NCBI GenBank assembly: GCA_037951105.1
Contig: JBAMJV010008502.1
Coordinates: 1 to 64,000, forward strand
Origin: Echinarachnius parma
Taxonomy: Eukaryota > Echinodermata > Echinoidea > Clypeasteroida > Echinarachniidae
Direction: 5' to 3'
Length of the DNA stretch: 64,000 bases
Shown: piece after piece, positions 1 through 64,000 of the stretch
Layout: every line of letters starts with the position of its first letter
How positions within the stretch are numbered: position 1 is the stretch's first letter
The notes under the pieces: generated by a model
Database searches by the model: none
What the model saw: only the letters and a program-made list of their open reading frames with translations
What the model was told of the DNA's origin: nothing
Translations under genes and position numbers: made by a program

Positions 1-165
1 TTGTGAAATAATGATGCAGAAAAAGAATAAATGTACAGAGCTCTGTGTCAATGTGGACAAAATATAATATTGTAAAAAAAAAAAAATTGTCTTTCAATAG
101 TTGTGAAATATCCTGAAATTGCACAGAGCTCCGTGTTATTGTAGACAAACTAAATTTCTTTGAAG
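1..165. repeat. degenerate two-copy direct repeat
   Basis: Two related copies lie head to tail about 100 bp apart. Each has a TTGTGAAATA-like start followed by a CAGAGCTC(T/C)GTGT block and a GTGGACAAA or GTAGACAAA block. The window edge truncates the array, so its full extent is unknown. No coding potential was seen. Confidence 0.45.
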
Positions 166-1391
166 ACTTTTGGAAATATAAACATGAACAAGGTAGGTTC
201 TGTTTATTTGTGTGCGCCCAGTATAAAAGAATCTGGCATTGCTTTTTCGCAAGCTAAAACTGGAATTAAAACGACAAACCCCTTTATTAAATATTGTAAG
301 AAAACCCTTGGATAAGATAAATAAACAAAGTTATAAAAAATGAAATCAGAAATAACTAACATCATAAAGGCATATTTGACAGGTGCTTGTCAAATTGTAG
401 TAAATACTGTATGGACTTTTGTGTGTTTAGCTAGCTAGCATTTTGACCTGGATAAAAAGAGGAAGAAAAATAATGCACATAACTTTATGAAGGATTAAGC
501 TCTTCTGATAAAATTCAAAAGAAAACGATTAATGAAGCAGAATTGGCCTTTGCGCATACTATTTTTGTGTATAAAGTTTATTCCTTTTCTTCATTCTCTT
601 CTCCCTCTGTCATATTCTCTGCACTTGATTTTTAGTAGAGAAAAATAAAGAAGTTCACATTTGTACAGTGGGTTTAAAGATAATATTGAGTTTTGGTTAT
701 CAAATGCCTGGACTCATATCTTGATGATTTTGTCTCTTCTTTTGTGGGGTACTTTGCTTTAACTCATATTCAATATCACTTGCGAAGTTGATTTGCTAAA
801 TATTTTTGCATTTTTCCAACGGGGAAACTTTAAATATTCTTATATTTCTTTTAAGAAATTTTCTCTCACCATTACGAATCAAGAATCCTTGTTAATTGAG
901 TTGAAAATTATCTGAAAAAGCTACCCCGATTGACCAAAGCCCTCTAATTGTTTTTACTCAATTTTTCTTCCCAAATCAAACTCTTCTGCAAGTCCTCAAG
1001 AGTATCTTTAAAGCCATCTGTTCATGGTCACTCAAAGAGTAATCTAATATGAATGACATTTTCTCCTTCCCTACCTTATTGCCATGGTTGAATGAAGTAA
1101 AATTGGCATAATTTGTAAGCAGAGATTTATGTCAAAGACAATTTGAATTGAAGGATATAACGTAAATTGCACTTGAATAGCATTCAAGTTCATCGAACTT
1201 GACTTTCCCCCGATTATAAATCGTTTCTTGATTTATTTTGTTTATATTGCGAGAGTATCCAAGCCCTTCACTATTCAGAATGTTAGATAAAAGATCTTGA
1301 ATGAACATTTTCCTGATTATTTAATTTGTTTTTTTCTATACAGCTGAATATGTGAAATAGATAATTCTGGTATAAGATGGCCAGGTAGATT
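166..1391. other. AT-rich sequence without recognised features
   Basis: Long A and T runs, no open frame of note and no recognisable repeat boundary. Probably intergenic or intronic DNA. I see nothing further in it. Confidence 0.4.
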
Positions 1392-1826
1392 TTAAAGGCA
1401 AATATGCGTGGGTTAAAAAGGGTAGTCAGCAAAATCCAACTCGCACTCCACCGTAATCTCTCGAGGTAAACTCACGATATGTGTTGGATCGATCGAAGAG
1501 CGGTGCTTCTTATGAAATTGCATGCTTGCTCGAGCTATGACTTGAGCCCGAGGCAATCGCTGATAACCATAAAAAAGCGCACTTTGAAGTTGGTGCGGTT
1601 AACCGTTAAGCGTGTTACGTAATAGTTTCGCTCGTAAACATCTCTGATGGAATTCCATTCGACCATGATTTGACTAGTACAAATATTCTGTACGCGACTC
1701 GGGCCTTCGTGAAGTGGGACAGTTTGCGATCGCTACTCATAACTGAGCCAATGGGGATTACGTACCGTGCGTAAAAGTGCGCAATATGGATCCACGCGTC
1801 TAATAGACCGGTCTGAATTCCCTTTA
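1392..1826. mobile_element. TTAA-flanked MITE, family 1, copy 1
   Basis: A 435-bp element that starts TTAAAGGCA and ends GAATTCCCTTTAA. It matches two further copies in this window (20334-20794 and 54715-55219) along its whole length. Shared internal landmarks include an ACTCCACCGTAATCTC block near the left end, a run of GATCGATCGAA type, and a GGGACAGTTTGCGATCGCTA block near the right end. The ends read TTAA-AGG...CCT-TTAA, so TTAA is the likely duplicated target, as in piggyBac-like and Kolobok-like transposons. No transposase is encoded: short minus-strand open frames recur between copies only because the DNA is shared. A superfamily cannot be assigned from the termini alone. Confidence 0.8.
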
Positions 1827-1930
1827 ACATCGAAACATTTGGGTTACTGCTGAATAGCTCAGTGTTGGTTTTAGTCAGAGTCCTTTATTATGTACTGTTT
1901 TGTTATGTTTCCTTTTTATTGTTGGGGGAA

Positions 1931-1941
1931 GGGGGGGGGGG
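1931..1941. repeat. poly(G) tract, 11 bases
   Basis: An uninterrupted G run next to a C-rich stretch (about 1955-1977), giving a local G-rich/C-rich pair that could form a hairpin or a G-quadruplex. Confidence 0.9.
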
Positions 1942-2154
1942 TACATGGTGAATCCCCTCCACCACCCCCTCCCCCCATCACACATCCCCAATGTATCTTA
2001 TTTAAACATAGGCAGAATCAGAGACAAAAAAAAAACTTTCTGATTGAAAGAATTGCAGGTCTAGGGTAAGAAGTATTACTGGTTGGAGGTATACGTTGCA
2101 AGATGGTAAACAGGGGGGTTGTTCAATGGTCAAATAGTGGGGGTAGTTTGATGG

Positions 2155-2590
2155 CCTCCCTTTAGCACCCTAAAAGTGCCGTACTACCACTATAAAAGGC
2201 GAAAGTGAATCTATGACAAAAATTAAATTTAAACAGAAATAAGAATATGATCTATGTGTTTGGTCCCTCACGCTCGTAGAAGGGTAGGGGAAGTTCAAAC
2301 AAATTTGATATCGAGGTGGGGGGGGGGGGGGGTATAAGCATAGTGTCCTCCTGCCCCCAGGGTTCTTTATACCTCATTCTAGTATAAAGGATGAATCTGA
2401 AGCACAGAATAAACTCTCAACCAGATTATCCCCTGCCCCTGGCTAAAGTTGGGGGTGGGGAAGGGGTATATCAGAGCCCCCCTCCTGCCCCAGGGTTCTT
2501 TGTACCCAGTCTAGTATTATAAAAGGCTAAATCTAAAGCACGGAATAAACTCTCAACGCGGATTATCCCCCGCCTAATGTTGGTCAAGCC
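2155..2590. repeat. tandem repeat of about 140 bp, two clear units
   Basis: Units at about 2340-2440 and 2480-2580 share CCTCCTGCCCC, CAGGGTTCTTT, GTCTAGTAT or TTCTAGTAT, and GAATAAACTCTCAAC followed by GATTATCCCC. A weaker third unit with TATAAAAGGC lies near 2190. A poly(G) run of 15 (2318-2332) falls between units. Confidence 0.6.
2318..2332. repeat. poly(G) tract, 15 bases
   Basis: An uninterrupted G run inside the 2155-2590 repeat region. Confidence 0.9.
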
Positions 2591-3734
2591 GGGACAAAGC
2601 GCAAGCAATAACATGCCGGCAGGCCTCCCCCGATCTCCTGGCATAACCTCAGCCTCAAAAAAAAAATCATAATGTATTCATGGCAGAAATTTGAGGCATA
2701 AACCTCTTTATAAACCCTTCACGCGCTAACCAGTGGAAATGTATATAGAGTTATTTCACAAATGTGTCCCCAATAGTAGTGAGGGTGTTATATAGTTTTT
2801 AAAAGTAAGGGATTGGGTTGACATAAAAGGAGAACCTCGTTCAAATAATGAAAACTAAGGCTGAGTCGTATAAGTGCGTGCTTGAAGGTAGCTGAGCTAA
2901 TAGTACACAAAACTCTGTATATATCTACTGTATAATTAAGTCCTATATTTGGATGCAGGGGCATACAGTATGTTTGTCCTCTCTATGTAAAATAGTAAAG
3001 TAAAAATTGAATAGGATTTAGTATTTGGCAGCAGACCTAGATCTGTTGTGACTCAAGATGTTGAAATGTTTTTGTTTTGTATAAGTTACCTGGCAATCCG
3101 ATCGTGTTTATAATGTTTCAACTTTCACTGTTTTCTTTTTAAAGAAGTGAAGCGCTGTTTTCTTGAGCTTTTATTTGCTTTATACTGTGTTTTCCTGGTT
3201 ACATCATGTTGAATGTTTTGTACCTTTTTAAAGAGATCAATATAAAAATAATTAGTGAATGCATGAGTAAACCTGCTCATGAAGATTCATGATTAATTGT
3301 CACTACAATACATTAATTGATTGGGCAACCAATTGATCACTTTATCATCATTAGTTAATTTCAACATGTCTGTAAAGTAGATGCATCTCTTGTTGTATAG
3401 AATTAGAGATATGGAATATAACAAAATGTGGACCATTCACTAAAATAAACTTATTTTCCTTAATGTATCATCCTCATATCAATAAATTAATTGCTAGCCA
3501 TATTTGTAAAGACCAAAACATGCATGTATCAGTTTTGCTTGTGGTGAAAAAAAAAAAATAAGCACTTTAGTAGTTCAACTCCATACCTGTGTAGATACAC
3601 TGCGTATGACCCCGTCACTAATGCAGGAACATGGACAGATTTTCTGCCTCAAGCATAGCCCGGGACCAGATGAAATACTGACATAGTTCTTTTTTTTAAA
3701 GGAAAAAAAAAGTGCATTGACATTGTACTCTACA
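2591..3734. other. AT-rich sequence without recognised features
   Basis: No coding signature. A short A-rich tract lies at about 3547-3558. Otherwise unique-looking AT-rich DNA. Confidence 0.4.
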
Positions 3735-3813
3735 AACATTCTTCAAGTGATATTTGTTGGTCAATCTGCGTAGCATACGCAGATTGACCAACAAATATCA
3801 CTTGAAGAATGTT
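3735..3813. repeat. perfect 38-bp inverted repeat with 3-base loop
   Basis: The left arm 3735-3772 is the exact reverse complement of the right arm 3776-3813, with GCA as the loop. Arms begin AACATTCTTCAAG and end CTTGAAGAATGTT. There is no mismatch over 38 bp, so the structure is young, under constraint, or a sequencing or assembly foldback artefact. As RNA it would be a perfect stem with a very tight loop, which is more like a hairpin-siRNA source than a typical animal pre-miRNA, whose loop is larger and stem imperfect. Confidence 0.9.
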
Positions 3814-4198
3814 AATCAAATCTTGCTTCATTTGCACACCTCCGTTTTAATACGATTTGTATTTCTCTCTGTGTACAGTACGTTTATGGTTCCTTGCCCT
3901 GTCCCATACATGTGAATTTGTGTAGGGTTTTTTTTCACCTCCATCAAGGTACATCACATTTACTCTTGTATTTTGTGCATTATGTGAATGCTGTATGTAG
4001 AGTTGTTTGTGGAAGAAATAGGTGTGAATTAACTTTTTTTTAAATAGGTATCTTGTCGTAGGTATCTTTCAATACATTTTGACAAATTTGTGGAGAACTC
4101 TTGTTATGTTTTATACACAAACTTGCCCCATACTTAGAGAGTAATCTGCCTTTAATATGGAAAACAATTTTTTTGCCAGCTCAAATTCCCTTTTGTAT

Positions 4199-4279
4199 TT
4201 AACCCCTTGCATACAGGAACCGGGAGGGCTATGTACAAAGTCTATAGGGATATCATGATCTCGAGGGGCAACAGGTTTA
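4199..4279. repeat. short interspersed repeat, TTAACC/GGTTTA-bounded
   Basis: A copy of a small family of about 75-95 bp found at least seven times here. Landmarks are AACCCCTTGCATACAGGAACC, a TGTACAAAGTCTATAGGGAT block and a right end CAACAGGTTTA. Family members usually open TTAACC and close GGTTAA, in either orientation. They look like very small TTAA-flanked MITEs or solo remnants. Confidence 0.55.
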
Positions 4280-4920
4280 GATAAATAGTGCCTAAAAGGA
4301 TTTCGTGCTAATTATCAAGAGCCTGGGGCCTGAAGATGTCAACTCTATTGTCCGTGAAAGGTGCCTTTAGAAATCGGTGCCTAAGTCAGGCACGAACAGG
4401 GAGATAAAAGTCATAATCATCCTGCTCCTAGTGACGAAAATACTGAGCGAAGCAATTACATCGGAATCCTAATGTTCAAAGGGGAGATTTGTTTGCACTG
4501 AAGAATTTCAAAGAAAATGTTATTTATTTGTGACCTTGGATGTTGCAGTATTTTTATTGAATAATTTTGCTATGAAAAAGGTAAAAATAAAGAATAAATA
4601 CAAATGGGTGCGATTTTCAATACATTTGACAAATTCCTGAAACTACTATTGAACTGCAGTAGAATTTATTCATCATTCATGTTTTAAAAAATAAATAATA
4701 CAATTCTTGCAACTTTATCAACCCAATTTTTACCATGAATAAATGTTGTTTGTTAAAACTTTAAGAAAGTCAAATAATTTGGGTATAACCAGCAAATTTA
4801 TAACTAGGAATAACATAGAAAGCATAATGGTGTACTGCGATATTTGTACAGCGCTCAACTAAAGGTTATACAGGCTGTTTTGCCTTGTAAGGCTCTATAT
4901 ACATGTAACATATACATTTT
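4280..4920. other. AT-rich sequence without recognised features
   Basis: No coding or repeat signal that I could support. Confidence 0.35.
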
Positions 4921-4979
4921 GAAATCCCCATAGAGTTAATAATACAGGGCCTATCTGGTTCCCGTAGGCTATGGGTTAA
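4921..4979. repeat. short interspersed repeat, GGTTAA end
   Basis: A second copy of the same small family, with AATCCCCATAGAGTTAAT, ACAGGGCC, GGTTCCCGTAG and a closing ATGGGTTAA. The left boundary is not clear. Confidence 0.5.
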
Positions 4980-5573
4980 ATTGAACTCAACTCTCTGTCA
5001 GACAGTATCCAACAGTGTTTGACAGAACTTTATTTTATTTTGTACACAATCACTACAAAAGCTAATTATTCTGCATAAGTATGTAAATATCCCAATGTAC
5101 CCCAAAGTGATTGACTGGCCCCATAGACCTTGAATGACCCAAAATAATTCTAAATAATCAATATCAAACTTTTTGTGTAATCAATGAAACCAAAAGTTCA
5201 AATAGTGTGTAATGTGTGTGTAGGTTGCACCCCCTGGTTGCATAACAATGTGAGGAAGACAATGGGGGGCGTGAGATGATCAAGCGATAACGTGTTTTAG
5301 ACAAAAATAAATCCAAAGAAGTACATCCCTTTTCAGTTTGTATGAAGTGGACCATGAACACCGAACAGGAGTAGGCACCAATTATATTTAGAATAGATGA
5401 TTGCAGATGATTATATTGCTACAAGTGTTACAACTGGTTAAATCACTGTACAGTAACACATTTTAAGTTTAACACCATCGTTACCAAATGTTCCATTCAA
5501 GCACAACCAGCAAGTTTGTTTAATTTAAATCACATTCCCGAAATCAAGATTGGGCTTCAATCTATAAAGTATA
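4980..5573. other. AT-rich sequence without recognised features
   Basis: Only short, unremarkable open frames. No recognisable repeat boundary before the poly(C) tract. Confidence 0.35.
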
Positions 5574-5593
5574 CCCCCCCCCCCCCCCCCCCC
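5574..5593. repeat. poly(C) tract, 20 bases
   Basis: An uninterrupted C run (poly(G) on the other strand). It explains the polyglycine stretches seen in conceptual translations here. Confidence 0.9.
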
Positions 5594-5829
5594 ATATATC
5601 TCAGGTTTGGGTCTCTTTGGAAATTGGATGTTACAATTAAAATAGAATCGGTTCCAACAAGTTAATCGCTGCCCCAGAATCCCAGAAGAAATCCAGACCA
5701 CCGACACTTCCAATTAGCATTGTGTTCGCAATGTCCACAGGAAATGCAATGCGATTTTATGGACCATTGATGACTGGGAAATGGCTTTTCGATAACGTTT
5801 TTCCCACACAGCTCAGTGTCTCAAATTGT

Positions 5830-6185
5830 AAACTTCATCGCTAGTTTAGTCTCTGTGCAAATTTCACTGTCATTTTCACCTTAGTATTTAAAGATTAGCT
5901 CACTTCAATTTCCATCTTTGTAAAATTTCACTACAATTTCCACCTAAGTTGTAAAGTTAAGTTTTTATTTTGTAAAATTTTATCACAATTTTATATGTAA
6001 AAATTTCACTGCAATTTTCACCTTTGTCAAAATTAGTGCAATTTTTGTCTTTGTTAAATTTCACTGCAATTTTTGATAAACTTTACTGCCATTTCATCAA
6101 AAAGATAAAAATGCTATTTCCAGCTTTGTAAAATGTCATTGCCACATTCATCTTTGTAAAACTTAACTGCAAGTTTGACAAGTTT
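5830..6185. repeat. degenerate short tandem repeat, AAATTTCACTGCAATTTTCACC type
   Basis: About ten imperfect units of roughly 25-40 bp. The recurring core is TTTGTAAAATTTCACT followed by GCAATTTTCACC. It occurs for example near 5860, 5930, 6000, 6055 and 6125, with many substitutions. Probably an old minisatellite. Confidence 0.6.
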
Positions 6186-6757
6186 TGCGTTGGGGCACAT
6201 GGTGATGTCATTCGGAAATAAACATGAACGTGAAAGTGATCAAGGGCCACCACTGAACAAGTTAATCATGTTTATATGACTTCAAGTGAGGCCTGTAAAG
6301 TGTCTAACTCCACGAAAATTACTTGGAGCTTCCTCGTTTCTTTTCTACCGTGTTGTTTAGCGTATGGTAAGAGAAGAATAAAATATGGTTAGATTTTTTC
6401 AAATGCTCCTTTAGTATGACGATATCTATCATTCAGCTCAAAAGCGTTATTTAACGGTCATAAACCTCATAAACGTCCGTGTTAAAAGCTGACACATATT
6501 TTCGCTTTTTTAACCAGGAAAGCAGTGTTCTTTTTCAATGAAACTTTCACACATCATTCGGACAAATCTTACAATGATTTTGGTATAGGATTATAAAAGG
6601 CTCAAATGTAATTTTGGGCAATATCTGACACTTTTCAGGTGCACCTTTTACCTTTTATACGATGAGCATTTGATTGATATCTTGATAGACTGTAGTCTAA
6701 AAAGGGCCTACACGTTTAAGCGCCATCACACAACTCATTACTTACATATGTCTTATT
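6186..6757. other. unique-looking sequence
   Basis: No gene, RNA or repeat structure that I could support. Confidence 0.35.
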
Positions 6758-6790
6758 TTAAAGGGATCTAGTAACATTGTTCAAATCCTC
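6758..6790. mobile_element. solo MITE end, TTAAAGGGATCTAGTAAC
   Basis: The first 18 bases match the terminal sequence of the MITE at 14702-15379 read from its right end (TTAAAGGGATCTAGTAAC), and similarity fades after about 30 bp. No matching second end was found nearby, so this is a fragment or a diverged relative. Confidence 0.45.
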
Positions 6791-7108
6791 AAAATCCAAT
6801 TGGAATTCTAGCGGTTCCGTCATATCTTGTTGTATTTGTATACATTAGAAGTGTGGGACAAGTTTCAGTTATTCAAATTTCCCTTTCATTATATTCACTT
6901 TTGATGGGTTCAGATGTTAAATTTTCTACTGGATAGTCGTATTTGTGTACAAAGTTCTTTAATGATTTTCAGGGGTCTCTTATACAAATTTCAGGCCCTT
7001 AATTGCCTAGAACCCACATGTATTGTTACCATTAATGTTGTTGTGTTGTACTGCTGACATGGAAAGTTCAACTTAGGGAAGGTAGAACTAGAATGTACAA
7101 TGTTCACA

Positions 7109-7195
7109 TTAACCTGTTCCCTACTAGATATTGCAATCCCCATAGAATTATTATACAGGGCCCATCAGGGTATCATTATTATAGGTAAATGGGTG
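7109..7195. repeat. short interspersed repeat, TTAACCTGTTCCC end
   Basis: A copy of the small TTAACC family, with TTAACCTGTTCCCTAC, GCAATCCCCATAGAATTA, TACAGGGCCCATC and a weak AAATGGGTG right end. Confidence 0.55.
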
Positions 7196-7499
7196 TAAAG
7201 TATTAAACATGAGCCCACACTAGTGGGTGAGTTCACTAGCGGGGGTGCAGAAAATGCACCCTTGACTTTGTCAATGGACATTTTATTACCCGTAAAAGTC
7301 TTTTTGGAAAAGGGGAGTGGAGAAATAAAATGTAGAATTTAGTTAGTTTCAATTGATTCCACAGATCTTGTCTGCATACCAATGTGAACTTTTAAGTTCA
7401 TGTTTTGGGGGATTTATTGTCCTGTTTTATGTCATTTTTCAATGACTGTGAAGTTTACGAGAGTGTGTGTGGGAGGGGGAGGGGTCTTTTGGTATTTAT

Positions 7500-7790
7500 C
7501 ATGTAGCTCGAAGTAAGGCAGGAGATCGCACATTCACTGTTGCAGCGGCTAAGGAGTGGAATAAACTTCCCTCCTGTATAAAAGCTGCTCCATCAGTGGA
7601 TGTTTTTAAAAAACTCCTAAAAACGTACTTATTTCCTACTTGATTCGCTATTATTTAGTTTTTCTTTGGTTTGTTAATATTTGTTTATGATTTGTTGTTA
7701 TTCTGCATACTATTGTAAGCGCTGTGATATAGTTTACTATGAATAGCGTAGCTAAATGCCTAATAATAATAATAATAATAATAATAATTT
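7500..7790 (+). mobile_element. 5'-truncated CR1/L2-like non-LTR retrotransposon
   Basis: A coding tail for the C-terminus of a reverse-transcriptase polyprotein, then a short 3' UTR with TGTAAGCGCTGTGATATAG, then an AAT microsatellite (about 7766-7790). This layout matches the 3' end of CR1/L2-type elements, which are usually inserted as short 5'-truncated copies and end in short tandem repeats rather than poly(A). Upstream of 7500 the similarity stops, so this is a dead fragment. Confidence 0.85.
7506..7643 (+). pseudogene. C-terminal fragment of CR1/L2-like reverse transcriptase
   Basis: An open frame of 45 residues ending at a TGA. It contains GDRTFTVAAAKEWNKLP, then a short spacer, then FKKLLKTYLF near the stop. 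The pattern G-D-R-x-F-x-V-A-A-x-x-x-W-N-x-L-P followed by F-K-x-x-L-K-x-x-L-F is the standard C-terminus of CR1/L2 and related non-LTR ORF2 proteins. The endonuclease and catalytic reverse-transcriptase domains are absent, so it cannot function. The reading frame is still intact over this piece, which suggests a fairly recent insertion. Confidence 0.85.
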
Positions 7791-7824
7791 GTTATATGTT
7801 GTTCCTTTTTGTGTCATTTGGATT

Positions 7825-8365
7825 ATAGCACCATCTTTTTCGCTTGACAGCTCTGGGTTTGAAAACTTTTAAAATTAGTGTTGCCTCTTTCACCTGAATA
7901 TTTTACATGCGTATAACAAACAGCTATACTTTAGCAAATATGCCCCAAATACCGAGGGACAAAAAAAGAAGAAAAGTGGCTTATAGTACCATTTATGTCC
8001 AGCGATTATAAAAGGGAACTTTTTTAGTGTTACCTCCTTCACCAGCACATTTTACATGTGTAAAATCAGACAGACATAATTAAGAAGATATTCCCCAAAA
8101 CAGCAAAGAAAAAAAAAGAAGAAAAGTGGCTTATAGTACCATTTATGTCCAGCGATTATAAAAGGGAACTTTCACATTTAGTGTTGCCTCTTTCACCTAC
8201 ACATTTTATATACATGTAAAATCAGACAGATATAATTGAGAAGATATGCCCCAAAATAGCAAAGAAAAAAAGAAGAAAAAAAAGTGGCTTACACTTTACA
8301 GTACCATTTATATCCAAGATTATAAAGGGGTACTTTTACATTTTGGTGTTTCCACAATCACCTGG
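7825..8365. repeat. tandem array, unit about 149-165 bp, just over three copies
   Basis: The anchor AGTGTTGCCTCTTTCACC (with variants) recurs at about 7877, 8026, 8180 and 8345. Each unit also holds an A-rich AAAAGAAGAAAAGTGGCTTA block and TAGTACCATTTATGTCCA. Units grow from 149 to 165 bp mainly through A-tract length. No coding potential. Confidence 0.8.
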
Positions 8366-8495
8366 CGGGACATCTGGTCTTATTTTACTAGCTGTTATAT
8401 AATTGTCAGACGGAAGGACAAATAATTTTACCCATCATTACCCGCTTATTCATGGGAAGCAGAGGGAAGTCTTCCTATCCCATCCTCATTACTAG

Positions 8496-9735
8496 TAGTC
8501 TGTGGGCCAGAGGGGTCTACCGGTGACCCCCCCTCTGATCCTCCGACTTGGGTGTCATTTTGTCCATTGACATGTCCAGTGTTAGAAACAAAATGTTAAC
8601 AAGAAAAAAACTCATTTATACTATGTTTTTTTACTACTTTTTTGGAGGTATGTAAAAACAGCACTTTTTCATTTTTTGCTGCATTTCTTAGGGTTGGTGA
8701 AAATTGAGATTGCGTTAAGTGCTCTCATTTCATAATGGCTAAGTCTTTATCAACTAAACTTTGCAGATACATTTGTTTACATATCCATAAGACACAGACA
8801 AAGTTTCATGGTCAAAGTTGATTGGCTTCATATAATTATGACGTCATCAAATTTGCATATGAAAAATCACGGGAATTTCCGTAAACAAAACGGTCAAAAA
8901 AACAATGTTAATTAGTACAGTTTATTATTTTCACCATGAGAATGATGATAATGAGCTTTAACTTATGATGTCTATTTCTGAAAGTATATTCAAATCAGAA
9001 ATGCTATTATCCTTTGAATATAATGTACAAAAAGGTCATATTTTTATTACGTAATCACCATGCGTCATATATGCAATTGTAAGGCATATGATGGCCATAT
9101 TGTCTAGGGCGCAAGTGGGTACATATTGCTCCCTCTTTAATTTCTTTATTTAAGGACCAATCACTCTATTATTTGGCACATATGTAGAACTAGTATGGCT
9201 CTTCAGTTTGCAATAAGTAGAATCTCAAAAGGTCATCATATGAGGGCGCTATTTACTAAAATTTGATAAAAACATTAAAAATCCCATAGATTCCAATATA
9301 ATGACGTTTTTTTCACTATTTGTCTGATTTGTATAGACAACTTGATATTTCGTTCACATTATTATGCAAATTCTCTTTTCCTAGGATGACATTAAAGACT
9401 GTTATGTTGTATTTTTATACGTTTTAGGGCATAAATTAGGCATAACTCCATCTAAATGTTACCTTAAAAATTGAAGTAGGGAATACAGCTGCGCTATATA
9501 CTTACAAACTATTTCGATTATAGTATTTATTTAATCCTAACTCTATGATGCTAGTCCTGAGTGAGATTTCCGATATCATATTTATTACGATATCAAATAA
9601 AGACAAAATGTCTGAGGACATCTTGCCAGAAACTCGTTTTTCAATATTTTGTATTATTATTTTTGGAATAATTTGTTTTCAGAGAAGAGAACAAATGAAT
9701 AAGTCTCATTGACAGTTCATTATTTGATCCCTCCT
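8496..9735 (+). repeat. left inverted arm of the 6-kb element
   Basis: It matches the reverse complement of 13415-14550. The outer 1 kb is the most similar. Similarity weakens after about 9500 but is still visible at AGTCCTGAGTGAGATTT and CAGTTCATTATTTGAT. A diverged echo of its inner part (a GGCATAACTCCATCT region near 9440) is seen again at about 9850-9930, suggesting an older internal duplication. No long open frame. Confidence 0.8.
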
Positions 9736-10544
9736 CATTATGAGTTATTGTCTCAAACTGATGATTTTATGTTGCCAACTCGATTTTCTTACATTAGTTT
9801 GTAAGTTTATACTTTCAAGGACATGTATGTATACTATTTTATATTTTGTAGGGGCTAATTAAGGCAAAAACTCTGGATGTGACCTTGAAAGTGAATTAAG
9901 AAATACATTGCGATACATATTATAATGTTTTTACGTACAAGCCCTGTTAATCTATTTACGAATATCAAATAAAACCATAACAAACACAAAATGGCTATTA
10001 TACATCTAGTCATATTTAAAAAGAAAAACATTGTTTGCTTGGACCATCCTTTTTGTCAGAAAAGGGAACAGCATACTACGTCTCATTAACAAGGGTGAAC
10101 ATGTCTTTAAATAAAAAAGTTCACATTTGATAAAAAGGGAACTTCATGTTTATAAGTTTGGAGTTACCAGGGAAACAGAGTTTACCAAACTTATAGGCCG
10201 GGAAGTCTGTGTGTACAGAATTGTTTGTATCTTCTGCAACTCTTTTTCTGAAATAAAGATAAAGCATACTATTCATATTCATATTCATCATGCAGGATTT
10301 TACATCAGATTTTTTTAGAGCAATTAAGTGGATACATTCCATTAGTCATTGACACATGGGAGTCGTAAAGATAAAGTTGTAGCCGATCAATATAATTTGG
10401 CCTTCCTCAGAGTCCTAAATGATCTGGAAGCATCATGACCTAACAAGCCACTATATGGCAACATTGTTGATATCGATTCACTGTTTCATCCACTATGTGG
10501 GAAACGATGGCAGAGCAAACACACTTTACACGAAGGATAAACGG
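9736..10544. other. element interior, left part
   Basis: Holds a weak second echo of the arm (about 9790-9980) and otherwise unremarkable sequence. Near 10150-10200 a pair of TATAAGTTTGG / CCAAACTTATA blocks forms a small inverted repeat. Confidence 0.4.
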
Positions 10545-10760
10545 TTACAGTCCGTTATTCCGAAGGTTCGTTATTGCGAAGGTTCAGTTATTCCGAACGT
10601 TCATTATTCGTTCGCTATTCCTAAAATGAAATCGGGTTCGTTATTCTGAAGGTTTGTTTATCCGAGAAAAAAACTCGGGTTCGTTATTCTGAAGGTTCAT
10701 TAGTCCGAAAATAAAATAGGGCTCGTTAATCCGAAAATTAAATTGGGTTTGTTATAATAC
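10545..10760. repeat. minisatellite of GTTCGTTATTCCGAAG type
   Basis: About ten degenerate copies of a 16-20 bp unit centred on TTCGTTATTCCGAAGG. Variants become A-rich towards the right (TTAATCCGAAAATTAAAT). The unit is partly self-complementary (TTCG...CGAA). Confidence 0.75.
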
Positions 10761-10912
10761 TATAATTTGAGATTGGTTTATTTAATTCACAGCCTGCATC
10801 ATGCATACCCCTCCCCTTTCCCTCCCCTGGCCAGACCAATCAAACATTTTAGTTTATTTTATCTCTTTATCATGTTTATATGAAATCATAGCATTATAAC
10901 AAACCCAAATTG
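10742..10912. mobile_element. small MITE, TIR AATTGGGTTTGTTATAAT
   Basis: The left end AATTGGGTTTGTTATAATAC is matched in inverse orientation by ATTATAACAAACCCAAATT at the right end, giving an element of about 170 bp. It sits exactly where homology of the retrotransposon C-terminus ends, so it probably interrupted or replaced that 3' end. The target duplication is unclear. Confidence 0.5.
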
Positions 10913-11956
10913 GCCTCTGTCAGATCTTGGATTGTGCACATTCCATGTACCAGATCACAACTAAGCAGGTGGTCCATGATCTGAGGGGCCTGACCCCACT
11001 CGCATTCTGTTGCACCTTCGATATATCCCCAGTTCAACATGTTGGCTTGCATCTTCCCACACCTGCCAAAGCCTATTAAGGCAACGCAAAGTCACCCAGG
11101 GTTGGTTAAATCCTGCTGACCGTTTCTCTGATGGAACCATTTTAAAAAAGCATACGCTACTGGCATGTCCTAGTGCTCAGCCTCTTTTTCCATAGTTTTA
11201 TCCTTCTTGAACATGTTGAAGACACGCTGTACATGTAGTCCAGGGCTTCAACGTATCATGAAATGAAGCTTTTCTGTAACTTAAAGCGCAGAGGACGCAT
11301 TGGGTGGTCATGGAGTGGGTGTTCTTCGTCCTCTGTTTGTCTCAGTCGTTCGTTCTGGCTAGCAGCAGCCCTCCTTATTTCAGGCAGGGGGTGCGATGCC
11401 AGATGTTATCAGTCCTCGTTTGTCTTTAATATACATCATGTGATATAACGGCAGCTTGTGTTCTTCTTTGCATGTGCTAAGCTTTCCCACACCCGTGCAG
11501 GCATATTCTGCAACATAGTAAAAAGAGAGCCAGAGCGGAAGATCTGATTGTTGTCGGGTTTGCACCCCATTTGGATGTGCTCAGTTTGCCTAGAGCGGCA
11601 TTCCTGGACCTGACCTTCCCCTTGAGCTTGGTGATATGGGCCTTGTACTTTTGAAAGATCACCCCTATGTAGACAGGACTATCACAGTGTCTCAGTCTAG
11701 TCCCATTCCAAGTGATCTTTAGTTTCTGGTTTGCATGCATGTTCTTCAGATGAAAGGCGCATATTTGAGATTTAGTTGATTTAGCCTTCAGATGGTTCTC
11801 TTTGTAGTACAAGGGTAGGTTGGTAAGTCCCTCACATAAGGTGGCTTCTGCCTTAGGGAAGTCATCACTTTTGGTGGTAATACACATGTCGTCTGCAAAA
11901 ATGAAACTTCTGGTCTCAGGGCAGATACAGGTTGATCGTTCACATAGATGTTAACA

Positions 11957-12066
11957 TGGGCGTAGATACTTACGTAATACCTATTCATCAGGGAGGGATG
12001 AATAAATATATCAACCCCCCCCCCCCCCCCCCCCCGATGGATATGTATCAATAACAGATCTACTCC
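11957..12066. mobile_element. hAT-like MITE carrying a poly(C) tract, inserted in the RT pseudogene
   Basis: The ends are inverted: CATGGGCGTAGAT at the left and ATCTACTCCCATG at the right. They are flanked by GATGTTAA and GATGTTGA, an 8-bp duplication with one difference. Removing the insert and one duplicate rejoins the LFNI and YVND parts of the reverse-transcriptase motif. The TIR resembles the CAG(T/G)GGCGTAG ends known for hAT elements, which make 8-bp duplications. The middle is a 21-base poly(C) run (12015-12035). Confidence 0.65.
12015..12035. repeat. poly(C) tract, 21 bases
   Basis: An uninterrupted C run inside the small hAT-like MITE at 11957-12066. Confidence 0.9.
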
Positions 12067-12545
12067 CATGGATGTTGAACAGAGTTGGGCCATAACGATT
12101 CCTTGGGGGAGGCCATTCTTCTGCCCGAGCCAACGACTCTTCTTTTCAGACAGCTCGACGAAGAAGCCTCTGTTTTCAATCAGGGTCTTCACCATGTTGG
12201 TCAGGTGCATGTTGTTCACATTCAGTGTGTGTGTGTGCAGAGCCTGTAGTTGAGAGTAGCATAAGCTGCTGAGAGGTCTACAAACACAGCTCCAGTTAAG
12301 ACACTTACTGCTATGTGTTGGGTAAGGATAAGCAGTTGTCTTGTGCAAGACTTCCCAGGCCGGAATCCTGCCTGCTCTTTCATCAGAGATGGTTCTACAA
12401 CTGACTTAGGCGGGTCAGAATTAGTCGCTCGAACAGCTTGAACTTGTGGCAAAGGAGGGAGTTGGTTCTGTAACGCTTTGTTGCTGATGGGTGTATGTTT
12501 AGGATTGAAGTGAGTGTGATCTGAATATCAGAGGTTACTTTTTTG

Positions 12546-13414
12546 TTGTTCTTGTGCTCTTGACTACAATTTAAAAGGTCTTCAGCTTAATTTAAATTGC
12601 TTCAGTAGTTTGGTTAAGTGTCATGTCAAGAATGAGCCAGTGGCTTACGGTTCCATATGCAGGCAGCAGTTGAGTTTAAGCCATCTTATATGGACTTTGG
12701 CAATTTAATAACTTAGCTCATGATTAATAACATTGGTCAGGAGCCAGCCTGCCCAAGTTTGGGGTGCTCTTCTGTGATTGCATGGTGCTGGTTTAGGGTC
12801 AGGCGCTTCAAAAGCTTAAATATATGGCACAGAAGGTAGATGCTTGATTTGTTTTTATCATTCTTTAGGAAGTTTTGTGGCGTAAAGATAGTGATACTTT
12901 GTCATTTTATATGATCACTACAGTAAATGAGACAGACGGTGTAATGCTTAAGTTCCATGATGAAATTCGAGGTACATGTATATAATAATTATACACTATT
13001 TGTCACCCGTATTTACTTATACCATGTATTCACAGTGAAGAAAAACAAACATGAAAGATGGAATCTAACTGACATCAGCTACTGCCACAGCCATGCTTTC
13101 ACAGGCCTTCATGCTAGCAGATCATTTGTGAGGTGTCAGTGATTAATGAAAAATACTAAGTATCCCGTTTATTATGATATTGAGACAAAGTATGTTTATT
13201 TTGGTAAAAAAAGTTTTACACACACAGACGTTCCCATGCATGTGCCTCTAAATTATAGACAACTTTTCATGATCTAAAACATATTTCAATGTGGACGTTA
13301 ACTTTAATTTGTATTTAATTAATTCGCCACTTTCTGTCATCATGGTAATCATAAAGGCATACCTTGTGTACTCATCTAGTTATCACATGAAGTTTCTGTC
13401 ACTTTTGAGGGTAG
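12546..13414. other. element interior without recognised features
   Basis: Lies between the reverse-transcriptase remnant and the right arm. It would hold the 5' part of the retrotransposon if that existed, but I could not recognise an endonuclease here. AT-rich, with only short open frames. Confidence 0.4.
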
Positions 13415-14550
13415 GTATATCAAATAATGAACTGTAAACAGTTCTTTTTAAAAAAATGTGATGCCAGACAGAAGAATAATACAAATATTGAAAATCTCAC
13501 TCAGGACTAGATACAAAGGGTTACTATTAAATGAATAATCTGACATTGTTTGTATGTAGCGCATTGAATCCCTATTCAACATTTAAGGTAAAATTCAGAT
13601 GGAGTTATGCCTAATTTAGGCCCTAAAACATATAAGATACAATATAACAGTTTTAAATTTCATTTAAGGAAAAGTGAATTTGCATAATAATGCAAACAAA
13701 ATATAAAGTGGTCTATAGGAATTAGACAGATAGAGAACAAAATACACTTTTATCAGAATTTATAGGATTTTGTATGATTTTATCAAATTTTAGTAAATAG
13801 CGCCCTCATATGATGACCTTTTGAAATTCTTCTTATTGCAAACTGAAGAGCCATACTAGTTCTACATATGTGCCAAATATGAGAGTGATTGGTCCTTAAA
13901 TAAAGAAATTAAAGAGGGAGCAATATGTACCCACTTGCGCCATAGACAACATGGCCATCATATGCCGTACAATTGCATATGACGCATGGTGATTACGTAA
14001 TAAAAATATGACCTTTTTGTACATTATATTCAAAGGATAATAGCATTTCTGATTTGAATATACTTTCAGAAATAGATATCATAAGTTAAAGCTAATTATC
14101 ATCATTATCATGGTGAAAAAAATAAACTTTACTAAGAACATTGTTTTTTTGACCGTTTTGTTTACGGAAATTCCTGTGATTTTTCATATGCAAATTTGAT
14201 GACGTCATAATTATATGAAGCCAATCAACTTTGACCATGAAACTTTTTCTGTGTCTTATGGTTATGTAAACAAATGTATCTGCAAAGTTTAGTTGATAAA
14301 GACTTAGCCATTATGAAATGAGAGCACTTAACACAATCTCAATTTTCACCAACCCTAAGAAATTCAGCAAAAAATGAAAAAGTGCTGTTTTTACATACCT
14401 CCAAAAAAGTAGTAAAAAAACATAGTATAAATGAGTTTTTTTCTTGTTAACATTTTGTTTCTAACACTGGACATGTCAATGGACAAAATGACACCCAAGT
14501 CGGAGGATCAGAGGGGGGGTCACCGGTAGACCCCTCTGGCCCACAGACTA
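13415..14550 (-). repeat. right inverted arm of the 6-kb element
   Basis: The reverse-complement partner of 8496-9735. The outer end reads GGCCCACAGACTA. Arms share TATGATGACC, AATTGCATATGACGCATGG and a CACCCAAGTCGGAGGATCAG block near the tip. Divergence between arms is low in the outer 1 kb, so both arms likely arose together or have been homogenised. Confidence 0.8.
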
Positions 14551-14701
14551 TAGGGATTCTACAACTGGCCCACCGACCGGCCGGGTCTAGACGTTTCGCC
14601 CGATTAGTGAGTTCAAACGATACAAATGTAGAATTGTGTCCAATTTTAGTCATGCAGCTTACGGTCTTTGTGTATTATTACAAAGTTACCTGGAGGAAGT
14701 G

Positions 14702-15379
14702 TTAAAGGGATACTAGTGTTTGCCTGAAAGAAAATATTTAATTATGACTGAGTATTTAATAGATTTGTATTGGGGAAGCTTTTTATATTTAGAGTATATC
14801 GAACAAAAATAGATTGTACATTTAAACATAGGGGAAACTGAACCTGAAATTCATTAAAGAAATAAATATGAGCAAAGAAAATTTGGCCATGTCATGGATC
14901 GAAGTTGATACCCAACTGGTCTACCTTTCCATTTAAATAGTTCTTCCATCCTTATACTTGGCTATCAAAAGTGCACCTTTGCGCAGAAAACAGTTATGAA
15001 ATTTGCATTTTTGCTCATATTTGCTAATTTCTCGGCCCATATAACATCCATTTGACCTGAAATTTTCACAAAATACGCAAAGGACATATATATATATATA
15101 TATATACTGTAAACGTTATTTTCGCGCGATTAATATTTCGCGCTGAGCCATACAAAAACACATTCGCGGCTTTTTAATTTCGCAGCCGAGCAAGTGTTCA
15201 CACGCATTGCAAATCGCGCATTTATATTCACGGACACCGACTTCAGCGCGAAATCCACGAAAATTAATCCAGCGCAAACATTTCCACGTTTACACTATAT
15301 ATATCAAATTACAAAACTACACATTTCACCAACCATTCCTCACCTTTCCCTTGTGAACAAAGTTACTAGATCCCTTTAA
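14702..15379. mobile_element. TTAA-flanked MITE, family 2
   Basis: A 678-bp element. The left end TTAAAGGGATACTAGT and the right end ACTAGATCCCTTTAA are inverted, with small differences after the first ten bases. The inside has a TA microsatellite (about 15089-15106) followed by a block rich in TTCGCG (15119-15260), a motif pair common in dispersed repeats of marine invertebrates. No transposase is present. A solo end of the same type lies at 6758. Confidence 0.65.
15089..15106. repeat. TA microsatellite
   Basis: About nine TA dinucleotides inside the MITE at 14702-15379. Confidence 0.85.
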
Positions 15380-15920
15380 TCAATTCTGAGTCTAAATGTC
15401 CTACCTTTTAATGTTAAAAACCAGAGTGAATCCTTCCCCTTCATTATTGTGTAAGTCGTATTATTCCCAATCATTACCCCCATTCTAATGGTCGTCTTAA
15501 TGAAGCCCATTAAAGCATGGTGGTGGCTTTTTTTGTAGCGCTTTTCTCTCTAGTTTCCCCTTCTTTAACAAAATAGACAATCTGATTTGTCTTGCTCAGA
15601 AGAATGGTATACAAAGAAAACCACTAAAGCCATTTACATGCCCCTTTTTTAGTGGTACTTATATTATAACTAAAGCTTTTAAGATTCATATGTGGTATTC
15701 AACTGATGGACATTATCAGCCTGTTTGTAATGAAGAAGAATTACATGAGATTACATGCAAGATTACATGGCTCATTACGAACTCGTTGGAAGATTTCTCA
15801 ACTCACCCCAATTCGTGTTTTCCTAATGAACAGCTTATGTAGTAAATGTACAGTATGTGGTAAATGTATGGGAGTATATTTCAAGCGTAGACAGATATGA
15901 AATAAAAGTTCTGATCAAAA
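15380..15920. other. sequence without recognised features
   Basis: No gene or repeat structure that I could support. Confidence 0.35.
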
Positions 15921-15924
15921 TTAT

Positions 15925-16255
15925 CTTGACAATGTCAACATTGAAAGTTACTCTAATAACTGAAGATAGTTTTGATTCATGAGTTAAAGAGTCATGCAAC
16001 TTGACTAGTACAACTTTTGATACCACATTTGTTCAATTTTTCAGTCTAGGTAAAATGTGTTTGAATAATTTATTAGTCCACATTATGTTGCCTTTTGAGT
16101 CAAGGTATACAAGTACATCAAGAAACATCAAATTTGAAAGCTACTATAATAACTGAAGATAGTTTATATTATGAGTTAAAATTCATGCGACCTGACTACC
16201 AACATTAGATTCCACATAGGTAACCATGCCAGTCTAGGCAAAAAGGTGGATAGAA
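15925..16255. repeat. tandem repeat of about 205 bp, two units
   Basis: Units start near 15928 and 16128. They share GAAAGTTACTCTAATAACTG (second unit with changes), GAAGATAGTTT, TGAGTTAAA and CAGTCTAGG(T/C)AAAA. The second unit runs into the left arm of the inverted repeat at 16195-16880. Confidence 0.6.
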
Positions 16256-16880
16256 AAAAAAACAGGAAAAAAGCAAAATTGAGTAACGCAACTTGACTAC
16301 TCACTCTAGATTCCTGCGCTGGTCCCCAGCGATTTGGTAGCAAATCAAATTACCCATTGCCAATTCCAATCACAAAATGTCCACTTTCTTGGAATGGAAG
16401 GGGTAGAAACCCTGGAAACACTTGTATACCCATTTCACACCTAAAATTATGGTGAACATTTTTAATTTTTCTATAAAAGAGACAGTATTACTACGCATAG
16501 ACTAAAATGATGCAGTAATTTTTTAAGTATGCTTTATCTACCTGGATTCAGTATAAAGTGATGATGTGATGTAAAACTAAAAAGTCAAGCTTTTTGAAAA
16601 TGTTACACAACCTACATGTATCACGGCCTTTTGTCAAAATTAGGAACCCAATGTGAAAAGGGACGTATCTGGAAACACAGTTTTCCATTCTGTTTTATTG
16701 TTTTGGGTATTAAATGTATACAGCCAACTTAAAGTTAATTACGATTTGGCAATGGGTAATTTGATTTGCTATCTAGAGTGAGTAGTCAAGTTGCGTTACT
16801 CAATTTTGTTTTTTTCCTGCTTTTTTCCTTCTATCCACCTTTTGCCTAGAAAGGTTACCTATGTAGAATCTAATGTTGCA
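16195..16880. repeat. inverted repeat of about 150-180 bp arms
   Basis: The left arm (about 16205-16375) and right arm (about 16740-16872) are reverse complements. They share AACATTAGATTC at the tips, CACATAGGTAACC, GGTGGATAGAA, GAGTAACGCAACTTGACTAC and CAAATCAAATTACCCATTGC. The left arm has an extra stretch of about 30 bp containing GCTGGTCCCCAGC, itself a perfect hairpin. About 365 bp separates the arms. Confidence 0.75.
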
Positions 16881-18035
16881 CTCGGTGTAATGCTGAGCGA
16901 ACAAACTAGCCTAGTTCAAAATGAAGATCCGTGGTATAGCATCCCCGTGCATGACAATAGTAAAACTATTTTCTGAAACATTCTAGTGGAGTAGCAGTGT
17001 GAATCAGAATTGTGATATGAAAGGGGCACATGGTAATACAGTTCTCCATTCAGTTCGGTGATGTGTTTGGTAGTGTGTGTGCTTGGGAAGGTTATAGTAT
17101 CCTCTTTGCCTTGGCACCAGTTACCATGGTAGTAAGCGTAAACAAATTGGGAGAACTGTGACAGTATGTTGATTGTTATGTCTGAGCACTGAGCTATGTG
17201 TCTTTTTGGTGGAATGTCTCACATTTTTGTATATGTCTATCTGTTGTTAAAGTGGTGATTTAGTACAAATTGAAACGAGTAGAGTGAATGTTGATGAAAT
17301 TTCAATTGAAGAATCGCTCCCATATCTGGCAATTTAGAATAATAATGCATTTTGAAATTGTCCTTAATCTAAATTTGTATTTTTCTCCTCTTTCCTTTTT
17401 ACATGTACTGTCCTGTTGTCTGCCTGCTACTCCTGTTTCCATGGTAATCTTGATGTTGTTAACCATTCATTAATAAATGCAGGTGAGTCATCTATAACCC
17501 TTATAAAAGCAATGTCTTGGGGCTACAAAAATAAATGATATTGTGTTGTACTTCAAACATACATTGTACATCATGTGGTGCTGTGTACATATTTAGTGTT
17601 TTTCTTCAAATGTTACATTATAGACTATGAGTAATCATGTCATGTCAGTTATATCTTACCCTCAAAACATTAACTCACTATAAAGATAAATTTACCTGAT
17701 AGGCTTCTAAATTATGATAGCAAAAAAACAGAAATAAAACAAAATTTCATCCAAAATCATAACATTTTGACCTGTTTGGAAAACATCAAATATGCAGAAT
17801 GTCATCCAAAACCAAATTTGAAGGAAAATAGAAGGATTTGAATTTTCATTATCATTATTAGAAATGTGTTTAGAGGATTTTGTAGGAGATTCAGATAAAG
17901 AAACATTCCAAATCGGGTTTCTTTTCGGAAACTCGCATGGTTGCGCATGGAAGACATCAATAGAATGACTTCTGAAGCCTAAATTGCTGGACGAAGGAGA
18001 AGAAAATATCCTGAAGCGCCAACGTAAACAGAAAG
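16881..18035. other. unique-looking sequence
   Basis: Contains an ATGCAGGTGAGTCA string near 17478 that resembles a splice donor, and a 110-codon minus-strand open frame at 17707-18039 with no recognisable domain. Neither is enough to call a gene. Confidence 0.3.
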
Positions 18036-19115
18036 CCACTCACCGGTCACTGAAAGATAATGCAATGAGTGGACGAGGGGCAGCGGCTTCCCAAATTATC
18101 CCCCTAATTCAATGTCAACATTTCCAAGGTGTTTTACTTTCGATGAACTCCAACCTTAGCCTTGCTTCATGATGGGATCATCTACACCTGAGGCTGAGAA
18201 CTTGACTTTCAAATTTTTCTAAAGAAATATGACTAAATCTGACTTTTTGAGCATCTACATGTATTTCAGAACAACATTAGAATTTGTGTGTTGGACCAAC
18301 AAATTTATATGTTTTACTGACAAATTAATAAATCTTATTTAGTAACTCTTGCATTTTTGGCATAAAATACAAAGATTATGGGACGATGGCTTTGCAAATG
18401 AACTCATTATACTATGTCAACATTTCATGGTGTTTACTTTCGATGAACTTTGACCTTAGACTTGCTACAGGATGGATCATCTACACCCAAGGCTGCAAAC
18501 TTGACTTATAAGTTTTCCAACTCAAAAATATGTATGAAGACTTGAAGATATTTGACCCTAAATTTGACTTTTTTATGTATGCATTTGAGATGTTGCATAA
18601 ATATCCGATCAACACATTTGTTTGTATTATTGACTAATTAATACATTTCATATAATCTTTTGATTTGTTAGCATGAAATGCAAAGATTACAAAACCAGTG
18701 GCTCTGTAAATGATCCCTAAAATGCCTAATTCAATGTCAACATTTCCATGGCGTTTTACTTTCGATGAACTTTGACCTTCCCCTTTTGACATAAGGGATC
18801 ATCTACACCTGAGGCTGCGAACTTGACTTAATAAGTTTTCCAACTCAAAAATGTATAGGAGAACTTGAAGATATTGACCTACAAATCTGACTTTTGAACA
18901 TGCATTTGAGACCAACAGATTGTATCTGTGTATCATACCAACAAATTGATTTGTATGTTTGACAAATGAACAAATTTCATATGATGATCTCTTGTATTTT
19001 TGGCATTAAATGCAAAAATTGCTGGGTCAATAACTTGCAAATGATCCACAAATTCAATGTCAACATTTCCCTGGTGTTTTACTTTCGATGAACCCTGAAC
19101 TTTGCTTCATGACAA
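18036..19115. repeat. tandem array, unit about 300-323 bp, just over three copies
   Basis: The anchor TTTACTTTCGATGAAC recurs with its CGATGAAC at 18141, 18441, 18763 and 19086, giving steps of 300, 322 and 323 bp. Each unit also has ATGTCAACATTTCC, GGATCATCTACACC, GGCTG(C/A)(G/A)AACTTGACTT and a TTGCATTTTTGGCAT block. There is no coding frame through the units. The copies are well diverged, so the array is old. Confidence 0.8.
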
Positions 19116-19895
19116 CATATAAAGGGAGGGAGAACATGTCTCGGTCTTGACTTTCATTCAAGTTCATTTATATCGAATCAATATCTTCTGCATTATAATG
19201 AAGGAGTATAATTCTGAACTATAAAACACACCTACAATTTTAACTACCTTTCTTTAATTTGTTTAATTGACTCATTTTCTCAATTTGTTTGTATTCTTTA
19301 TCTACGGTTTATTGACTTGATGACTGTATTTTTTTCTTGAAGAATGGGTCTACTAATCTAGCCACGTTTCACCTTGAATACAAATGTCTGTGACCGATTT
19401 CTGAATACTCTTCATTTTCTTTCTTGGCTACACTAAACAAAATTGAGGAGAAGAGTTGACAGTGATTGACTTTACAGTGCAATAGTTTCTTGGGAATTCC
19501 GTGCACTTAGCTGAGCTACTGGAAGAAAAAGATCTTTACAATGTTTCACCCCAATGTATGTGTTGGTAGGGAAAACTCGTACCAACAAGGGAATATATTT
19601 CTAGACAAACCTCAAATTTGTATTTAATATGTAACCCAGAAGTATAAGATTTCTATATTTATGAGAGGCATCTAGGTGTCTCAACCCATATTCCGATTGG
19701 TCTTGTACTGGACTGGACCTGGACTGGTCATGAAACTACTTGGGCTTTGGTCTGCGCACAAGACAAGTTATGCTAAAATGAAATTGTCTTCAAAGGGTTA
19801 GCATTTTACATTTGCATGAATTATACAAGTATACATAGGCTAGATCATTGTTTGGAAAGAAAATGTCAATGATAATAAATGTTTTTTGTTGTGTC
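19116..19895. other. unique-looking sequence
   Basis: No feature that I could support. Confidence 0.35.
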
Positions 19896-20235
19896 ACATG
19901 TGGAAAATGAGCGCTGGTATCTTTGTTGTAGATATAGTAATTTTATTGAGAAAACTTGACGATTGTTCTAGGAGCCGCTCTTTTGGGGAACCGAGACACA
20001 GTATTAAATAAGTGCTAGGTATCCCTTATCAGTATAAAGACTTGCCAATACATGTATAGTTCTTGGAGCATCTTCTTCTTTGTTGTTGGGGGGGGGGGGG
20101 GGGGGGATGTCAAGTATGTACAGTTTTGAGTTTGTAAACTGAGAGACAGCAGTAAAATGAGTGCTGGGTATCTTTAATCAGTGTACTGAATTCCAATTGA
20201 GAAGACTTGACGATAATTCATGGAGCCTTCAAGTT
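19896..20235. repeat. degenerate tandem repeat, AATGAGTGCTGGGTATC core
   Basis: The core recurs at about 19906, 20008 and 20156, each followed by TCAGT(A/G)T and GACTTG(A/C)C-like blocks. The second and third units are separated by a 19-base poly(G) run. Confidence 0.5.
20088..20106. repeat. poly(G) tract, 19 bases
   Basis: An uninterrupted G run. Confidence 0.9.
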
Positions 20236-20333
20236 GGCTTTGCTCAGCCCTAAAAGGAAACGTGGAAGCAAACACTTGAGGTTGTCAAATTCCTCCTCTT
20301 GAATCATGTAATCCCCTGAATGCAATGCAGTGC

Positions 20334-20794
20334 TTAAAGGCATATATGCATGGGTTAGAATGGGTAGTCAGCAAATTCCAACTTGTACTCCACCGTAATC
20401 TCCCGAGATAAACTCACGATATGTGTTGAATCGATCGAAGAGCGGTGCTTCTTATGAAATTGCATGCAGCACACAGCTGGTATCTATATACCGAGCGAAT
20501 TGCTTGAGCTGTCACCTGAGCCCCGAGGCAATCGCTGATAAGATCAAAAAGCGGCACTTTGAAGTCCGTGCGGTTAAGCGTGTTACGTAATAGTTTCGCT
20601 CGTAAACATCTCAGATGGAATTCCATTCGACCATGATTCGACTAGTACAAATATCCGACGCGATTCGGGCCTTCGTGAAGTGGGACAGTTTGCGATCGCT
20701 ACTTATAACTGAGCCAATGGGGATTACGTACCGTGCGTAAAAGTGCGCAATATGGATCCACGCGTCGGAATATACCGGTCTGAATTCCCTTTAA
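20334..20794. mobile_element. TTAA-flanked MITE, family 1, copy 2
   Basis: 461 bp, TTAAAGGCATATATGC to GAATTCCCTTTAA. Compared with copy 1 it has an extra CACACAGCTGGTATCTATATA segment, which copy 3 shares, so copy 1 is the one with a deletion. A 70-codon minus-strand open frame here and a 79-codon one in copy 3 encode similar peptides (KVPLFDLISD in both), but copy 1 does not conserve it. Confidence 0.8.
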
Positions 20795-20977
20795 CTGGGT
20801 TCATGATTGAAAATATATATTCAGTAGAGCGATAAGCAGCAACAATTGTGTTCACACTCTGTTTCAGGCTTTTAGCTGATAATTGTATCATATGATGTGT
20901 TCAAACTGGCTAAAGACTAGTCATTTTGTCATAAATGTACTATCCTATTATGTGGTGGTATCTTGTTCATTATTTAT

Positions 20978-21203
20978 AGCCCGGTCACATATCAACGGAT
21001 TGCGCAAACGGATGTCAAAACGGAGAGCTAAATTTTCCGTCCGCTCTATACGTTTCTTGTCCGTTCCTTGTCCGGTGATGTACGTTGTTCTATGTTTTGT
21101 ACATGAAGCAATGGAGACGACTTTCATCACCGGATAATTTAATTTTGAAAATTGTCTATTCGTTGGGCATACGTTTCGATATCTGTTGATATCTGACCGG
21201 GCC
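20978..21203. mobile_element. palindromic MITE, GGCCCGGTCACATATCAACGG family, copy 1
   Basis: 226 bp with imperfect inverted ends (left AGCCCGGTCACATATCAACG, right ending in GACCGGGCC). Internal landmarks are AAACGGATG, TCTTGTCCGTTCCTTGTCCG, GTACATGAAGCAATGGAGAC and TTCATCACCGGATAATTT. Copies 2 and 3 read in the opposite orientation relative to this one. Flanking ATAs look like extensions of the ends rather than a clear duplication. Confidence 0.75.
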
Positions 21204-21537
21204 ATAAAGAGGATCATTGATGACGGAGGCAAAAGACTGTCTCCACACTCTAGATTTATATCCTGTGATCTATATACTTTACTGTGATCAGTGCTGGGTT
21301 CATACTGCCCCAAAACAAGTCATTTGTCTCCTGAATGTAATCCCCAAATGCAGTGTTTGACTGGTTTCAGATTGAAATCACAGGATAGTCCTTGCCCCCT
21401 CACAAATAGATAGAAGAATTCTTCTTATCTTCTATGCTTCTTGCATCACCATGGGTGTTTGAACAACTACTCTAAATCATGTTCCTGTTTATGAAAGCAG
21501 GCATATCAACTTTTGGAAGAGCTTTTTTTTCATCACA
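21204..21537. other. sequence without recognised features
   Basis: No supported feature. Confidence 0.3.
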
Positions 21538-21616
21538 TTAACCTGTTCCCTACGAGTTGCTGAAATCTCCATAGACTTTGTACACACCCACTCGGTTCCC
21601 GTAGTCAATGGGTTAA
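21538..21616. repeat. short interspersed repeat, TTAACC...GGTTAA
   Basis: The best-bounded copy of the small family: TTAACCTGTTCCCTACGAG to GTAGTCAATGGGTTAA, 79 bp. The ends are inverted over TTAACC. TTAA at both ends is consistent with a TTAA-targeting element reduced to its tips. Confidence 0.65.
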
Positions 21617-21684
21617 GGATTGGTCCCAAAAATATTTTGGCTAATAGTCTACAGAATATACATGGTATAGGGCAATTCCAAGCA

Positions 21685-21695
21685 AACGCCGTGAC
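21685..21695 (+). promoter_or_regulatory. motif A1, AACGCCGTGAC
   Basis: First copy of the repeated motif of transposon A. It overlaps the inner edge of the left TIR and lacks the leading GT. Confidence 0.6.
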
Positions 21696-21862
21696 GGTCA
21701 GAGGGTGTTTCTCACAATGAAAGTCCAAATAACTCATAAAATCTAAATATCTAGAACAACTTTTGATATGCAATCTGTAACCACTATCCTACCAATAATT
21801 TACAATAGGCAAGAAAACCATAATTCCCAATAAATTATTAATTATGAATATCAATATCTGCC

Positions 21863-21876
21863 GTAACACCCGTGAC
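21863..21876 (+). promoter_or_regulatory. motif A2, GTAACACCCGTGAC
   Basis: A variant copy with one extra base, set inside a small inverted repeat (TGCCGT...ACGGCA). Confidence 0.5.
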
Positions 21877-22059
21877 GGCAAAAGACATGGGTTTCTTACA
21901 TGCTATGAAACTAAGTAAACTCTGTGAACTACAGGAACATTTTGCACTTTTGTCACATAGATTCTTTGTACTAGACATCAAGCTAGAACATCCAAATAAA
22001 AACGTAGAAAAAATCCAATGCTCATAGTAAATATGATATCATAAATGTATCTATGCACT

Positions 22060-22086
22060 GTAACGCTGTGACTGTAACGCCGTGAC
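22060..22086 (+). promoter_or_regulatory. motifs A3 and A4, tandem pair
   Basis: GTAACGCTGTGAC at 22060-22072 and GTAACGCCGTGAC at 22074-22086, head to tail with one base between. The first differs by one base from the second. Confidence 0.7.
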
Positions 22087-22369
22087 CTCTGAATTGTACA
22101 TGTTATATATATGGGAGATATTAAAGAGATGAATAATATGATATAATTTTAATGTAGTGATCCAGAATCAATAAAGAACTAGATGAATGGGTGATAGAAC
22201 CAAGATGCTATTAAATGATCATCCGCATGACACAAATTTGCAGCACAGCGCCCTCTATTGATCAAAAAATCTTTTAGGACATAATTGAAATTCTTATCTA
22301 TTTCAGAAGTTAGTTAATGGAACCATCAAATATTAAAACCAAAATACATACTTAAATGTAACAATGAAA

Positions 22370-22975
22370 TATGAGACCTTTGACATCTGACCTTTGACCT
22401 TGTTTCTCAAAATAACATACAAATGTTTAATTTTTGGTCTGCACAGTGCATATTTGCAAGTGATTTGTTTCATGTAACATGATTTCAGAGTTAGTAAATG
22501 TTTGTTTTTGAATTGGTAATTATCCGAGTGACCTTTGACCTGTGCCCCAAACAGTTTCAGAAAATTGTCTTTTACCTACAGTACTCTTTCTAACATTGAT
22601 TCTGGAACTTAATTGTGAGAACAAAAAACAACAACAATATTTTGACCTGTTGACCTATGACCTCCCATGACCCCATTCCCTAATCAGCTCATATACTTCA
22701 CTGGACGCATACCAGTATTATAATCATGTTATCCTTCAAGGATTCTCAAACTATCTTGATAATAATATAATTTTTGCATATTTGTTAGCTATGTGACCTT
22801 TGACCTTTGACCTCATGGACCAAAATCATATCCAATAATCCGTACCTCTAAATACATGGATTGTACAAAGTTTGAACGAAATCCATCCAACGATTCTTGA
22901 GATATTGCAAAAAAAGAACACTGATGTACAGATGCACATACAGACAGACGGACATACAACCCATACACATACATG
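22370..22975. repeat. module with TGACCTTTGACCT motifs inside transposon A
   Basis: A stretch dense in GACCTTTGACCT words: TGACCTTTGACCT at 22388-22400, 22529-22541, 22794-22806 and 22801-22813 (the last two overlap). It ends in TTCTTGAGATATTGCA and a CAGACAGACGGACATAC tail, a pattern I associate with dispersed repeats in invertebrates. The TGACCTTTGACCT word equals a DR1 nuclear-receptor response element read on the minus strand (AGGTCAAAGGTCA). Possibly an older repeat captured by, or inserted in, transposon A. Confidence 0.55.
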
Positions 22976-23123
22976 ACTCGGGTAACTTTGAGATGGAAAC
23001 ATTATCAACTGACCCTATTCATATAATTATAGCATGAGCAATGCCCAAGCATACCTACAAAAAATATCTTACACTATTTGATTATGTCTACTGTGTTATG
23101 TCAATGGGAATCCAGTAGGTAGC

Positions 23124-23156
23124 GTCACGGCGTTACACAAAACGTAACGCCGTGAC
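23124..23156. promoter_or_regulatory. motifs A5 and A6, inverted pair
   Basis: GTCACGGCGTTAC (minus-strand copy) at 23124-23136 faces GTAACGCCGTGAC at 23144-23156, seven bases apart. Both are perfect copies. This is the only minus-strand copy in the element. Confidence 0.7.
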
Positions 23157-23309
23157 CAAATTGATATTGATTATATTAATAAGTGGTAAAAGATAATGCT
23201 GCTATTCAGCATGCATATTATAGCCCTATGGGCTAATACAGAGAAAACAAAAAATTATTTCATTCCCATTCATATTTTTCCAGAAATATTAAAAATATAT
23301 GTTTTTAGT

Positions 23310-23322
23310 GTAACGCCGTGAC
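23310..23322 (+). promoter_or_regulatory. motif A7, GTAACGCCGTGAC
   Basis: A perfect copy of the transposon A motif, 340 bp from the right TIR. Confidence 0.7.
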
Positions 23323-23875
23323 ATATTAATGATTGTAAATGAGACAGTCACTGAAGCGGAACGAAGAGCGAAAATGACGAAATTGATATTTATCTGAAAA
23401 ATTGAAGCAATGATCCTATCAACACTGAAATAAAATTTTATGAAAACTCCTTTTCGCAGTTCTTTTATGCTTAATATTTAATTGAATGTTTTGTGAAAAT
23501 AACTGAAAATTAATTTATGCTATATTAACAATAAAATAATAGTTTACAATTTTTTTTTTCAAAAACAAAATACATTTTTGGAAAGTTCAATCTTTTAGCT
23601 TTCATTTGATACCAAATTTGTTATGGTACAACGAATTTGAAAAATCAGTGGTTATGTCAATGTTTGCTTGGAATTGCCCTATACTGAAATCAAATAGTCT
23701 TGAACAGGTTAGACTGCCTGTTTGTGCATTCGTTGTCCAGAGCTATTGACGAGAGATTGTCAAAGCTTACTTAAATAGTTTAAACAACTCTTTATTTCTG
23801 CCCAGTCCCATTGCTAACAAATGTCTGTAATGTATTCATGGATCGCTTGTCTGTCAGCCCCCTCCCCCCCATAAA

Positions 23876-24111
23876 GGCCCAGTCACATATCACAGAATAG
23901 CATAAACGGATGCCCCAAAATATAACATTTGCAAAATCAAATTATTCAGTGGTGAAAGTTGTCTCCATTGCTTCATGCCCAAAACTTTCCGTGGGATAGA
24001 ATAACGAACATCGCCTGACAAGGAACGGACAAGAAACGCATACGAACAGATTGAAAATTTTACTATCCGTCAGGCGTCCGTTTACGTCATCCGGTGATAT
24101 GTGACCGGGCC
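23876..24111. mobile_element. palindromic MITE, GGCCCGGTCACATAT family, copy 2
   Basis: 236 bp, from GGCCCAGTCACATATCA to GATATGTGACCGGGCC. It shares GAAAGTTGTCTCCATTGCTTC, GGAACGGACAAGAAACGCAT and the TCCGTTTACG right-hand block with copy 3. It lies just outside transposon A, as copy 1 does on the other side. The flanking AAA and TTT extend the inverted ends. Confidence 0.75.
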
Positions 24112-24300
24112 TTTAGGAGGATATCTATATGCCTCACCGATTATCCACGAGAAAGAGAAGGAGGCTGGGATGAATGCCTTTGTTATAATGGCAAACACTA
24201 TTAGGGATGAGTATACTTAGATTAGAAAAGGATGACATAATGACAACCAAATCTCAAATATAAAGTGATTCAATAACAGATGATTTCGCTGGGGTCAACT

Positions 24301-24718
24301 TAAAGGGTACCACCAGCCAAAAATAATATTCTTATAACTGAAAGGTAACATCTTTAGTAGTCCATTCCATCAACAAGTTCAGAAAAAATATGTTTCCAGA
24401 AAAAAATATATAATTGAAAAACGCTTCACCAATCTAAAGCATGTGTTCATGGGTCTGGATGTATGAAGACTACCTTTGTGCAGAGCGAAACGAATCGTCC
24501 GGATTCTATTGTCTCCAAACGTACGCGTGATAGAATTGGCGCACTCGCAAATGTTTGGCCCGCACGGACCACGAAATAATAGTGGTTCCGTAGGGGGTGG
24601 TAATTTATTGCATTGTTTATGAATTACACAACCCTTTGCAAAATGTTGGGTATCTATTTGATATCACAAAACGGTACCAAAACATATAATGTTGTTCTTT
24701 GCCTGGTGGTCCCCTTAG
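24301..24718. mobile_element. MITE with AAGGGTACCACCAG ends
   Basis: The left end AAGGGTACCACCAGCCAAAA and the right end GCCTGGTGGTCCCCTT are inverted with one or two differences, enclosing about 415 bp. The interior is unremarkable apart from a CG-richer block (24485-24570). The target duplication is uncertain because TTAA-like bases flank both ends. Confidence 0.5.
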
Positions 24719-25043
24719 TTTAAAGGTACACTTGAGTATTGGTACTTCCAAAGTGCCCCTTGACACTATTTGGTTGGTTTTAATTCCATTTGAAAGTTCA
24801 TTGAATACAACATGTGAAATAAGAATCATTCCCTTTTGAATGCAAATCAAATTTTAGCTGCTATTTTTGTGTGCAGGTGAGCTTGAAGAGAAGTCACAGT
24901 GGCTTTGTCTGGACATATTAGCTTAGTAGGGCATGTATACATGTAGAGTTTAATCAGTGCACTAATTGAGCTATCACAGTTTACCATGTACTCATGAATG
25001 ACATATATTATAATAGCTATTTTAAGTCTAATTAAGTCTTGGC
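24719..25043. other. sequence without recognised features
   Basis: Contains TTTTTGTGTGCAGGTGAG near 24870-24886, which looks like a splice acceptor joined to a donor. No convincing exon could be built around it. Confidence 0.3.
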
Positions 25044-25221
25044 TAAGGGGCCATCTACAAAGTATGTACGCACAAGAGAGGAGGGGGTGGGGGTGGGTTC
25101 ACGCTGATGCGTACGCTACATTCAACCACATGCATAAAAAGTGCATACAAGTGATGGGGGGGGGGGGGGGGGTTCAATTTCGGACAATAATTTGTGTACA
25201 TACTTTGTAGATGGTCCCTTA
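25044..25221. mobile_element. MITE with AGGGGCCATCTACAAAGTATGTAC ends and internal poly(G)
   Basis: The left end (from 25046) and right end (to 25219) are inverted over about 25 bases with one or two differences: CCATCTACAAAGTATGTAC on the left, GTACATACTTTGTAGATGG on the right. TA flanks both sides, which fits Tc1/mariner-type integration. A 17-base poly(G) run (25156-25172) lies inside, so this is a second MITE in the window that carries a poly(G) tract. Confidence 0.75.
25156..25172. repeat. poly(G) tract, 17 bases
   Basis: An uninterrupted G run inside the MITE at 25044-25221. Confidence 0.9.
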
Positions 25222-25532
25222 TTGAAACTTCATTAAAAAGATTTCTTAATGTAATTATGAGTCTTATATTGTAGAACTAGGTCTGTGGTGTACATGTAAC
25301 TACATGTATAAGCGGTGAAGCTAAAATAAAGAGGACTAAAAACTCCAGTCTCAGAGTTGAACCTGTGACTGAATTTATAATGGTTTGGCAAACTGTTCAA
25401 TCTTGGTGAATGTATATTTGTGTTTCTCATGAATATTACAACCAACCCACTGTCCCAAACATAATGGATCCATCCATGCTAAATCGATCGTTCACTCACT
25501 CATACCATCTCATTAATGTTTAGAGTTATTCA
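25222..25532. other. sequence without recognised features
   Basis: No supported feature before the poly(C) tract. Confidence 0.3.
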
Positions 25533-25555
25533 CCCCCCCCCCCCCCCCCCCCCCC
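25533..25555. repeat. poly(C) tract, 23 bases
   Basis: An uninterrupted C run. Two CATGCTAAATC-type blocks lie on either side (about 25476 and 25588), hinting at a small flanking direct repeat. Confidence 0.85.
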
Positions 25556-25784
25556 ACTCTCTCCTAAACATGATAGAACTATCTTACCATGCTAAATCCT
25601 TCAATCATTCCTGTAAAATACATGTAAATCTGCACTTTTATCAGAAAGGGATTCACCTTTATTAGAAAGGAAAGTGGCGCATTACTTGGTTAAATTGGAA
25701 CGTCCTTCCCTATCATTCAGCATGATAATGGAATCCCCTGGTATCTTGTAGAAAGGGACAAAAAGCCATGGAAAGTGGTTATCT

Positions 25785-25965
25785 TCTGCCCACGTCTCCA
25801 ACCAGGGGAAAAAAAATAACATTTATTTTTCGGGGGCTACTTATCAAGCTTGCCGACATGAAAATAACACTCTAAAATTTGTTTTGCATTGAACTCTATG
25901 CACATTTTGGGGGGCTATTTTTGGAATTTTGTGATCTTTTACAGATCCTAACAGCCTTTAATAAG
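25785..25965. repeat. dispersed repeat, GGGGGCTACTTATCAAGCTTG type, copy 1
   Basis: Resembles 59484-59670 and more weakly 50450-50620. Shared landmarks are TTTATTTTTCG(G/T)GGGCTA, TTTTGTTTTGCATTGAA(C/A)TCTA, and a GGGGGGCTATTTTTGG or GGGGCTCTTCTTGGCATT block. Function unknown; probably an old transposon remnant. Confidence 0.5.
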
Positions 25966-26244
25966 AGGCTAGATCGATTTCAAGGGTTTTATGGCATCGA
26001 TAAGTACCGGTAATAATAGGTGTAGAATGGACACTGAAAGGTGTTGATTCCGCTACTTACCAAGGGATGAACGACGATTATTGAGCCAGGGAAATTGAAA
26101 ACAACCATTTAAAAACCGGGATAGTCATCCTCAAAATGTGACAAATTTAACACTGATATCACGGACGTTTCTATGGCAAACAGCAATAATGGTAACAACA
26201 TCTACGCTGTGATCAGTGGTTCACTGAAAGGGATATCCAGCTCT

Positions 26245-26345
26245 GATGCAATCAATGAATAAATAAATAAGTAAATAAATGAATGAATAAATAGATAAAT
26301 ATATAAATGAATGAATGAATAGATAACAAATAAATGAATTAATAA
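26245..26345. repeat. AATA/AATG microsatellite, imperfect
   Basis: Tetranucleotide repeat with AATA, AATG and GATA variants. Confidence 0.85.
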
Positions 26346-27070
26346 AAAGATCATTGAATACATAAATGGATACATTTACCACATAGAATAAAAATGAATT
26401 TTAAACCAGCTAAGTTTAGCATTTGAAATTCTCTGTATTTAACTTTTTACAGTTCTTCCAAGTGACAGTTGGGTTCAGCAGCAAATTATCAATAAAAAAG
26501 GATATTTCATTTATAGTTAATATCACATACAGGTACCAAACCCTTCATAAACCCCTATAAAACGTAACATTAAAAGTGATACAAGGTTACCAAGATAAAA
26601 TACTTATCCTCAGAAATTGTAGGATATATAAATACCGAATAGGGGTGGATCAAAAACCAATTATAAGACAAGGTTAAGAGGTGGTCATTTGTAAGTCTAT
26701 ATCTCGACAATTGTGACAAGAAATCAGAAAGAAGAACATTGTCTGGTCGAAAATTGCCACAAGGATGGGCTAAAATCTGTTAAATCCCTCGGACAAAGTA
26801 CAACAAATCCATGCAACAAAGAATGACAGGTTGCCCGTCGTTTTCGTGAATAGCGCCTTGGCTAACCGGCTAACCGTCGCATAATCCGCCAATAATGATC
26901 GTCATTGATGCTGCTGATTGAATACCTGTTTTTTCTTCACTTGATTCCATTCTTCATTTAATAGTTGAGCCGTTTTAATCCTGCCACATTGTATTTTCTA
27001 ATGATTGTATGTAATGTTACATGTTTGTTCAGGAATATTTCACAGTCTCTTTGCTACAATTTGTATCATT
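26346..27070. other. unique-looking sequence
   Basis: No repeat structure. It has a slightly more even base composition than its surroundings and might be host regulatory or intronic DNA. No exon is supportable. Confidence 0.3.
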
Positions 27071-27098
27071 GTATCCCCCGAACCACTTCGGGGGATAC
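27071..27098. repeat. 12-bp perfect hairpin GTATCCCCCGAA
   Basis: The stem 27071-27082 pairs with 27087-27098, with CCAC as the loop. The right-hand half TTCGGGGGATAC recurs at about 29066-29077 ahead of another GCG-rich block, so it is probably part of a dispersed repeat rather than a lone hairpin. Confidence 0.75.
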
Positions 27099-27116
27099 TA
27101 TGGATTTGGCCTCGTC

Positions 27117-27118
<2 letters not shown>

Positions 27119-27168
<50 letters not shown>

Positions 27169-27170
27169 GT
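27119..27170. repeat. GCC microsatellite
   Basis: About 17 uninterrupted GCC triplets, the strongest CpG-rich spot in the window. It directly precedes the 156-bp minisatellite. Conceptual polyalanine, polyarginine and polyproline frames here are only translations of the triplet. Confidence 0.95.
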
Positions 27171-27186
27171 CCGCCGCAGAGATTTT

Positions 27187-28410
27187 CTTGTGAACGCTCT
27201 ACAGGTCCGAGTTCTTGTCCGATCATTTTCTAATTTGGTATGAAGGTGTATTAAGGAAAGAGGATGAAGCCTATTGATTTTGGTGTGGGGCGGAGTCCTG
27301 GTTGCCATGGTAACCATGATATAAAGAAATAGTTAAGATTACCTTGTGAACGCTCTACAGGTCCGAGTTCTTGTCCGATCATTTTCTAATTTGGTATGAA
27401 GGTGTATTAAGGAAAGAGGATGAAGCCTATCGATTTTGGTGTGGGGCGGAGTCCTGGTTGCCATGGTAACCATGATATAAAGAAATAGTTAAGATTACCT
27501 TGTGAACGCTCTACAGGTCCGAGTTCTTGTCCGATCATTTTCTAATTTGGTATGAAGGTGTATTAAGGAAAGAGGATGAAGCCTATTGATTTTGGTGTGG
27601 GGCGGAGCCCTGGTTGCCATGGTAACCATGATATAAAGAAATAGTTAAGATTACCTTGTGAACGCTCTACAGGTCCGAGTTCTTGTCCGATCATTTTCTA
27701 ATTTGGTATGAAGGTGTATTAAGGAAAGAGGATGAAGCCTATTGATTTTGGTGTGGGGCGCGGTCCTGGTTGCCATGGTAACCATGATATAAATAAATAG
27801 TTAATATTACCTTGTGAACGCTCTACAGGTCCGAGTTCTTGTCTGATCATTTTCTAATTTGGTATGAAGGTGTCTTAAGGAAAGAGGATGAAGCCTTTAG
27901 ATTTTGGTGTGGGGCGGAGGCCTGGTTGCCATGGTAACCATGATATAAAGAAATAGTTAAGATTACCTTGTGAACGCTCTACAGGTCCGAGTTCTTGTCC
28001 GATCATTTTCTAATTTGGTATGAAGGTGTATTAAGGAAAGAGGATGAAGCCTTTTGATTTTGGTGTGGGGCGGAGTCCTGGTTGCCATGGTAACCATGAT
28101 ATAAAGAAATAGTTAAGATTACCTTGTGAACGCTCTATAGATCCGAGTTCTTGTCTGATCATTTTCTAATTTGGTATGAAGGTGTATTAAGGAAAGAGGA
28201 TGAAGCCTATTGATTTTGGTGTGGGGCGGAGTCCTGGTTGCCATGGTAACCATGATAACCATGATATAAAGAAATAGTTAAGATTACCATGTGAACGCTC
28301 TACAGGTCCGAGTTCTTGTCCGATCATTTTCTTATTTGGTATGAAGGTGTATTAAGGAAAGAGGATGAAGCCTATTGATTTTGGTGTGGGGCGGATTCAT
28401 GGTTGCCGTT
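27187..28410. repeat. 156-bp minisatellite, eight units, with X-box palindrome
   Basis: Unit starts at 27187, 27343, 27499, 27655, 27811, 27967, 28123 and 28288. Six steps are exactly 156 bp; the last is 165 bp because AACCATGAT is duplicated. Units differ by only a few substitutions each. Each unit contains TGTGAACGCTCTACAGGTCC, CCGATCATTTTCTAATTTGG, a GGAAAGAGGATGAAGCC block and GTTGCCATGGTAAC. That palindrome is intact in units 1-7 (27301, 27457, 27613, 27769, 27925, 28081, 28237) and broken in unit 8. It fits the RFX X-box consensus GTNRCC-N(0-3)-RGYAAC. No open frame runs through the array. Confidence 0.95.
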
Positions 28411-28844
28411 GTGTGTAAGAGATTTAGGTTCAGACATCAAATCCAGAAATACATGTCTAAAAAGTACCAGGGCCATGCACAATTATTGCAAATATCTCAG
28501 CTGAGGGATGAAAAGAAAGATCAGGGGATCTACTTTGCATAGGTATAGATTGTTAGAATGAGAAAAAAATGAAGTAATATTTTCAATAAATCCATTATCA
28601 AACAGCAAATTAATTAATACTTGAGTCATTTGAAAACTTACTTGACATTAAAATAATGTTTTTAAAACTGAATGAGATATATGATTCTCTAGAGACTCTA
28701 GTACACTTGAATACTGATCCCCCTATAATTGATAAACAAATCCAAGTATAACACCTTGTTCAAAACCCTAAACAATGACGATTGGCTGCAATTGTTTTTA
28801 ACTGCTGCATAATGTAAGAGCCTGTTACATATGCCAATATTAAT
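28411..28844. other. AT-rich sequence without recognised features
   Basis: No supported feature. Confidence 0.3.
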
Positions 28845-29110
28845 GAGCTCCGCGAGTTAGCAAAGGCCTCGCCGCTGACGCGGCTCAGTCCAGCGATCAC
28901 TGCTGTAAGCGCACATCGCCTTGTCTATTAATCAGACCCTGCTCGGAGGACAAACAGCGCGCGAGGCCTTGCCCAAAGGCTACTGCCAGCCTAGTAGAAC
29001 AACGTACACCACCAAACTTGTTCAGTTCACAATATTACAACCCACAAAAGTGCAATGCAATTGGTTCGGGGGATACATGTGCTCGGCTGCGCGACCCGCC
29101 GAGCGCGCAA
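28845..29110. promoter_or_regulatory. GC-rich, CpG-containing island, possible regulatory region
   Basis: Markedly richer in G, C and CpG than the surroundings, with GCCTCGCCGCTGACGCGGC, CAGCGCGCGAGGCC and CTGCGCGACCCGCCGAGCGC. It could be a promoter or CpG-rich element, or the body of a repeat, since TTCGGGGGATAC near 29066 also occurs at 27087. Short open frames overlap it but show no domain. Evidence for a promoter is base composition only. Confidence 0.25.
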
Positions 29111-29173
29111 TTTCTAGTTATATGGGGGTTTTGCAGTAAGACGATTGGCATGCATCTTTACCCCATTCCTTAT

Positions 29174-29410
29174 GGCCCGGTCAGATATCAACGGATAGCG
29201 GAAACGAATGCCCAACGAATAGAAAATTTGCGAAATGAAATTATCCGGTGATGAAAGTCGTCTCCATTGCTTTATGTACAAAACATAGAACAACGTACAT
29301 CACCGGACAAGGAACGGACAAGAAACGCATACGAACGGAGACGAACGGATGGAAAATTTAGCTCTTCGTTTGACATCCGTTTACGCAATCCGTTGATATG
29401 TGACCGGGCT
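29174..29410. mobile_element. palindromic MITE, GGCCCGGTCACATAT family, copy 3
   Basis: 237 bp, GGCCCGGTCAGATATCAACG to TGATATGTGACCGGGCT. The closest relative of the consensus in the middle part: AAATTATCCGGTGATGAAAG, GTACATCACCGGACAAGG and GAAACGCATACGAACGG. Confidence 0.8.
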
Positions 29411-29426
29411 ATTACTACAGTGTATA

Positions 29427-29494
29427 CCTTGCAATCCCCGTAGGGTTAATACAGGACCCACTGGGTTCCTGTAGGCAATCAGCCAATAGGTTAA
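29427..29494. repeat. short interspersed repeat, TAGGTTAA end
   Basis: A small TTAACC-family copy with GCAATCCCCGTAGGGTTAAT, CACTGGGTTCCTGTAG and a closing AGGTTAA. Confidence 0.5.
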
Positions 29495-30940
29495 GTTCTT
29501 TGTGTTTCTGATTGATAGAATAGTTTCACGTGACTGATCTTGTTACGAGAAGAAAGTTAGAAGATGGGAAAGAACGTCCTGGGAATATGGAAAATAATAC
29601 AAAAGCAGCTAAATTTAAATGTGTCTAAGTATCTATTGATAATAGATTTTTCGCGATTGAGAGGGTAACAGATTTTCACGTGCTGTTGATTTTGCGATTG
29701 GCATTAAAACGGGCTTGCCACAGCACTGAAAAATCAGTACTTTCAAACGTATAGTGACAAAAATGCAGCGCCTTTTATATATGCTAATAAAACTTCTCCT
29801 GAAATACTGCAAATTTGTTCGCATGTTGTTAATTTCGAGACTGTTTACCTATTTGTAAAATTCATGCAAACTAAAACCCTCGCGAAATTAACAGCTCATA
29901 CAGTATATTAGATTCAAATCCTCTTTCCTGTAAAGACTTGTCTAGTTGGTATGTACGGTCATTTCCTGTATATTACCTAAATATCTCAAAAAGGTTGTAG
30001 ATTAGACTTTGTAAACTAGTAGTCTGACCAAAACAAGTCTAAACTGTTTGGTAATGTCTTGTGTAAACTGGGGATGAGTGGGCACATATCTTCAACCCTT
30101 AGCAACCGGGGGTACAATTGCACAAACGAGTTGGGAACTGATCCCGGTGCAGCTATATATAGAGTGATATATTAATTTTCAGGTTCTGAGGCAAATCCTA
30201 GTTGTGTCTAGCAAGAATTTTCAGGGTTGGGGTCTACCAAGTAATGTGTTGATTTTTGTGTTGAATGTGTTCATTTTTATAGAGAAACAAGCCTCTTATA
30301 TTTCTTGTCTTTTTTGTTAACCTACTCTCTGAATAAGTTTTGATAACATTGTACAGATAAAAATGTGGCATTGCCCATGTGTAGTATAGTCCCATACACA
30401 ATCAATCAATCAAGTAAATAAAGCCTGAAATGCAGTCTCCTTTTTTTGCGTGAAAACAACCCCACAATTAGACAAAACGGCTGACTTAATGGTATATACT
30501 TATGCTGTGGGAAAAAATGCAGCATGAATACTTAAAAAAAAGGTAAAACAACCAAAACGAAAAGCTCAAAAGATTATAAAATCCCACACCAAATCAATAT
30601 TTATCTTTGGACAAGATAGCACTGGTACCGCCCACTCCAAGTTTGCTTATTTTTTCCGTTAACAGTTTCCAAATTGTCGAAATAAATGTCAATGCACAGG
30701 TTGCTCTGGAGTGGGCCGGGTACTTAGCCCTAATCTAAAAGTAAACTGGCCAGTGTCCAGCCCATCTGACCATTGTTTGTTGTTTGTTACGAAGACGTCT
30801 CGGAATGGTTTAATAGCTGTACTTTGGGGCTGCGAGGAATGTATTGAGGATCTTATTTTTCTAATTCTATCTTTTTCTTCTTCCGCTCTTTCACTTTGTT
30901 GAAGGTCAGAGATTTTAAAGGGATAGTCGGTGATGCATAG
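29495..30940. other. mostly unique-looking sequence
   Basis: Near 29645-29910 TTTCGCGATTG and CTCGCGAAATTAAC blocks with a GTTTAC pair resemble the CGCG-containing repeat inside 14702-15379 and may be a diverged copy. A TTTTTTTTGCGTG block lies near 30442. No gene is supported. Confidence 0.35.
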
Positions 30941-30944
30941 CCTG

Positions 30945-31290
30945 TTACCACTGGTCTACTTACAATTGGTTAAGTTGGTCTAATATAATTTTGTCTATCC
31001 AAAGATTGTCTACGTCAGTCCTTCTGGTCTGCTTTTTTTGTCTAATCGTAATACATATTCGGGTGTTTATAGCCTTTGGTCTACTTCCAGTTTGACTTAT
31101 AACAAGTTGGTCTAATGTAATTTGGTCTATACATCCAGTCTATCTACAATCATTCTCCTGTTTGTTTTTGTTTGTTTATTGAATCATAGAGGATATTCAG
31201 GGGTTTATTGCCTTTTGGTCTAATACCAAGTTGGTCTAATATAATTTGGTCCACATCCCATTTGTCTATAAATTGTGTCTACTAATTGTT
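30945..31290. repeat. degenerate array of GGTCTA words
   Basis: The phrase AAGTTGGTCTAATATAATTT(T/G)G occurs in similar form near 30972, 31105 and 31229, about 125-130 bp apart. Extra TGGTCTA and TTGTCTA words lie between. The reverse complement of the same word, TAGACCA, is the building block of the array at 57262-57770. Confidence 0.65.
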
Positions 31291-32334
31291 TGTTGTTGAG
31301 TCTAACTTAGAGCTAAGTTCAACTTAGAATCTTTGTGAAACACCCCACTGGTCTCAATCAAACAACAAAGCATCCTCGCATATAAAAGAAGGGGACGAAT
31401 CACAGGATTTTGACTTTTTGGATGAAAAAATAAGAATTTTCATATTTTCTCTCTTCTATTTCACCCTATTGTCAGGATTTTCATGTAGCCTAAAGAAGAA
31501 AAAAAATTATGATTAATGATGATGATTTGAGGCAATAACCAAACCTCAAAGTCTAGACCTCTCGCTTCAGTCCAGCACAAGTGTGTATTCCTAATTAGCT
31601 CCATGGTCTGAAATTAGCCGCACCTTTTTTGTTTGGCTTGTAAGCTGTGGTCAATTTGAGATTGCTATCAAGGGCAGCCGGCAAAGTCAGAAATGAAATA
31701 AACTGTGCAGCTTGAAAGTCACCATTGACAATAAACTGTTTGGAATAAATGTTGTAAACTTGGATAAAAGATTGTTTTTATTCTTCTCTATCCAATTATA
31801 TAAATGTGCTTGGTTAAATTGGGAATATTTCCTGAGGGCTATCATTTACAATAGACAGTAAAGTGAGACAAATAAAGGGGAAATCTTTTGCTCGTCCATT
31901 TATCAGCGGTCAGTGACTCTTATCCTTTTGAGTAATATGCCGTTATCGGTGAACTTGATAACCCACAGTGCTGAAATGATTTTCCTTTACATTGATCTTC
32001 AAGCAAATTAATAAAGTTGGGGAGACAAAAGAGATACATCAATTTGTAGTAATTGTCAGGTAGAGCGCTAGGGTTACCTTTTTTTAATACAAATGTTCTT
32101 CTTTTTTTTCCCCAAATGCTTTCTTCTTGTGAAGGTATACTTCTTTTCTATCAAGTGGAGAATACGCATGATGCGATTCAACCAACTGCTTTGATGAATA
32201 GAGCAGTTTTAAAGTGACTTCCATTGAGGTCTTTCAAATTGTTCACCACAAAATTAAATTCTAGCCAGTAATAGAGGTCAAGTTGTAGCATAGGCATTGT
32301 GGAGATCATAGTTTGAATTTGATAAGGCGGATAC
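31291..32334. other. unique-looking sequence
   Basis: No recognised repeat or gene. Confidence 0.35.
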
Positions 32335-32430
32335 AATTTAGATGATGATGATGACAATGACGATAGCAACAATGAAGATGCTGACGATGACAATGATGCA
32401 GGAGGAGGAGGAGGAGGAGGAGTAGGAGGA
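32335..32430. repeat. imperfect GAT/GAC and GGA microsatellite
   Basis: GATGAT-type triplets followed by a run of AGGAGG triplets. Confidence 0.85.
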
Positions 32431-33235
32431 GTAGGAGAGGGATGTTTTAAATTCAAATTCATTTAATATCTACCTTGTTTAAAACATTATATGAGTTATG
32501 AATATTAGCCTGCTGTTAAAAACATGAGGATTGATGTTAGAAAAATAACTTGTTTGTATGCTCAAATATATGCTGATAAACATGAAAACACCTACATCAG
32601 CACCTTTGGAAGTAGTGATCGCGGTATTTTATGAATGGGCTCCCCTCCAGACGAAAGAATGCCAGTACGTTCACCTCCTGAGCAATTTGAGGGGCGGGGC
32701 ATTTCTTTTTTTCATTATCCCCTCTGACTTCTTTTCAAACTTCCTCAAAATGTCACGTCGAATAAAAGATTTTCTTTTCTCTCCTTTGGAGGGTTTTATT
32801 TCACCGGACAAATTTGGGTAAATGAGCGCTCAGCATGGTGGACCATTATGTGGTCTGCCTGGTCCTTCTACTGGGGTCATTTGCCAGTCCATGTACTGTT
32901 CCACGTAAAAACCTACGGAACGTCCTCGTTTTATTCAGCCAAAAGATGCCCCGAAGCCACACAGTTATTGAGTGACTGGCTTTGTCACCTTGGTAATTTA
33001 GCTTGGCAGGGCTGGCTGGGTGAGAGCTGGGTTAGAGGTTTGGTGAGATGGGGAGATGCTTGTAGTAATGTTGGGAGTTGTTCGCCACTGCCTTCGGCGC
33101 ATTAAAGGCCCGTTAACTCATTTGAGGCGGTTTGTTTACGTATAACACACATTCTGCTTACACCCTAGCCCAAGCATTTCGACAATGTCATCACCATCCC
33201 CAGCAGTATTTTATCTTCATAATAATCATCGTTGT
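32431..33235. other. unique-looking sequence of higher complexity
   Basis: From about 32640 to 33110 base composition is balanced, with none of the low-complexity tracts typical of the window. That is the texture of constrained non-coding DNA or an undetected exon. The 87- and 85-codon open frames here (32558-32821 and 32848-33105) show no domain and no splice-site support. Confidence 0.3.
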
Positions 33236-33283
33236 CGTCATCTTCATCATCATCTTCATCATCATCATCATCATCTTCTTTGC

Positions 33284-33349
<66 letters not shown>

Positions 33350-33350
33350 T
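33236..33350. repeat. ATC microsatellite
   Basis: Imperfect then pure ATC/TCA triplets (pure from about 33284). Accounts for polyhistidine, polyisoleucine and polymethionine conceptual frames. Confidence 0.95.
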
Positions 33351-33444
33351 GCCATCGTCATCTCAATAACCATCACCATCACCATCATCATCGCCATCAC
33401 CAACTTCACACAACTTCATTGTGTTGTTTTGTGTACCTTCTTAC

Positions 33445-33507
33445 TCGGGCTGGGGTCTATGGAGAATACATATTATAGCAAAATCAGTCAGTCCTGAACG
33501 GGGTTAA
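33445..33507. repeat. short interspersed repeat, CTGAACGGGGTTAA end
   Basis: A member of a second small family (also near 38540, 48092, 48182, 51597 and 52499): GGCTGGGGTCTATGGAGAAT, a TATTATA block and CAGTCCTGAACGGGGTTAA. Confidence 0.5.
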
Positions 33508-34988
33508 TCTTGTAACACTGATCTCAATCACAGTTTGATCAAATTTAAAAAGAAATGTTTTTCCTTTTATGACAACCCAAAGTTGGGGTGCAGTTAATAC
33601 ATGGGTGCGGTTTATACACTGGCAAATACGGTACCCATAATAATGCAGCCATACCCTTGCACTGGCTAGAAATTACAATTTTCCCCATTTATTATTGGGA
33701 GGGTGTATGTAGGTTTTGGGAGGTGTCCAACAATAACAACCATGAACTCCAAGGGGACAAAATAACTTTCAAGAAATGAGATTGAATCTAGCCTAAAGAG
33801 AAAAGAAGAAAAAAAATGCATTAAATTTTCATGAATGAAAATTATTCTCTCATATATATCGCTTGTATGTTTGCTAGGAAAACTTGATATTGAAACTTGT
33901 AAACGCAGAGAAAGAGAACAAAAAGTTGACTAATTTTCATGAATGATTTGCCTGTCATATTTCACAAATTTGAAGCCACAATATATAGCTATGTAGAAAA
34001 AGAATGAAGTGCCTACACTTGTTCTTCTGTGAATGGAGCTTATTTATGTGCCTTTCTTTCATATTTATGGGAAAAGGGGGAGCTAGCAGTGAGAAACAAA
34101 TCCACACTTCTCTGTTTATGAGTCATATTGATTTGGAAATATGGTTTTTATTTTTTCTCATTATATACTCAAATAAGTATTTGTTATTAATGAAATTATA
34201 TTGTTCACATGTTTTATTTATATAGTTGCTTTGGTTTTTAATGCAAGATGGAAGTTGATAAAGAATACAAACACGTAAACCTATTTATTGTATGAATGAA
34301 CTACATTATATACGGTACTTATTTTTGTCATATTGTCGGGTGAGAGCAAGAAGGGCCCTTAGTCAATTTTTGGCTGAATTCAGTTCTGTATACCATCTTG
34401 TAGGTTGGATACTACTCTATGTGATGCCACATTTTCAGATATTTATTATTTCAAATTTTGTGAATATTTATCAGAAATCAAAGATATCAAAATTGGGTTA
34501 CTACCAATTTTGTGTTATAAATGTGAATTGTACAAAAATGCATCAACATGTTTTTGTTTATTTCATGTAAATTTGTTTATGAATTATTCTGGGTCAAAAC
34601 AAAGTATGTGTTTATGCTGTAAAAATATGACAGCCGAGATATTTTGCCACATTCTTCCTCAAGTAATACATGCATTGCTGTTTTCAAAATCACACAATAC
34701 ATTGCAGAATAGAGTGGGAGGTAGTATATCTTATAATTTTAATAAATCAAATATTTTGGTGGTGAATTATTCTGGGTCTAAATTATATAATTCTGCTGCA
34801 ATAATCACTAATTTGCTTGTTAGAATGCCATATTTCTAAGATCACAAATTTCTCTGTCAGAATGCCGTAGGGGATTTACTATTAATAAATAAAATTAATT
34901 TCAAGCAAATATTATAATGAAATTTGGTAGTGGGCGGCCACCAGAGCAAACAATTTAAATTAAAGAAGTCTACATTACCTCAAACATG
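33508..34988. other. AT-rich sequence, no gene supported
   Basis: Includes a 144-codon open frame at 34405-34839. Its peptide is Cys- and Asn-rich with NYSGSK twice, because ATTATTCTGGGTC is repeated in the DNA at about 34578 and 34766. I recognise no domain and would not call it a gene. Confidence 0.3.
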
Positions 34989-35355
34989 TCTTGGGCAATT
35001 CCATGATTAGGTGGACATGACCCCAAAATTTCAAAGTGTCTTTTTCTTACATTTTTTGGTTGTATATGATTAAAGACACATCAAAATTACTGGAAAGGTT
35101 ATTTATTTTACTTTGACTGTGGTAAAAGTGGGTTAAAATAGCGAATTTATATTGGTTATATTTTCCTGTGTTATTTCTAATGTAAGTTAAGAAAAAGTTG
35201 ATTATGCCATTATGAGCATGAAAATACACAAGACCTTACAAACTTATCATATTTATTTAGTGAGTACAATGCTCTAATAGATTTATCATGCAAAATTAAG
35301 AATCTGAGTTGCTTATGCCAACAGTGAGTGAAATTAAAAACCATTGGTATGCCAT

Positions 35356-35370
35356 GTAACGTTACTAACC
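35356..35370 (+). promoter_or_regulatory. motif B1, GTAACGTTACTAACC
   Basis: Perfect copy. The first ten bases, GTAACGTTAC, are a palindrome and TAACC makes it directional. Confidence 0.8.
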
Positions 35371-35520
35371 AAAACATGGATTTATTTTTCTATAGAGAGA
35401 ATGCAATGCCTTATAATATTCCTACTTCAAATTTTTCTCTTCCAGGCAATGCTCTATCAAAATTAAGGAACAAATTTTACAAATATTATATGATGTATTA
35501 ACTATAAGCAGTCAAAATCT

Positions 35521-35584
35521 GTAACGTTACTAACCATGTAACGTTACTAACCAGTCTATGATACAGAGTGTAACGTTACTAACC
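35521..35584 (+). promoter_or_regulatory. motifs B2-B4, cluster of three
   Basis: Perfect copies at 35521-35535, 35538-35552 and 35570-35584, all in the same orientation with gaps of 2 and 17 bases. Confidence 0.85.
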
Positions 35585-36483
35585 ATAACAACAGTGAAAT
35601 AGACACTTATAAGCTGGCCCTAATCAAAAGTGAGTGAAAGGATATGTAAAGTAAGACAAAAGAGGCCACTTTAGAACAATGGATGATCAATTTTTTTAAA
35701 GTAATGTGAGTTATTCAACCATGTGCAGCATCCCATGTGTGCAGCATCTCATATCTATGCTCTATGCAAGAACATGTGCAGTATATGATGTTCAGCGAGC
35801 AGTATTTTAGTGTAAACTCCTCATAAATCTTTCTCCTAGAAAGTAGTCATTGGAAAATACAGTTGACTCTACTTTGACGAGCAGCGACCTGTCTTTGGTA
35901 AGTTGAATTATTGTAGTAATTATAATCTTAATTATCATTTATACCCTATATCAAGGTATTTTGTTGTACTGAATACACTGTGTACAGTTTACACTGATTA
36001 ATGATAATGATGTATATTGTATTTACAGTGAAAACTAATATATTGATATAAAACATATATATTGTAATGGATTACATAAACTTACAAGTGTATATTTAAT
36101 GTAATTACACTGTCCAGAGATGTTTATGTTTGTGTGTTTTTAGGGGTGCATTATGATTAGCCATGTCGGTTGCCATAGAAACTTGTATGTACAAAAAACA
36201 TCTTTAGTGATGAAGCACTTGCAAAAAGTAGTATTTTAATTTTGTGAAAACTTCTAAGGGATACAACAAGAATCTTAAAACCAATTTTGTGACTGAAATA
36301 TTTTACAGGTATACTATATTTGTAACAATTGTTTTATCTCATTTGTTTGTGTCATGTGGGAACTTTCCAACACTCATTCAAGTATTCTACTCTGCAATAT
36401 GATGCAGAAAATGTTCATCTTAATTAATTACTACTTGCCTATCTTTTAGTTCATGAATACATTATATTTTGTTTTTATTTATT

Positions 36484-36774
36484 TTTCTATCTGTAGGTCA
36501 TGAAGCAAAATCAATAGTGAACTTGAAGAGGACTGGCAAGTATGAGAAGTACAAAGATAAGAAAGCAGTTACCATGAAGAGGAGCTGGGAGGAGAAAAAG
36601 ATGCAAGAACATTCCCTACCAAAATGTGTGCAAAAACAGCTCCAAATCAAGAAGAAACTAGCTACAAACAAACATCTCTTTTTAGAATTCTATCTCTCCA
36701 ATGAGTTTTGTATTAAAACACACATAATTATTTTATTTACACAAAGCTACATGTATTTGAATTTGATACTATGA
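36484..36774 (+). other. exon-like open frame inside transposon B
   Basis: A pyrimidine-rich stretch ending CTATCTGTAG (36485-36496) looks like a splice acceptor. It is followed by an open frame rich in Lys and Glu for about 60 residues, with KRTGKYEKYKDKK and KRSWEEKKMQEH, then a hydrophobic AT-rich tail to a stop at 36772-36774. No domain is recognised. It could be a remnant of a transposase exon, captured host sequence, or chance. Confidence 0.2.
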
Positions 36775-37201
36775 ACAAAGTACTATTTAATTTTTTTGTA
36801 AGAATCCGAATGTAACATTAATTGGATTATTGAACAAGTCAACAAATGACCATTTGGATTGATAGATCTCTACTCAATATTTGCCTGCTAAAATACTACA
36901 AATATTGAATCTAAATGCTTGCAAATAAACAGTTAAATGGTATTACAAAGTATGCATTATTAACCTACCATTTGATGAACTTTGGTGAACTATGGAATGT
37001 ATCGGATAAGATATGTTTTCAAACAGTTTTCTTGTTTCAAGTTGTGAGTTAAGAGTTTCTAGTTAAAGAATTTAAAAGTTAAGAGTAATATGGATAGTTA
37101 GGTTGATTTACTTGTAATTCCTAAGTATTACTTGTGATTTTGAGGCGAAGGGAGGTTAAAAAAATGATGTTTGGTAACTTTTACCTTTGCACGGACAAAG
37201 T

Positions 37202-37231
37202 GTAACGTTACTAACCGTAACGTTACTAACC
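37202..37231 (+). promoter_or_regulatory. motifs B5 and B6, tandem pair
   Basis: Perfect copies at 37202-37216 and 37217-37231, directly abutting. Confidence 0.85.
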
Positions 37232-37402
37232 ATGATTTTGGAGCCTAATGAAAAAAATATGAGTCAAGATGCTTTAATTATTGGCTGAAACATGTGCCAA
37301 CTAACTAGAAGTAAAATGAATATGGCACTTTGTTGGAATTATCTAAGGTTTTAGAAGACTTCTCATTTGAAAACATTGATTTTTTTCCCATGTCCTTTTT
37401 TT

Positions 37403-37417
37403 GTAACGTTACTAACC
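37403..37417 (+). promoter_or_regulatory. motif B7, GTAACGTTACTAACC
   Basis: Perfect copy. Confidence 0.8.
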
Positions 37418-37581
37418 GACAATAAAAGTTGCCATGGCGACGCGAATATTATTTCAATTGTGTTCATTTTTTTTTTGTATTATAGACCTAGGGTGGGTGA
37501 ACATGTTGTAACATGATTGTGACTTGAAATGAATAGATGGTGGTGTTATAGTAGAATATGTTATGAAAATATGCTCTAAAT

Positions 37582-37596
37582 GTAACGTTACTAACC
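37582..37596 (+). promoter_or_regulatory. motif B8, next to the right terminus
   Basis: Perfect copy, separated by one base from TGGAATTGCCC. A motif placed right at the terminus is what one expects for a transposase-binding site. Confidence 0.8.
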
Positions 37597-37612
37597 GTGG
37601 AATTGCCCTCTT

Positions 37613-38749
37613 TGTATTTTCCTGCCATACAAATATAAATAGCATAAATACATTTTTTACTCAAATATCCTACCTCTCGATTTCCAGAACTTTGAATATT
37701 TTTTAGTCTACTTCAACCAAAATTACTGATATTCTATAGGATATTTATGGAAACTTTACAATTATTGTCAATAGTGAAAAGAGTGTTGGTATTGGTTTTT
37801 ACTTTTGTTGAATTCTTCTTTTTTCTTTCTTTTTTTACACTGTGTTTGTTTTGTTTTTCATTCATTCTGCCTCAAATATACTCCCACGATTTCCCAAACT
37901 TTGTATAGTATTTTAGTTATACTTAAACCCAGATAACCATATAAAATTATATTTTGCATATGTTCATTTATAAACTGTTTATAGGAAATAGTATATTTTT
38001 TCCTTTTTAATACTTTTAATTCTCCTTTTTATATAACTTTCCATTTTCTTTATTTCATGTTCAGTTTATATTCTATTTTCCTTTCATTTTGTATTTAAAT
38101 AGTATCTATTTTATTTCCTCTAATTTTTTTTCTTTTCTTTTCATATATATTTGCCTTGAAAAAAGGAAGGAAGGAAATTAGGCGTAAAAAAGAAGTCTAG
38201 GAGCGAGAAACGTTCCCTTTCCGACTGTTCTTGGCTGTGTGTGCTGAATATGGCGCCCAAAGTGCAAATACATGTAGTCGGCATACAGTCATCACAGACG
38301 GTTATTAAAAGTACATGTATTTCCTTTAGTTGAAATTGGGCCAAAATAATTTGAAATATGGTACAGAAAGTGCAAATACTTGCACTGGTAGTGACTTTGA
38401 CAATGAATTTTTGAACTATTGTTACAAAAAAAAATTCCTGAACTTAATGTTATGTTCTGTATGTATGTTCACACAAGTTTATATTTTATTGTTTTTGTTG
38501 ATACATCATGTATTTATGCACTTCTCAATTATTTTAACCCATTGACTATATGCATGAAATTCAGAACTGTTGTATAAGTATTATTAAAAGAATATTCTAG
38601 TTTGGGGCTAACAAGACTTGTTGCCTTTAATATAACTTGCCTGAATGAGCCGACATAGAAACGTATACATTCCAGCTCTAAATAGGTTAATATTGAAAAA
38701 CCTTGAACAGTATTTAAAACAAAATGAAGAGAGGATATGATATATCACC
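37613..38749. other. AT-rich, T-rich sequence
   Basis: Many T runs. Near 38540-38695 AACCCATTGACTATATGC and AAATAGGTTAA bound a stretch that may be a diverged member of the small TTAACC families. No gene. Confidence 0.35.
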
Positions 38750-38754
38750 TATAT

Positions 38755-39835
38755 TTACACCTCATTGCAGTAGGAATTGTCTAGCAAAAGTTCCTGTTTA
38801 CTGATTGACATCTAGGTAAAGAATGACTATAAGTTAACAGAAACATTTCTGTCTAGATAATATGTCTACTCTATCAAGAAAAGAATGAATTAGCTTATTT
38901 TACCAATAACAAACAACAGAAAAGGGGGATATGATATAACACCTAAATATAATTACACTTTTACACCTCATTACTACCATAGATATATTCTATCATAAGT
39001 CTTTGTTTACTGATTGTCCTAACAGAAGTATGTCTGTCTAGATGTGTCTTCATCGTCAACCTGCTCCAATATCGATGGTGATTGATTGATAAAATTCCAT
39101 GCAAAACTAAACAAATGTACTTTTCGCAACTCATTAGTCTAGAAACTGTCTAGCAAAAACTCCTGTTTACTAATTGTCACAAATCTGAATGATCAAAATA
39201 GAAACATCTATTGTCTAGATTTATTTGTCTGTACTAACCACCAGGATTGTGAATGATTTGAAATCCCATGAATATGAAAAAGAAATGAAAATAAAAGAGT
39301 TATCTGCATCATATTAGCCTAGAAACTGTCTAACAAAAGTTCCTGTTCCTAATTATCACAAGCCCTAATGATAAAAAAGAAACATCTCATTGTTTAGATG
39401 TATTTGCCTCTACTACCCACCTAGATTGTGATTGAAATCCCAGGAATAAGACAAATTAAAGTAAATAGAGAGCTATTTGCATCTCATTAGCCTAGAAACT
39501 GTTAACAAAAGTCCCAGTTTACTAATTATCACAAGCCCAAATGATCAAAATAGAAACATCTCATTGTTTATAATATTGTATTCGTCTGTACCATCCACCT
39601 GTACTGTAACTAAAAATAAGGATGTGGTTTCAGTTACATACAAATTAAAAGTTCTTTGCATCTCATTAGCCTAGAAAATGTCTAACAAAAGTTCCTGTTT
39701 ACTAATTATCACATGCCTTAATGATCAAAATAGAAGCATCTCATTGTTTAGATTGTATTCGTCTGTACCATGCACCTGTAACTAAAAATAAGGATGTGGT
39801 CGGAGTTACAGTTAGCAAGAAAAATATTTTTGTAC
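38755..39835. repeat. tandem array, unit about 150-220 bp, six degenerate copies
   Basis: The anchor CTAGAAACTGTCTAGCAAAA, followed by GTTCCTGTTTACTAATT(A/G)TCACA, recurs near 38772, 38985, 39140, 39325, 39490 and 39670. Each unit also has ATGATCAAAATAGAAACATC, CATTGTTTAGAT and CTGTAC(T/C)A. The last three copies are the most alike. Open frames across it are by-products. Confidence 0.75.
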
Positions 39836-41395
39836 GAATTAATGATTTCCTGAACACTCATCGATCCTTTCCGGGCCTGTACAATAATTACAAAACCATT
39901 TCACGTAATTTGGTTGCGCTAACTCCACTATCTTTTCTTGGTAAAAGAGCATTGTTGTTGCATTGTCTTTGTACTACTTGTGAGAACCTTCGCTTTTGAG
40001 AACAGAATATAGTCCTGATATGTTTCAGTTTATCATTTCTCAGGTTTTGTCATTTTCTGTATAAAATGAGGGATAGTGTGTAATATTGGTATAAGTTTGT
40101 TTGTTTTCATAGTGCTTCTTGCTTATAAAAAGGAAACAAATAATTCAAATTTATCCTGAAACATATTATCTGCAATGCAATCTATTTATATTCTTCGGTC
40201 AGCTATGTCAATGAGCGGAACATATTGATACATCATGGGTCATTTAATAAAAAACACAAATTTATATAAACGTTTATCCCTTTTCACTCTATTACAAAAA
40301 AAGGAAAATTGATATACCTTCTTGGTCAGCTAGCTATGAAAATATATATACCTTCGGTCACATGCTTCATATTGCGTGTAACAATCACATGTTCTGGTCA
40401 TTGGTTTTTATATCCCCTTGTCATGTACCGGTTAGTGTCAATCCGTGTTTAAGTATCCCGTTATGACATCATTTGTCAGTATTACCTTGAGTTAGTCACT
40501 TTTGCTTTCCTTTTTATTAAAGAGAATTTGAAAATAATACCAATATGATAACACCAATTTACAAATAGACACCCAGAATGATAAATTGATATTAATTTTT
40601 TCTGTGTAAGTCGTATGCGGTATAGAAGAAAAGGCTTGACACATTAATCCGTAACTACTGTACTAGTTAGCAAATACAAAATAAGACAATTAAATGCAAT
40701 CATGTCATTTATTTTCTTTTTTTTAGTTATTTGATGAGATTTTTGTTTTCCTTTTCACAGGGATTTCAATCTAATCCCATTCACACACCCATTTTTAAAA
40801 TATTTTTTTTACTGAATCACTTCTTTACTTTATTCAGTTATATCATGATATTTGATGTTCCCAGGTATGACAATGTACTTCCATTCAAACACCCACGTCT
40901 AACCTCACACCCACCTCATAAATCCGAAGAAAACAATAAAAATGAGAATAGATCTTTCATTTGTGACAACTAGAATTATATCTCTTCATCAAATCTGTGT
41001 TGAATTCTTTTTATGAATAGTGGTTACCTGAAATCAATGACAAAACATAAGCTAAATGTATGTTTATATTTTTAGATATACTATTTTAGTTTAAAAGAAT
41101 TGTGCAAATATGGTTCTTTTGTAAAACATCACTGTTATTATAGGTTCACTTGATGTCATTTTAATGTATCAATTTGCCTAATGTGTGTGTTTGTTTGTAT
41201 AAAGGTCTTTAAATAAACAATTATGTGTGTGGGAACTGGATAAACAGAGTCATTAAACATTTGTTTGTACCACCGAACATATCGCTTTTTTCCCCTCAAA
41301 GACACAATTTTATTTTGTAATGGTCCATGAAAAAAGTGACAAAATTATCAGCTACATTTGTAAAAAAAAAAAATACAAAATAACTGAATTACTGG
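39836..41395. other. AT-rich sequence without supported gene
   Basis: A TTTTGTTTTCCTTTTCACAG string near 40741-40760 resembles a splice acceptor. The open frame after it (to 40973) has no recognised domain. Confidence 0.3.
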
Positions 41396-41405
41396 TTGAT
41401 TAACC

Positions 41406-41518
41406 ATGCATATCCTTTGTTTGTTGTCTCTTTTCTCTATATCTCGGCCATGCTCTACCCATCATCCGTACCACTTGGCTTACTACAACAATACTTATGT
41501 GTGGGACTACATTAACAG
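41406..41518 (+). CDS. possible first coding exon with signal peptide
   Basis: An ATG at 41406 follows an in-frame stop (41397-41399) and opens a short frame. It starts MHILCLLSLFSIS, a hydrophobic signal-peptide-like stretch, and continues with HPYHLAYYNNTYVWDYIN, whose composition looks protein-like. The frame meets CAGGTGAGT at 41516-41524, a near-consensus splice donor, at codon phase 2, and stops just inside the putative intron. No downstream exon was identified and I do not recognise the protein. It may be chance. Confidence 0.18.
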
Positions 41519-41524
41519 GTGAGT

Positions 41525-42280
41525 GACTTTTAGTGGATTTTTGCACCTCTTTGTGACAATTGGTTTGAAACTTCTGGGGTGCCGCTCGTTTATAATTCAT
41601 CTTTTTTAATGAAATATCAGTGAAAAAAAATGAAGGGGGGAAAAAACACGAAAATCATGTGGGTTTCATTGTTCACTTGTTGTAAGCTCTGAACATCAAC
41701 AGTAAGTGATGGGTGTGTATATGTATGAAATGCTTGTGTGTACATACAACATGCTTGTATGGGTGTGTATATGTATACAAAACATTTTTTTTAAATTTCA
41801 TAGTCACTAATTAAATTCTCACAATAATCAAGTTTTTGAGAATGAACACACAAATATATACATTTATATAATATCCTATATGCCTTCCCCTTGGAATTCA
41901 ACATTTTCATGAAGTGATCCATAATCCTCATAAGATTTTCCCAAAGTGATATTTGGGACTTCAATCAAATAAAACACTAGCATCATCGTTAGATCCTTCT
42001 GAATGATATGTGAAAGTTTCATCGAAAAAGAAAACTATTAACCTAGTGAAAAAAGATGAAAATTGATGTAGGATTTTTATTACCAACTGCCTAATTGATT
42101 TTGACTACAATCGAAAAGCGTTTCGGAACACTTTTCAATTCAATCATCAATATCTCCATAATGAGGCAGACATTTCAAAATCAGAACCCATTTCATTCTT
42201 CTGTGACCATAAGTCAAACAATAAGGTACAAGAGAAGTGTGTTCGTTCCAAGTGATTTTCAGTTGGTTGAATTTGACAAA
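41525..42280. other. AT-rich sequence without recognised features
   Basis: Contains a twice-repeated GGGTGTGTATATGTAT phrase (about 41709 and 41760). Nothing else supported. Confidence 0.3.
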
Positions 42281-42359
42281 GTCAATGGACCTACAGGAAC
42301 CTGGTGAGCTATGAACAAAGTGTGTAGGAATTTCAGAATTTCCAAGGGAACAGGTTTAG
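42281..42359. repeat. short interspersed repeat, inverse orientation
   Basis: A TTAACC-family copy: GTCAATGGACCTACAGGAACC, ATGAACAAAGTGTGTAGGAA and GGGAACAGGTTTA. Confidence 0.5.
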
Positions 42360-42385
42360 ATGTTGCCATTTCGTTTTTGATAGAT

Positions 42386-42508
42386 CTGGGGGTGTTGCAT
42401 AAAGAGTTAGAAAAGTCAGAAAACATGCGCATCCAGGCGCATTTTCTTACTTGCGATTAAGCGCAACTTTGCGATTAATCGCAACTCTTTATATGCGACA
42501 CCCCCCAG
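42386..42508. mobile_element. small MITE, CTGGGGGTGTTGCATAAAGAG ends
   Basis: 123 bp. The left end CTGGGGGTGTTGCATAAAG is matched in inverse by CTTTATATGCGACACCCCCCAG with a few changes. The inside is a run of GCGATTAA/TTAATCGC words. This kind of MITE is common in marine invertebrate genomes. Confidence 0.7.
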
Positions 42509-42509
42509 T

Positions 42510-42568
42510 ATTGACTAGTTGTGTAAAAGGTATCCTATATTGACTAGTTGTGTAAAAGGTATCCTATT
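42510..42568. repeat. tandem duplication of 30-31 bp
   Basis: TATTGACTAGTTGTGTAAAA followed by GGTATCCTA occurs twice in a row with no visible change. Confidence 0.85.
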
Positions 42569-43010
42569 AGGTATCATATATCATCCCCATTCACCTCAAA
42601 CTCAATATCAATATTCACTCCCATGACTATTTAGCTGTCCCCTTGAGATTCTGCCATTTATTTTGTCCCCTGTTGATCTGCATTGATTGGTCAGACAAAG
42701 AGCGACTCAACCAAACTCGCCTCAAACTCAGTATACACTCCCATTCGTACTTAGTTGTTTCTCTGAGTGAAATTCTTCCGCAAGTGCTCGAAGATGTAGT
42801 TTTAATCCCTCGTCCATTTGCCTGATCTTTATTGACTGGCCGGACAAAGTGATCGTCTCGTCCCGATTCACCGCAACTCAGACGTGACAAAATCAATTCT
42901 GCCCCTTTGTGGATTAGCCGAGTGCTGGGCACCAGCACCACCAACACCGTGTAAACAGTGCTAATATTGCATCACTTCCCATTCTTTTCTTGTCTTCTCT
43001 TCTCTTTAGA
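42569..43010. other. sequence without supported gene
   Basis: A repeated idea of TGATCT(G/T)(C/T)ATTGA(T/C)TGG(T/C)C(A/G)GACAAAG occurs near 42673 and 42823, about 150 bp apart, suggesting an old duplication. The overlapping open frames on both strands are its by-products. Confidence 0.35.
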
Positions 43011-43240
43011 CTTTAGTCCAAGGCTCAAACCTAGCATTAGCCAAATTGTGGCCCACTGGCCAAGGGGCCCTGAAGGCCTACTGGCCTAGGGCCACTCAAA
43101 TTGTTCTTGGGGCCATCAGAATTTCATTGATTCCAAATTCCGCTTGCCCAACATGACACATTTCAGAATGTATGATGTCCATTTTAAAATTTTGTGTTGG
43201 GGCCACCAAGTCCTCTATGTATTTCATTCTAAATAGAAAA
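43011..43240. repeat. dispersed repeat with GGCCACT words
   Basis: AAGGCTCAAACCTAGCATTAG followed by alternating GGCCCACTGGCC, GGCCTACTGGCC and GGGCCACTC words. It resembles in plan the GGGCTCGACACTAGCACTTG repeat at 53437. Confidence 0.45.
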
Positions 43241-44591
43241 GACAACATTATTATGAAACTTCGTCTAAAAATGACATCATAATTGAAATAATCCCTATTG
43301 GCCTTTACATTCTCCTCCATGTACACAATGTATTTGGAATTAAATCTGACAGTATATACAAATTATTTATACACAAATTAAGCTTCTTTATTTACTAGGT
43401 ATAGCAGTGGTATAATATCATGGCCATTATCTTCAAACGTAATCTCAAGTACATTTCCCCTCTTCTGTCCAAAATGTGTAATTAGCAAAGTTGTACAGAT
43501 CTAGAACGAAGGGGAAAAAATACAAAAAAATTGTGGTTAAAATCATTTGGTACTTCCTGTGGTTGAAGTATTTGACAGCAATTAGGGAATATTTTGTCAC
43601 TATACTGGCGCCTCTGAGCCCTCTCAGGCTCTCTAACCATCATTAGCGTTTGATACTGGAATAACGGAAATCTGGGTTTTTGCTTCACAAAATGTTTGTG
43701 TTGCGCCTGTATAGGTTTGTAGATGAGAATATTGAGTCGTCTGAAATATTGGAGGTATGATGATGAATGTCTTCATTCTTCCTGAATGTCCATTACTTGT
43801 TTGACCATCTGAATAATTGTTTGGGGCTTCTTCTTTTTTTAAAATCATATCAAGGATTTTTTTTGTTTTTTTTTGTTTTAAATATGAATGTGGTTTTTTT
43901 TCTTCAAAGGATGTGATGTCAAATTGTCAGATTAAAATTAATAATCTAATTTGGGAAATATTCATACAAAATCAAAGATAGCTACATTTACTGAGTTTCT
44001 ACATGGATATCAAACCCAAAACATGCTTATCTCTAAAGTACAGAAAGTGTCTTGGCACCCTTCTTTCTCTCAACCGACGACGACGACGAGTTGTAACTTG
44101 TCCCAGGGCCCATCTTCAAACTTGCCTGGTATGCCAGCGATTCACAAACATGGGGTCCCAGAGAGAAATTATGGAACCCGAGTTTACGATGTGCTTATTT
44201 TCTTACAACACAAAGTGACAGCGCCCCTCACAAACCATTCTGCCCAACTCATTGCATTTGATATCAGATGTTCCGTGTTATATTTATTTAGATATGGCAA
44301 TACCTTGCAGGCTATGGGTTAAAGGATTTTTTCAGTAAAATAAAAAAGGCAGCAAGATGAGGATGTTACAGACAAAATAAAAAAAGAAGAAAAAGGGCAG
44401 AAAGATATGTTATGGACCATGTCTATGACCTGTGATCTACACTTTATCATAAACAGTGATACAATTTATGATCCATAGGCATTTGTAAAATAACATGTAC
44501 CATGAAAGTCAAAGCCGTTTGTTATTTATGAGGTGTTGTGCTGATGGGGGCCCCTGGGGCTGTATACGATGGGGCCCCTACATTTTAGTCT
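43241..44591. other. sequence without supported gene
   Basis: Overlapping open frames of up to 123 codons (43951-44322) on both strands show no domain. A GACGACGACGAC block lies near 44079. Confidence 0.3.
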
Positions 44592-44673
44592 TTAACTCCT
44601 TAGCCAATGGGAACCTGTTAAACCCTGTATTAACTCTATGGGGATTGCACAATATAGTAGTGAACAGGTTAAA
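44592..44673. repeat. short interspersed repeat, inverse orientation
   Basis: A TTAACC-family copy with AGCCAATGGGAACCTGTTAA, TATTAACTCTATGGGGATTG and GTGAACAGGTTAA. Confidence 0.55.
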
Positions 44674-44713
44674 AGTTAAATCAGTATCCTACAAAGTATA
44701 AGCATTTATTGAG

Positions 44714-44843
44714 TCCTGAACATGATTTGATAAATGCCTGGGGATATGTTTATGGCTCATGCATTCACTTCCAGGTTTGTCCTGTAGATGAACATGGGAT
44801 ATTTCTTCAAGCATTTTATATAATACCATTATATTTACTCTTA
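44714..44843. repeat. direct repeat flanking the palindrome, left copy
   Basis: AGTCCTGAACATGATTTGAT, AAATGCCTGGGGA and GATATTTCTTCAAGCATTTTA are matched by 46417-46516 on the other side of the palindrome. Confidence 0.6.
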
Positions 44844-44883
44844 ATTAAAATCAGTATATAGTCCTGTAGACGGTCCTATACTT

Positions 44884-46391
44884 CGTGTATTAGACCTGGA
44901 GACGTTCTTTAGTACAACGTTTTTTAATTGATTCATATTCTAGAAGGGTTCAGAAGAAATTTCAGCTTTGTTGCCACCTTGGCAACATTGGGCAACTTTT
45001 TTTATAAGCATTATAATGTTAATTAGCTAATTTGCATATTTATGAAATAAGGTCAGGGGTCATTGTCTATCTAGCAATAGTACAATATTGATAAAAACAA
45101 CTATTATAGGGTATTTTGGGGCAAGGATTCCATTTCTGGTGGTCGTTTGTAAGTGCCATATGGGCAACACCCTGAAATCCAAGATGGCTGCCCCTAATTT
45201 GCATATTTATGAATATTATTGATTTTTAGTGGCTACAGCCCTTAATAAGCAATAATTCCAGATTATTATTTGTCAGTTATGTTCTAAGTATGTATTTAAG
45301 ATATCAAAGATTAGTTGTCATCATGGCAACCTCTGGCAATGCATATTATTTGCATAATTAGGTATTTTACCTAATTTGCATATTCTCCCAAATCGAGTAT
45401 ATTGGGAACCCGGAAAGTAAAAATGACAAGTGATACCACTTTTCCAAGGTTTTGGGGGGCAACAGATCCATTTTTGATACTTATTTCCCTGTATCACCAT
45501 GGCAACCATCTGAAATCCAAGATGGCTGCTCCCCAAATTACACATGTTATGATACACGGCTATATTCTTTCGGTTATATTAGATCAATATCATAATGTTT
45601 GGACTTTTAATTATTGGAAATAGGAACTAGAATACTTGAATCACAATGTAGTTGTTTGCTTACAATAAAAAAATCATACTTTTGTAAATGAAATGCCATT
45701 AAAGTGGCAAATAGCATTTTTCCTTTAAAATGACAAAGGCGGCCATCTTGGATTTATGTGGGTTGCCAAGGTGATACGTCAAATTAAGTATCATGAATGG
45801 ATTTGTTGCCCCCTAAAACCTTGGAAAAGTGGTATTACTTGTCATTTTTACTTTACGGGTTCCCTATATACTTGATTTTGGGGAATATGCAAATTAGGTA
45901 AAATACCTAATTATGCAAATTTTATGCATTGCTAGAGGTTGCTGAGGTGGCAACCAAGCTAAATTATCTTTATCACACATGTAGAACATGATTGAGGAAA
46001 ATAATCTGTAATTATGGCTAATTAGAGGCTGTAGCCACTGAAAATCAGTAATATTCATAAATATGCAAATTAGGGGCAGCCATCTTGGATTTCAGGGTGT
46101 TGCCCATATGGCACTTACAAACGAGCCACAGAAATGGAATCCTTGCCCCAAAATACCCTAGAATACTTGTTTTTATCAATATTGTACTATTCCTAGATAG
46201 AAAATGACCCCTGACCTTATTTCACAAATATGCAAATTAGCTAATTAACTTTATAATGCTTATAAAAAAAGTTGCCCAATGTTGCCAAGGTGGCAACAAA
46301 GCTGAAATTTCTACTTAACCTTTCTTGAATATGAATCAATAAAAAAACGTTGTACTAAAGAACGTGTCCAGGTCCTAGACAAATCTACACG
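44884..46391. mobile_element. 1.5-kb palindromic foldback element with POU octamers
   Basis: The left arm (44884 to about 45540) is the reverse complement of the right arm (about 45730 to 46391), with a spacer of roughly 190 bp. Shared pieces include CGTTCTTTAGTACAACG, TTTGTTGCCACCTTGGCAAC, CAAGGATTCCATTTCTG, ATGGGCAACACCCTGAAATC and CCAAGATGGCTGC. Each arm has four octamers (ATTTGCAT at 45030, 45197, 45348, 45374; ATGCAAAT at 45887, 45913, 46063, 46230). No open frame. It sits between two direct repeats of about 100-130 bp (44714-44843 and 46417-46516), which may be the duplicated host or repeat sequence it entered. Confidence 0.8.
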
Positions 46392-46416
46392 ACTAATACT
46401 ATTGAAGCATTTTTGC

Positions 46417-46516
46417 AGTCCTGAATATGATTTGATAAAAGCCTGGGGAGCCCTTGCATTTCAATGTACGATCTATCATTTAAGATAAACTTGTGATATT
46501 TCTTGAAGCATTTTAG
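46417..46516. repeat. direct repeat flanking the palindrome, right copy
   Basis: AGTCCTGAATATGATTTGAT, AAAGCCTGGGGA and GATATTTCTTGAAGCATTTTA match 44714-44843. Confidence 0.6.
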
Positions 46517-47485
46517 GCACAGTAATACCAGTGTGTCTTTAAAATGAAATATTTTGCTTTGCTGCAAGTTAACAAGCTATGCATACGAAGAGACTTTACA
46601 CATTTAATAACATGCTAGATACATCATTATAATGTAGATGCAGTAACTAAATGTTTACCTGCTCATTATGTAACAGCTTCCCCTCCAGATAGATTAGCTT
46701 ATTTGTCATGTCGGTTTCCCAGGGCAACCCAGTCGCAGTCGCATGCATATCTTCAAAATATATTATGTAGACATTATAATGATGGTGTACTCTAAAATTT
46801 ATGACAGACGAAGATAATTAGTTTTTCTCAGGTACCCCAAATCTATCCTTGCTTCATTAATGATGATGTTACTTTCTCATTAACCTGCAGAAAGCGAAAT
46901 TGAATAGCCAGAATCCACTTTTAACCAGCTTATATAATCCCCCTTTACATCGACAATAGCAAGAACTTGGTATGAAGTGCCTATATATTCAATTCATACA
47001 ATTTATCTAATGTATTGCATGCATTGAATTCACTGAATAGTTTTTATTCAATGAGTATTGTGACTAGAGTCAACCAGCACTCAAAGGTTTAACCTTATTA
47101 ACCTATAACTATTGTTATTATTCTTTAATTTGTCATTCTGGTCATGAGTGCAGAATATTAATGGTGATAATAATTCAATCCCATCTACTTGTAGAGGAAA
47201 TTGGTTTATAAATACCTACAACTCAGTGTTTAGATGTCAGCAACCTTTAATTTTGAATGAAATGTACACAAATTCAGGAAAATAATTTAGATTTGCCCTT
47301 TTCTGTTTTCCACTTTAAAGAGCAAGTATACAAACATTTGGCTCGTAAAACTCAGACGCTTATTGTTTCATTATCAAATGGTGCATGCAAGAGAGATAGT
47401 AGGAATTGTGACGACAAAAGAAAACTTCTGACAAAAGCAGATCATTGCAAAGAAGGAAGGAAAAAATAGTTCTAAAACCACCTTT
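46517..47485. other. unique-looking sequence
   Basis: No feature supported. Confidence 0.3.
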
Positions 47486-47489
47486 CTGC

Positions 47490-47975
47490 AGTCACTGGTC
47501 TAGCCACCAATTATACAAAATTTTGTATTATAAATTGCTATGAGTGAATGAGGAAAACAGATTTCACCAACCTCACCTACTCAATAACCATGTTACAAAT
47601 GGTATGCTTGTATACATTGTATATACAAATGATTTTATCAAAATCATTTTGCATCAACCCCCCCCCCCCCTTCCATTCCTTGCCTGCCTCAAAAATATAC
47701 AGTTTTGTATTATAAATATGAGTGAATGAGAAAAAACAGCATTCTGAACCAACTTCCCATAGTAAATTTCTAGCTGCAAATTGTACCCTTATGTACATGT
47801 ATTTGTAAATGATTAGATAACAATTATTTTGCAAAAATTAATCACAATTTTGTATTATAATATATATATATAAGCGAAAAAGGCTGAATGCGATAAACAA
47901 GCAAAAAACCTGCAGAACCAACCTTCCCTAGACAGTAATCTAGCTTGAATTATACACTTTAATTTGCATCAGGGA
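47490..47975. repeat. tandem repeat of about 150-210 bp, three degenerate units
   Basis: The anchor TTTTGTATTATAAAT recurs at about 47521, 47702 and 47848. It is followed by GAGTGAATGAG or an equivalent, and by (C/G)AACCAAC(C/T)T(C/T)CC. A 13-base poly(C) run (47658-47670) and a TA microsatellite (about 47862-47872) lie inside. Confidence 0.55.
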
Positions 47976-48091
47976 GGACCACCTCTCTGTACTACATAAC
48001 TGTTGTGATCAATGAAAAGGATGTTTTGGTAGACAGTGGCGTAGATAGGTGTAGTTCAAGGATGTAAGCAGACAAAAAAGGGGGTAAAGTG

Positions 48092-48220
48092 ATTACCCGA
48101 TTGAAGATGATTGTATTTGTTATAACATGGATTCTCCATAGACCCCAGCCTCAGTAAGTTGGGGGACCAGCCCTGAGCGGGTTAACCCATTGAAGATGAT
48201 ATGATTTGGTATATAAAGAG
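48092..48220. repeat. short interspersed repeats, second TTAACC family, two adjacent copies
   Basis: One copy runs from ACCCGATTGAAGATGAT to CCCTGAGCGGGTTAA (48185). A second begins directly at GTTAACCCATTGAAGATG (48181). Landmarks are GATTCTCCATAGACCCCAGCC and CAGTAAGTTGGGGGACCAG. Partial copies lie at about 48945-48980 and 50400-50455. Confidence 0.55.
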
Positions 48221-49735
48221 ACAAGATAGGAAGAGGGGTTGGACAGGGACTAGAATGGGGTGAAGAGGGGGTATTGATGGGGTCTAATGGAGCGGAATTC
48301 CCCCATTGAACTTGCGGTATGATTTCTTAAATTTTTTCCTCCCGTTTTCTTTCATAAATTTGTTGTATTTTTTCCTTCCTTAATTATCCTGTTGTACATA
48401 CAGTATATGTAATTTCTCTTTTGATTTTATTTGTTCTGTTTTGTGTCTATGTGGTATAGATTCTTTTGTTAATTTGTTGTAATTTCTCTTTTGATTTGAT
48501 TTGTTCTGTTTTGTGTCCACGTGGTACGGTTTCCTTTGTTAATTTGTTTGTATTTTCTCTTTTGATTTCGCTGTTGTACAAATGTGGTTTGATTCATTTG
48601 ATCTGTTGCATGTATTTTTCTCTTATTTTTATTCTGCCATCTTGTCTGTGTTTGTGTATTTTGTTTATCCCTCCCCCTTCTCCAATTAGTAACCAAACAA
48701 GGCTTATTTGTGAATATGAGAATATAGATTGAGTCCATAGAAATATTATGAATGGGTGGGTTCCTAAATTTTCTCTGCATGAACTCTGGAGAGCCATGTT
48801 GGGACTTTATTTTGATGAGAAGTTGTAGAGTGTGACATTACATTTTAATACTTGATTTAATTGATTCTGATTTGAGCATTACACTTACATTATGCGTTAT
48901 CACATCGATGTACATTGATCCATTCTAAACTAAGTGATGTTGGTATTTAACATGCATTCTCCATAGACCCTAGCCAATTATTGCATATCATGCTTACAAA
49001 CTGATAGTTATATTTGATGTAAGACACTTTTCTGCTCTTAAAATGAGTAACAAAATGATATTTGATTAATTAACTTGAATTACTTTGTGGTCTAGAGAAG
49101 AGAGGCAGATTCAATAAAGGAAACTAATCAATTTGTTTTAATTAATATTTTTACCAATATTTTCCTAGATCTATTTGTTTAGCTTGTAATACTAATATAT
49201 GAGCAAGAATTTGTTATGAGGAGTGTTATCACACACACTTTTTGTATGTTTTGTTTAACCTGTATTTGAACTTTAGACTTTGATTACTGAAGATAAGAAA
49301 TGAGTAAGCAAGAGCAAAGGAAAATGTTCAGTTTTTAAATGGAAAGCCAAATTTGTTTTCAAAATCTTTTAAACATGGAGATCGTCAAAGGATTCTACAA
49401 TTATGTACCCTAGTATGGGGGCGGGAAAACACACTGATAACAGATTTTGATACACCTACACCAGCGAGATAAGATAATTCTGTATTTTGTCCCAACTTAT
49501 TTAGAGCTAATTTCAGGATATAATTTTGTTGTCAAGTCTGTCTCCGAATATAATAATTGAAAAATGAATTGATTAATACCACCCCCTCCCTCACCTGGCA
49601 ACAAAAGATGGGCGTATAGAGCAAATTATGCGCATGTCCCATTGTTCAATTAATTAGCGCAGAGATGAGAGAATTAAAAAGGACATTCACATTTTTGGCT
49701 ATGTCAATCAATATTTAATTAAATACATAAACTTC
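48221..49735. other. sequence without supported gene
   Basis: Near 48413 and 48478 a TAATTTCTCTTTTGATTT(T/G)AT phrase plus TTTGTTCTGTTTTGTGTC is repeated about 65 bp apart. From 49560 to 49735 a TAAT-rich, balanced stretch could be regulatory but nothing proves it. Confidence 0.3.
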
Positions 49736-49737
49736 AT

Positions 49738-49985
49738 TCACAATTAAGTGGGGTGGTTCCATTTCAATGCTTCAGTCACATGCAATTAAATTATGAAAAT
49801 ATTCTTCACCCTCTTCTAATAGAGCAATTTGCAAATTAAATTTTGATAAATTCTGAACCATTCAAAACTGGTCACATGACACAAAAAACTTCATTAATAA
49901 AATCATCCATTTAGAATATAAATGTATCTAAGTGGGGTGGTTCCATTTGAATGCTTCACTCACATGAAATGTATGTGAGCAAATA
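49738..49985. repeat. direct repeat of about 185 bp
   Basis: AAGTGGGGTGGTTCCATTT(C/G)AATGCTTCA(G/C)TCACATG is found at about 49746 and 49930. Confidence 0.75.
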
Positions 49986-50395
49986 TTCTCCGTCCAAGCT
50001 CACTTTTATCGAGTTCTGATTTATAGTTCTCACCGGTCCAAAACTGTTTGGTGGTCGTCAACGCTTCACGCGTCAGGAAACACACCTGCCCCCATTGTTT
50101 TGGGTTAATGACAGTCGGTTGATGGGAGCCCTCGTGTGGTTGGAGTTTGCGGTCGGCGATTGCATCGGTGGCGGAGGCGGTAGAGAGAGAAACAAGATGT
50201 GGACCGGAACGTGTTCAGTGTTTTGGTCCACCTCTCCATGCTGCTTTTGCGCTTTGGGCTTTTGGCTTTCCCCCGACTGCGATGAGCGCAAGAGAAGTCT
50301 TGCGTTAAACCGCCGTGAATTGACTCAAATCATGTTGCAAGGTCAGACCTGGGATCAGTCTGACTGTGTGTGTTGCAGTGACATGCTTTATTAAA
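49986..50395. other. GC-richer block, no gene recognised
   Basis: Clearly more GC-rich than its neighbours, with a 99-codon plus-strand open frame (50095-50394). The peptide has a Gly run from a GGCGGAGGCGG stretch and several Cys, but no domain that I recognise. It may be an exon, a conserved element or a repeat. Confidence 0.25.
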
Positions 50396-50449
50396 CCAGT
50401 TCAACACAGTATGATTTTGGTATAACATGCATTCTCCATAATCTCCAGC

Positions 50450-50620
50450 AATGCAGGAATGAATTTTGTATTTTAGGGGGCTACTTTTTCAATCTGATGG
50501 ATATCACAAAATATTTTACATAATACCCTATGGTAATTTTAGGGGCTACCTACTGAATTTAGATGACTATTTTGAAAATTAGGGGGCAAAATCGCGCTCC
50601 TACCCTTGTCTCCAGCATGA
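50450..50620. repeat. dispersed repeat, GGGGGCTACTTTTTCAA type, copy 2
   Basis: A weak match to 25785-25965 and 59484-59670: AGGGGGCTACTTTTTCAA, TTTAGGGGCTACC and GGGGGCAAAAT. Confidence 0.4.
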
Positions 50621-50799
50621 GTATTTTCGGGACCACTACACCCACCCACACCACCAAAACATTTGCACATAACATGCACATAAATACAAACAATAGCACA
50701 AGTACTAAGAACAAATGGTGGCCAATCCCATTATATGGGGAACAAAATGACTGGTTTCTAGCTATCAACCCCCACCGCCGTCTATATATTTCTTTCATT

Positions 50800-51410
50800 C
50801 AGAAGAAAGGGTATCCTGTAGCAGTATAGACCTGTGCCAATTGTCAGCCAACCCTGTAAATAGTGAGAAAGACTGGGGCATAACTCTGTCTGACCTTTGA
50901 CATTGTCCTCACCTGTCCTCAGATGACCTTCTCTTGATCTTCATAATCTTAGAGAAGTAAGTCTGTCCAGATTTTTGAATTATAAAATTTGAAATATCTA
51001 CTTCGACTGGATGAATGGGAATCTGCATCAATTTATTAGAGAAGAAATGTTGAGGGTTGAATTGTTTTCATTCTAGAAAATGGCACTTGGGTATCCTGTA
51101 GCAGTGCATGCCTGTGCCAAGTGCCAGCTGACCCTGTAGACTGGGGTATAACTCTGTCTGACCTTTGACCTTGTCCTCACCTGTCCTCAGATGACCTTCT
51201 CTTGATCTTCATAATCTTAGAGAAGAGATGTTTAGGGTTGATTTTTGTTTTCATTCTAGAAAATGGCACTTGGGGTATCCTGTAGCAGTGCATACCTGTG
51301 TCAAGCATGCCAAGTGCCAGCTGACCCTCTAAGCATTGAGGTAGACTGGGGCATAACTCTGTCTGACCTTTGACCTTGTCCTCACCTGTCCTCAGGTGCT
51401 GGAGCACCAT
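50800..51410. repeat. tandem repeat of about 185-280 bp with DR1-like motif, three units
   Basis: The anchor GGTATCCTGTAGCAGT(A/G)(T/C)A recurs at about 50809, 51090 and 51275. Each unit has CTGTGCCAA or CTGTGTCAA, CAG(C/A)C(A/T)(A/G)ACCCT, ACTGGGG(C/T)ATAACTCTGTC, TGACCTTTGAC and TTGTCCTCACCTGTCCTCAG. TGACCTTTGACCT is perfect at 51159-51171 and 51364-51376. The first unit has TGACCTTTGACAT. Confidence 0.75.
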
Positions 51411-51596
51411 GTGATACTTTTGTGTGTTTTATTGTACAGTTGCATGGATACCCTACTACAAAGTTGAGCATTTTAGGCACAATGGGAGGGCCGGATACAT
51501 AATAAATAATGTTTCCTCTCCCTATTTTCATGCAGTGTACTGTACATCTTGCACAACTTCTTTGTCTAATGTTGTGCATACATATGAGAACATGCT

Positions 51597-51690
51597 TAAC
51601 CCATTGAAGATGATATGATTTTGGATATTACACTCATTTTTCAAAGGCCCCAGCCTGAGTACATTCAGGAACAGTTCTGAATGGGTCAAT
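51597..51690. repeat. short interspersed repeat, second TTAACC family
   Basis: TTAACCCATTGAAGATGATA to CAGTTCTGAATGGGTCAA, with CCCCAGCCTGAG inside. Confidence 0.6.
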
Positions 51691-51879
51691 CATAAAATAA
51701 ATCAAAATTTCCACCATTTTTTTGTCTTTCTTTCATCTCTTGTGGTATGTACTGTTCAAAAGGTGTACATTATTTCATACTGTGAAAACTATGGATGAAT
51801 GTTTGCAAGTCTCTAGAAGAAGATAAAAGACAACCCTGGCATGATGAAAAACTTCCAGGTAGATTTTGGCACACAGCTG

Positions 51880-52195
51880 GTGTGGAAATCCACTCCCCAA
51901 CCCATATGGTGGTACCTTTGTTTTGACTCTGCGCCAAGGGAATCCCTTTGACTGGGTTGTGGGGTCAGGACCTATTCACATCTATATTTTAAATCTCATC
52001 TATGAATGTTTTTAGTTTTTAGTTTTTTTACATCATTTAAAGTCGGAGGCAATCTTCATGAAAATGTGATGGTTTGTAAAAGAAAGATCCACTCCCATCT
52101 CCTGTATGGTACATTGGTTATGACGCAGCACCAAGGGATTCCCTTTGAAAGGGTTGTCGGGTCAAAACCTGTTTACATCTACAGATGAAAGTGAT
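51880..52195. repeat. direct repeat of about 205 bp
   Basis: ATCCACTCCCAACCC or ATCCACTCCCATCTC, then TATGGT(G/A)(G/C), CACCAAGGGATTCCCTTTG or CGCCAAGGGAATCCCTTTG, GGGTTGT(G/C)GGGTCA and CATCTA are found at about 51889-51985 and 52087-52185. Confidence 0.65.
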
Positions 52196-52498
52196 CACTA
52201 ACTTTGTAAAATTCAACCAAATACACTTGAAGCTTTTCACATCTCCGTGTACCTTGTTGTTTGGCTTTATATGATTGAATGACAAGCGTTCCAGGAATGC
52301 TTTTGAACGAGAATCAATGGGCAGTGGGTAATGACATTTCACATAAATTTTAACCTTTTTTTACTTGGTAAACATTGCTCTTTTGATATGATATGAAAAT
52401 ATCAAATCATTTAGAAGAATATTACAATGATACTGTTATATGATTAAAGTCTCAAATATCAATTATGGACAGATCTTACAAAGTTGTAATGGATCACT

Positions 52499-52570
52499 TT
52501 AACCCCTTTAGGATGGGTCTTATGGTTGACAGGCTGGGGTCTTATGGAGAATGTGTGTTATTACCTCCAC
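52499..52570. repeat. short interspersed repeat, second TTAACC family, partial
   Basis: TTTAACCCCTTTAGGATGGG with GACAGGCTGGGGTCTTATGG and AGAATGTGTGTTATTA. Confidence 0.45.
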
Positions 52571-52809
52571 ACAACGAAGTTGGAGGAGGTTATGTTTTCG
52601 GTCCCGTTTGTCTGTTCGTGTGTTCGTCGGTTAGTGTAGACTTCAAGTGTTCTGGCCCTGCGCAGTCCTCGAGCGTTGGCGGAGGTATGCACTCCGTGAG
52701 TGCACTCTGTCTAGTTTCTGATGTGAAAGTTCTGTTTGGGGGAAGATGAAGGAGGAGGAGAAGGAGGAGGAGGGATTTCTCCCCAAATCCTCCAGAGAGA
52801 CTCACCTAA

Positions 52810-53990
52810 CACGGCAGGAATGTGGCCGCCGAGGTCAAGTTAAGTCGGCCTCAAGTTTGACTCTCTTCCTTGAGAAAATAGTCAGGATTTACTTGCCTGG
52901 TTGAACTTTGAAGAAGAAGCTTTGGTTTGATTTTATGATAACGATGGCTTCCATTTGGTTTGTTATGCTCCTACCTATAGGTGCTTGTTATTATATGCAT
53001 GATTTTTTTCTGTTCAATGTTTATGACATAAAATAGCATAAAGTCAGATTGTTTTGTTTACTTGGTAAACTTTACCATGGTACATGTATAGGTTTAATTT
53101 ATTTGTACTTCACATTGATGTCACAGTAAATATGTAATTAACATTTATTACGAGGCTGGAATGTGGCCATGGAGGTCAAATATGTCTAGTCAGCCTCAAG
53201 TTTGACTTTCATTGTTGAGAAAATATTCAGGATTTTGTTACTCTGAAGAAGAAGCCCCTTTTTCATGCTCATACCACTTGGTGTTCGCTATATTGTAAAT
53301 GATTATTATTTTTTTAAATTATTTATTTAGGTAACTATGGTACATAACTATTTGCACTCCACATTATTATCACAATAATATGTCATCTACATTTCATTAA
53401 TAGATACTGGTATGTGGTCACAGATATCATATAAGCAGGGCTCGACACTAGCACTTGCCCGCTTGCCCGGGGCAAGTAAAATTGCATAAATTGTGCAGTT
53501 TGCTTGCCAATTGGGCAACTAGATAATTGTTAAACTACGAGAGAACAATGTAGTTTCATACATGTAAATCTCATCTAGAAGTAAGAGGGCAAGTAAATGT
53601 AATATTTGGGCAAGTAAAATTTCAAAATTTATGATTTTACTTACAGAAAAAAGTTAGTGTGGAGGTGCTTATAAGTTAATATAAATTTGATTAGCGACGT
53701 TATTGAAAAGGTTGGCATTGACTTTCACTGAATACTTGAAAATGTATTTACAGAACAAGTTTTTGTACATTGTTTTTCTTGTGCCTCTGTTGGTTAGTAC
53801 ATATATTTACATACATTCCTAATAATGGGTATAGCCCCAGGAATACGAGGTAATTAAACTCACTTAATGCCGCAGGAATGTGGCTGGCTTCCTAGGTCAC
53901 AGAAAAGTGGGCTATGAGTTTGACATTCTCACTCTCAGTTGGGATTATTATTCGTTTGCATGCTAGGTTGAACATATTGTATTCCTTGTC
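52810..53990. repeat. tandem array, unit about 340 bp, interrupted by a dispersed repeat
   Basis: GGAATGTGGCC(G/A), GAGGTCAA, CAGCCTCAAGTTTGACT, TTGAGAAAATA and TTCAGGATTT recur near 52817 and 53157, a partial unit near 53405 has GGTATGTGGTCACAG, and another lies near 53876. The spacing becomes longer where the GGGCTCGACACTAGC repeat (53437-53640) lies, consistent with that repeat having inserted into the array. Confidence 0.6.
53437..53640. repeat. dispersed repeat, GGGCTCGACACTAGCACTTG type
   Basis: Starts GGGCTCGACACTAGCACTTG, continues CCCGCTTGCCCGGGGCAAG and has two further GGGCAAGTAAA words near 53588 and 53610. I have seen this GCTCGACACTAGC opening described as a dispersed repeat in marine animals. 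No protein. Confidence 0.6.
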
Positions 53991-54714
53991 TGGTACATTT
54001 TAGTTATACCATAGACGTATGGTTATACCTTGTGGACTCTAGGATTCAATATTTGATTTATGGAATAGGAAATAGGAATGTTCCTTATATACTCTGTTTG
54101 GTGTTCCTTCCACGATTCTGCAATCCATATATATTTTGTACATAGTCCTCCAGGTTCTGGTATATGCAAAGTGTTACTGCAAAATGTTGAGACAGTGGGA
54201 GCTTTCCTTTTATCGCAGAAGATTCAGTAGTATTTCAAGAAATATCCTTCATGCCTAACCAGAATAATATGGAAGCTTTCTCGTAAAGGGGACATTTCTG
54301 ATAGAGGATGGTCTGAATGGCTTTATCTCACTTCCAATGTATGTGCGTGCATACATGTAATATTAGTGTGCAATGCTAGTATTAATGTATCTCTGTTCCA
54401 TTTGGTACTAGAAGGGTTTATGTTACAAAACATGAAAGCAATAAAAAGAAAGCCTAGCCTTGTCCCGATGTTTTTATTATTGCATTTCTGAACAGGTTTG
54501 AGCTCACACCATCTATTTCATCTCCTGTAGGTTGAGACAGGGTCAGGGAGAGGATTTAGACAAAAATGTGCTCCACATTTTCTGTTTCTAACTTGGTCAT
54601 TTCTTTTCTGTGTAACTGGTCCTGAAAAATGTTTTTGACAGAATTATAGTGAAGCTGTAGTGAAGACAGTTAAGTAACTCTGTAAATAGTTACTAGATTC
54701 ATGTAAATGAAACA

Positions 54715-55219
54715 TTAAAGGCATATATTCGTGGGTTAAAATGGGTAGTCAGCAAATTCCAACTCGCACTCCACCGTAATCTCCCGAGGTAAACTCACGA
54801 TATGTGTTGGATCGATCGAACAGCGGTGCTTCGAAATATCTGAACACGGGCCTTCTTATGAAATTGCATGCAGCACACAGCTGGTATCTGTATACCGAGC
54901 GAGTTTCTCGAGCTGTCACCTAAGCCAAGGCAATACATATCGCTGATAAGATCAAACAGAGGCACTTTGAAGTCGGTGCGGTTAAGCGTGTTATGTAATA
55001 TTTTCACTCGTAAACATCTCTGATGGATCTCCATTCGACTAGTACAAATATTCCAAATGCGACTATTTTTGATGCATTTTCGACTCGGGTGTTCGGAAGT
55101 GGGACAGTTTGCGATCGCTACTTATAACTGATAACTGAGCCAATGGGGATTACGTACCGTGCGTAAAAGTGCGCAATATGGATCCACACGTCTAGTATAC
55201 TGGTCTGAATTCCCTTTAA
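54715..55219. mobile_element. TTAA-flanked MITE, family 1, copy 3
   Basis: 505 bp, TTAAAGGCATATATTC to GAATTCCCTTTAA. It has an extra CGAAATATCTGAACACGGGC segment and small insertions compared with copies 1 and 2. It lies inside a tandem unit, and the uninterrupted sister unit at 55382-55412 shows the empty site: AACA-ATTC-AAATATCT opposite AACA-TTAA...TTAA-AATATCT. Removing the element plus one TTAA restores the unit to within a base, so TTAA is the target duplication. Confidence 0.85.
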
Positions 55220-55264
55220 AATATCTGGCTTATACCCCTTGGTTAAACACCATAACCAATTATT

Positions 55265-55287
55265 GGGGGGGGGGGGGGGGGGGGGGG
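55265..55287. repeat. poly(G) tract, 23 bases
   Basis: An uninterrupted G run inside the 54530-55830 array. It is present in one unit only, so it expanded or was inserted after the array formed. Confidence 0.9.
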
Positions 55288-55830
55288 CGGTGGTCCACAT
55301 TTAGCCTTTAACTGGGCTCTATTTTTCTTGTAAAACTGGGGAATTTTGTTCACTGAATCACTTCAAAGTTCTACTTTATTAAGATTCACTGAAATGTAAC
55401 AATTCAAATATCTTTTTTTAACCCTTTGGCTAAACATCATGAGCAGTTATTTAGGAAAAGATGTGTTCCACTTTTCATCTAGGACTGGGCTCTTTTTTCC
55501 CTGATGAAAGTGGGAAATTGTATTTGACTGAATCACTGTTAAAGTTCAAGTCAACGAAGTAACCGTATAGGGTTACCAGATTCACCGAAAAAGTAACATT
55601 AATAAACCCTTTGGCTAAACACCATGAGCAATGACTTGGGAGAAAATGTACTCCACTTTTATTTTACAGCTTGCGTCTTTTTCCCCTGTGAAACTGGCAA
55701 ATTGAATTTGACAGAATCACTGGGAAATTTAAAATGGTGATGTAACTCCATACACCATATTCACAAAAATGCAACATTAACATTGAAATAACCATGTTTT
55801 AACAGTTGTTTACCCCTTGGCTAGGTATCA

Positions 55831-57255
55831 CATGAGGATGATGATATCAATATATGTTCTAAAAATAAGATTGGTTTCATGAATGTATTTTTTCCCTCTG
55901 GGTGTAGAGTAATGGCAATATTTTCAAAGAGGGCTACCCCCTACCCTGCCTCCACAGGCTCCACCTTCCAATGTATATTATTGACTGCAAGTTCTTGGGG
56001 TGTGTATTTATGATAGTTAACAACACTTCATTTCAATATTTGCTACCAAAAGATTTTATATGATTATTGAGGTAGCATGGTCTGAAAGATTGGGAGGGGG
56101 GGGGGGGGGGGGGGATCTCGTTCTATTTCTTAAATTATTGAATTTATATCCTTTTGTCTTTATCTAATTTTTCGTCAAACTAATGGGAATGGATGTTTAA
56201 ATGCACTCATTATTTACAAAGAGAAAACATTAGACTGAAACGCTTTTCAAAACACTAACTTAATTAGAGCCAGACAGGTGTATCTAACCACACCCGTAGT
56301 CTGTACCAAATTCTCACCAACCCCCCCCCCCCCTCCCCTCCCCCCTCAAAAATAAGGTGAAGTAGGGGAGGGCATGCTATGATAGAGGTGAAGAGCTTAC
56401 AATTGAACTAGATATCCTTGACTCTTGCACCTACGGAAAAAAGTTTTTCAACACCGCGATCATGTGACGAATGAAACGTGAGATTCTGTATAAACTATGT
56501 GTGTTTCATTTTTGCTTTTTTTATCGTGTTTTATCATTTTGTTTTTGTGTTTGTCATTTGTTACTCATTTGTGTTACATTTTCATGAGCACTTCATGTGG
56601 GGATTGTTTGGCTGGAGGGGTAGACATGGGGTCAGACAGGGTGTGACGTTTTGCTTCAATTGCAGACAAATGTTCGCCACTCATATTTGTTTAAGGAACA
56701 TTTTCTTGATGATCATTTTCTTGGTGATGATAAATAAGGATGAATTGAGCTAAAAAAAATAATGAAATTGGAGGAACTCTTAGACGCTGACAAAAATATA
56801 CCAGAGAAACTAGCATTTTGGAAATGTCACTTTCAACATTTTCTTGATGATCATCATGATAAGGATGAATAAATTGAGCTTAAAAATGTATGAAATTCGA
56901 GGAACTGCAGAAAATGTACCAGAGTTAATAAACGTTTGGTAAAAGTCACTTATAACTTTGAAACTTTTCTATCTGTACATGAATACAGCGAGTTATTCAT
57001 AGAAGCATAGTATGGTTGGGTTTGGGGTGCAATTGGGGTGTTTCTACATTTTGTTTAGGGTTTCCACTTATTAAAGTTTTTGGGGGTCTTCTTTTCATAG
57101 GTATTTTGCTATTTGAACATTTGAGATTGAAAATGTGCTGTATAAATGCATAATTGTATCATTATTTGGTATACTTTGTCTGTGATCTATCAAAACCAGA
57201 ATTTGGGGCGTAGGATTAGGGTAAATGTTTAGGTTTCGGGGTCAAGTTAAGAGTT
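55831..57255. other. sequence with poly(G) and poly(C) tracts, no gene
   Basis: Contains poly(G) 56096-56114 and poly(C) 56321-56333. A repeated phrase ACATTTTCTTGATGATCAT occurs at about 56699 and 56838, roughly 140 bp apart, with GATAA(G/A)(G/T)ATGAAT and TTGAGCT(T/A)AAAA following, a small direct repeat. Confidence 0.4.
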
Positions 57256-57261
57256 AGGGAC

Positions 57262-57770
57262 ATTAGGAAGTTTCATGCATCAAATAGACCAAATGAGGCA
57301 TAGACCGAATGGATTTAGACTAAACAGAGGTACATGTAGGGATATAGAAGTTTCATGCATCAAATAGTTAATAGACCAAATGAGGCAAAGACTGAATGGA
57401 TTTAGACTAAACAGAGGTAGGGATATAGAAGTTTCATGCATCGAATAGTTAGACCAAATGAGGCAAAGACTGAATGGATTTAGACTACACAGAGGTAGGG
57501 ATATAGAAGTTTCATGCATCGAATAGTAGAACCAAATGGATGTTCAAGACTAAACGAGCAGAGTTAGGGACATGGAAGTTTCATGCATCAAGTAATAGAC
57601 CAAATGAGAAGAAGACTAAAAGGATTTGGACTAAACAAAGGTAGGGATATAGACCAAATCAGACATAGATTTAGACTAAATGAACAGAGTTAGGGAAGAG
57701 GAAGTTTCATGCATCAAGTAGTAGACCAAATGAGGCATAGACCGAATGGATTTAGACTTTACGAACACAG
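57262..57770. repeat. tandem array, unit about 70-85 bp, about six copies
   Basis: GAAGTTTCATGCATC(A/G)AATAG recurs near 57269, 57347, 57429, 57507, 57575 and 57698. It is followed by AGACCAAATGAGGCATAGAC, GAATGGATTTAGACTAAAC and AGAGGTAGGGATATA. A minus-strand open frame (57280-57519) with a repeated peptide is a by-product. It uses TAGACCA words, the complement of the TGGTCTA words at 30945-31290. Confidence 0.85.
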
Positions 57771-58650
57771 ACCGTTTCAGATCAACCGTAGTAGTAGCAC
57801 TTTATTATGAAGAGATTGGATACTTCTGAATTATAATAGAGGACTCAGTGACCGAACATAAAGAGATGGCTGCAAATTGATAGTAAGATTGGAAAGGATT
57901 ATCCTTACCCCTACTATTATGAATCTATAAAGGATGGAAGCAGAAAATGATCGCGAGGATAATGAGATATCAAGCAATAAAAAAAAAAAGGATGAAATTT
58001 CCTTTGGGAAATAGATTGGTTGGCCTGGCTCACACTGCATTACATTCATACGTTTATTTTTATTTTTTTATTAGAACGGAAATACTCTTGCTACATCTCT
58101 TTATTTCTCGAGTGGTAGGATTTCCTTTTGATAACAAGCAATTGATCGGGAGTATCTCCTTAGTTTATTGATGGTGAATCCCGAATTCTACTAAAGTTTG
58201 TGAATGAAGAATGACCCGTTTGTAAGGTGATGGAAAAGGTTGATTGTAACTATCATGCACTGGCCCATTTTGACAATAACATTTCCTACAAGTATCTTGG
58301 ATCCTCCCCTCCCCCAGACTACCTACTCATTTATTTACCCTTATCCTTTAACTTAAAAAAAGGGATATCCCCTTGCCCTTATGCAAGATGTCAATCTGTT
58401 CAAAGCTGTACGAATTCACATGCTGGTTTTGTTTTAGCAAGGAGTTTTAGTGACTATGTCTTATAGTTGTCAGTTGCTGTACATTTTTGTTTTTCTTCAG
58501 TGCCGTATTATGTGGTAGTCTTTTCATTACAGTGGATTTACGTAATAAGAAATCATGCAGACATAATGTAATGATAATCTTCTGCTCTCCCCCAGCCCAC
58601 CTACTCATCTATTCTCCCTTATTACAGCCACTGGGGTATCTGTGGTCAAA
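57771..58650. other. sequence without supported gene
   Basis: CCCCAGACTACCTACTCATTTATT near 58312 and CCCCAGCCCACCTACTCATCTATT near 58590 form an old direct repeat about 280 bp apart. No coding signal. Confidence 0.35.
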
Positions 58651-58661
58651 CCATTTTGCTA

Positions 58662-58767
58662 GGGGGGGGGGGGGGGGGGGGCGCATAGAGAAGAAAATGT
58701 TCCACATAAGGAGTGGGGGGAGAGGGCAGAGGGGAAAAAAGGATTCCCCATGGGGGGGGGGGGGGGG
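58662..58767. repeat. poly(G) tracts, 20 and 16 bases
   Basis: G runs at 58662-58681 and 58752-58767, with a further G-rich spot near 58828-58841. They generate polyglycine in a 152-codon plus-strand frame that I do not consider a gene. Confidence 0.9.
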
Positions 58768-58841
58768 CTCGAGGATGTATATTGTTGACTATTTCTTTAT
58801 TTCTTTTATTTCTGGTAAGTATTCACAGGGGGGGGTGGGGG

Positions 58842-59483
58842 GGCAAGAGTTAATTTTATTATTTCATTCAGCAAATAACATACCAAACAGGACAGGAAAT
58901 ATGCATTCTCTCATCTTCAGGCTTGGGAAAAAGATGAGAAGATGATGAATTAGGTGTGCGGTAACCCCAATCAGTCGAGGGATTGTTTCCGTTTCCGCTA
59001 TAACCGCTAGACAGTCATGAGTCGCTTTTATTCATTCTTTCTCTTCAGTCATTTCAACCCCTTGACTGTAGGAACCTAGTGGTTTGTTTCTGACTCTCAT
59101 TCACCTCTTTTTTGTTTTCGTCTCGACACAACATGCCGGCCACAGAACAGCCCTCTCCAAGACAGTGATTACGCTTTGGGCAGAGTATCTCATCAAGATC
59201 TCTGTTGGTTAATAAAGAAAAGAGATTATGGGTTCTTTTAAGTCACAGAAGTCTTCTTTTTGTCTGGGCGGTGCAAACGAAGAAAAGAAGAGATGCAACT
59301 CAATCGGCAGTGAATGGATGGAATCCTGTCAGAGTGGTTAAAGTGATTTGCGGATTACTAGTGGCCCGTCTCCACCAATTTTGTTTCTTGATTTTCATCT
59401 TTCAGATTTTTGAGACGACCTGAATCACTGATGAAATGCCAGTAGCATTCTCCAAAGTCTTATTTAGATCAACAAAGGTTGAA
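58842..59483. other. sequence without supported gene
   Basis: AACCCCTTGACTGTAGGAACC at 59056-59076 is a fragment of the small TTAACC family. Between 59100 and 59420 base composition is balanced, but no exon is supported. Confidence 0.35.
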
Positions 59484-59670
59484 TCAGTCAGCAGGGGGAA
59501 AATTTACGTTTATTTTTCGTGGGCTAACTTTCAAGCTCAACTGCATGAAATAGCAGTCTCAATTTTGTTTTGCATTGAAATCTAGATGCAAATTCACAGG
59601 GCCTCCTTTATGATTTTCAGGGGCTCTTCTTGGCATTGTGGGGACTAAATTGCTCAGAGCCCCCGTGTAT
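59484..59670. repeat. dispersed repeat, GGGCTAACTTTCAAGCTC type, copy 3
   Basis: A good match to 25785-25965: TTTATTTTTCGTGGGCTA, TTTTGTTTTGCATTGAAATC and CAGGGGCTCTTCTTGGCATT. Confidence 0.5.
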
Positions 59671-60165
59671 TTTCTCACTTTGACTTTATTTGGATATATA
59701 CCAAAGGTTTAATCAGTACTTGCTATCCACTGTTCCTGCTTAGTAGCAGGATGAATCTATTGCTAGTTTCATCAGACTTAATTGATATGCAACCATTCAT
59801 ATTGGGTACATTATTTGAGAAATTCATCCGCCAAAGAAGGTGTGATTTTATATTATATATAAAGGCAGATATTGGTGTGGACATGATAGTTTCAGTAGCT
59901 AACAAAGTGTGAGAGAACGGGAATCTGTTTCCTTTCACTATTGTGATAATTCAAAGGACTTAGCAGCTCTCTGCTATATCTGTGTAAAAAAAAGGGGATT
60001 TTTCATCCACCCACCCTTTTGTTGTTATCTTTCTTCGGAGGCATCCAATTCGTCTGTAGGTGTTAGGCTAGACGGATCATACTTATTTACGCTGCAAGAT
60101 TTTGCAATGGTAGCCTATCATGCTGGGGCTATGGCATAGCAGGAGTCACCTTAGATCCTAGAGAT

Positions 60166-60400
60166 GGGGGGGGGGGGGCAAAGGTGGAGGGGGCGGGGGC
60201 GGGGAGGGGGCAAAGACAGAGGTGGACAAGGAGGACTCACAAATAATTTTTGTAATGTTTTTTATTATCACTTATGTACATCAAGACCTGTTGTAGCATA
60301 CAACAGTACTACATTTATTGGCTGCACTTTGTGAAGAGAGAGTTAAAGTAAGGGGGTAAGGAATTTGTTTGCCCCCCCTCCCCCCCCCCCCCCCCCCCCC
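60166..60400. repeat. poly(G) and poly(C) tracts about 200 bp apart
   Basis: Poly(G) 60166-60178 followed by G-rich GGGGGCGGGGGCGGGG, and poly(C) 60380-60400. G-rich and C-rich tracts in this order could pair as a stem. Confidence 0.85.
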
Positions 60401-61400
60401 ACACTTCCCCATATCCCACTGACTATAAGATGATCGGATCACAAATTTTGTAATCATGTATTTTTCATTCTGCTAAATTGGATGGATAATCCCACATTAA
60501 TCCTTCTGTAATGGTGGTTTATCATGTATACGGGTAATAAAGGCAAGATGCCTTTTGGGGAGTTTTTTTTTTGGAGGGGCGTCTTGTTTGGTTTGTTGTA
60601 CTTTTTAGTAGACATTTCTTTATTTGGGGTTGATTTTTCCTTTGTCCTTACCACACTGTGTTTAAAAAAATGGGAGATTATTTCATTTATTATTCAGGCA
60701 GGAAATGGCATTCTTTGATAGAAGTTTACCCTTTATTTGATGCGTCAAAATATGATTCATTGGGAGTTGAGAAATAATTAACTTGTACTGATTTAAATAC
60801 AGAATGAAACATGTGTTAAATTTCTGTCATATGAATGTTTTGATAAATGCATGTTGTTAATTTTAGCGTGAGAATGAATCATTTGAAAGCAATTATATGG
60901 TCTACAGAAGGAAGAGAGAGAGTACAGTTAGAGACTTGGTAGTAAGCATTTGGCCAATATTTATACACAAGTTTTTTTTTTCTTCACCATTTAGATTTGA
61001 TAAATTGCAGTTTTATATGATTATGAAAACAATGATAATCGTTGACTGAATGCGACTGTGTGGAACATGAGATTACCACATTCAATAGTAATGATCATGA
61101 AATTAAAGAGCGGAAAACGAGTGTTGTTAACTTTTTGAGATCATATTCTCATATTCTCATATTTCCCTTTATGAAATTAATCACAAACTTCAATGCATAT
61201 TTCAAAAGTATGCTACATATCGTATTAAAGAAAACCAGCTTTTGTTGTTCCACAGCCGAAAAACCTTTCATGCCCTTTTCCCCCTCCGACACCTGTTAAC
61301 CAACTTCAAACATCATTTTATCAAACTTACGTTGATTATTAAATAGAAGCAAAGGACAATATAAACGAATGTAAAAAATATTTGCAACACATACATGTTT
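60401..61400. other. AT-rich sequence without supported gene
   Basis: Nothing beyond short low-complexity stretches. Confidence 0.3.
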
Positions 61401-61830
61401 ACAAGGTGTCAATAAACCAATTAAGCTTAATTTTGTAAATATTCTCATGTATCCGTGAGTGGAGCTGATTTTTTTTAAAGAGTTTGAATGATATATGATA
61501 CCCGAGATGAACTCCCTCGAAGGTTATTCAACAACCAACAGACCTTTTCTGTCCTATTTTTTTCTCTCAAAAATATTAACTTATATGTCCAATGTGCAGC
61601 GATGTAAAAATATAGAGAGTATTGAACAAACCAAACCAAATGTAATGACACACTCAAAGGAGGGGGTCAATAAACCAATTACTCTCCATTTTCTTTTGTA
61701 TTTGAAAAACCAAACCAACTGCACCATTTATGTATTAAAGGTGTCAATAAGCCAATTTATATAATTTGTGCAGATTCTCATATTTCCTTGAGTGGGGCTC
61801 ATCTCAAACTCATTTGAAACTTCAACATGA
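61401..61830. repeat. direct repeat of about 330 bp, partial
   Basis: AAGGTGTCAATAAACCAATT and AAGGTGTCAATAAGCCAATT occur at 61405 and 61739. Each is followed by ATTCTCAT(G/A)T(A/T)TCC(G/T)TGAGTGG(A/G)GCT. A shorter GTCAATAAACCAATTACT copy lies at 61666. Confidence 0.6.
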
Positions 61831-62223
61831 TTTTTTTATTTTGATACATAAACTTTTCTGTATTTAGGTAGGTCTGCAAGCCATCACACCTTTTTTTCCC
61901 CATCCTTTTTGTTCCCCCAGTCACGCAAGTATTGAACTTGTGAAATGCACTTTATTCCAACAAAGTGTCAAACGTTTGTTGATTAAAAACAAAATTCTGG
62001 CCCCTTACCAACCTCCTTGATTTTGTTACAACATACTGTACATCTGAATTTCACCGCACATCTTGTTTTCCCTCTTGGCCATCTAACATAGCAGGATATT
62101 TTCTCACTTTTTACACTTCCTTTGGCCTTGTTCTCATTAGTGATAGTGTTACAACTTTTACCTAAATTAAATGGAACATGTTTGCATGCCTCGACCAACA
62201 AGTGGCTGGAGGCATACTAACCC
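61831..62223. other. sequence without supported gene
   Basis: A 72-codon minus-strand open frame (61983-62201) has several Cys and basic residues but no recognised domain. Confidence 0.3.
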
Positions 62224-62698
62224 CGTGTTCACACACAAACATTTCATCCCTTAATCATGACTAAAGAATCAGCAGCTGACTATAGAATCAGCTGCTGATT
62301 AGCTATACGATGAAATTCGTGTGTCTGAACGCTGATTAACGAAACGATCGTTAGTCATGACTAACGAAACACGGGTTTTATCGTCGTTTCGTACGAGAGC
62401 TGACTATAGAATCACGCTCTGTTCGTGTGTGAACAACCACATCTCGCTTAATCATGATTAGCTATACGACTCGTAACTAACTGGGCGTGGCTTAACGTGA
62501 ACGTTCGCGCGAACAGGACAACACACTGCGCAGTAGCAAACTGCGCACTTATACGATGTTCGGTGCACCTGGAAGCCAGCTGTTGTGGAATATTGGCTTT
62601 GTGTGTGAACGTAAGAGGTAGTTTGGTTTAATCATGACTAACGATACGTCGTATCGTTAGTCATGATTAAGGAATGAAAATGTTTGTGTGTGAACACG
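62224..62698. mobile_element. foldback MITE with CGTGTTCACACACAAACATT ends and TCATGA motifs
   Basis: 475 bp. The left end CGTGTTCACACACAAACATT and the right end AATGTTTGTGTGTGAACACG are exact reverse complements over 20 bases, and similarity continues to about 40 bases into TTAATCATGACTAA. A word TTA(A/G)TCATGA(C/T)TAA occurs five times (62251, 62351, 62448, 62628, 62657). The last two form a 43-bp palindrome with a one-base centre (62628-62670). The middle is CG-richer (AACGTGAACGTTCGCGCGAA). No open frame. Confidence 0.85.
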
Positions 62699-62867
62699 CT
62701 GTAAGTCAACCGTTCATCTAACATGATTAATTTGTTAATATTAGGTGACTGATTTACATTTATTGGCCATAACATTACATTTCATATATTTAACTGTCTA
62801 TTAATATTCAAAATCTCAATCTTGTTATTGATAAAAACTGAATTTATTGATAAAGCTTAACATCATT

Positions 62868-63017
62868 GGGCCCCATTACAGACTGGGTTGCAATTGATTG
62901 TAAAGTTGCAATTGATTTCAAGTCAGAAAATATGCACATTCAACCAATCAGATTTGCGCATTTAGTCACATGATCTGACTTGCAATCAACGGCAACTTTA
63001 CAATCGACTTGGGGCCA
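62868..63017. mobile_element. small MITE, GGGCCCCATTACAGACTGGG ends
   Basis: About 150 bp. The left half TGCAATTGATTGTAAAGTTG is matched in inverse by CAACTTTACAATCGACT, and the tips are GGGCCCCA and TGGGGCCA-like. No coding capacity. Confidence 0.6.
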
Positions 63018-63061
63018 TGGAGCCTCAATCGGTCATTGTCCGTTTGTCTATTTGTCCGATC

Positions 63062-63222
63062 AGGGCACTGTTTCATAAAGCTGTGTGTGACCAGTTATTG
63101 TAACTTAGTAACTACCATGGCAACAGCTGAAATGTTCCGTGCTGATTTGATGTTATCTAATAGTTACAATAATTGGACACTTGTACAGCAATATTACAAA
63201 GGTTTTATGAAACGGGGCCCAG
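63062..63222. mobile_element. small MITE, GTTTCATAAAG ends
   Basis: About 160 bp. The left end GGGCACTGTTTCATAAAGC and the right end TTTTATGAAACGGGGCCC are inverted. TTGTAACTTAGTAAC on the left pairs loosely with GTTACAATAATTG on the right. Confidence 0.65.
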
Positions 63223-63314
63223 GTGTCGAAAATATGACTTTTATACAAGTACATGTATATTTACTGGCCCGATCAAAGTAAACTTGAACTGGCCCTAAGC
63301 CAGCCAGTCAGGAG

Positions 63315-63341
63315 TGATGTTGTTGTTGTTGTTGTTGTTGA
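63315..63341. repeat. TTG microsatellite
   Basis: About eight to nine TTG triplets. Confidence 0.9.
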
Positions 63342-64000
63342 GCCCTACTATGTGTATGGAATGTTTGCAGATGTTTGAGGTCAAATGGGGACATCTCTGA
63401 TATAACAGATTGGAAGTCAAGGAATCAATCTGAAATTGTCACGAAAGAAAACGACTTTCAAAGTGCGCAATATAAAGTGAAGAGAGAAAATTACTTTCAA
63501 AGTTCGTGCACGATTCATAGAATGAAAAGAAGAAAAAAAACAAAAAAAAGAAAATGATTTGTCGATCATCTGAACTCGTTGCTCTGGCATTGAACCCCAA
63601 TTGTCGGGGTTTGATATCCTACCCACCTTGCAGACAATGTGCCAAGTTGTTTTCCCCAAAACCCTCCGTCACCCCCTTATTCCAAACTTCCAGGGAGGCA
63701 AGACGTGACCGAATTAAAACAAGATGCCCTGACTCCGCCCCTGCAGGGAAAGGGGCCCCCAATCTGCTCAACCATGCAGGAGTGAATGTTTTGCCCCCCT
63801 TTGCTAGAGTTCTAAGTAAGATTTGTGGATTTGGTTTCACACCATTTCAAAGTCTGTTTAAAAGTGGTTTAAATGATCAATGTTTTGATCTGATTTTCTA
63901 ATTATGGTTCATTTTTCACACATATGTATATCATAAATCAATAAGATAAATCAAACAAGATTTAGAAGTGGTCTTGATAACATTGTGTTAAACATACGGC
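63342..64000. other. sequence to window end, no gene recognised
   Basis: A direct repeat AACGACTTTCAAAGT(G/T)CG or TTACTTTCAAAGTTCG with AGAGAAAA lies near 63451-63505. Open frames of 115 codons (plus, 63554-63901) and 73-80 codons (minus) overlap on opposite strands, with no domain that I recognise. Confidence 0.3.

Follow-up and report, generated by a model that had tools for sequence, protein, structure and literature searches.

CACTA transposons combine conserved ends with a family-specific subterminal motif that is bound by an element-encoded protein, TNPA, and in soybean the CACTA elements (Tgm) fall into two motif subfamilies (PMC2613891). As a similar example, the motifs of the Chenopodium CACTA element Jozin vary by species, with TATTTGTAACTA, TATTTGTAACGG and TATTTGCGTCAC (PMC8978399). 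Ac/Ds elements, which belong to hAT, have 11-bp ends common to otherwise dissimilar non-autonomous elements, and their transposase binds AAACGG hexamers lying within 200 bp of the termini (PMC3260210); target-site duplications in hAT are 5–8 bp long (PMC4482050). In the zebrafish THAP9 transposon, subterminal repeats of 12 bp follow spacers of 400 bp (PMC7776569). KolobokP elements show RR..YY ends, inverted repeats of 11–18 bp and duplications of 3–4 or 4–5 bp, and the duplication of classic Kolobok is TTAA (PMC9587614). The PHIS elements (Harbinger, Nuwa, Pangu) have fixed short duplications, namely CWG, TNA and ANT (PMC4482050), and duplications are 4 bp long in Ginger1 and 3–4 bp in AcademX (PMC10045372). 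Under the Repbase rule, non-autonomous elements share a superfamily when their duplications are equally long and terminal positions 1–11 align with at most one mismatch (PMC4455052).

The window, i.e., the whole 64-kb stretch of Echinarachnius parma DNA analysed here, contains two elements, A and B, that resemble these systems in different respects (Table 1). The original prediction had described two transposons with identical ends, 4-bp duplications and different internal motifs; its coordinates, sequences, ends and flanks (TATA, TCTT) were all found again at the same positions, a recount reproduced seven motif copies in A (four perfect) and eight unchanged copies in B, and one copy does lie at a terminus of each element (21683–21695 at the left end of A; 37582–37596 in B, overlapping the End-1 repeat). 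The inverted ends of A match perfectly over 18 bp, those of B perfectly over 11 bp and at 16 of 18 bp. The three imperfect copies in A have one mismatch, two mismatches and an inserted base, and one of the perfect copies is inverted. A is 96.7, 98.1 and 99.0% identical to three genomic copies (L067, L070, L072). The interiors of A and B give no significant alignment (best E 0.053), and common to the two are the ends and the word GTAACG. The six leading motif bases that had been predicted as shared are, taken alone, weak evidence, since 2.4% of shuffled motif pairs have a 6-base run in common. A and B are probably non-autonomous cut-and-paste DNA transposons of a large group, with a motif to which a family-specific transposition protein is predicted to bind.

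Table 1. Features of elements A and B in the window
Feature	Position	Strand
Duplication TATA (4 bp), left flank of A	21666..21669	.
Element A, non-autonomous, motif GTAACGCCGTGAC, 2010 bp; motif-bearing End-1 is left	21670..23679	+
A End-1 inverted terminal repeat, GGGCAATTCCAAGCAAAC	21670..21687	+
A motif site 1, 2 mismatches, touches left end; End-1 lattice position 20	21683..21695	+
A motif site 2, one inserted base plus CpG-type change; lattice position about 200	21863..21876	+
A motif site 3, 1 mismatch (CpG-type change); lattice position 396	22060..22072	+
A motif site 4, perfect; lattice position 410	22074..22086	+
A motif site 5, perfect and inverted; End-2 distance 550 bp	23124..23136	-
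A motif site 6, perfect; End-2 distance 530 bp	23144..23156	+
A motif site 7, perfect; End-2 distance 364 bp	23310..23322	+
A End-2 inverted terminal repeat	23662..23679	-
Duplication TATA (4 bp), right flank of A	23680..23683	.
Duplication TCTT (4 bp), left flank of B	34989..34992	.
Element B, motif GTAACGTTACTAACC, 2616 bp; End-2 is left, End-1 is right	34993..37608	+
B End-2, GGGCAATTCCATGATTAGGTGGACATGA	34993..35020	+
B motif copy, End-2 distance 370 bp	35356..35370	+
B motif copy, End-2 distance 536 bp	35521..35535	+
B motif copy, End-2 distance 552 bp	35538..35552	+
B motif copy, End-2 distance 584 bp	35570..35584	+
Exon-like open stretch in B; CTGTAG directly upstream, splice-acceptor-like; open frame 36457–36774	36496..36702	+
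B motif copy, End-1 distance 400 bp	37202..37216	+
B motif copy, End-1 distance 384 bp	37217..37231	+
B motif copy, End-1 distance 198 bp	37403..37417	+
B motif copy, End-1 distance 20 bp; begins 12 bp inside right end	37582..37596	+
B End-1 inverted repeat, overlapping last motif copy	37591..37608	-
Duplication TCTT (4 bp), right flank of B	37609..37612	.

Among 2000 simulated first-order sequences of 2616 bp no 15-mer exceeded two copies, and among 2000 of 2010 bp a 13-mer with four copies was seen once. Taken alone, exact inverted pairs of 11 bp flanked by a 4-bp duplication are not unusual (40 simulated 64-kb windows contained 1.7 on average), as would suit a reading of A and B as two ordinary MITE families whose ends are equal by coincidence. 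In the 1.2-Gb assembly, however, GGGCAATTCCA occurs 10,089 times (5022 + 5067), about 5000 pairs' worth of ends, against 75 (37 + 38) for the reversed control; together with the lattice described below this refutes coincidence, which we regard as vanishingly improbable. The B motif occurs 850 + 828 times against 1 + 1 in the control, and because both counts are far above their controls the elements must be real. A genome search for further copies had been named beforehand as a test, and small transposons with the same ends turn out to be present in thousands of copies. The string GTAACNNNNGTTAC is hardly enriched overall (3948 vs 3478 in the control), and the pattern GTAACNNCGTGAC occurs 3427 + 3405 times vs 302 + 287. 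The B motif matched 47 stretches of viral contigs once apiece, taken as chance; the 16-base end pattern had six matches in viral contigs and the 18-bp end of A four in prokaryote contigs, again one per stretch.

The comparison set comprises 36 complete elements: 26 taken regardless of their flanks from about 30 listed exact-end pairs, 8 chosen by matching flanks, and the window pair. They carry 12 motif types and the same 11-bp ends, with one mismatch in a few copies. The predicted 4-bp duplication extends beyond A and B, being exact in 21 of the 26 elements taken regardless of flanks; the overall figure of 31 of 36 includes the flank-selected elements and the window pair, and 21 of 26 is the fair one. 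These duplications are mostly A/T-rich and varied in sequence, and in none of the 36 are they longer than 4 bp (5 bp). All four D and E copies are among the five unselected elements without an exact duplication, and family G has unmatched flanks and lacks the End-2 lattice sites. Eight of 14 loci with an unpaired end yielded no partner end with a matching flank, and no empty site was found within the 64-kb window. A and B agree in duplication length (4 bp each) and at 11 of 11 terminal positions, which places them in one superfamily under the Repbase rule. The two ends of an element are unequal: at End-1 a motif copy is centred 20 bp in, and End-2 is motif-free for the first 310–380 bp; five families have GTGGACAT at End-2 in place of the near-terminal motif. 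Each family has its own motif, 10–15 bp long. Paired GTNAC boxes, considered as a shared feature (shuffle p 0.0003 in the window motifs), were rejected, being absent as a pair in most other families.

Motif sites form a lattice at about 20, 198, 393 and 407 bp from End-1 and 366, 532 and 550 bp from End-2. The positions defined by A were matched (within 15 bp) in 57 of 66 cases across 11 other families, against a null mean of 7.3 (s.d. 2.8, maximum 18 in 5000). Once A', C, G and J are set aside, whose sequence still places them with A, the figure is 38 of 42, and the lattice is common even to families whose inter-site sequence is no longer alignable. Weak inter-site similarity is retained among A, C, G and J, so part of the common lattice may reflect descent and not constraint. 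These results cover 35 of the 36 elements, L095 being omitted because a C element is nested inside it; frequent words in three elements (L093, L094, L100) formed no such lattice. The shortest elements retain the End-1 positions and have a single central cluster that serves both sides, a layout that points to end pairing.

This geometry bears on two other readings of the motif. An anti-silencing protein encoded by the element, comparable to VANC in Arabidopsis VANDAL elements, could recognise it instead of the cutting machinery, in which case the switches would track escape from silencing. The proteins VANC21 and VANC6 recognise distinct short motifs, which recur in non-coding parts of related elements and evolve together with the protein (PMC5735166). 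Here, several codes contain CpG, and the exon-like stretch of B is without a motif copy. VANC targets, however, often lie in tandem repeats, and these differ considerably from one related element to the next (PMC5735166), whereas the present sites stand at set distances from both ends, one of them adjoining the end, and the shortest elements point to end pairing; we consider anti-silencing unlikely. Alternatively, the motif may recruit a host protein (a replication, chromatin or transcription factor), with families differing in the host factor used. The two GTNAC boxes in each window motif would suit a dimeric factor, and spacings of about 166–196 bp putatively resemble nucleosome spacing, but 12 codes on one lattice in one genome would require many interchangeable host factors, and we hold this to be very unlikely.

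The original prediction saw A and B as one family whose motif copies had changed together, with the ends left as they were. The two are distant families, and the switch is therefore unreadable from that pair alone; they are better placed in a single group that has at least 12 motif types and common ends. A concerted switch is nevertheless found in closer pairs. Identity between A (six copies) and A' (three copies) is 88%, and at each of the seven corresponding sites A has GC where A' has AG. The two differ at 14 of 14 switch positions, 2 of 77 remaining motif positions, 11 of 96 positions in the 10-bp flanks and 200 of 1719 in the body (Fisher p 1.3e-13); outside the switch positions, the motif has changed less than the body (p 0.009). 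In these close relatives the code has been replaced at every one of the seven sites. As predicted, the motif follows element identity: none of the 15 A/A' elements with at least two listed sites mixes GC and AG (by eye, first 100 of 6832 matches). At End-1 the first 100 of 914 matches comprised 60 CA-GC, 38 GT-AG and 2 CA-AC combinations and no mixed ones (by eye), and the control for this pattern gave none. D and D' are more distant (57% identical), and an aligned D site exists for seven of the eight D' sites; at aligned sites the bases after GTACGTCCG are AC in D (or AAT, at the terminal site) and TAA in D'. The joint change of the A/A' copies is as expected if the motif acts like a lock whose key is changing.

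In the families examined, the motif copies of one element hardly differ from each other, which could also result from gene conversion or other copying within the element, with no functional selection. The 10-bp flanks, however, differ at the body rate, and because of this conversion tracts would have to end at the 13-bp motif every time; moreover, the seven sites include an inverted one, and neutral homogenisation leaves the common distances unexplained. To us this origin seems highly improbable.

The motif had originally been taken as a possible transposase or host-factor site. In the transposition-protein reading that we prefer, the 11-bp end would be the cutting site of the transposase, and the motif would be bound by a family-specific DNA-binding part, either a transposase domain or, as with TNPA of En/Spm, an accessory protein. 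Several correctly spaced sites would be occupied before the unequal ends are paired and then cut. A switch may begin when the specificity of the protein shifts, or when an element comes to rely on the protein of another family. Amplification would then favour copies with matching sites at every position; if only these amplify, the code would change everywhere, with lattice and ends kept. Families I and J suggest a second route, in which a whole motif-bearing half may be exchanged. With slightly less confidence than an even chance would warrant, we propose a new superfamily with a fixed scaffold and an exchangeable code, i.e., invariant 11-bp cleavage ends and a conserved seven-position lattice of recognition sites across two unequal ends, with the recognition sequence rewritten in place at all positions for each new family. 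A dozen or more independent systems would then share one genome and the same ends while ignoring each other.

The search suggested for a long family member with a transposase frame yielded no autonomous copy in the loci and profile searches run. No gene linked to these ends was found by a scan for ORFs of at least 140 codons in loci taken from the genome, by Pfam on 10 of the 17 ORFs of a 5.5-kb element (L076), or by genome-wide searches with the PF20700, PF02992 and PF21787 profiles and for His-Me nucleases. Eleven of the 15 genomic His-Me matches lie in two tandem arrays, and one full period of one such His-Me/KolobokP-like array is without GGGCAATTCCA. Transposase_21 (17 genomic matches) and P-type transposases (68) had none within 10 kb of a listed end (by eye). 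The exon-like stretch of B was considered as a transposase remnant and rejected: the sole Pfam match was TruD, weak and below the cut-off (E 0.012), NCBIfam gave nothing, and PDB a single match (E 1.5). It has 150 scored genomic matches. In some B copies the distance from End-2 to this stretch is unusually large, for example about 4.1 kb on contig C879 against 1.5 kb. Two divergent ones are copies of B, one stopping after 1.6 kb and the other 90% identical across 2.0 kb and carrying a broken exon frame, and the stretch is therefore read as a passenger or gene remnant.

How a DNA-binding protein and its many site copies can switch specificity jointly is an unsolved general question, because intermediate states should fail. 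A/A' is an aligned case, with two bases differing per site at seven sites on one scaffold, and the group suits this question with its numerous copies, numerous families and recognisable ends. The lattice predicts how the transposase would assemble, and site number, spacing and orientation can be separated from the code, and vice versa. If the codes prove independent, they would offer a ready set of non-interfering gene-transfer vectors, as well as a model for non-autonomous elements that follow or escape a transposase. The open-licence literature yielded no papers on these elements; a text search for GGGCAATTCC, GGAATTGCCC and the two motifs listed matches unrelated by title, with neither long motif present.

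Measured against the described superfamilies, the elements differ from hAT in that none of the 36 reaches a 5-bp duplication, from classic Kolobok in that TTAA is found in none of the 31 exact duplications, and from PHIS, where TWA is a further fixed duplication, in that the present ones are 4 bp and varied. Sola1 also duplicates 4 bp, and the duplication length here agrees with both Sola1 and AcademX. As to Ginger, also suggested for comparison, the duplication length fits Ginger1 but its ends, TGT..ACA, do not. The RR..YY ends and short duplications of KolobokP are matched here by GG..CC ends and by an exact 4-bp duplication in 21 of the 26 elements taken regardless of flanks; its long terminal direct repeats are absent from A and B (longest direct repeat 42 and 28 nt, respectively). 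Family-specific subterminal motifs are already known from CACTA, and for a lattice with in-place recoding we found no precedent in the open-licence literature. Like CACTA (En/Spm), the present elements combine conserved ends with a subterminal motif that differs between families; unlike CACTA, with CACTA ends and a 3-bp duplication, they have GGGCA ends and a 4-bp duplication, and the CACTA motifs are closely spaced (19–23 copies), with no fixed lattice in the accounts cited (PMC2613891, PMC8978399). Ac/Ds differs in its 8-bp duplication and in a single hexamer for the whole family. In the P element and the zebrafish THAP9 transposon, too, the two ends are unequal and internal sites for the transposase stand at set distances, but their duplication is 8 bp, against 4 bp here, and they are described with few internal sites and, in the source cited, no set of codes (PMC7776569). 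VANDAL elements have an anti-silencing role and carry their motifs in variable tandem repeats, unlike the elements described here, but they too are related elements whose different repeated motifs have changed along with the binding protein, VANC (PMC5735166).

Elements A and B of the window carry different repeated motifs between the same ends, and the original prediction took them for members of one family in which the motif had switched in concert while the ends stayed fixed. When the sequence was re-read, the coordinates, ends, duplications and motif copies of both were all as claimed, with seven motif copies in A (four perfect) and eight in B (all perfect). Two of the three imperfect copies in A have CpG-type changes (CTG for CCG, and ACA for ACG), so these two look like decay. 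The further genomic copies predicted for such a family are there: across the whole assembly (1.20 Gb, 14,790 contigs) forward copies of the 11-bp end number 5022 and reverse copies 5067, against 37 and 38 for the reversed-sequence control. From this assembly 40 regions were taken, namely 26 of about 30 listed exact end pairs and 14 unpaired ends, eight of which had no partner end at their loci. Together with the window pair and eight more elements identified through their matching flanks, the 26 exact pairs bring the number of complete elements to 36. One of these eight, L116, came from loci matching an exon-like stretch within B; this stretch is probably part of a gene, either captured or left as a remnant, that has multiplied along with the element.

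Both window elements and 21 of the 26 pairs taken regardless of flanks have an exact 4-bp duplication; it is absent in L068 and L080 (family D), L069 and L085 (E) and L076 (G). In none of the 36 elements does the duplication reach 5 bp. In the whole set 31 duplications are exact, eight of these in elements chosen for their matching flanks. A and T make up 110 of the 124 letters in the 31, and palindromes are more frequent than expected (11 of 31, for an expected fraction of 0.07); C precedes the duplication in 17 cases and G follows it in 12.

Sorted by repeated motif, or code, the 36 elements fall into 12 types, with a single complete element behind each of D', F, G, I and J. Pairwise identity within families is 96.4-99.0% in A, 97.0-98.4% in A', 97.0-97.7% among long C copies, 96.1% in D and 93.6% in E; short and long forms match only partially (91-93% in B, about 81% in C). 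The codes are discrete. A pattern of End-1, the end with a motif copy centred about 20 bp in, was searched with five free positions and has 1436 genomic matches (control 0); among the first 100 listed, read by eye, eight have CACCG (G), four are one-base variants and the rest have CGGAA (C).

Codes have been replaced in place. The A and A' consensus sequences are 88.4% identical across 1809 aligned columns, and their seven motif sites share columns and orientation (six forward, one inverted; L082, which carries a large insert, was left out). The two switch positions per site differ at 14 of 14, which bears out the concerted switch; differences elsewhere number 2 of 77 at other motif positions, 11 of 96 in the 10-bp flanks and 200 of 1719 in the body. 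Six A copies have GC at all sites except three AC sites, which are CpG-type decay, and three A' copies have AG at all sites except one that is deleted. Genome-wide, GTAACNNCGTGAC has 6832 matches (control 589). Among the first 100 listed, by eye, 48 are AG, 47 GC, five AC and none other, and GC and AG are mixed in none of the 15 elements with at least two listed sites; the motif tracks the element, as predicted. The A/A' End-1 pattern has 914 matches (control 0), the first 100 listed being, by eye, CA-GC in 60, GT-AG in 38, CA-AC in two and mixed in none. In a second case, D versus D' (57% identical), seven of eight D' sites align to a D site, each bearing the D word, and the eighth is without an aligned D site.

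The motif sites lie on a lattice, a common set of distances from End-1 and from End-2, the opposite end, which is motif-free for its first 310-380 bp. In 12 family representatives the sites nearest four End-1 positions are centred at 20.1 (s.d. 0.3), 197.5 (4.2), 393 (4.9) and 407 (7.7) bp, one listed site in D and in J being counted for both 393 and 407. End-2 positions of 364-374, 527-541 and 545-558 are found in 9 of 9 long families having End-2 sites. Positions derived from A are matched within 15 bp in 57 of 66 cases across eleven other families (misses: I 3, G 3, J 2, D 1), against 7.3 (s.d. 2.8, maximum 18 in 5000) under uniform random placement. The sequence between sites groups (single linkage, z over 5) only A-A'-C-G-J and D-D', with B, E, F, H and I single. 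Short elements of 710-801 bp have one central motif cluster, whose distance to End-1 is 384-422 bp and to End-2 310-411 bp at the same time, and long C elements repeat three of the four End-1 positions 600 bp further inward (620, 800, 998).

At End-1 the code adjoins GGGCAATTCCA, followed by TTCAGA in C, D', G and H; families B, C, G, I and J have GTGGACAT at End-2. Across the 380 bp from End-2 to the first motif, I is 90.8% identical to J, and beyond it the two diverge; this half is also matched, at 75-77%, by a short C element. On this evidence codes seem to change by a second route as well, the exchange of the motif-bearing half.

Elements, family motifs and neighbouring features (C, contigs and L, loci of the assembly G000; other positions in the window)
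Feature	Position	Sequence or content
Element A	21670-23679	
Element B	34993-37608	
Family A		GTAACGCCGTGAC
Family A'		GTAACAGCGTGAC
Family B		GTAACGTTACTAACC
Family C		GTAACGGAAGGAC
Family D		GTCGGACGTAC
Family D'		TTACGGACGTAC
Family E		GTGACAGACGGGAC
Family F		GTAACTGACGTTAC
Family G		TAACACCGGGAC
Family H		GTAACGGAATTAC
Family I		GTAACTCGCGTTAC
Family J		GTCACGGACATTAC
Exon-like stretch within B	36496-36702	scored matches in the genome: 150, many of them stop-free and 99% identical
240-bp repeat	20976-21210, 23876-24110, 29167-29412	3 copies; two flank element A, one per side
Inverted-arm structure	8496-14550	~6 kb; arms ~1.07 kb, 92% identical; TAG flanking both sides; weak reverse-transcriptase-like stretch between arms
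Tandem repeat	27118-28407	(CGC)20, then 156-bp unit x7.8, copies about 95% alike
Foldback-like structure	44893-46374	inverted arms 637 bp, 89% identical; spacer about 210 bp
Internal end copy, H-type elements	L098 position 1231; L103	GGGCAATTCCACTGTTACAGAATGACA, GAAT before it, partnerless
Motif copies	C38:304691-305068	GTAACTCACGTTAC x3, all alike, spacing lattice-like; either the I code uniformly CpG-decayed or one more code
A' element	C32:48894-64339	~13.8 kb between sixth and seventh motifs (from listed positions), hence probably a large insert
KolobokP-like multimer	C174:300565-333618	8 units; Mutator-like transposase frame plus a His-Me nuclease domain of I-PpoI type; period of the two arrays 4528 or about 4820 bp
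KolobokP-like multimer	C9873:24675-34498 (L128)	3 units; domain and frame as in C174

No autonomous copy was found among the loci taken from the assembly or by domain searches. The three transposase domain types searched (PF20700; PF02992, Transposase_21; PF21787, P-type) have 32, 17 and 68 genomic matches, none within 10 kb of the listed ends or elements (by eye); as the places listed number only some hundreds, this negative result carries little weight. KolobokP fits these elements in ends and duplication length, and the genome seems to contain it in the form of tandem arrays. A 606-aa frame of a KolobokP-like array matches the Mutator-like transposase family, and GGGCAATTCCA is absent from one full period of such an array.

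The transposase probably cleaves at the 11-bp end, and a family-specific protein probably binds the lattice sites; after a change in its specificity, elements with matching sites would be selected. The chief rival as to the motif's role, that it serves anti-silencing as in the model outlined in the available part of PMC5735166, we consider improbable. The open-licence literature, whose silence is not proof, yielded no published description of these ends, of a single lattice shared by a dozen codes or of a code replaced at every orthologous site. Family-specific subterminal codes are already known, the soybean CACTA elements having two in one species (PMC2613891, in the portion available). For a binding protein paired with a cleaving one, the nearest model is TNPA of En/Spm, whose binding sites are the subterminal repeats, the ends being bound by the transposase, according to the accessible portions of PMC2613891 and PMC8978399.
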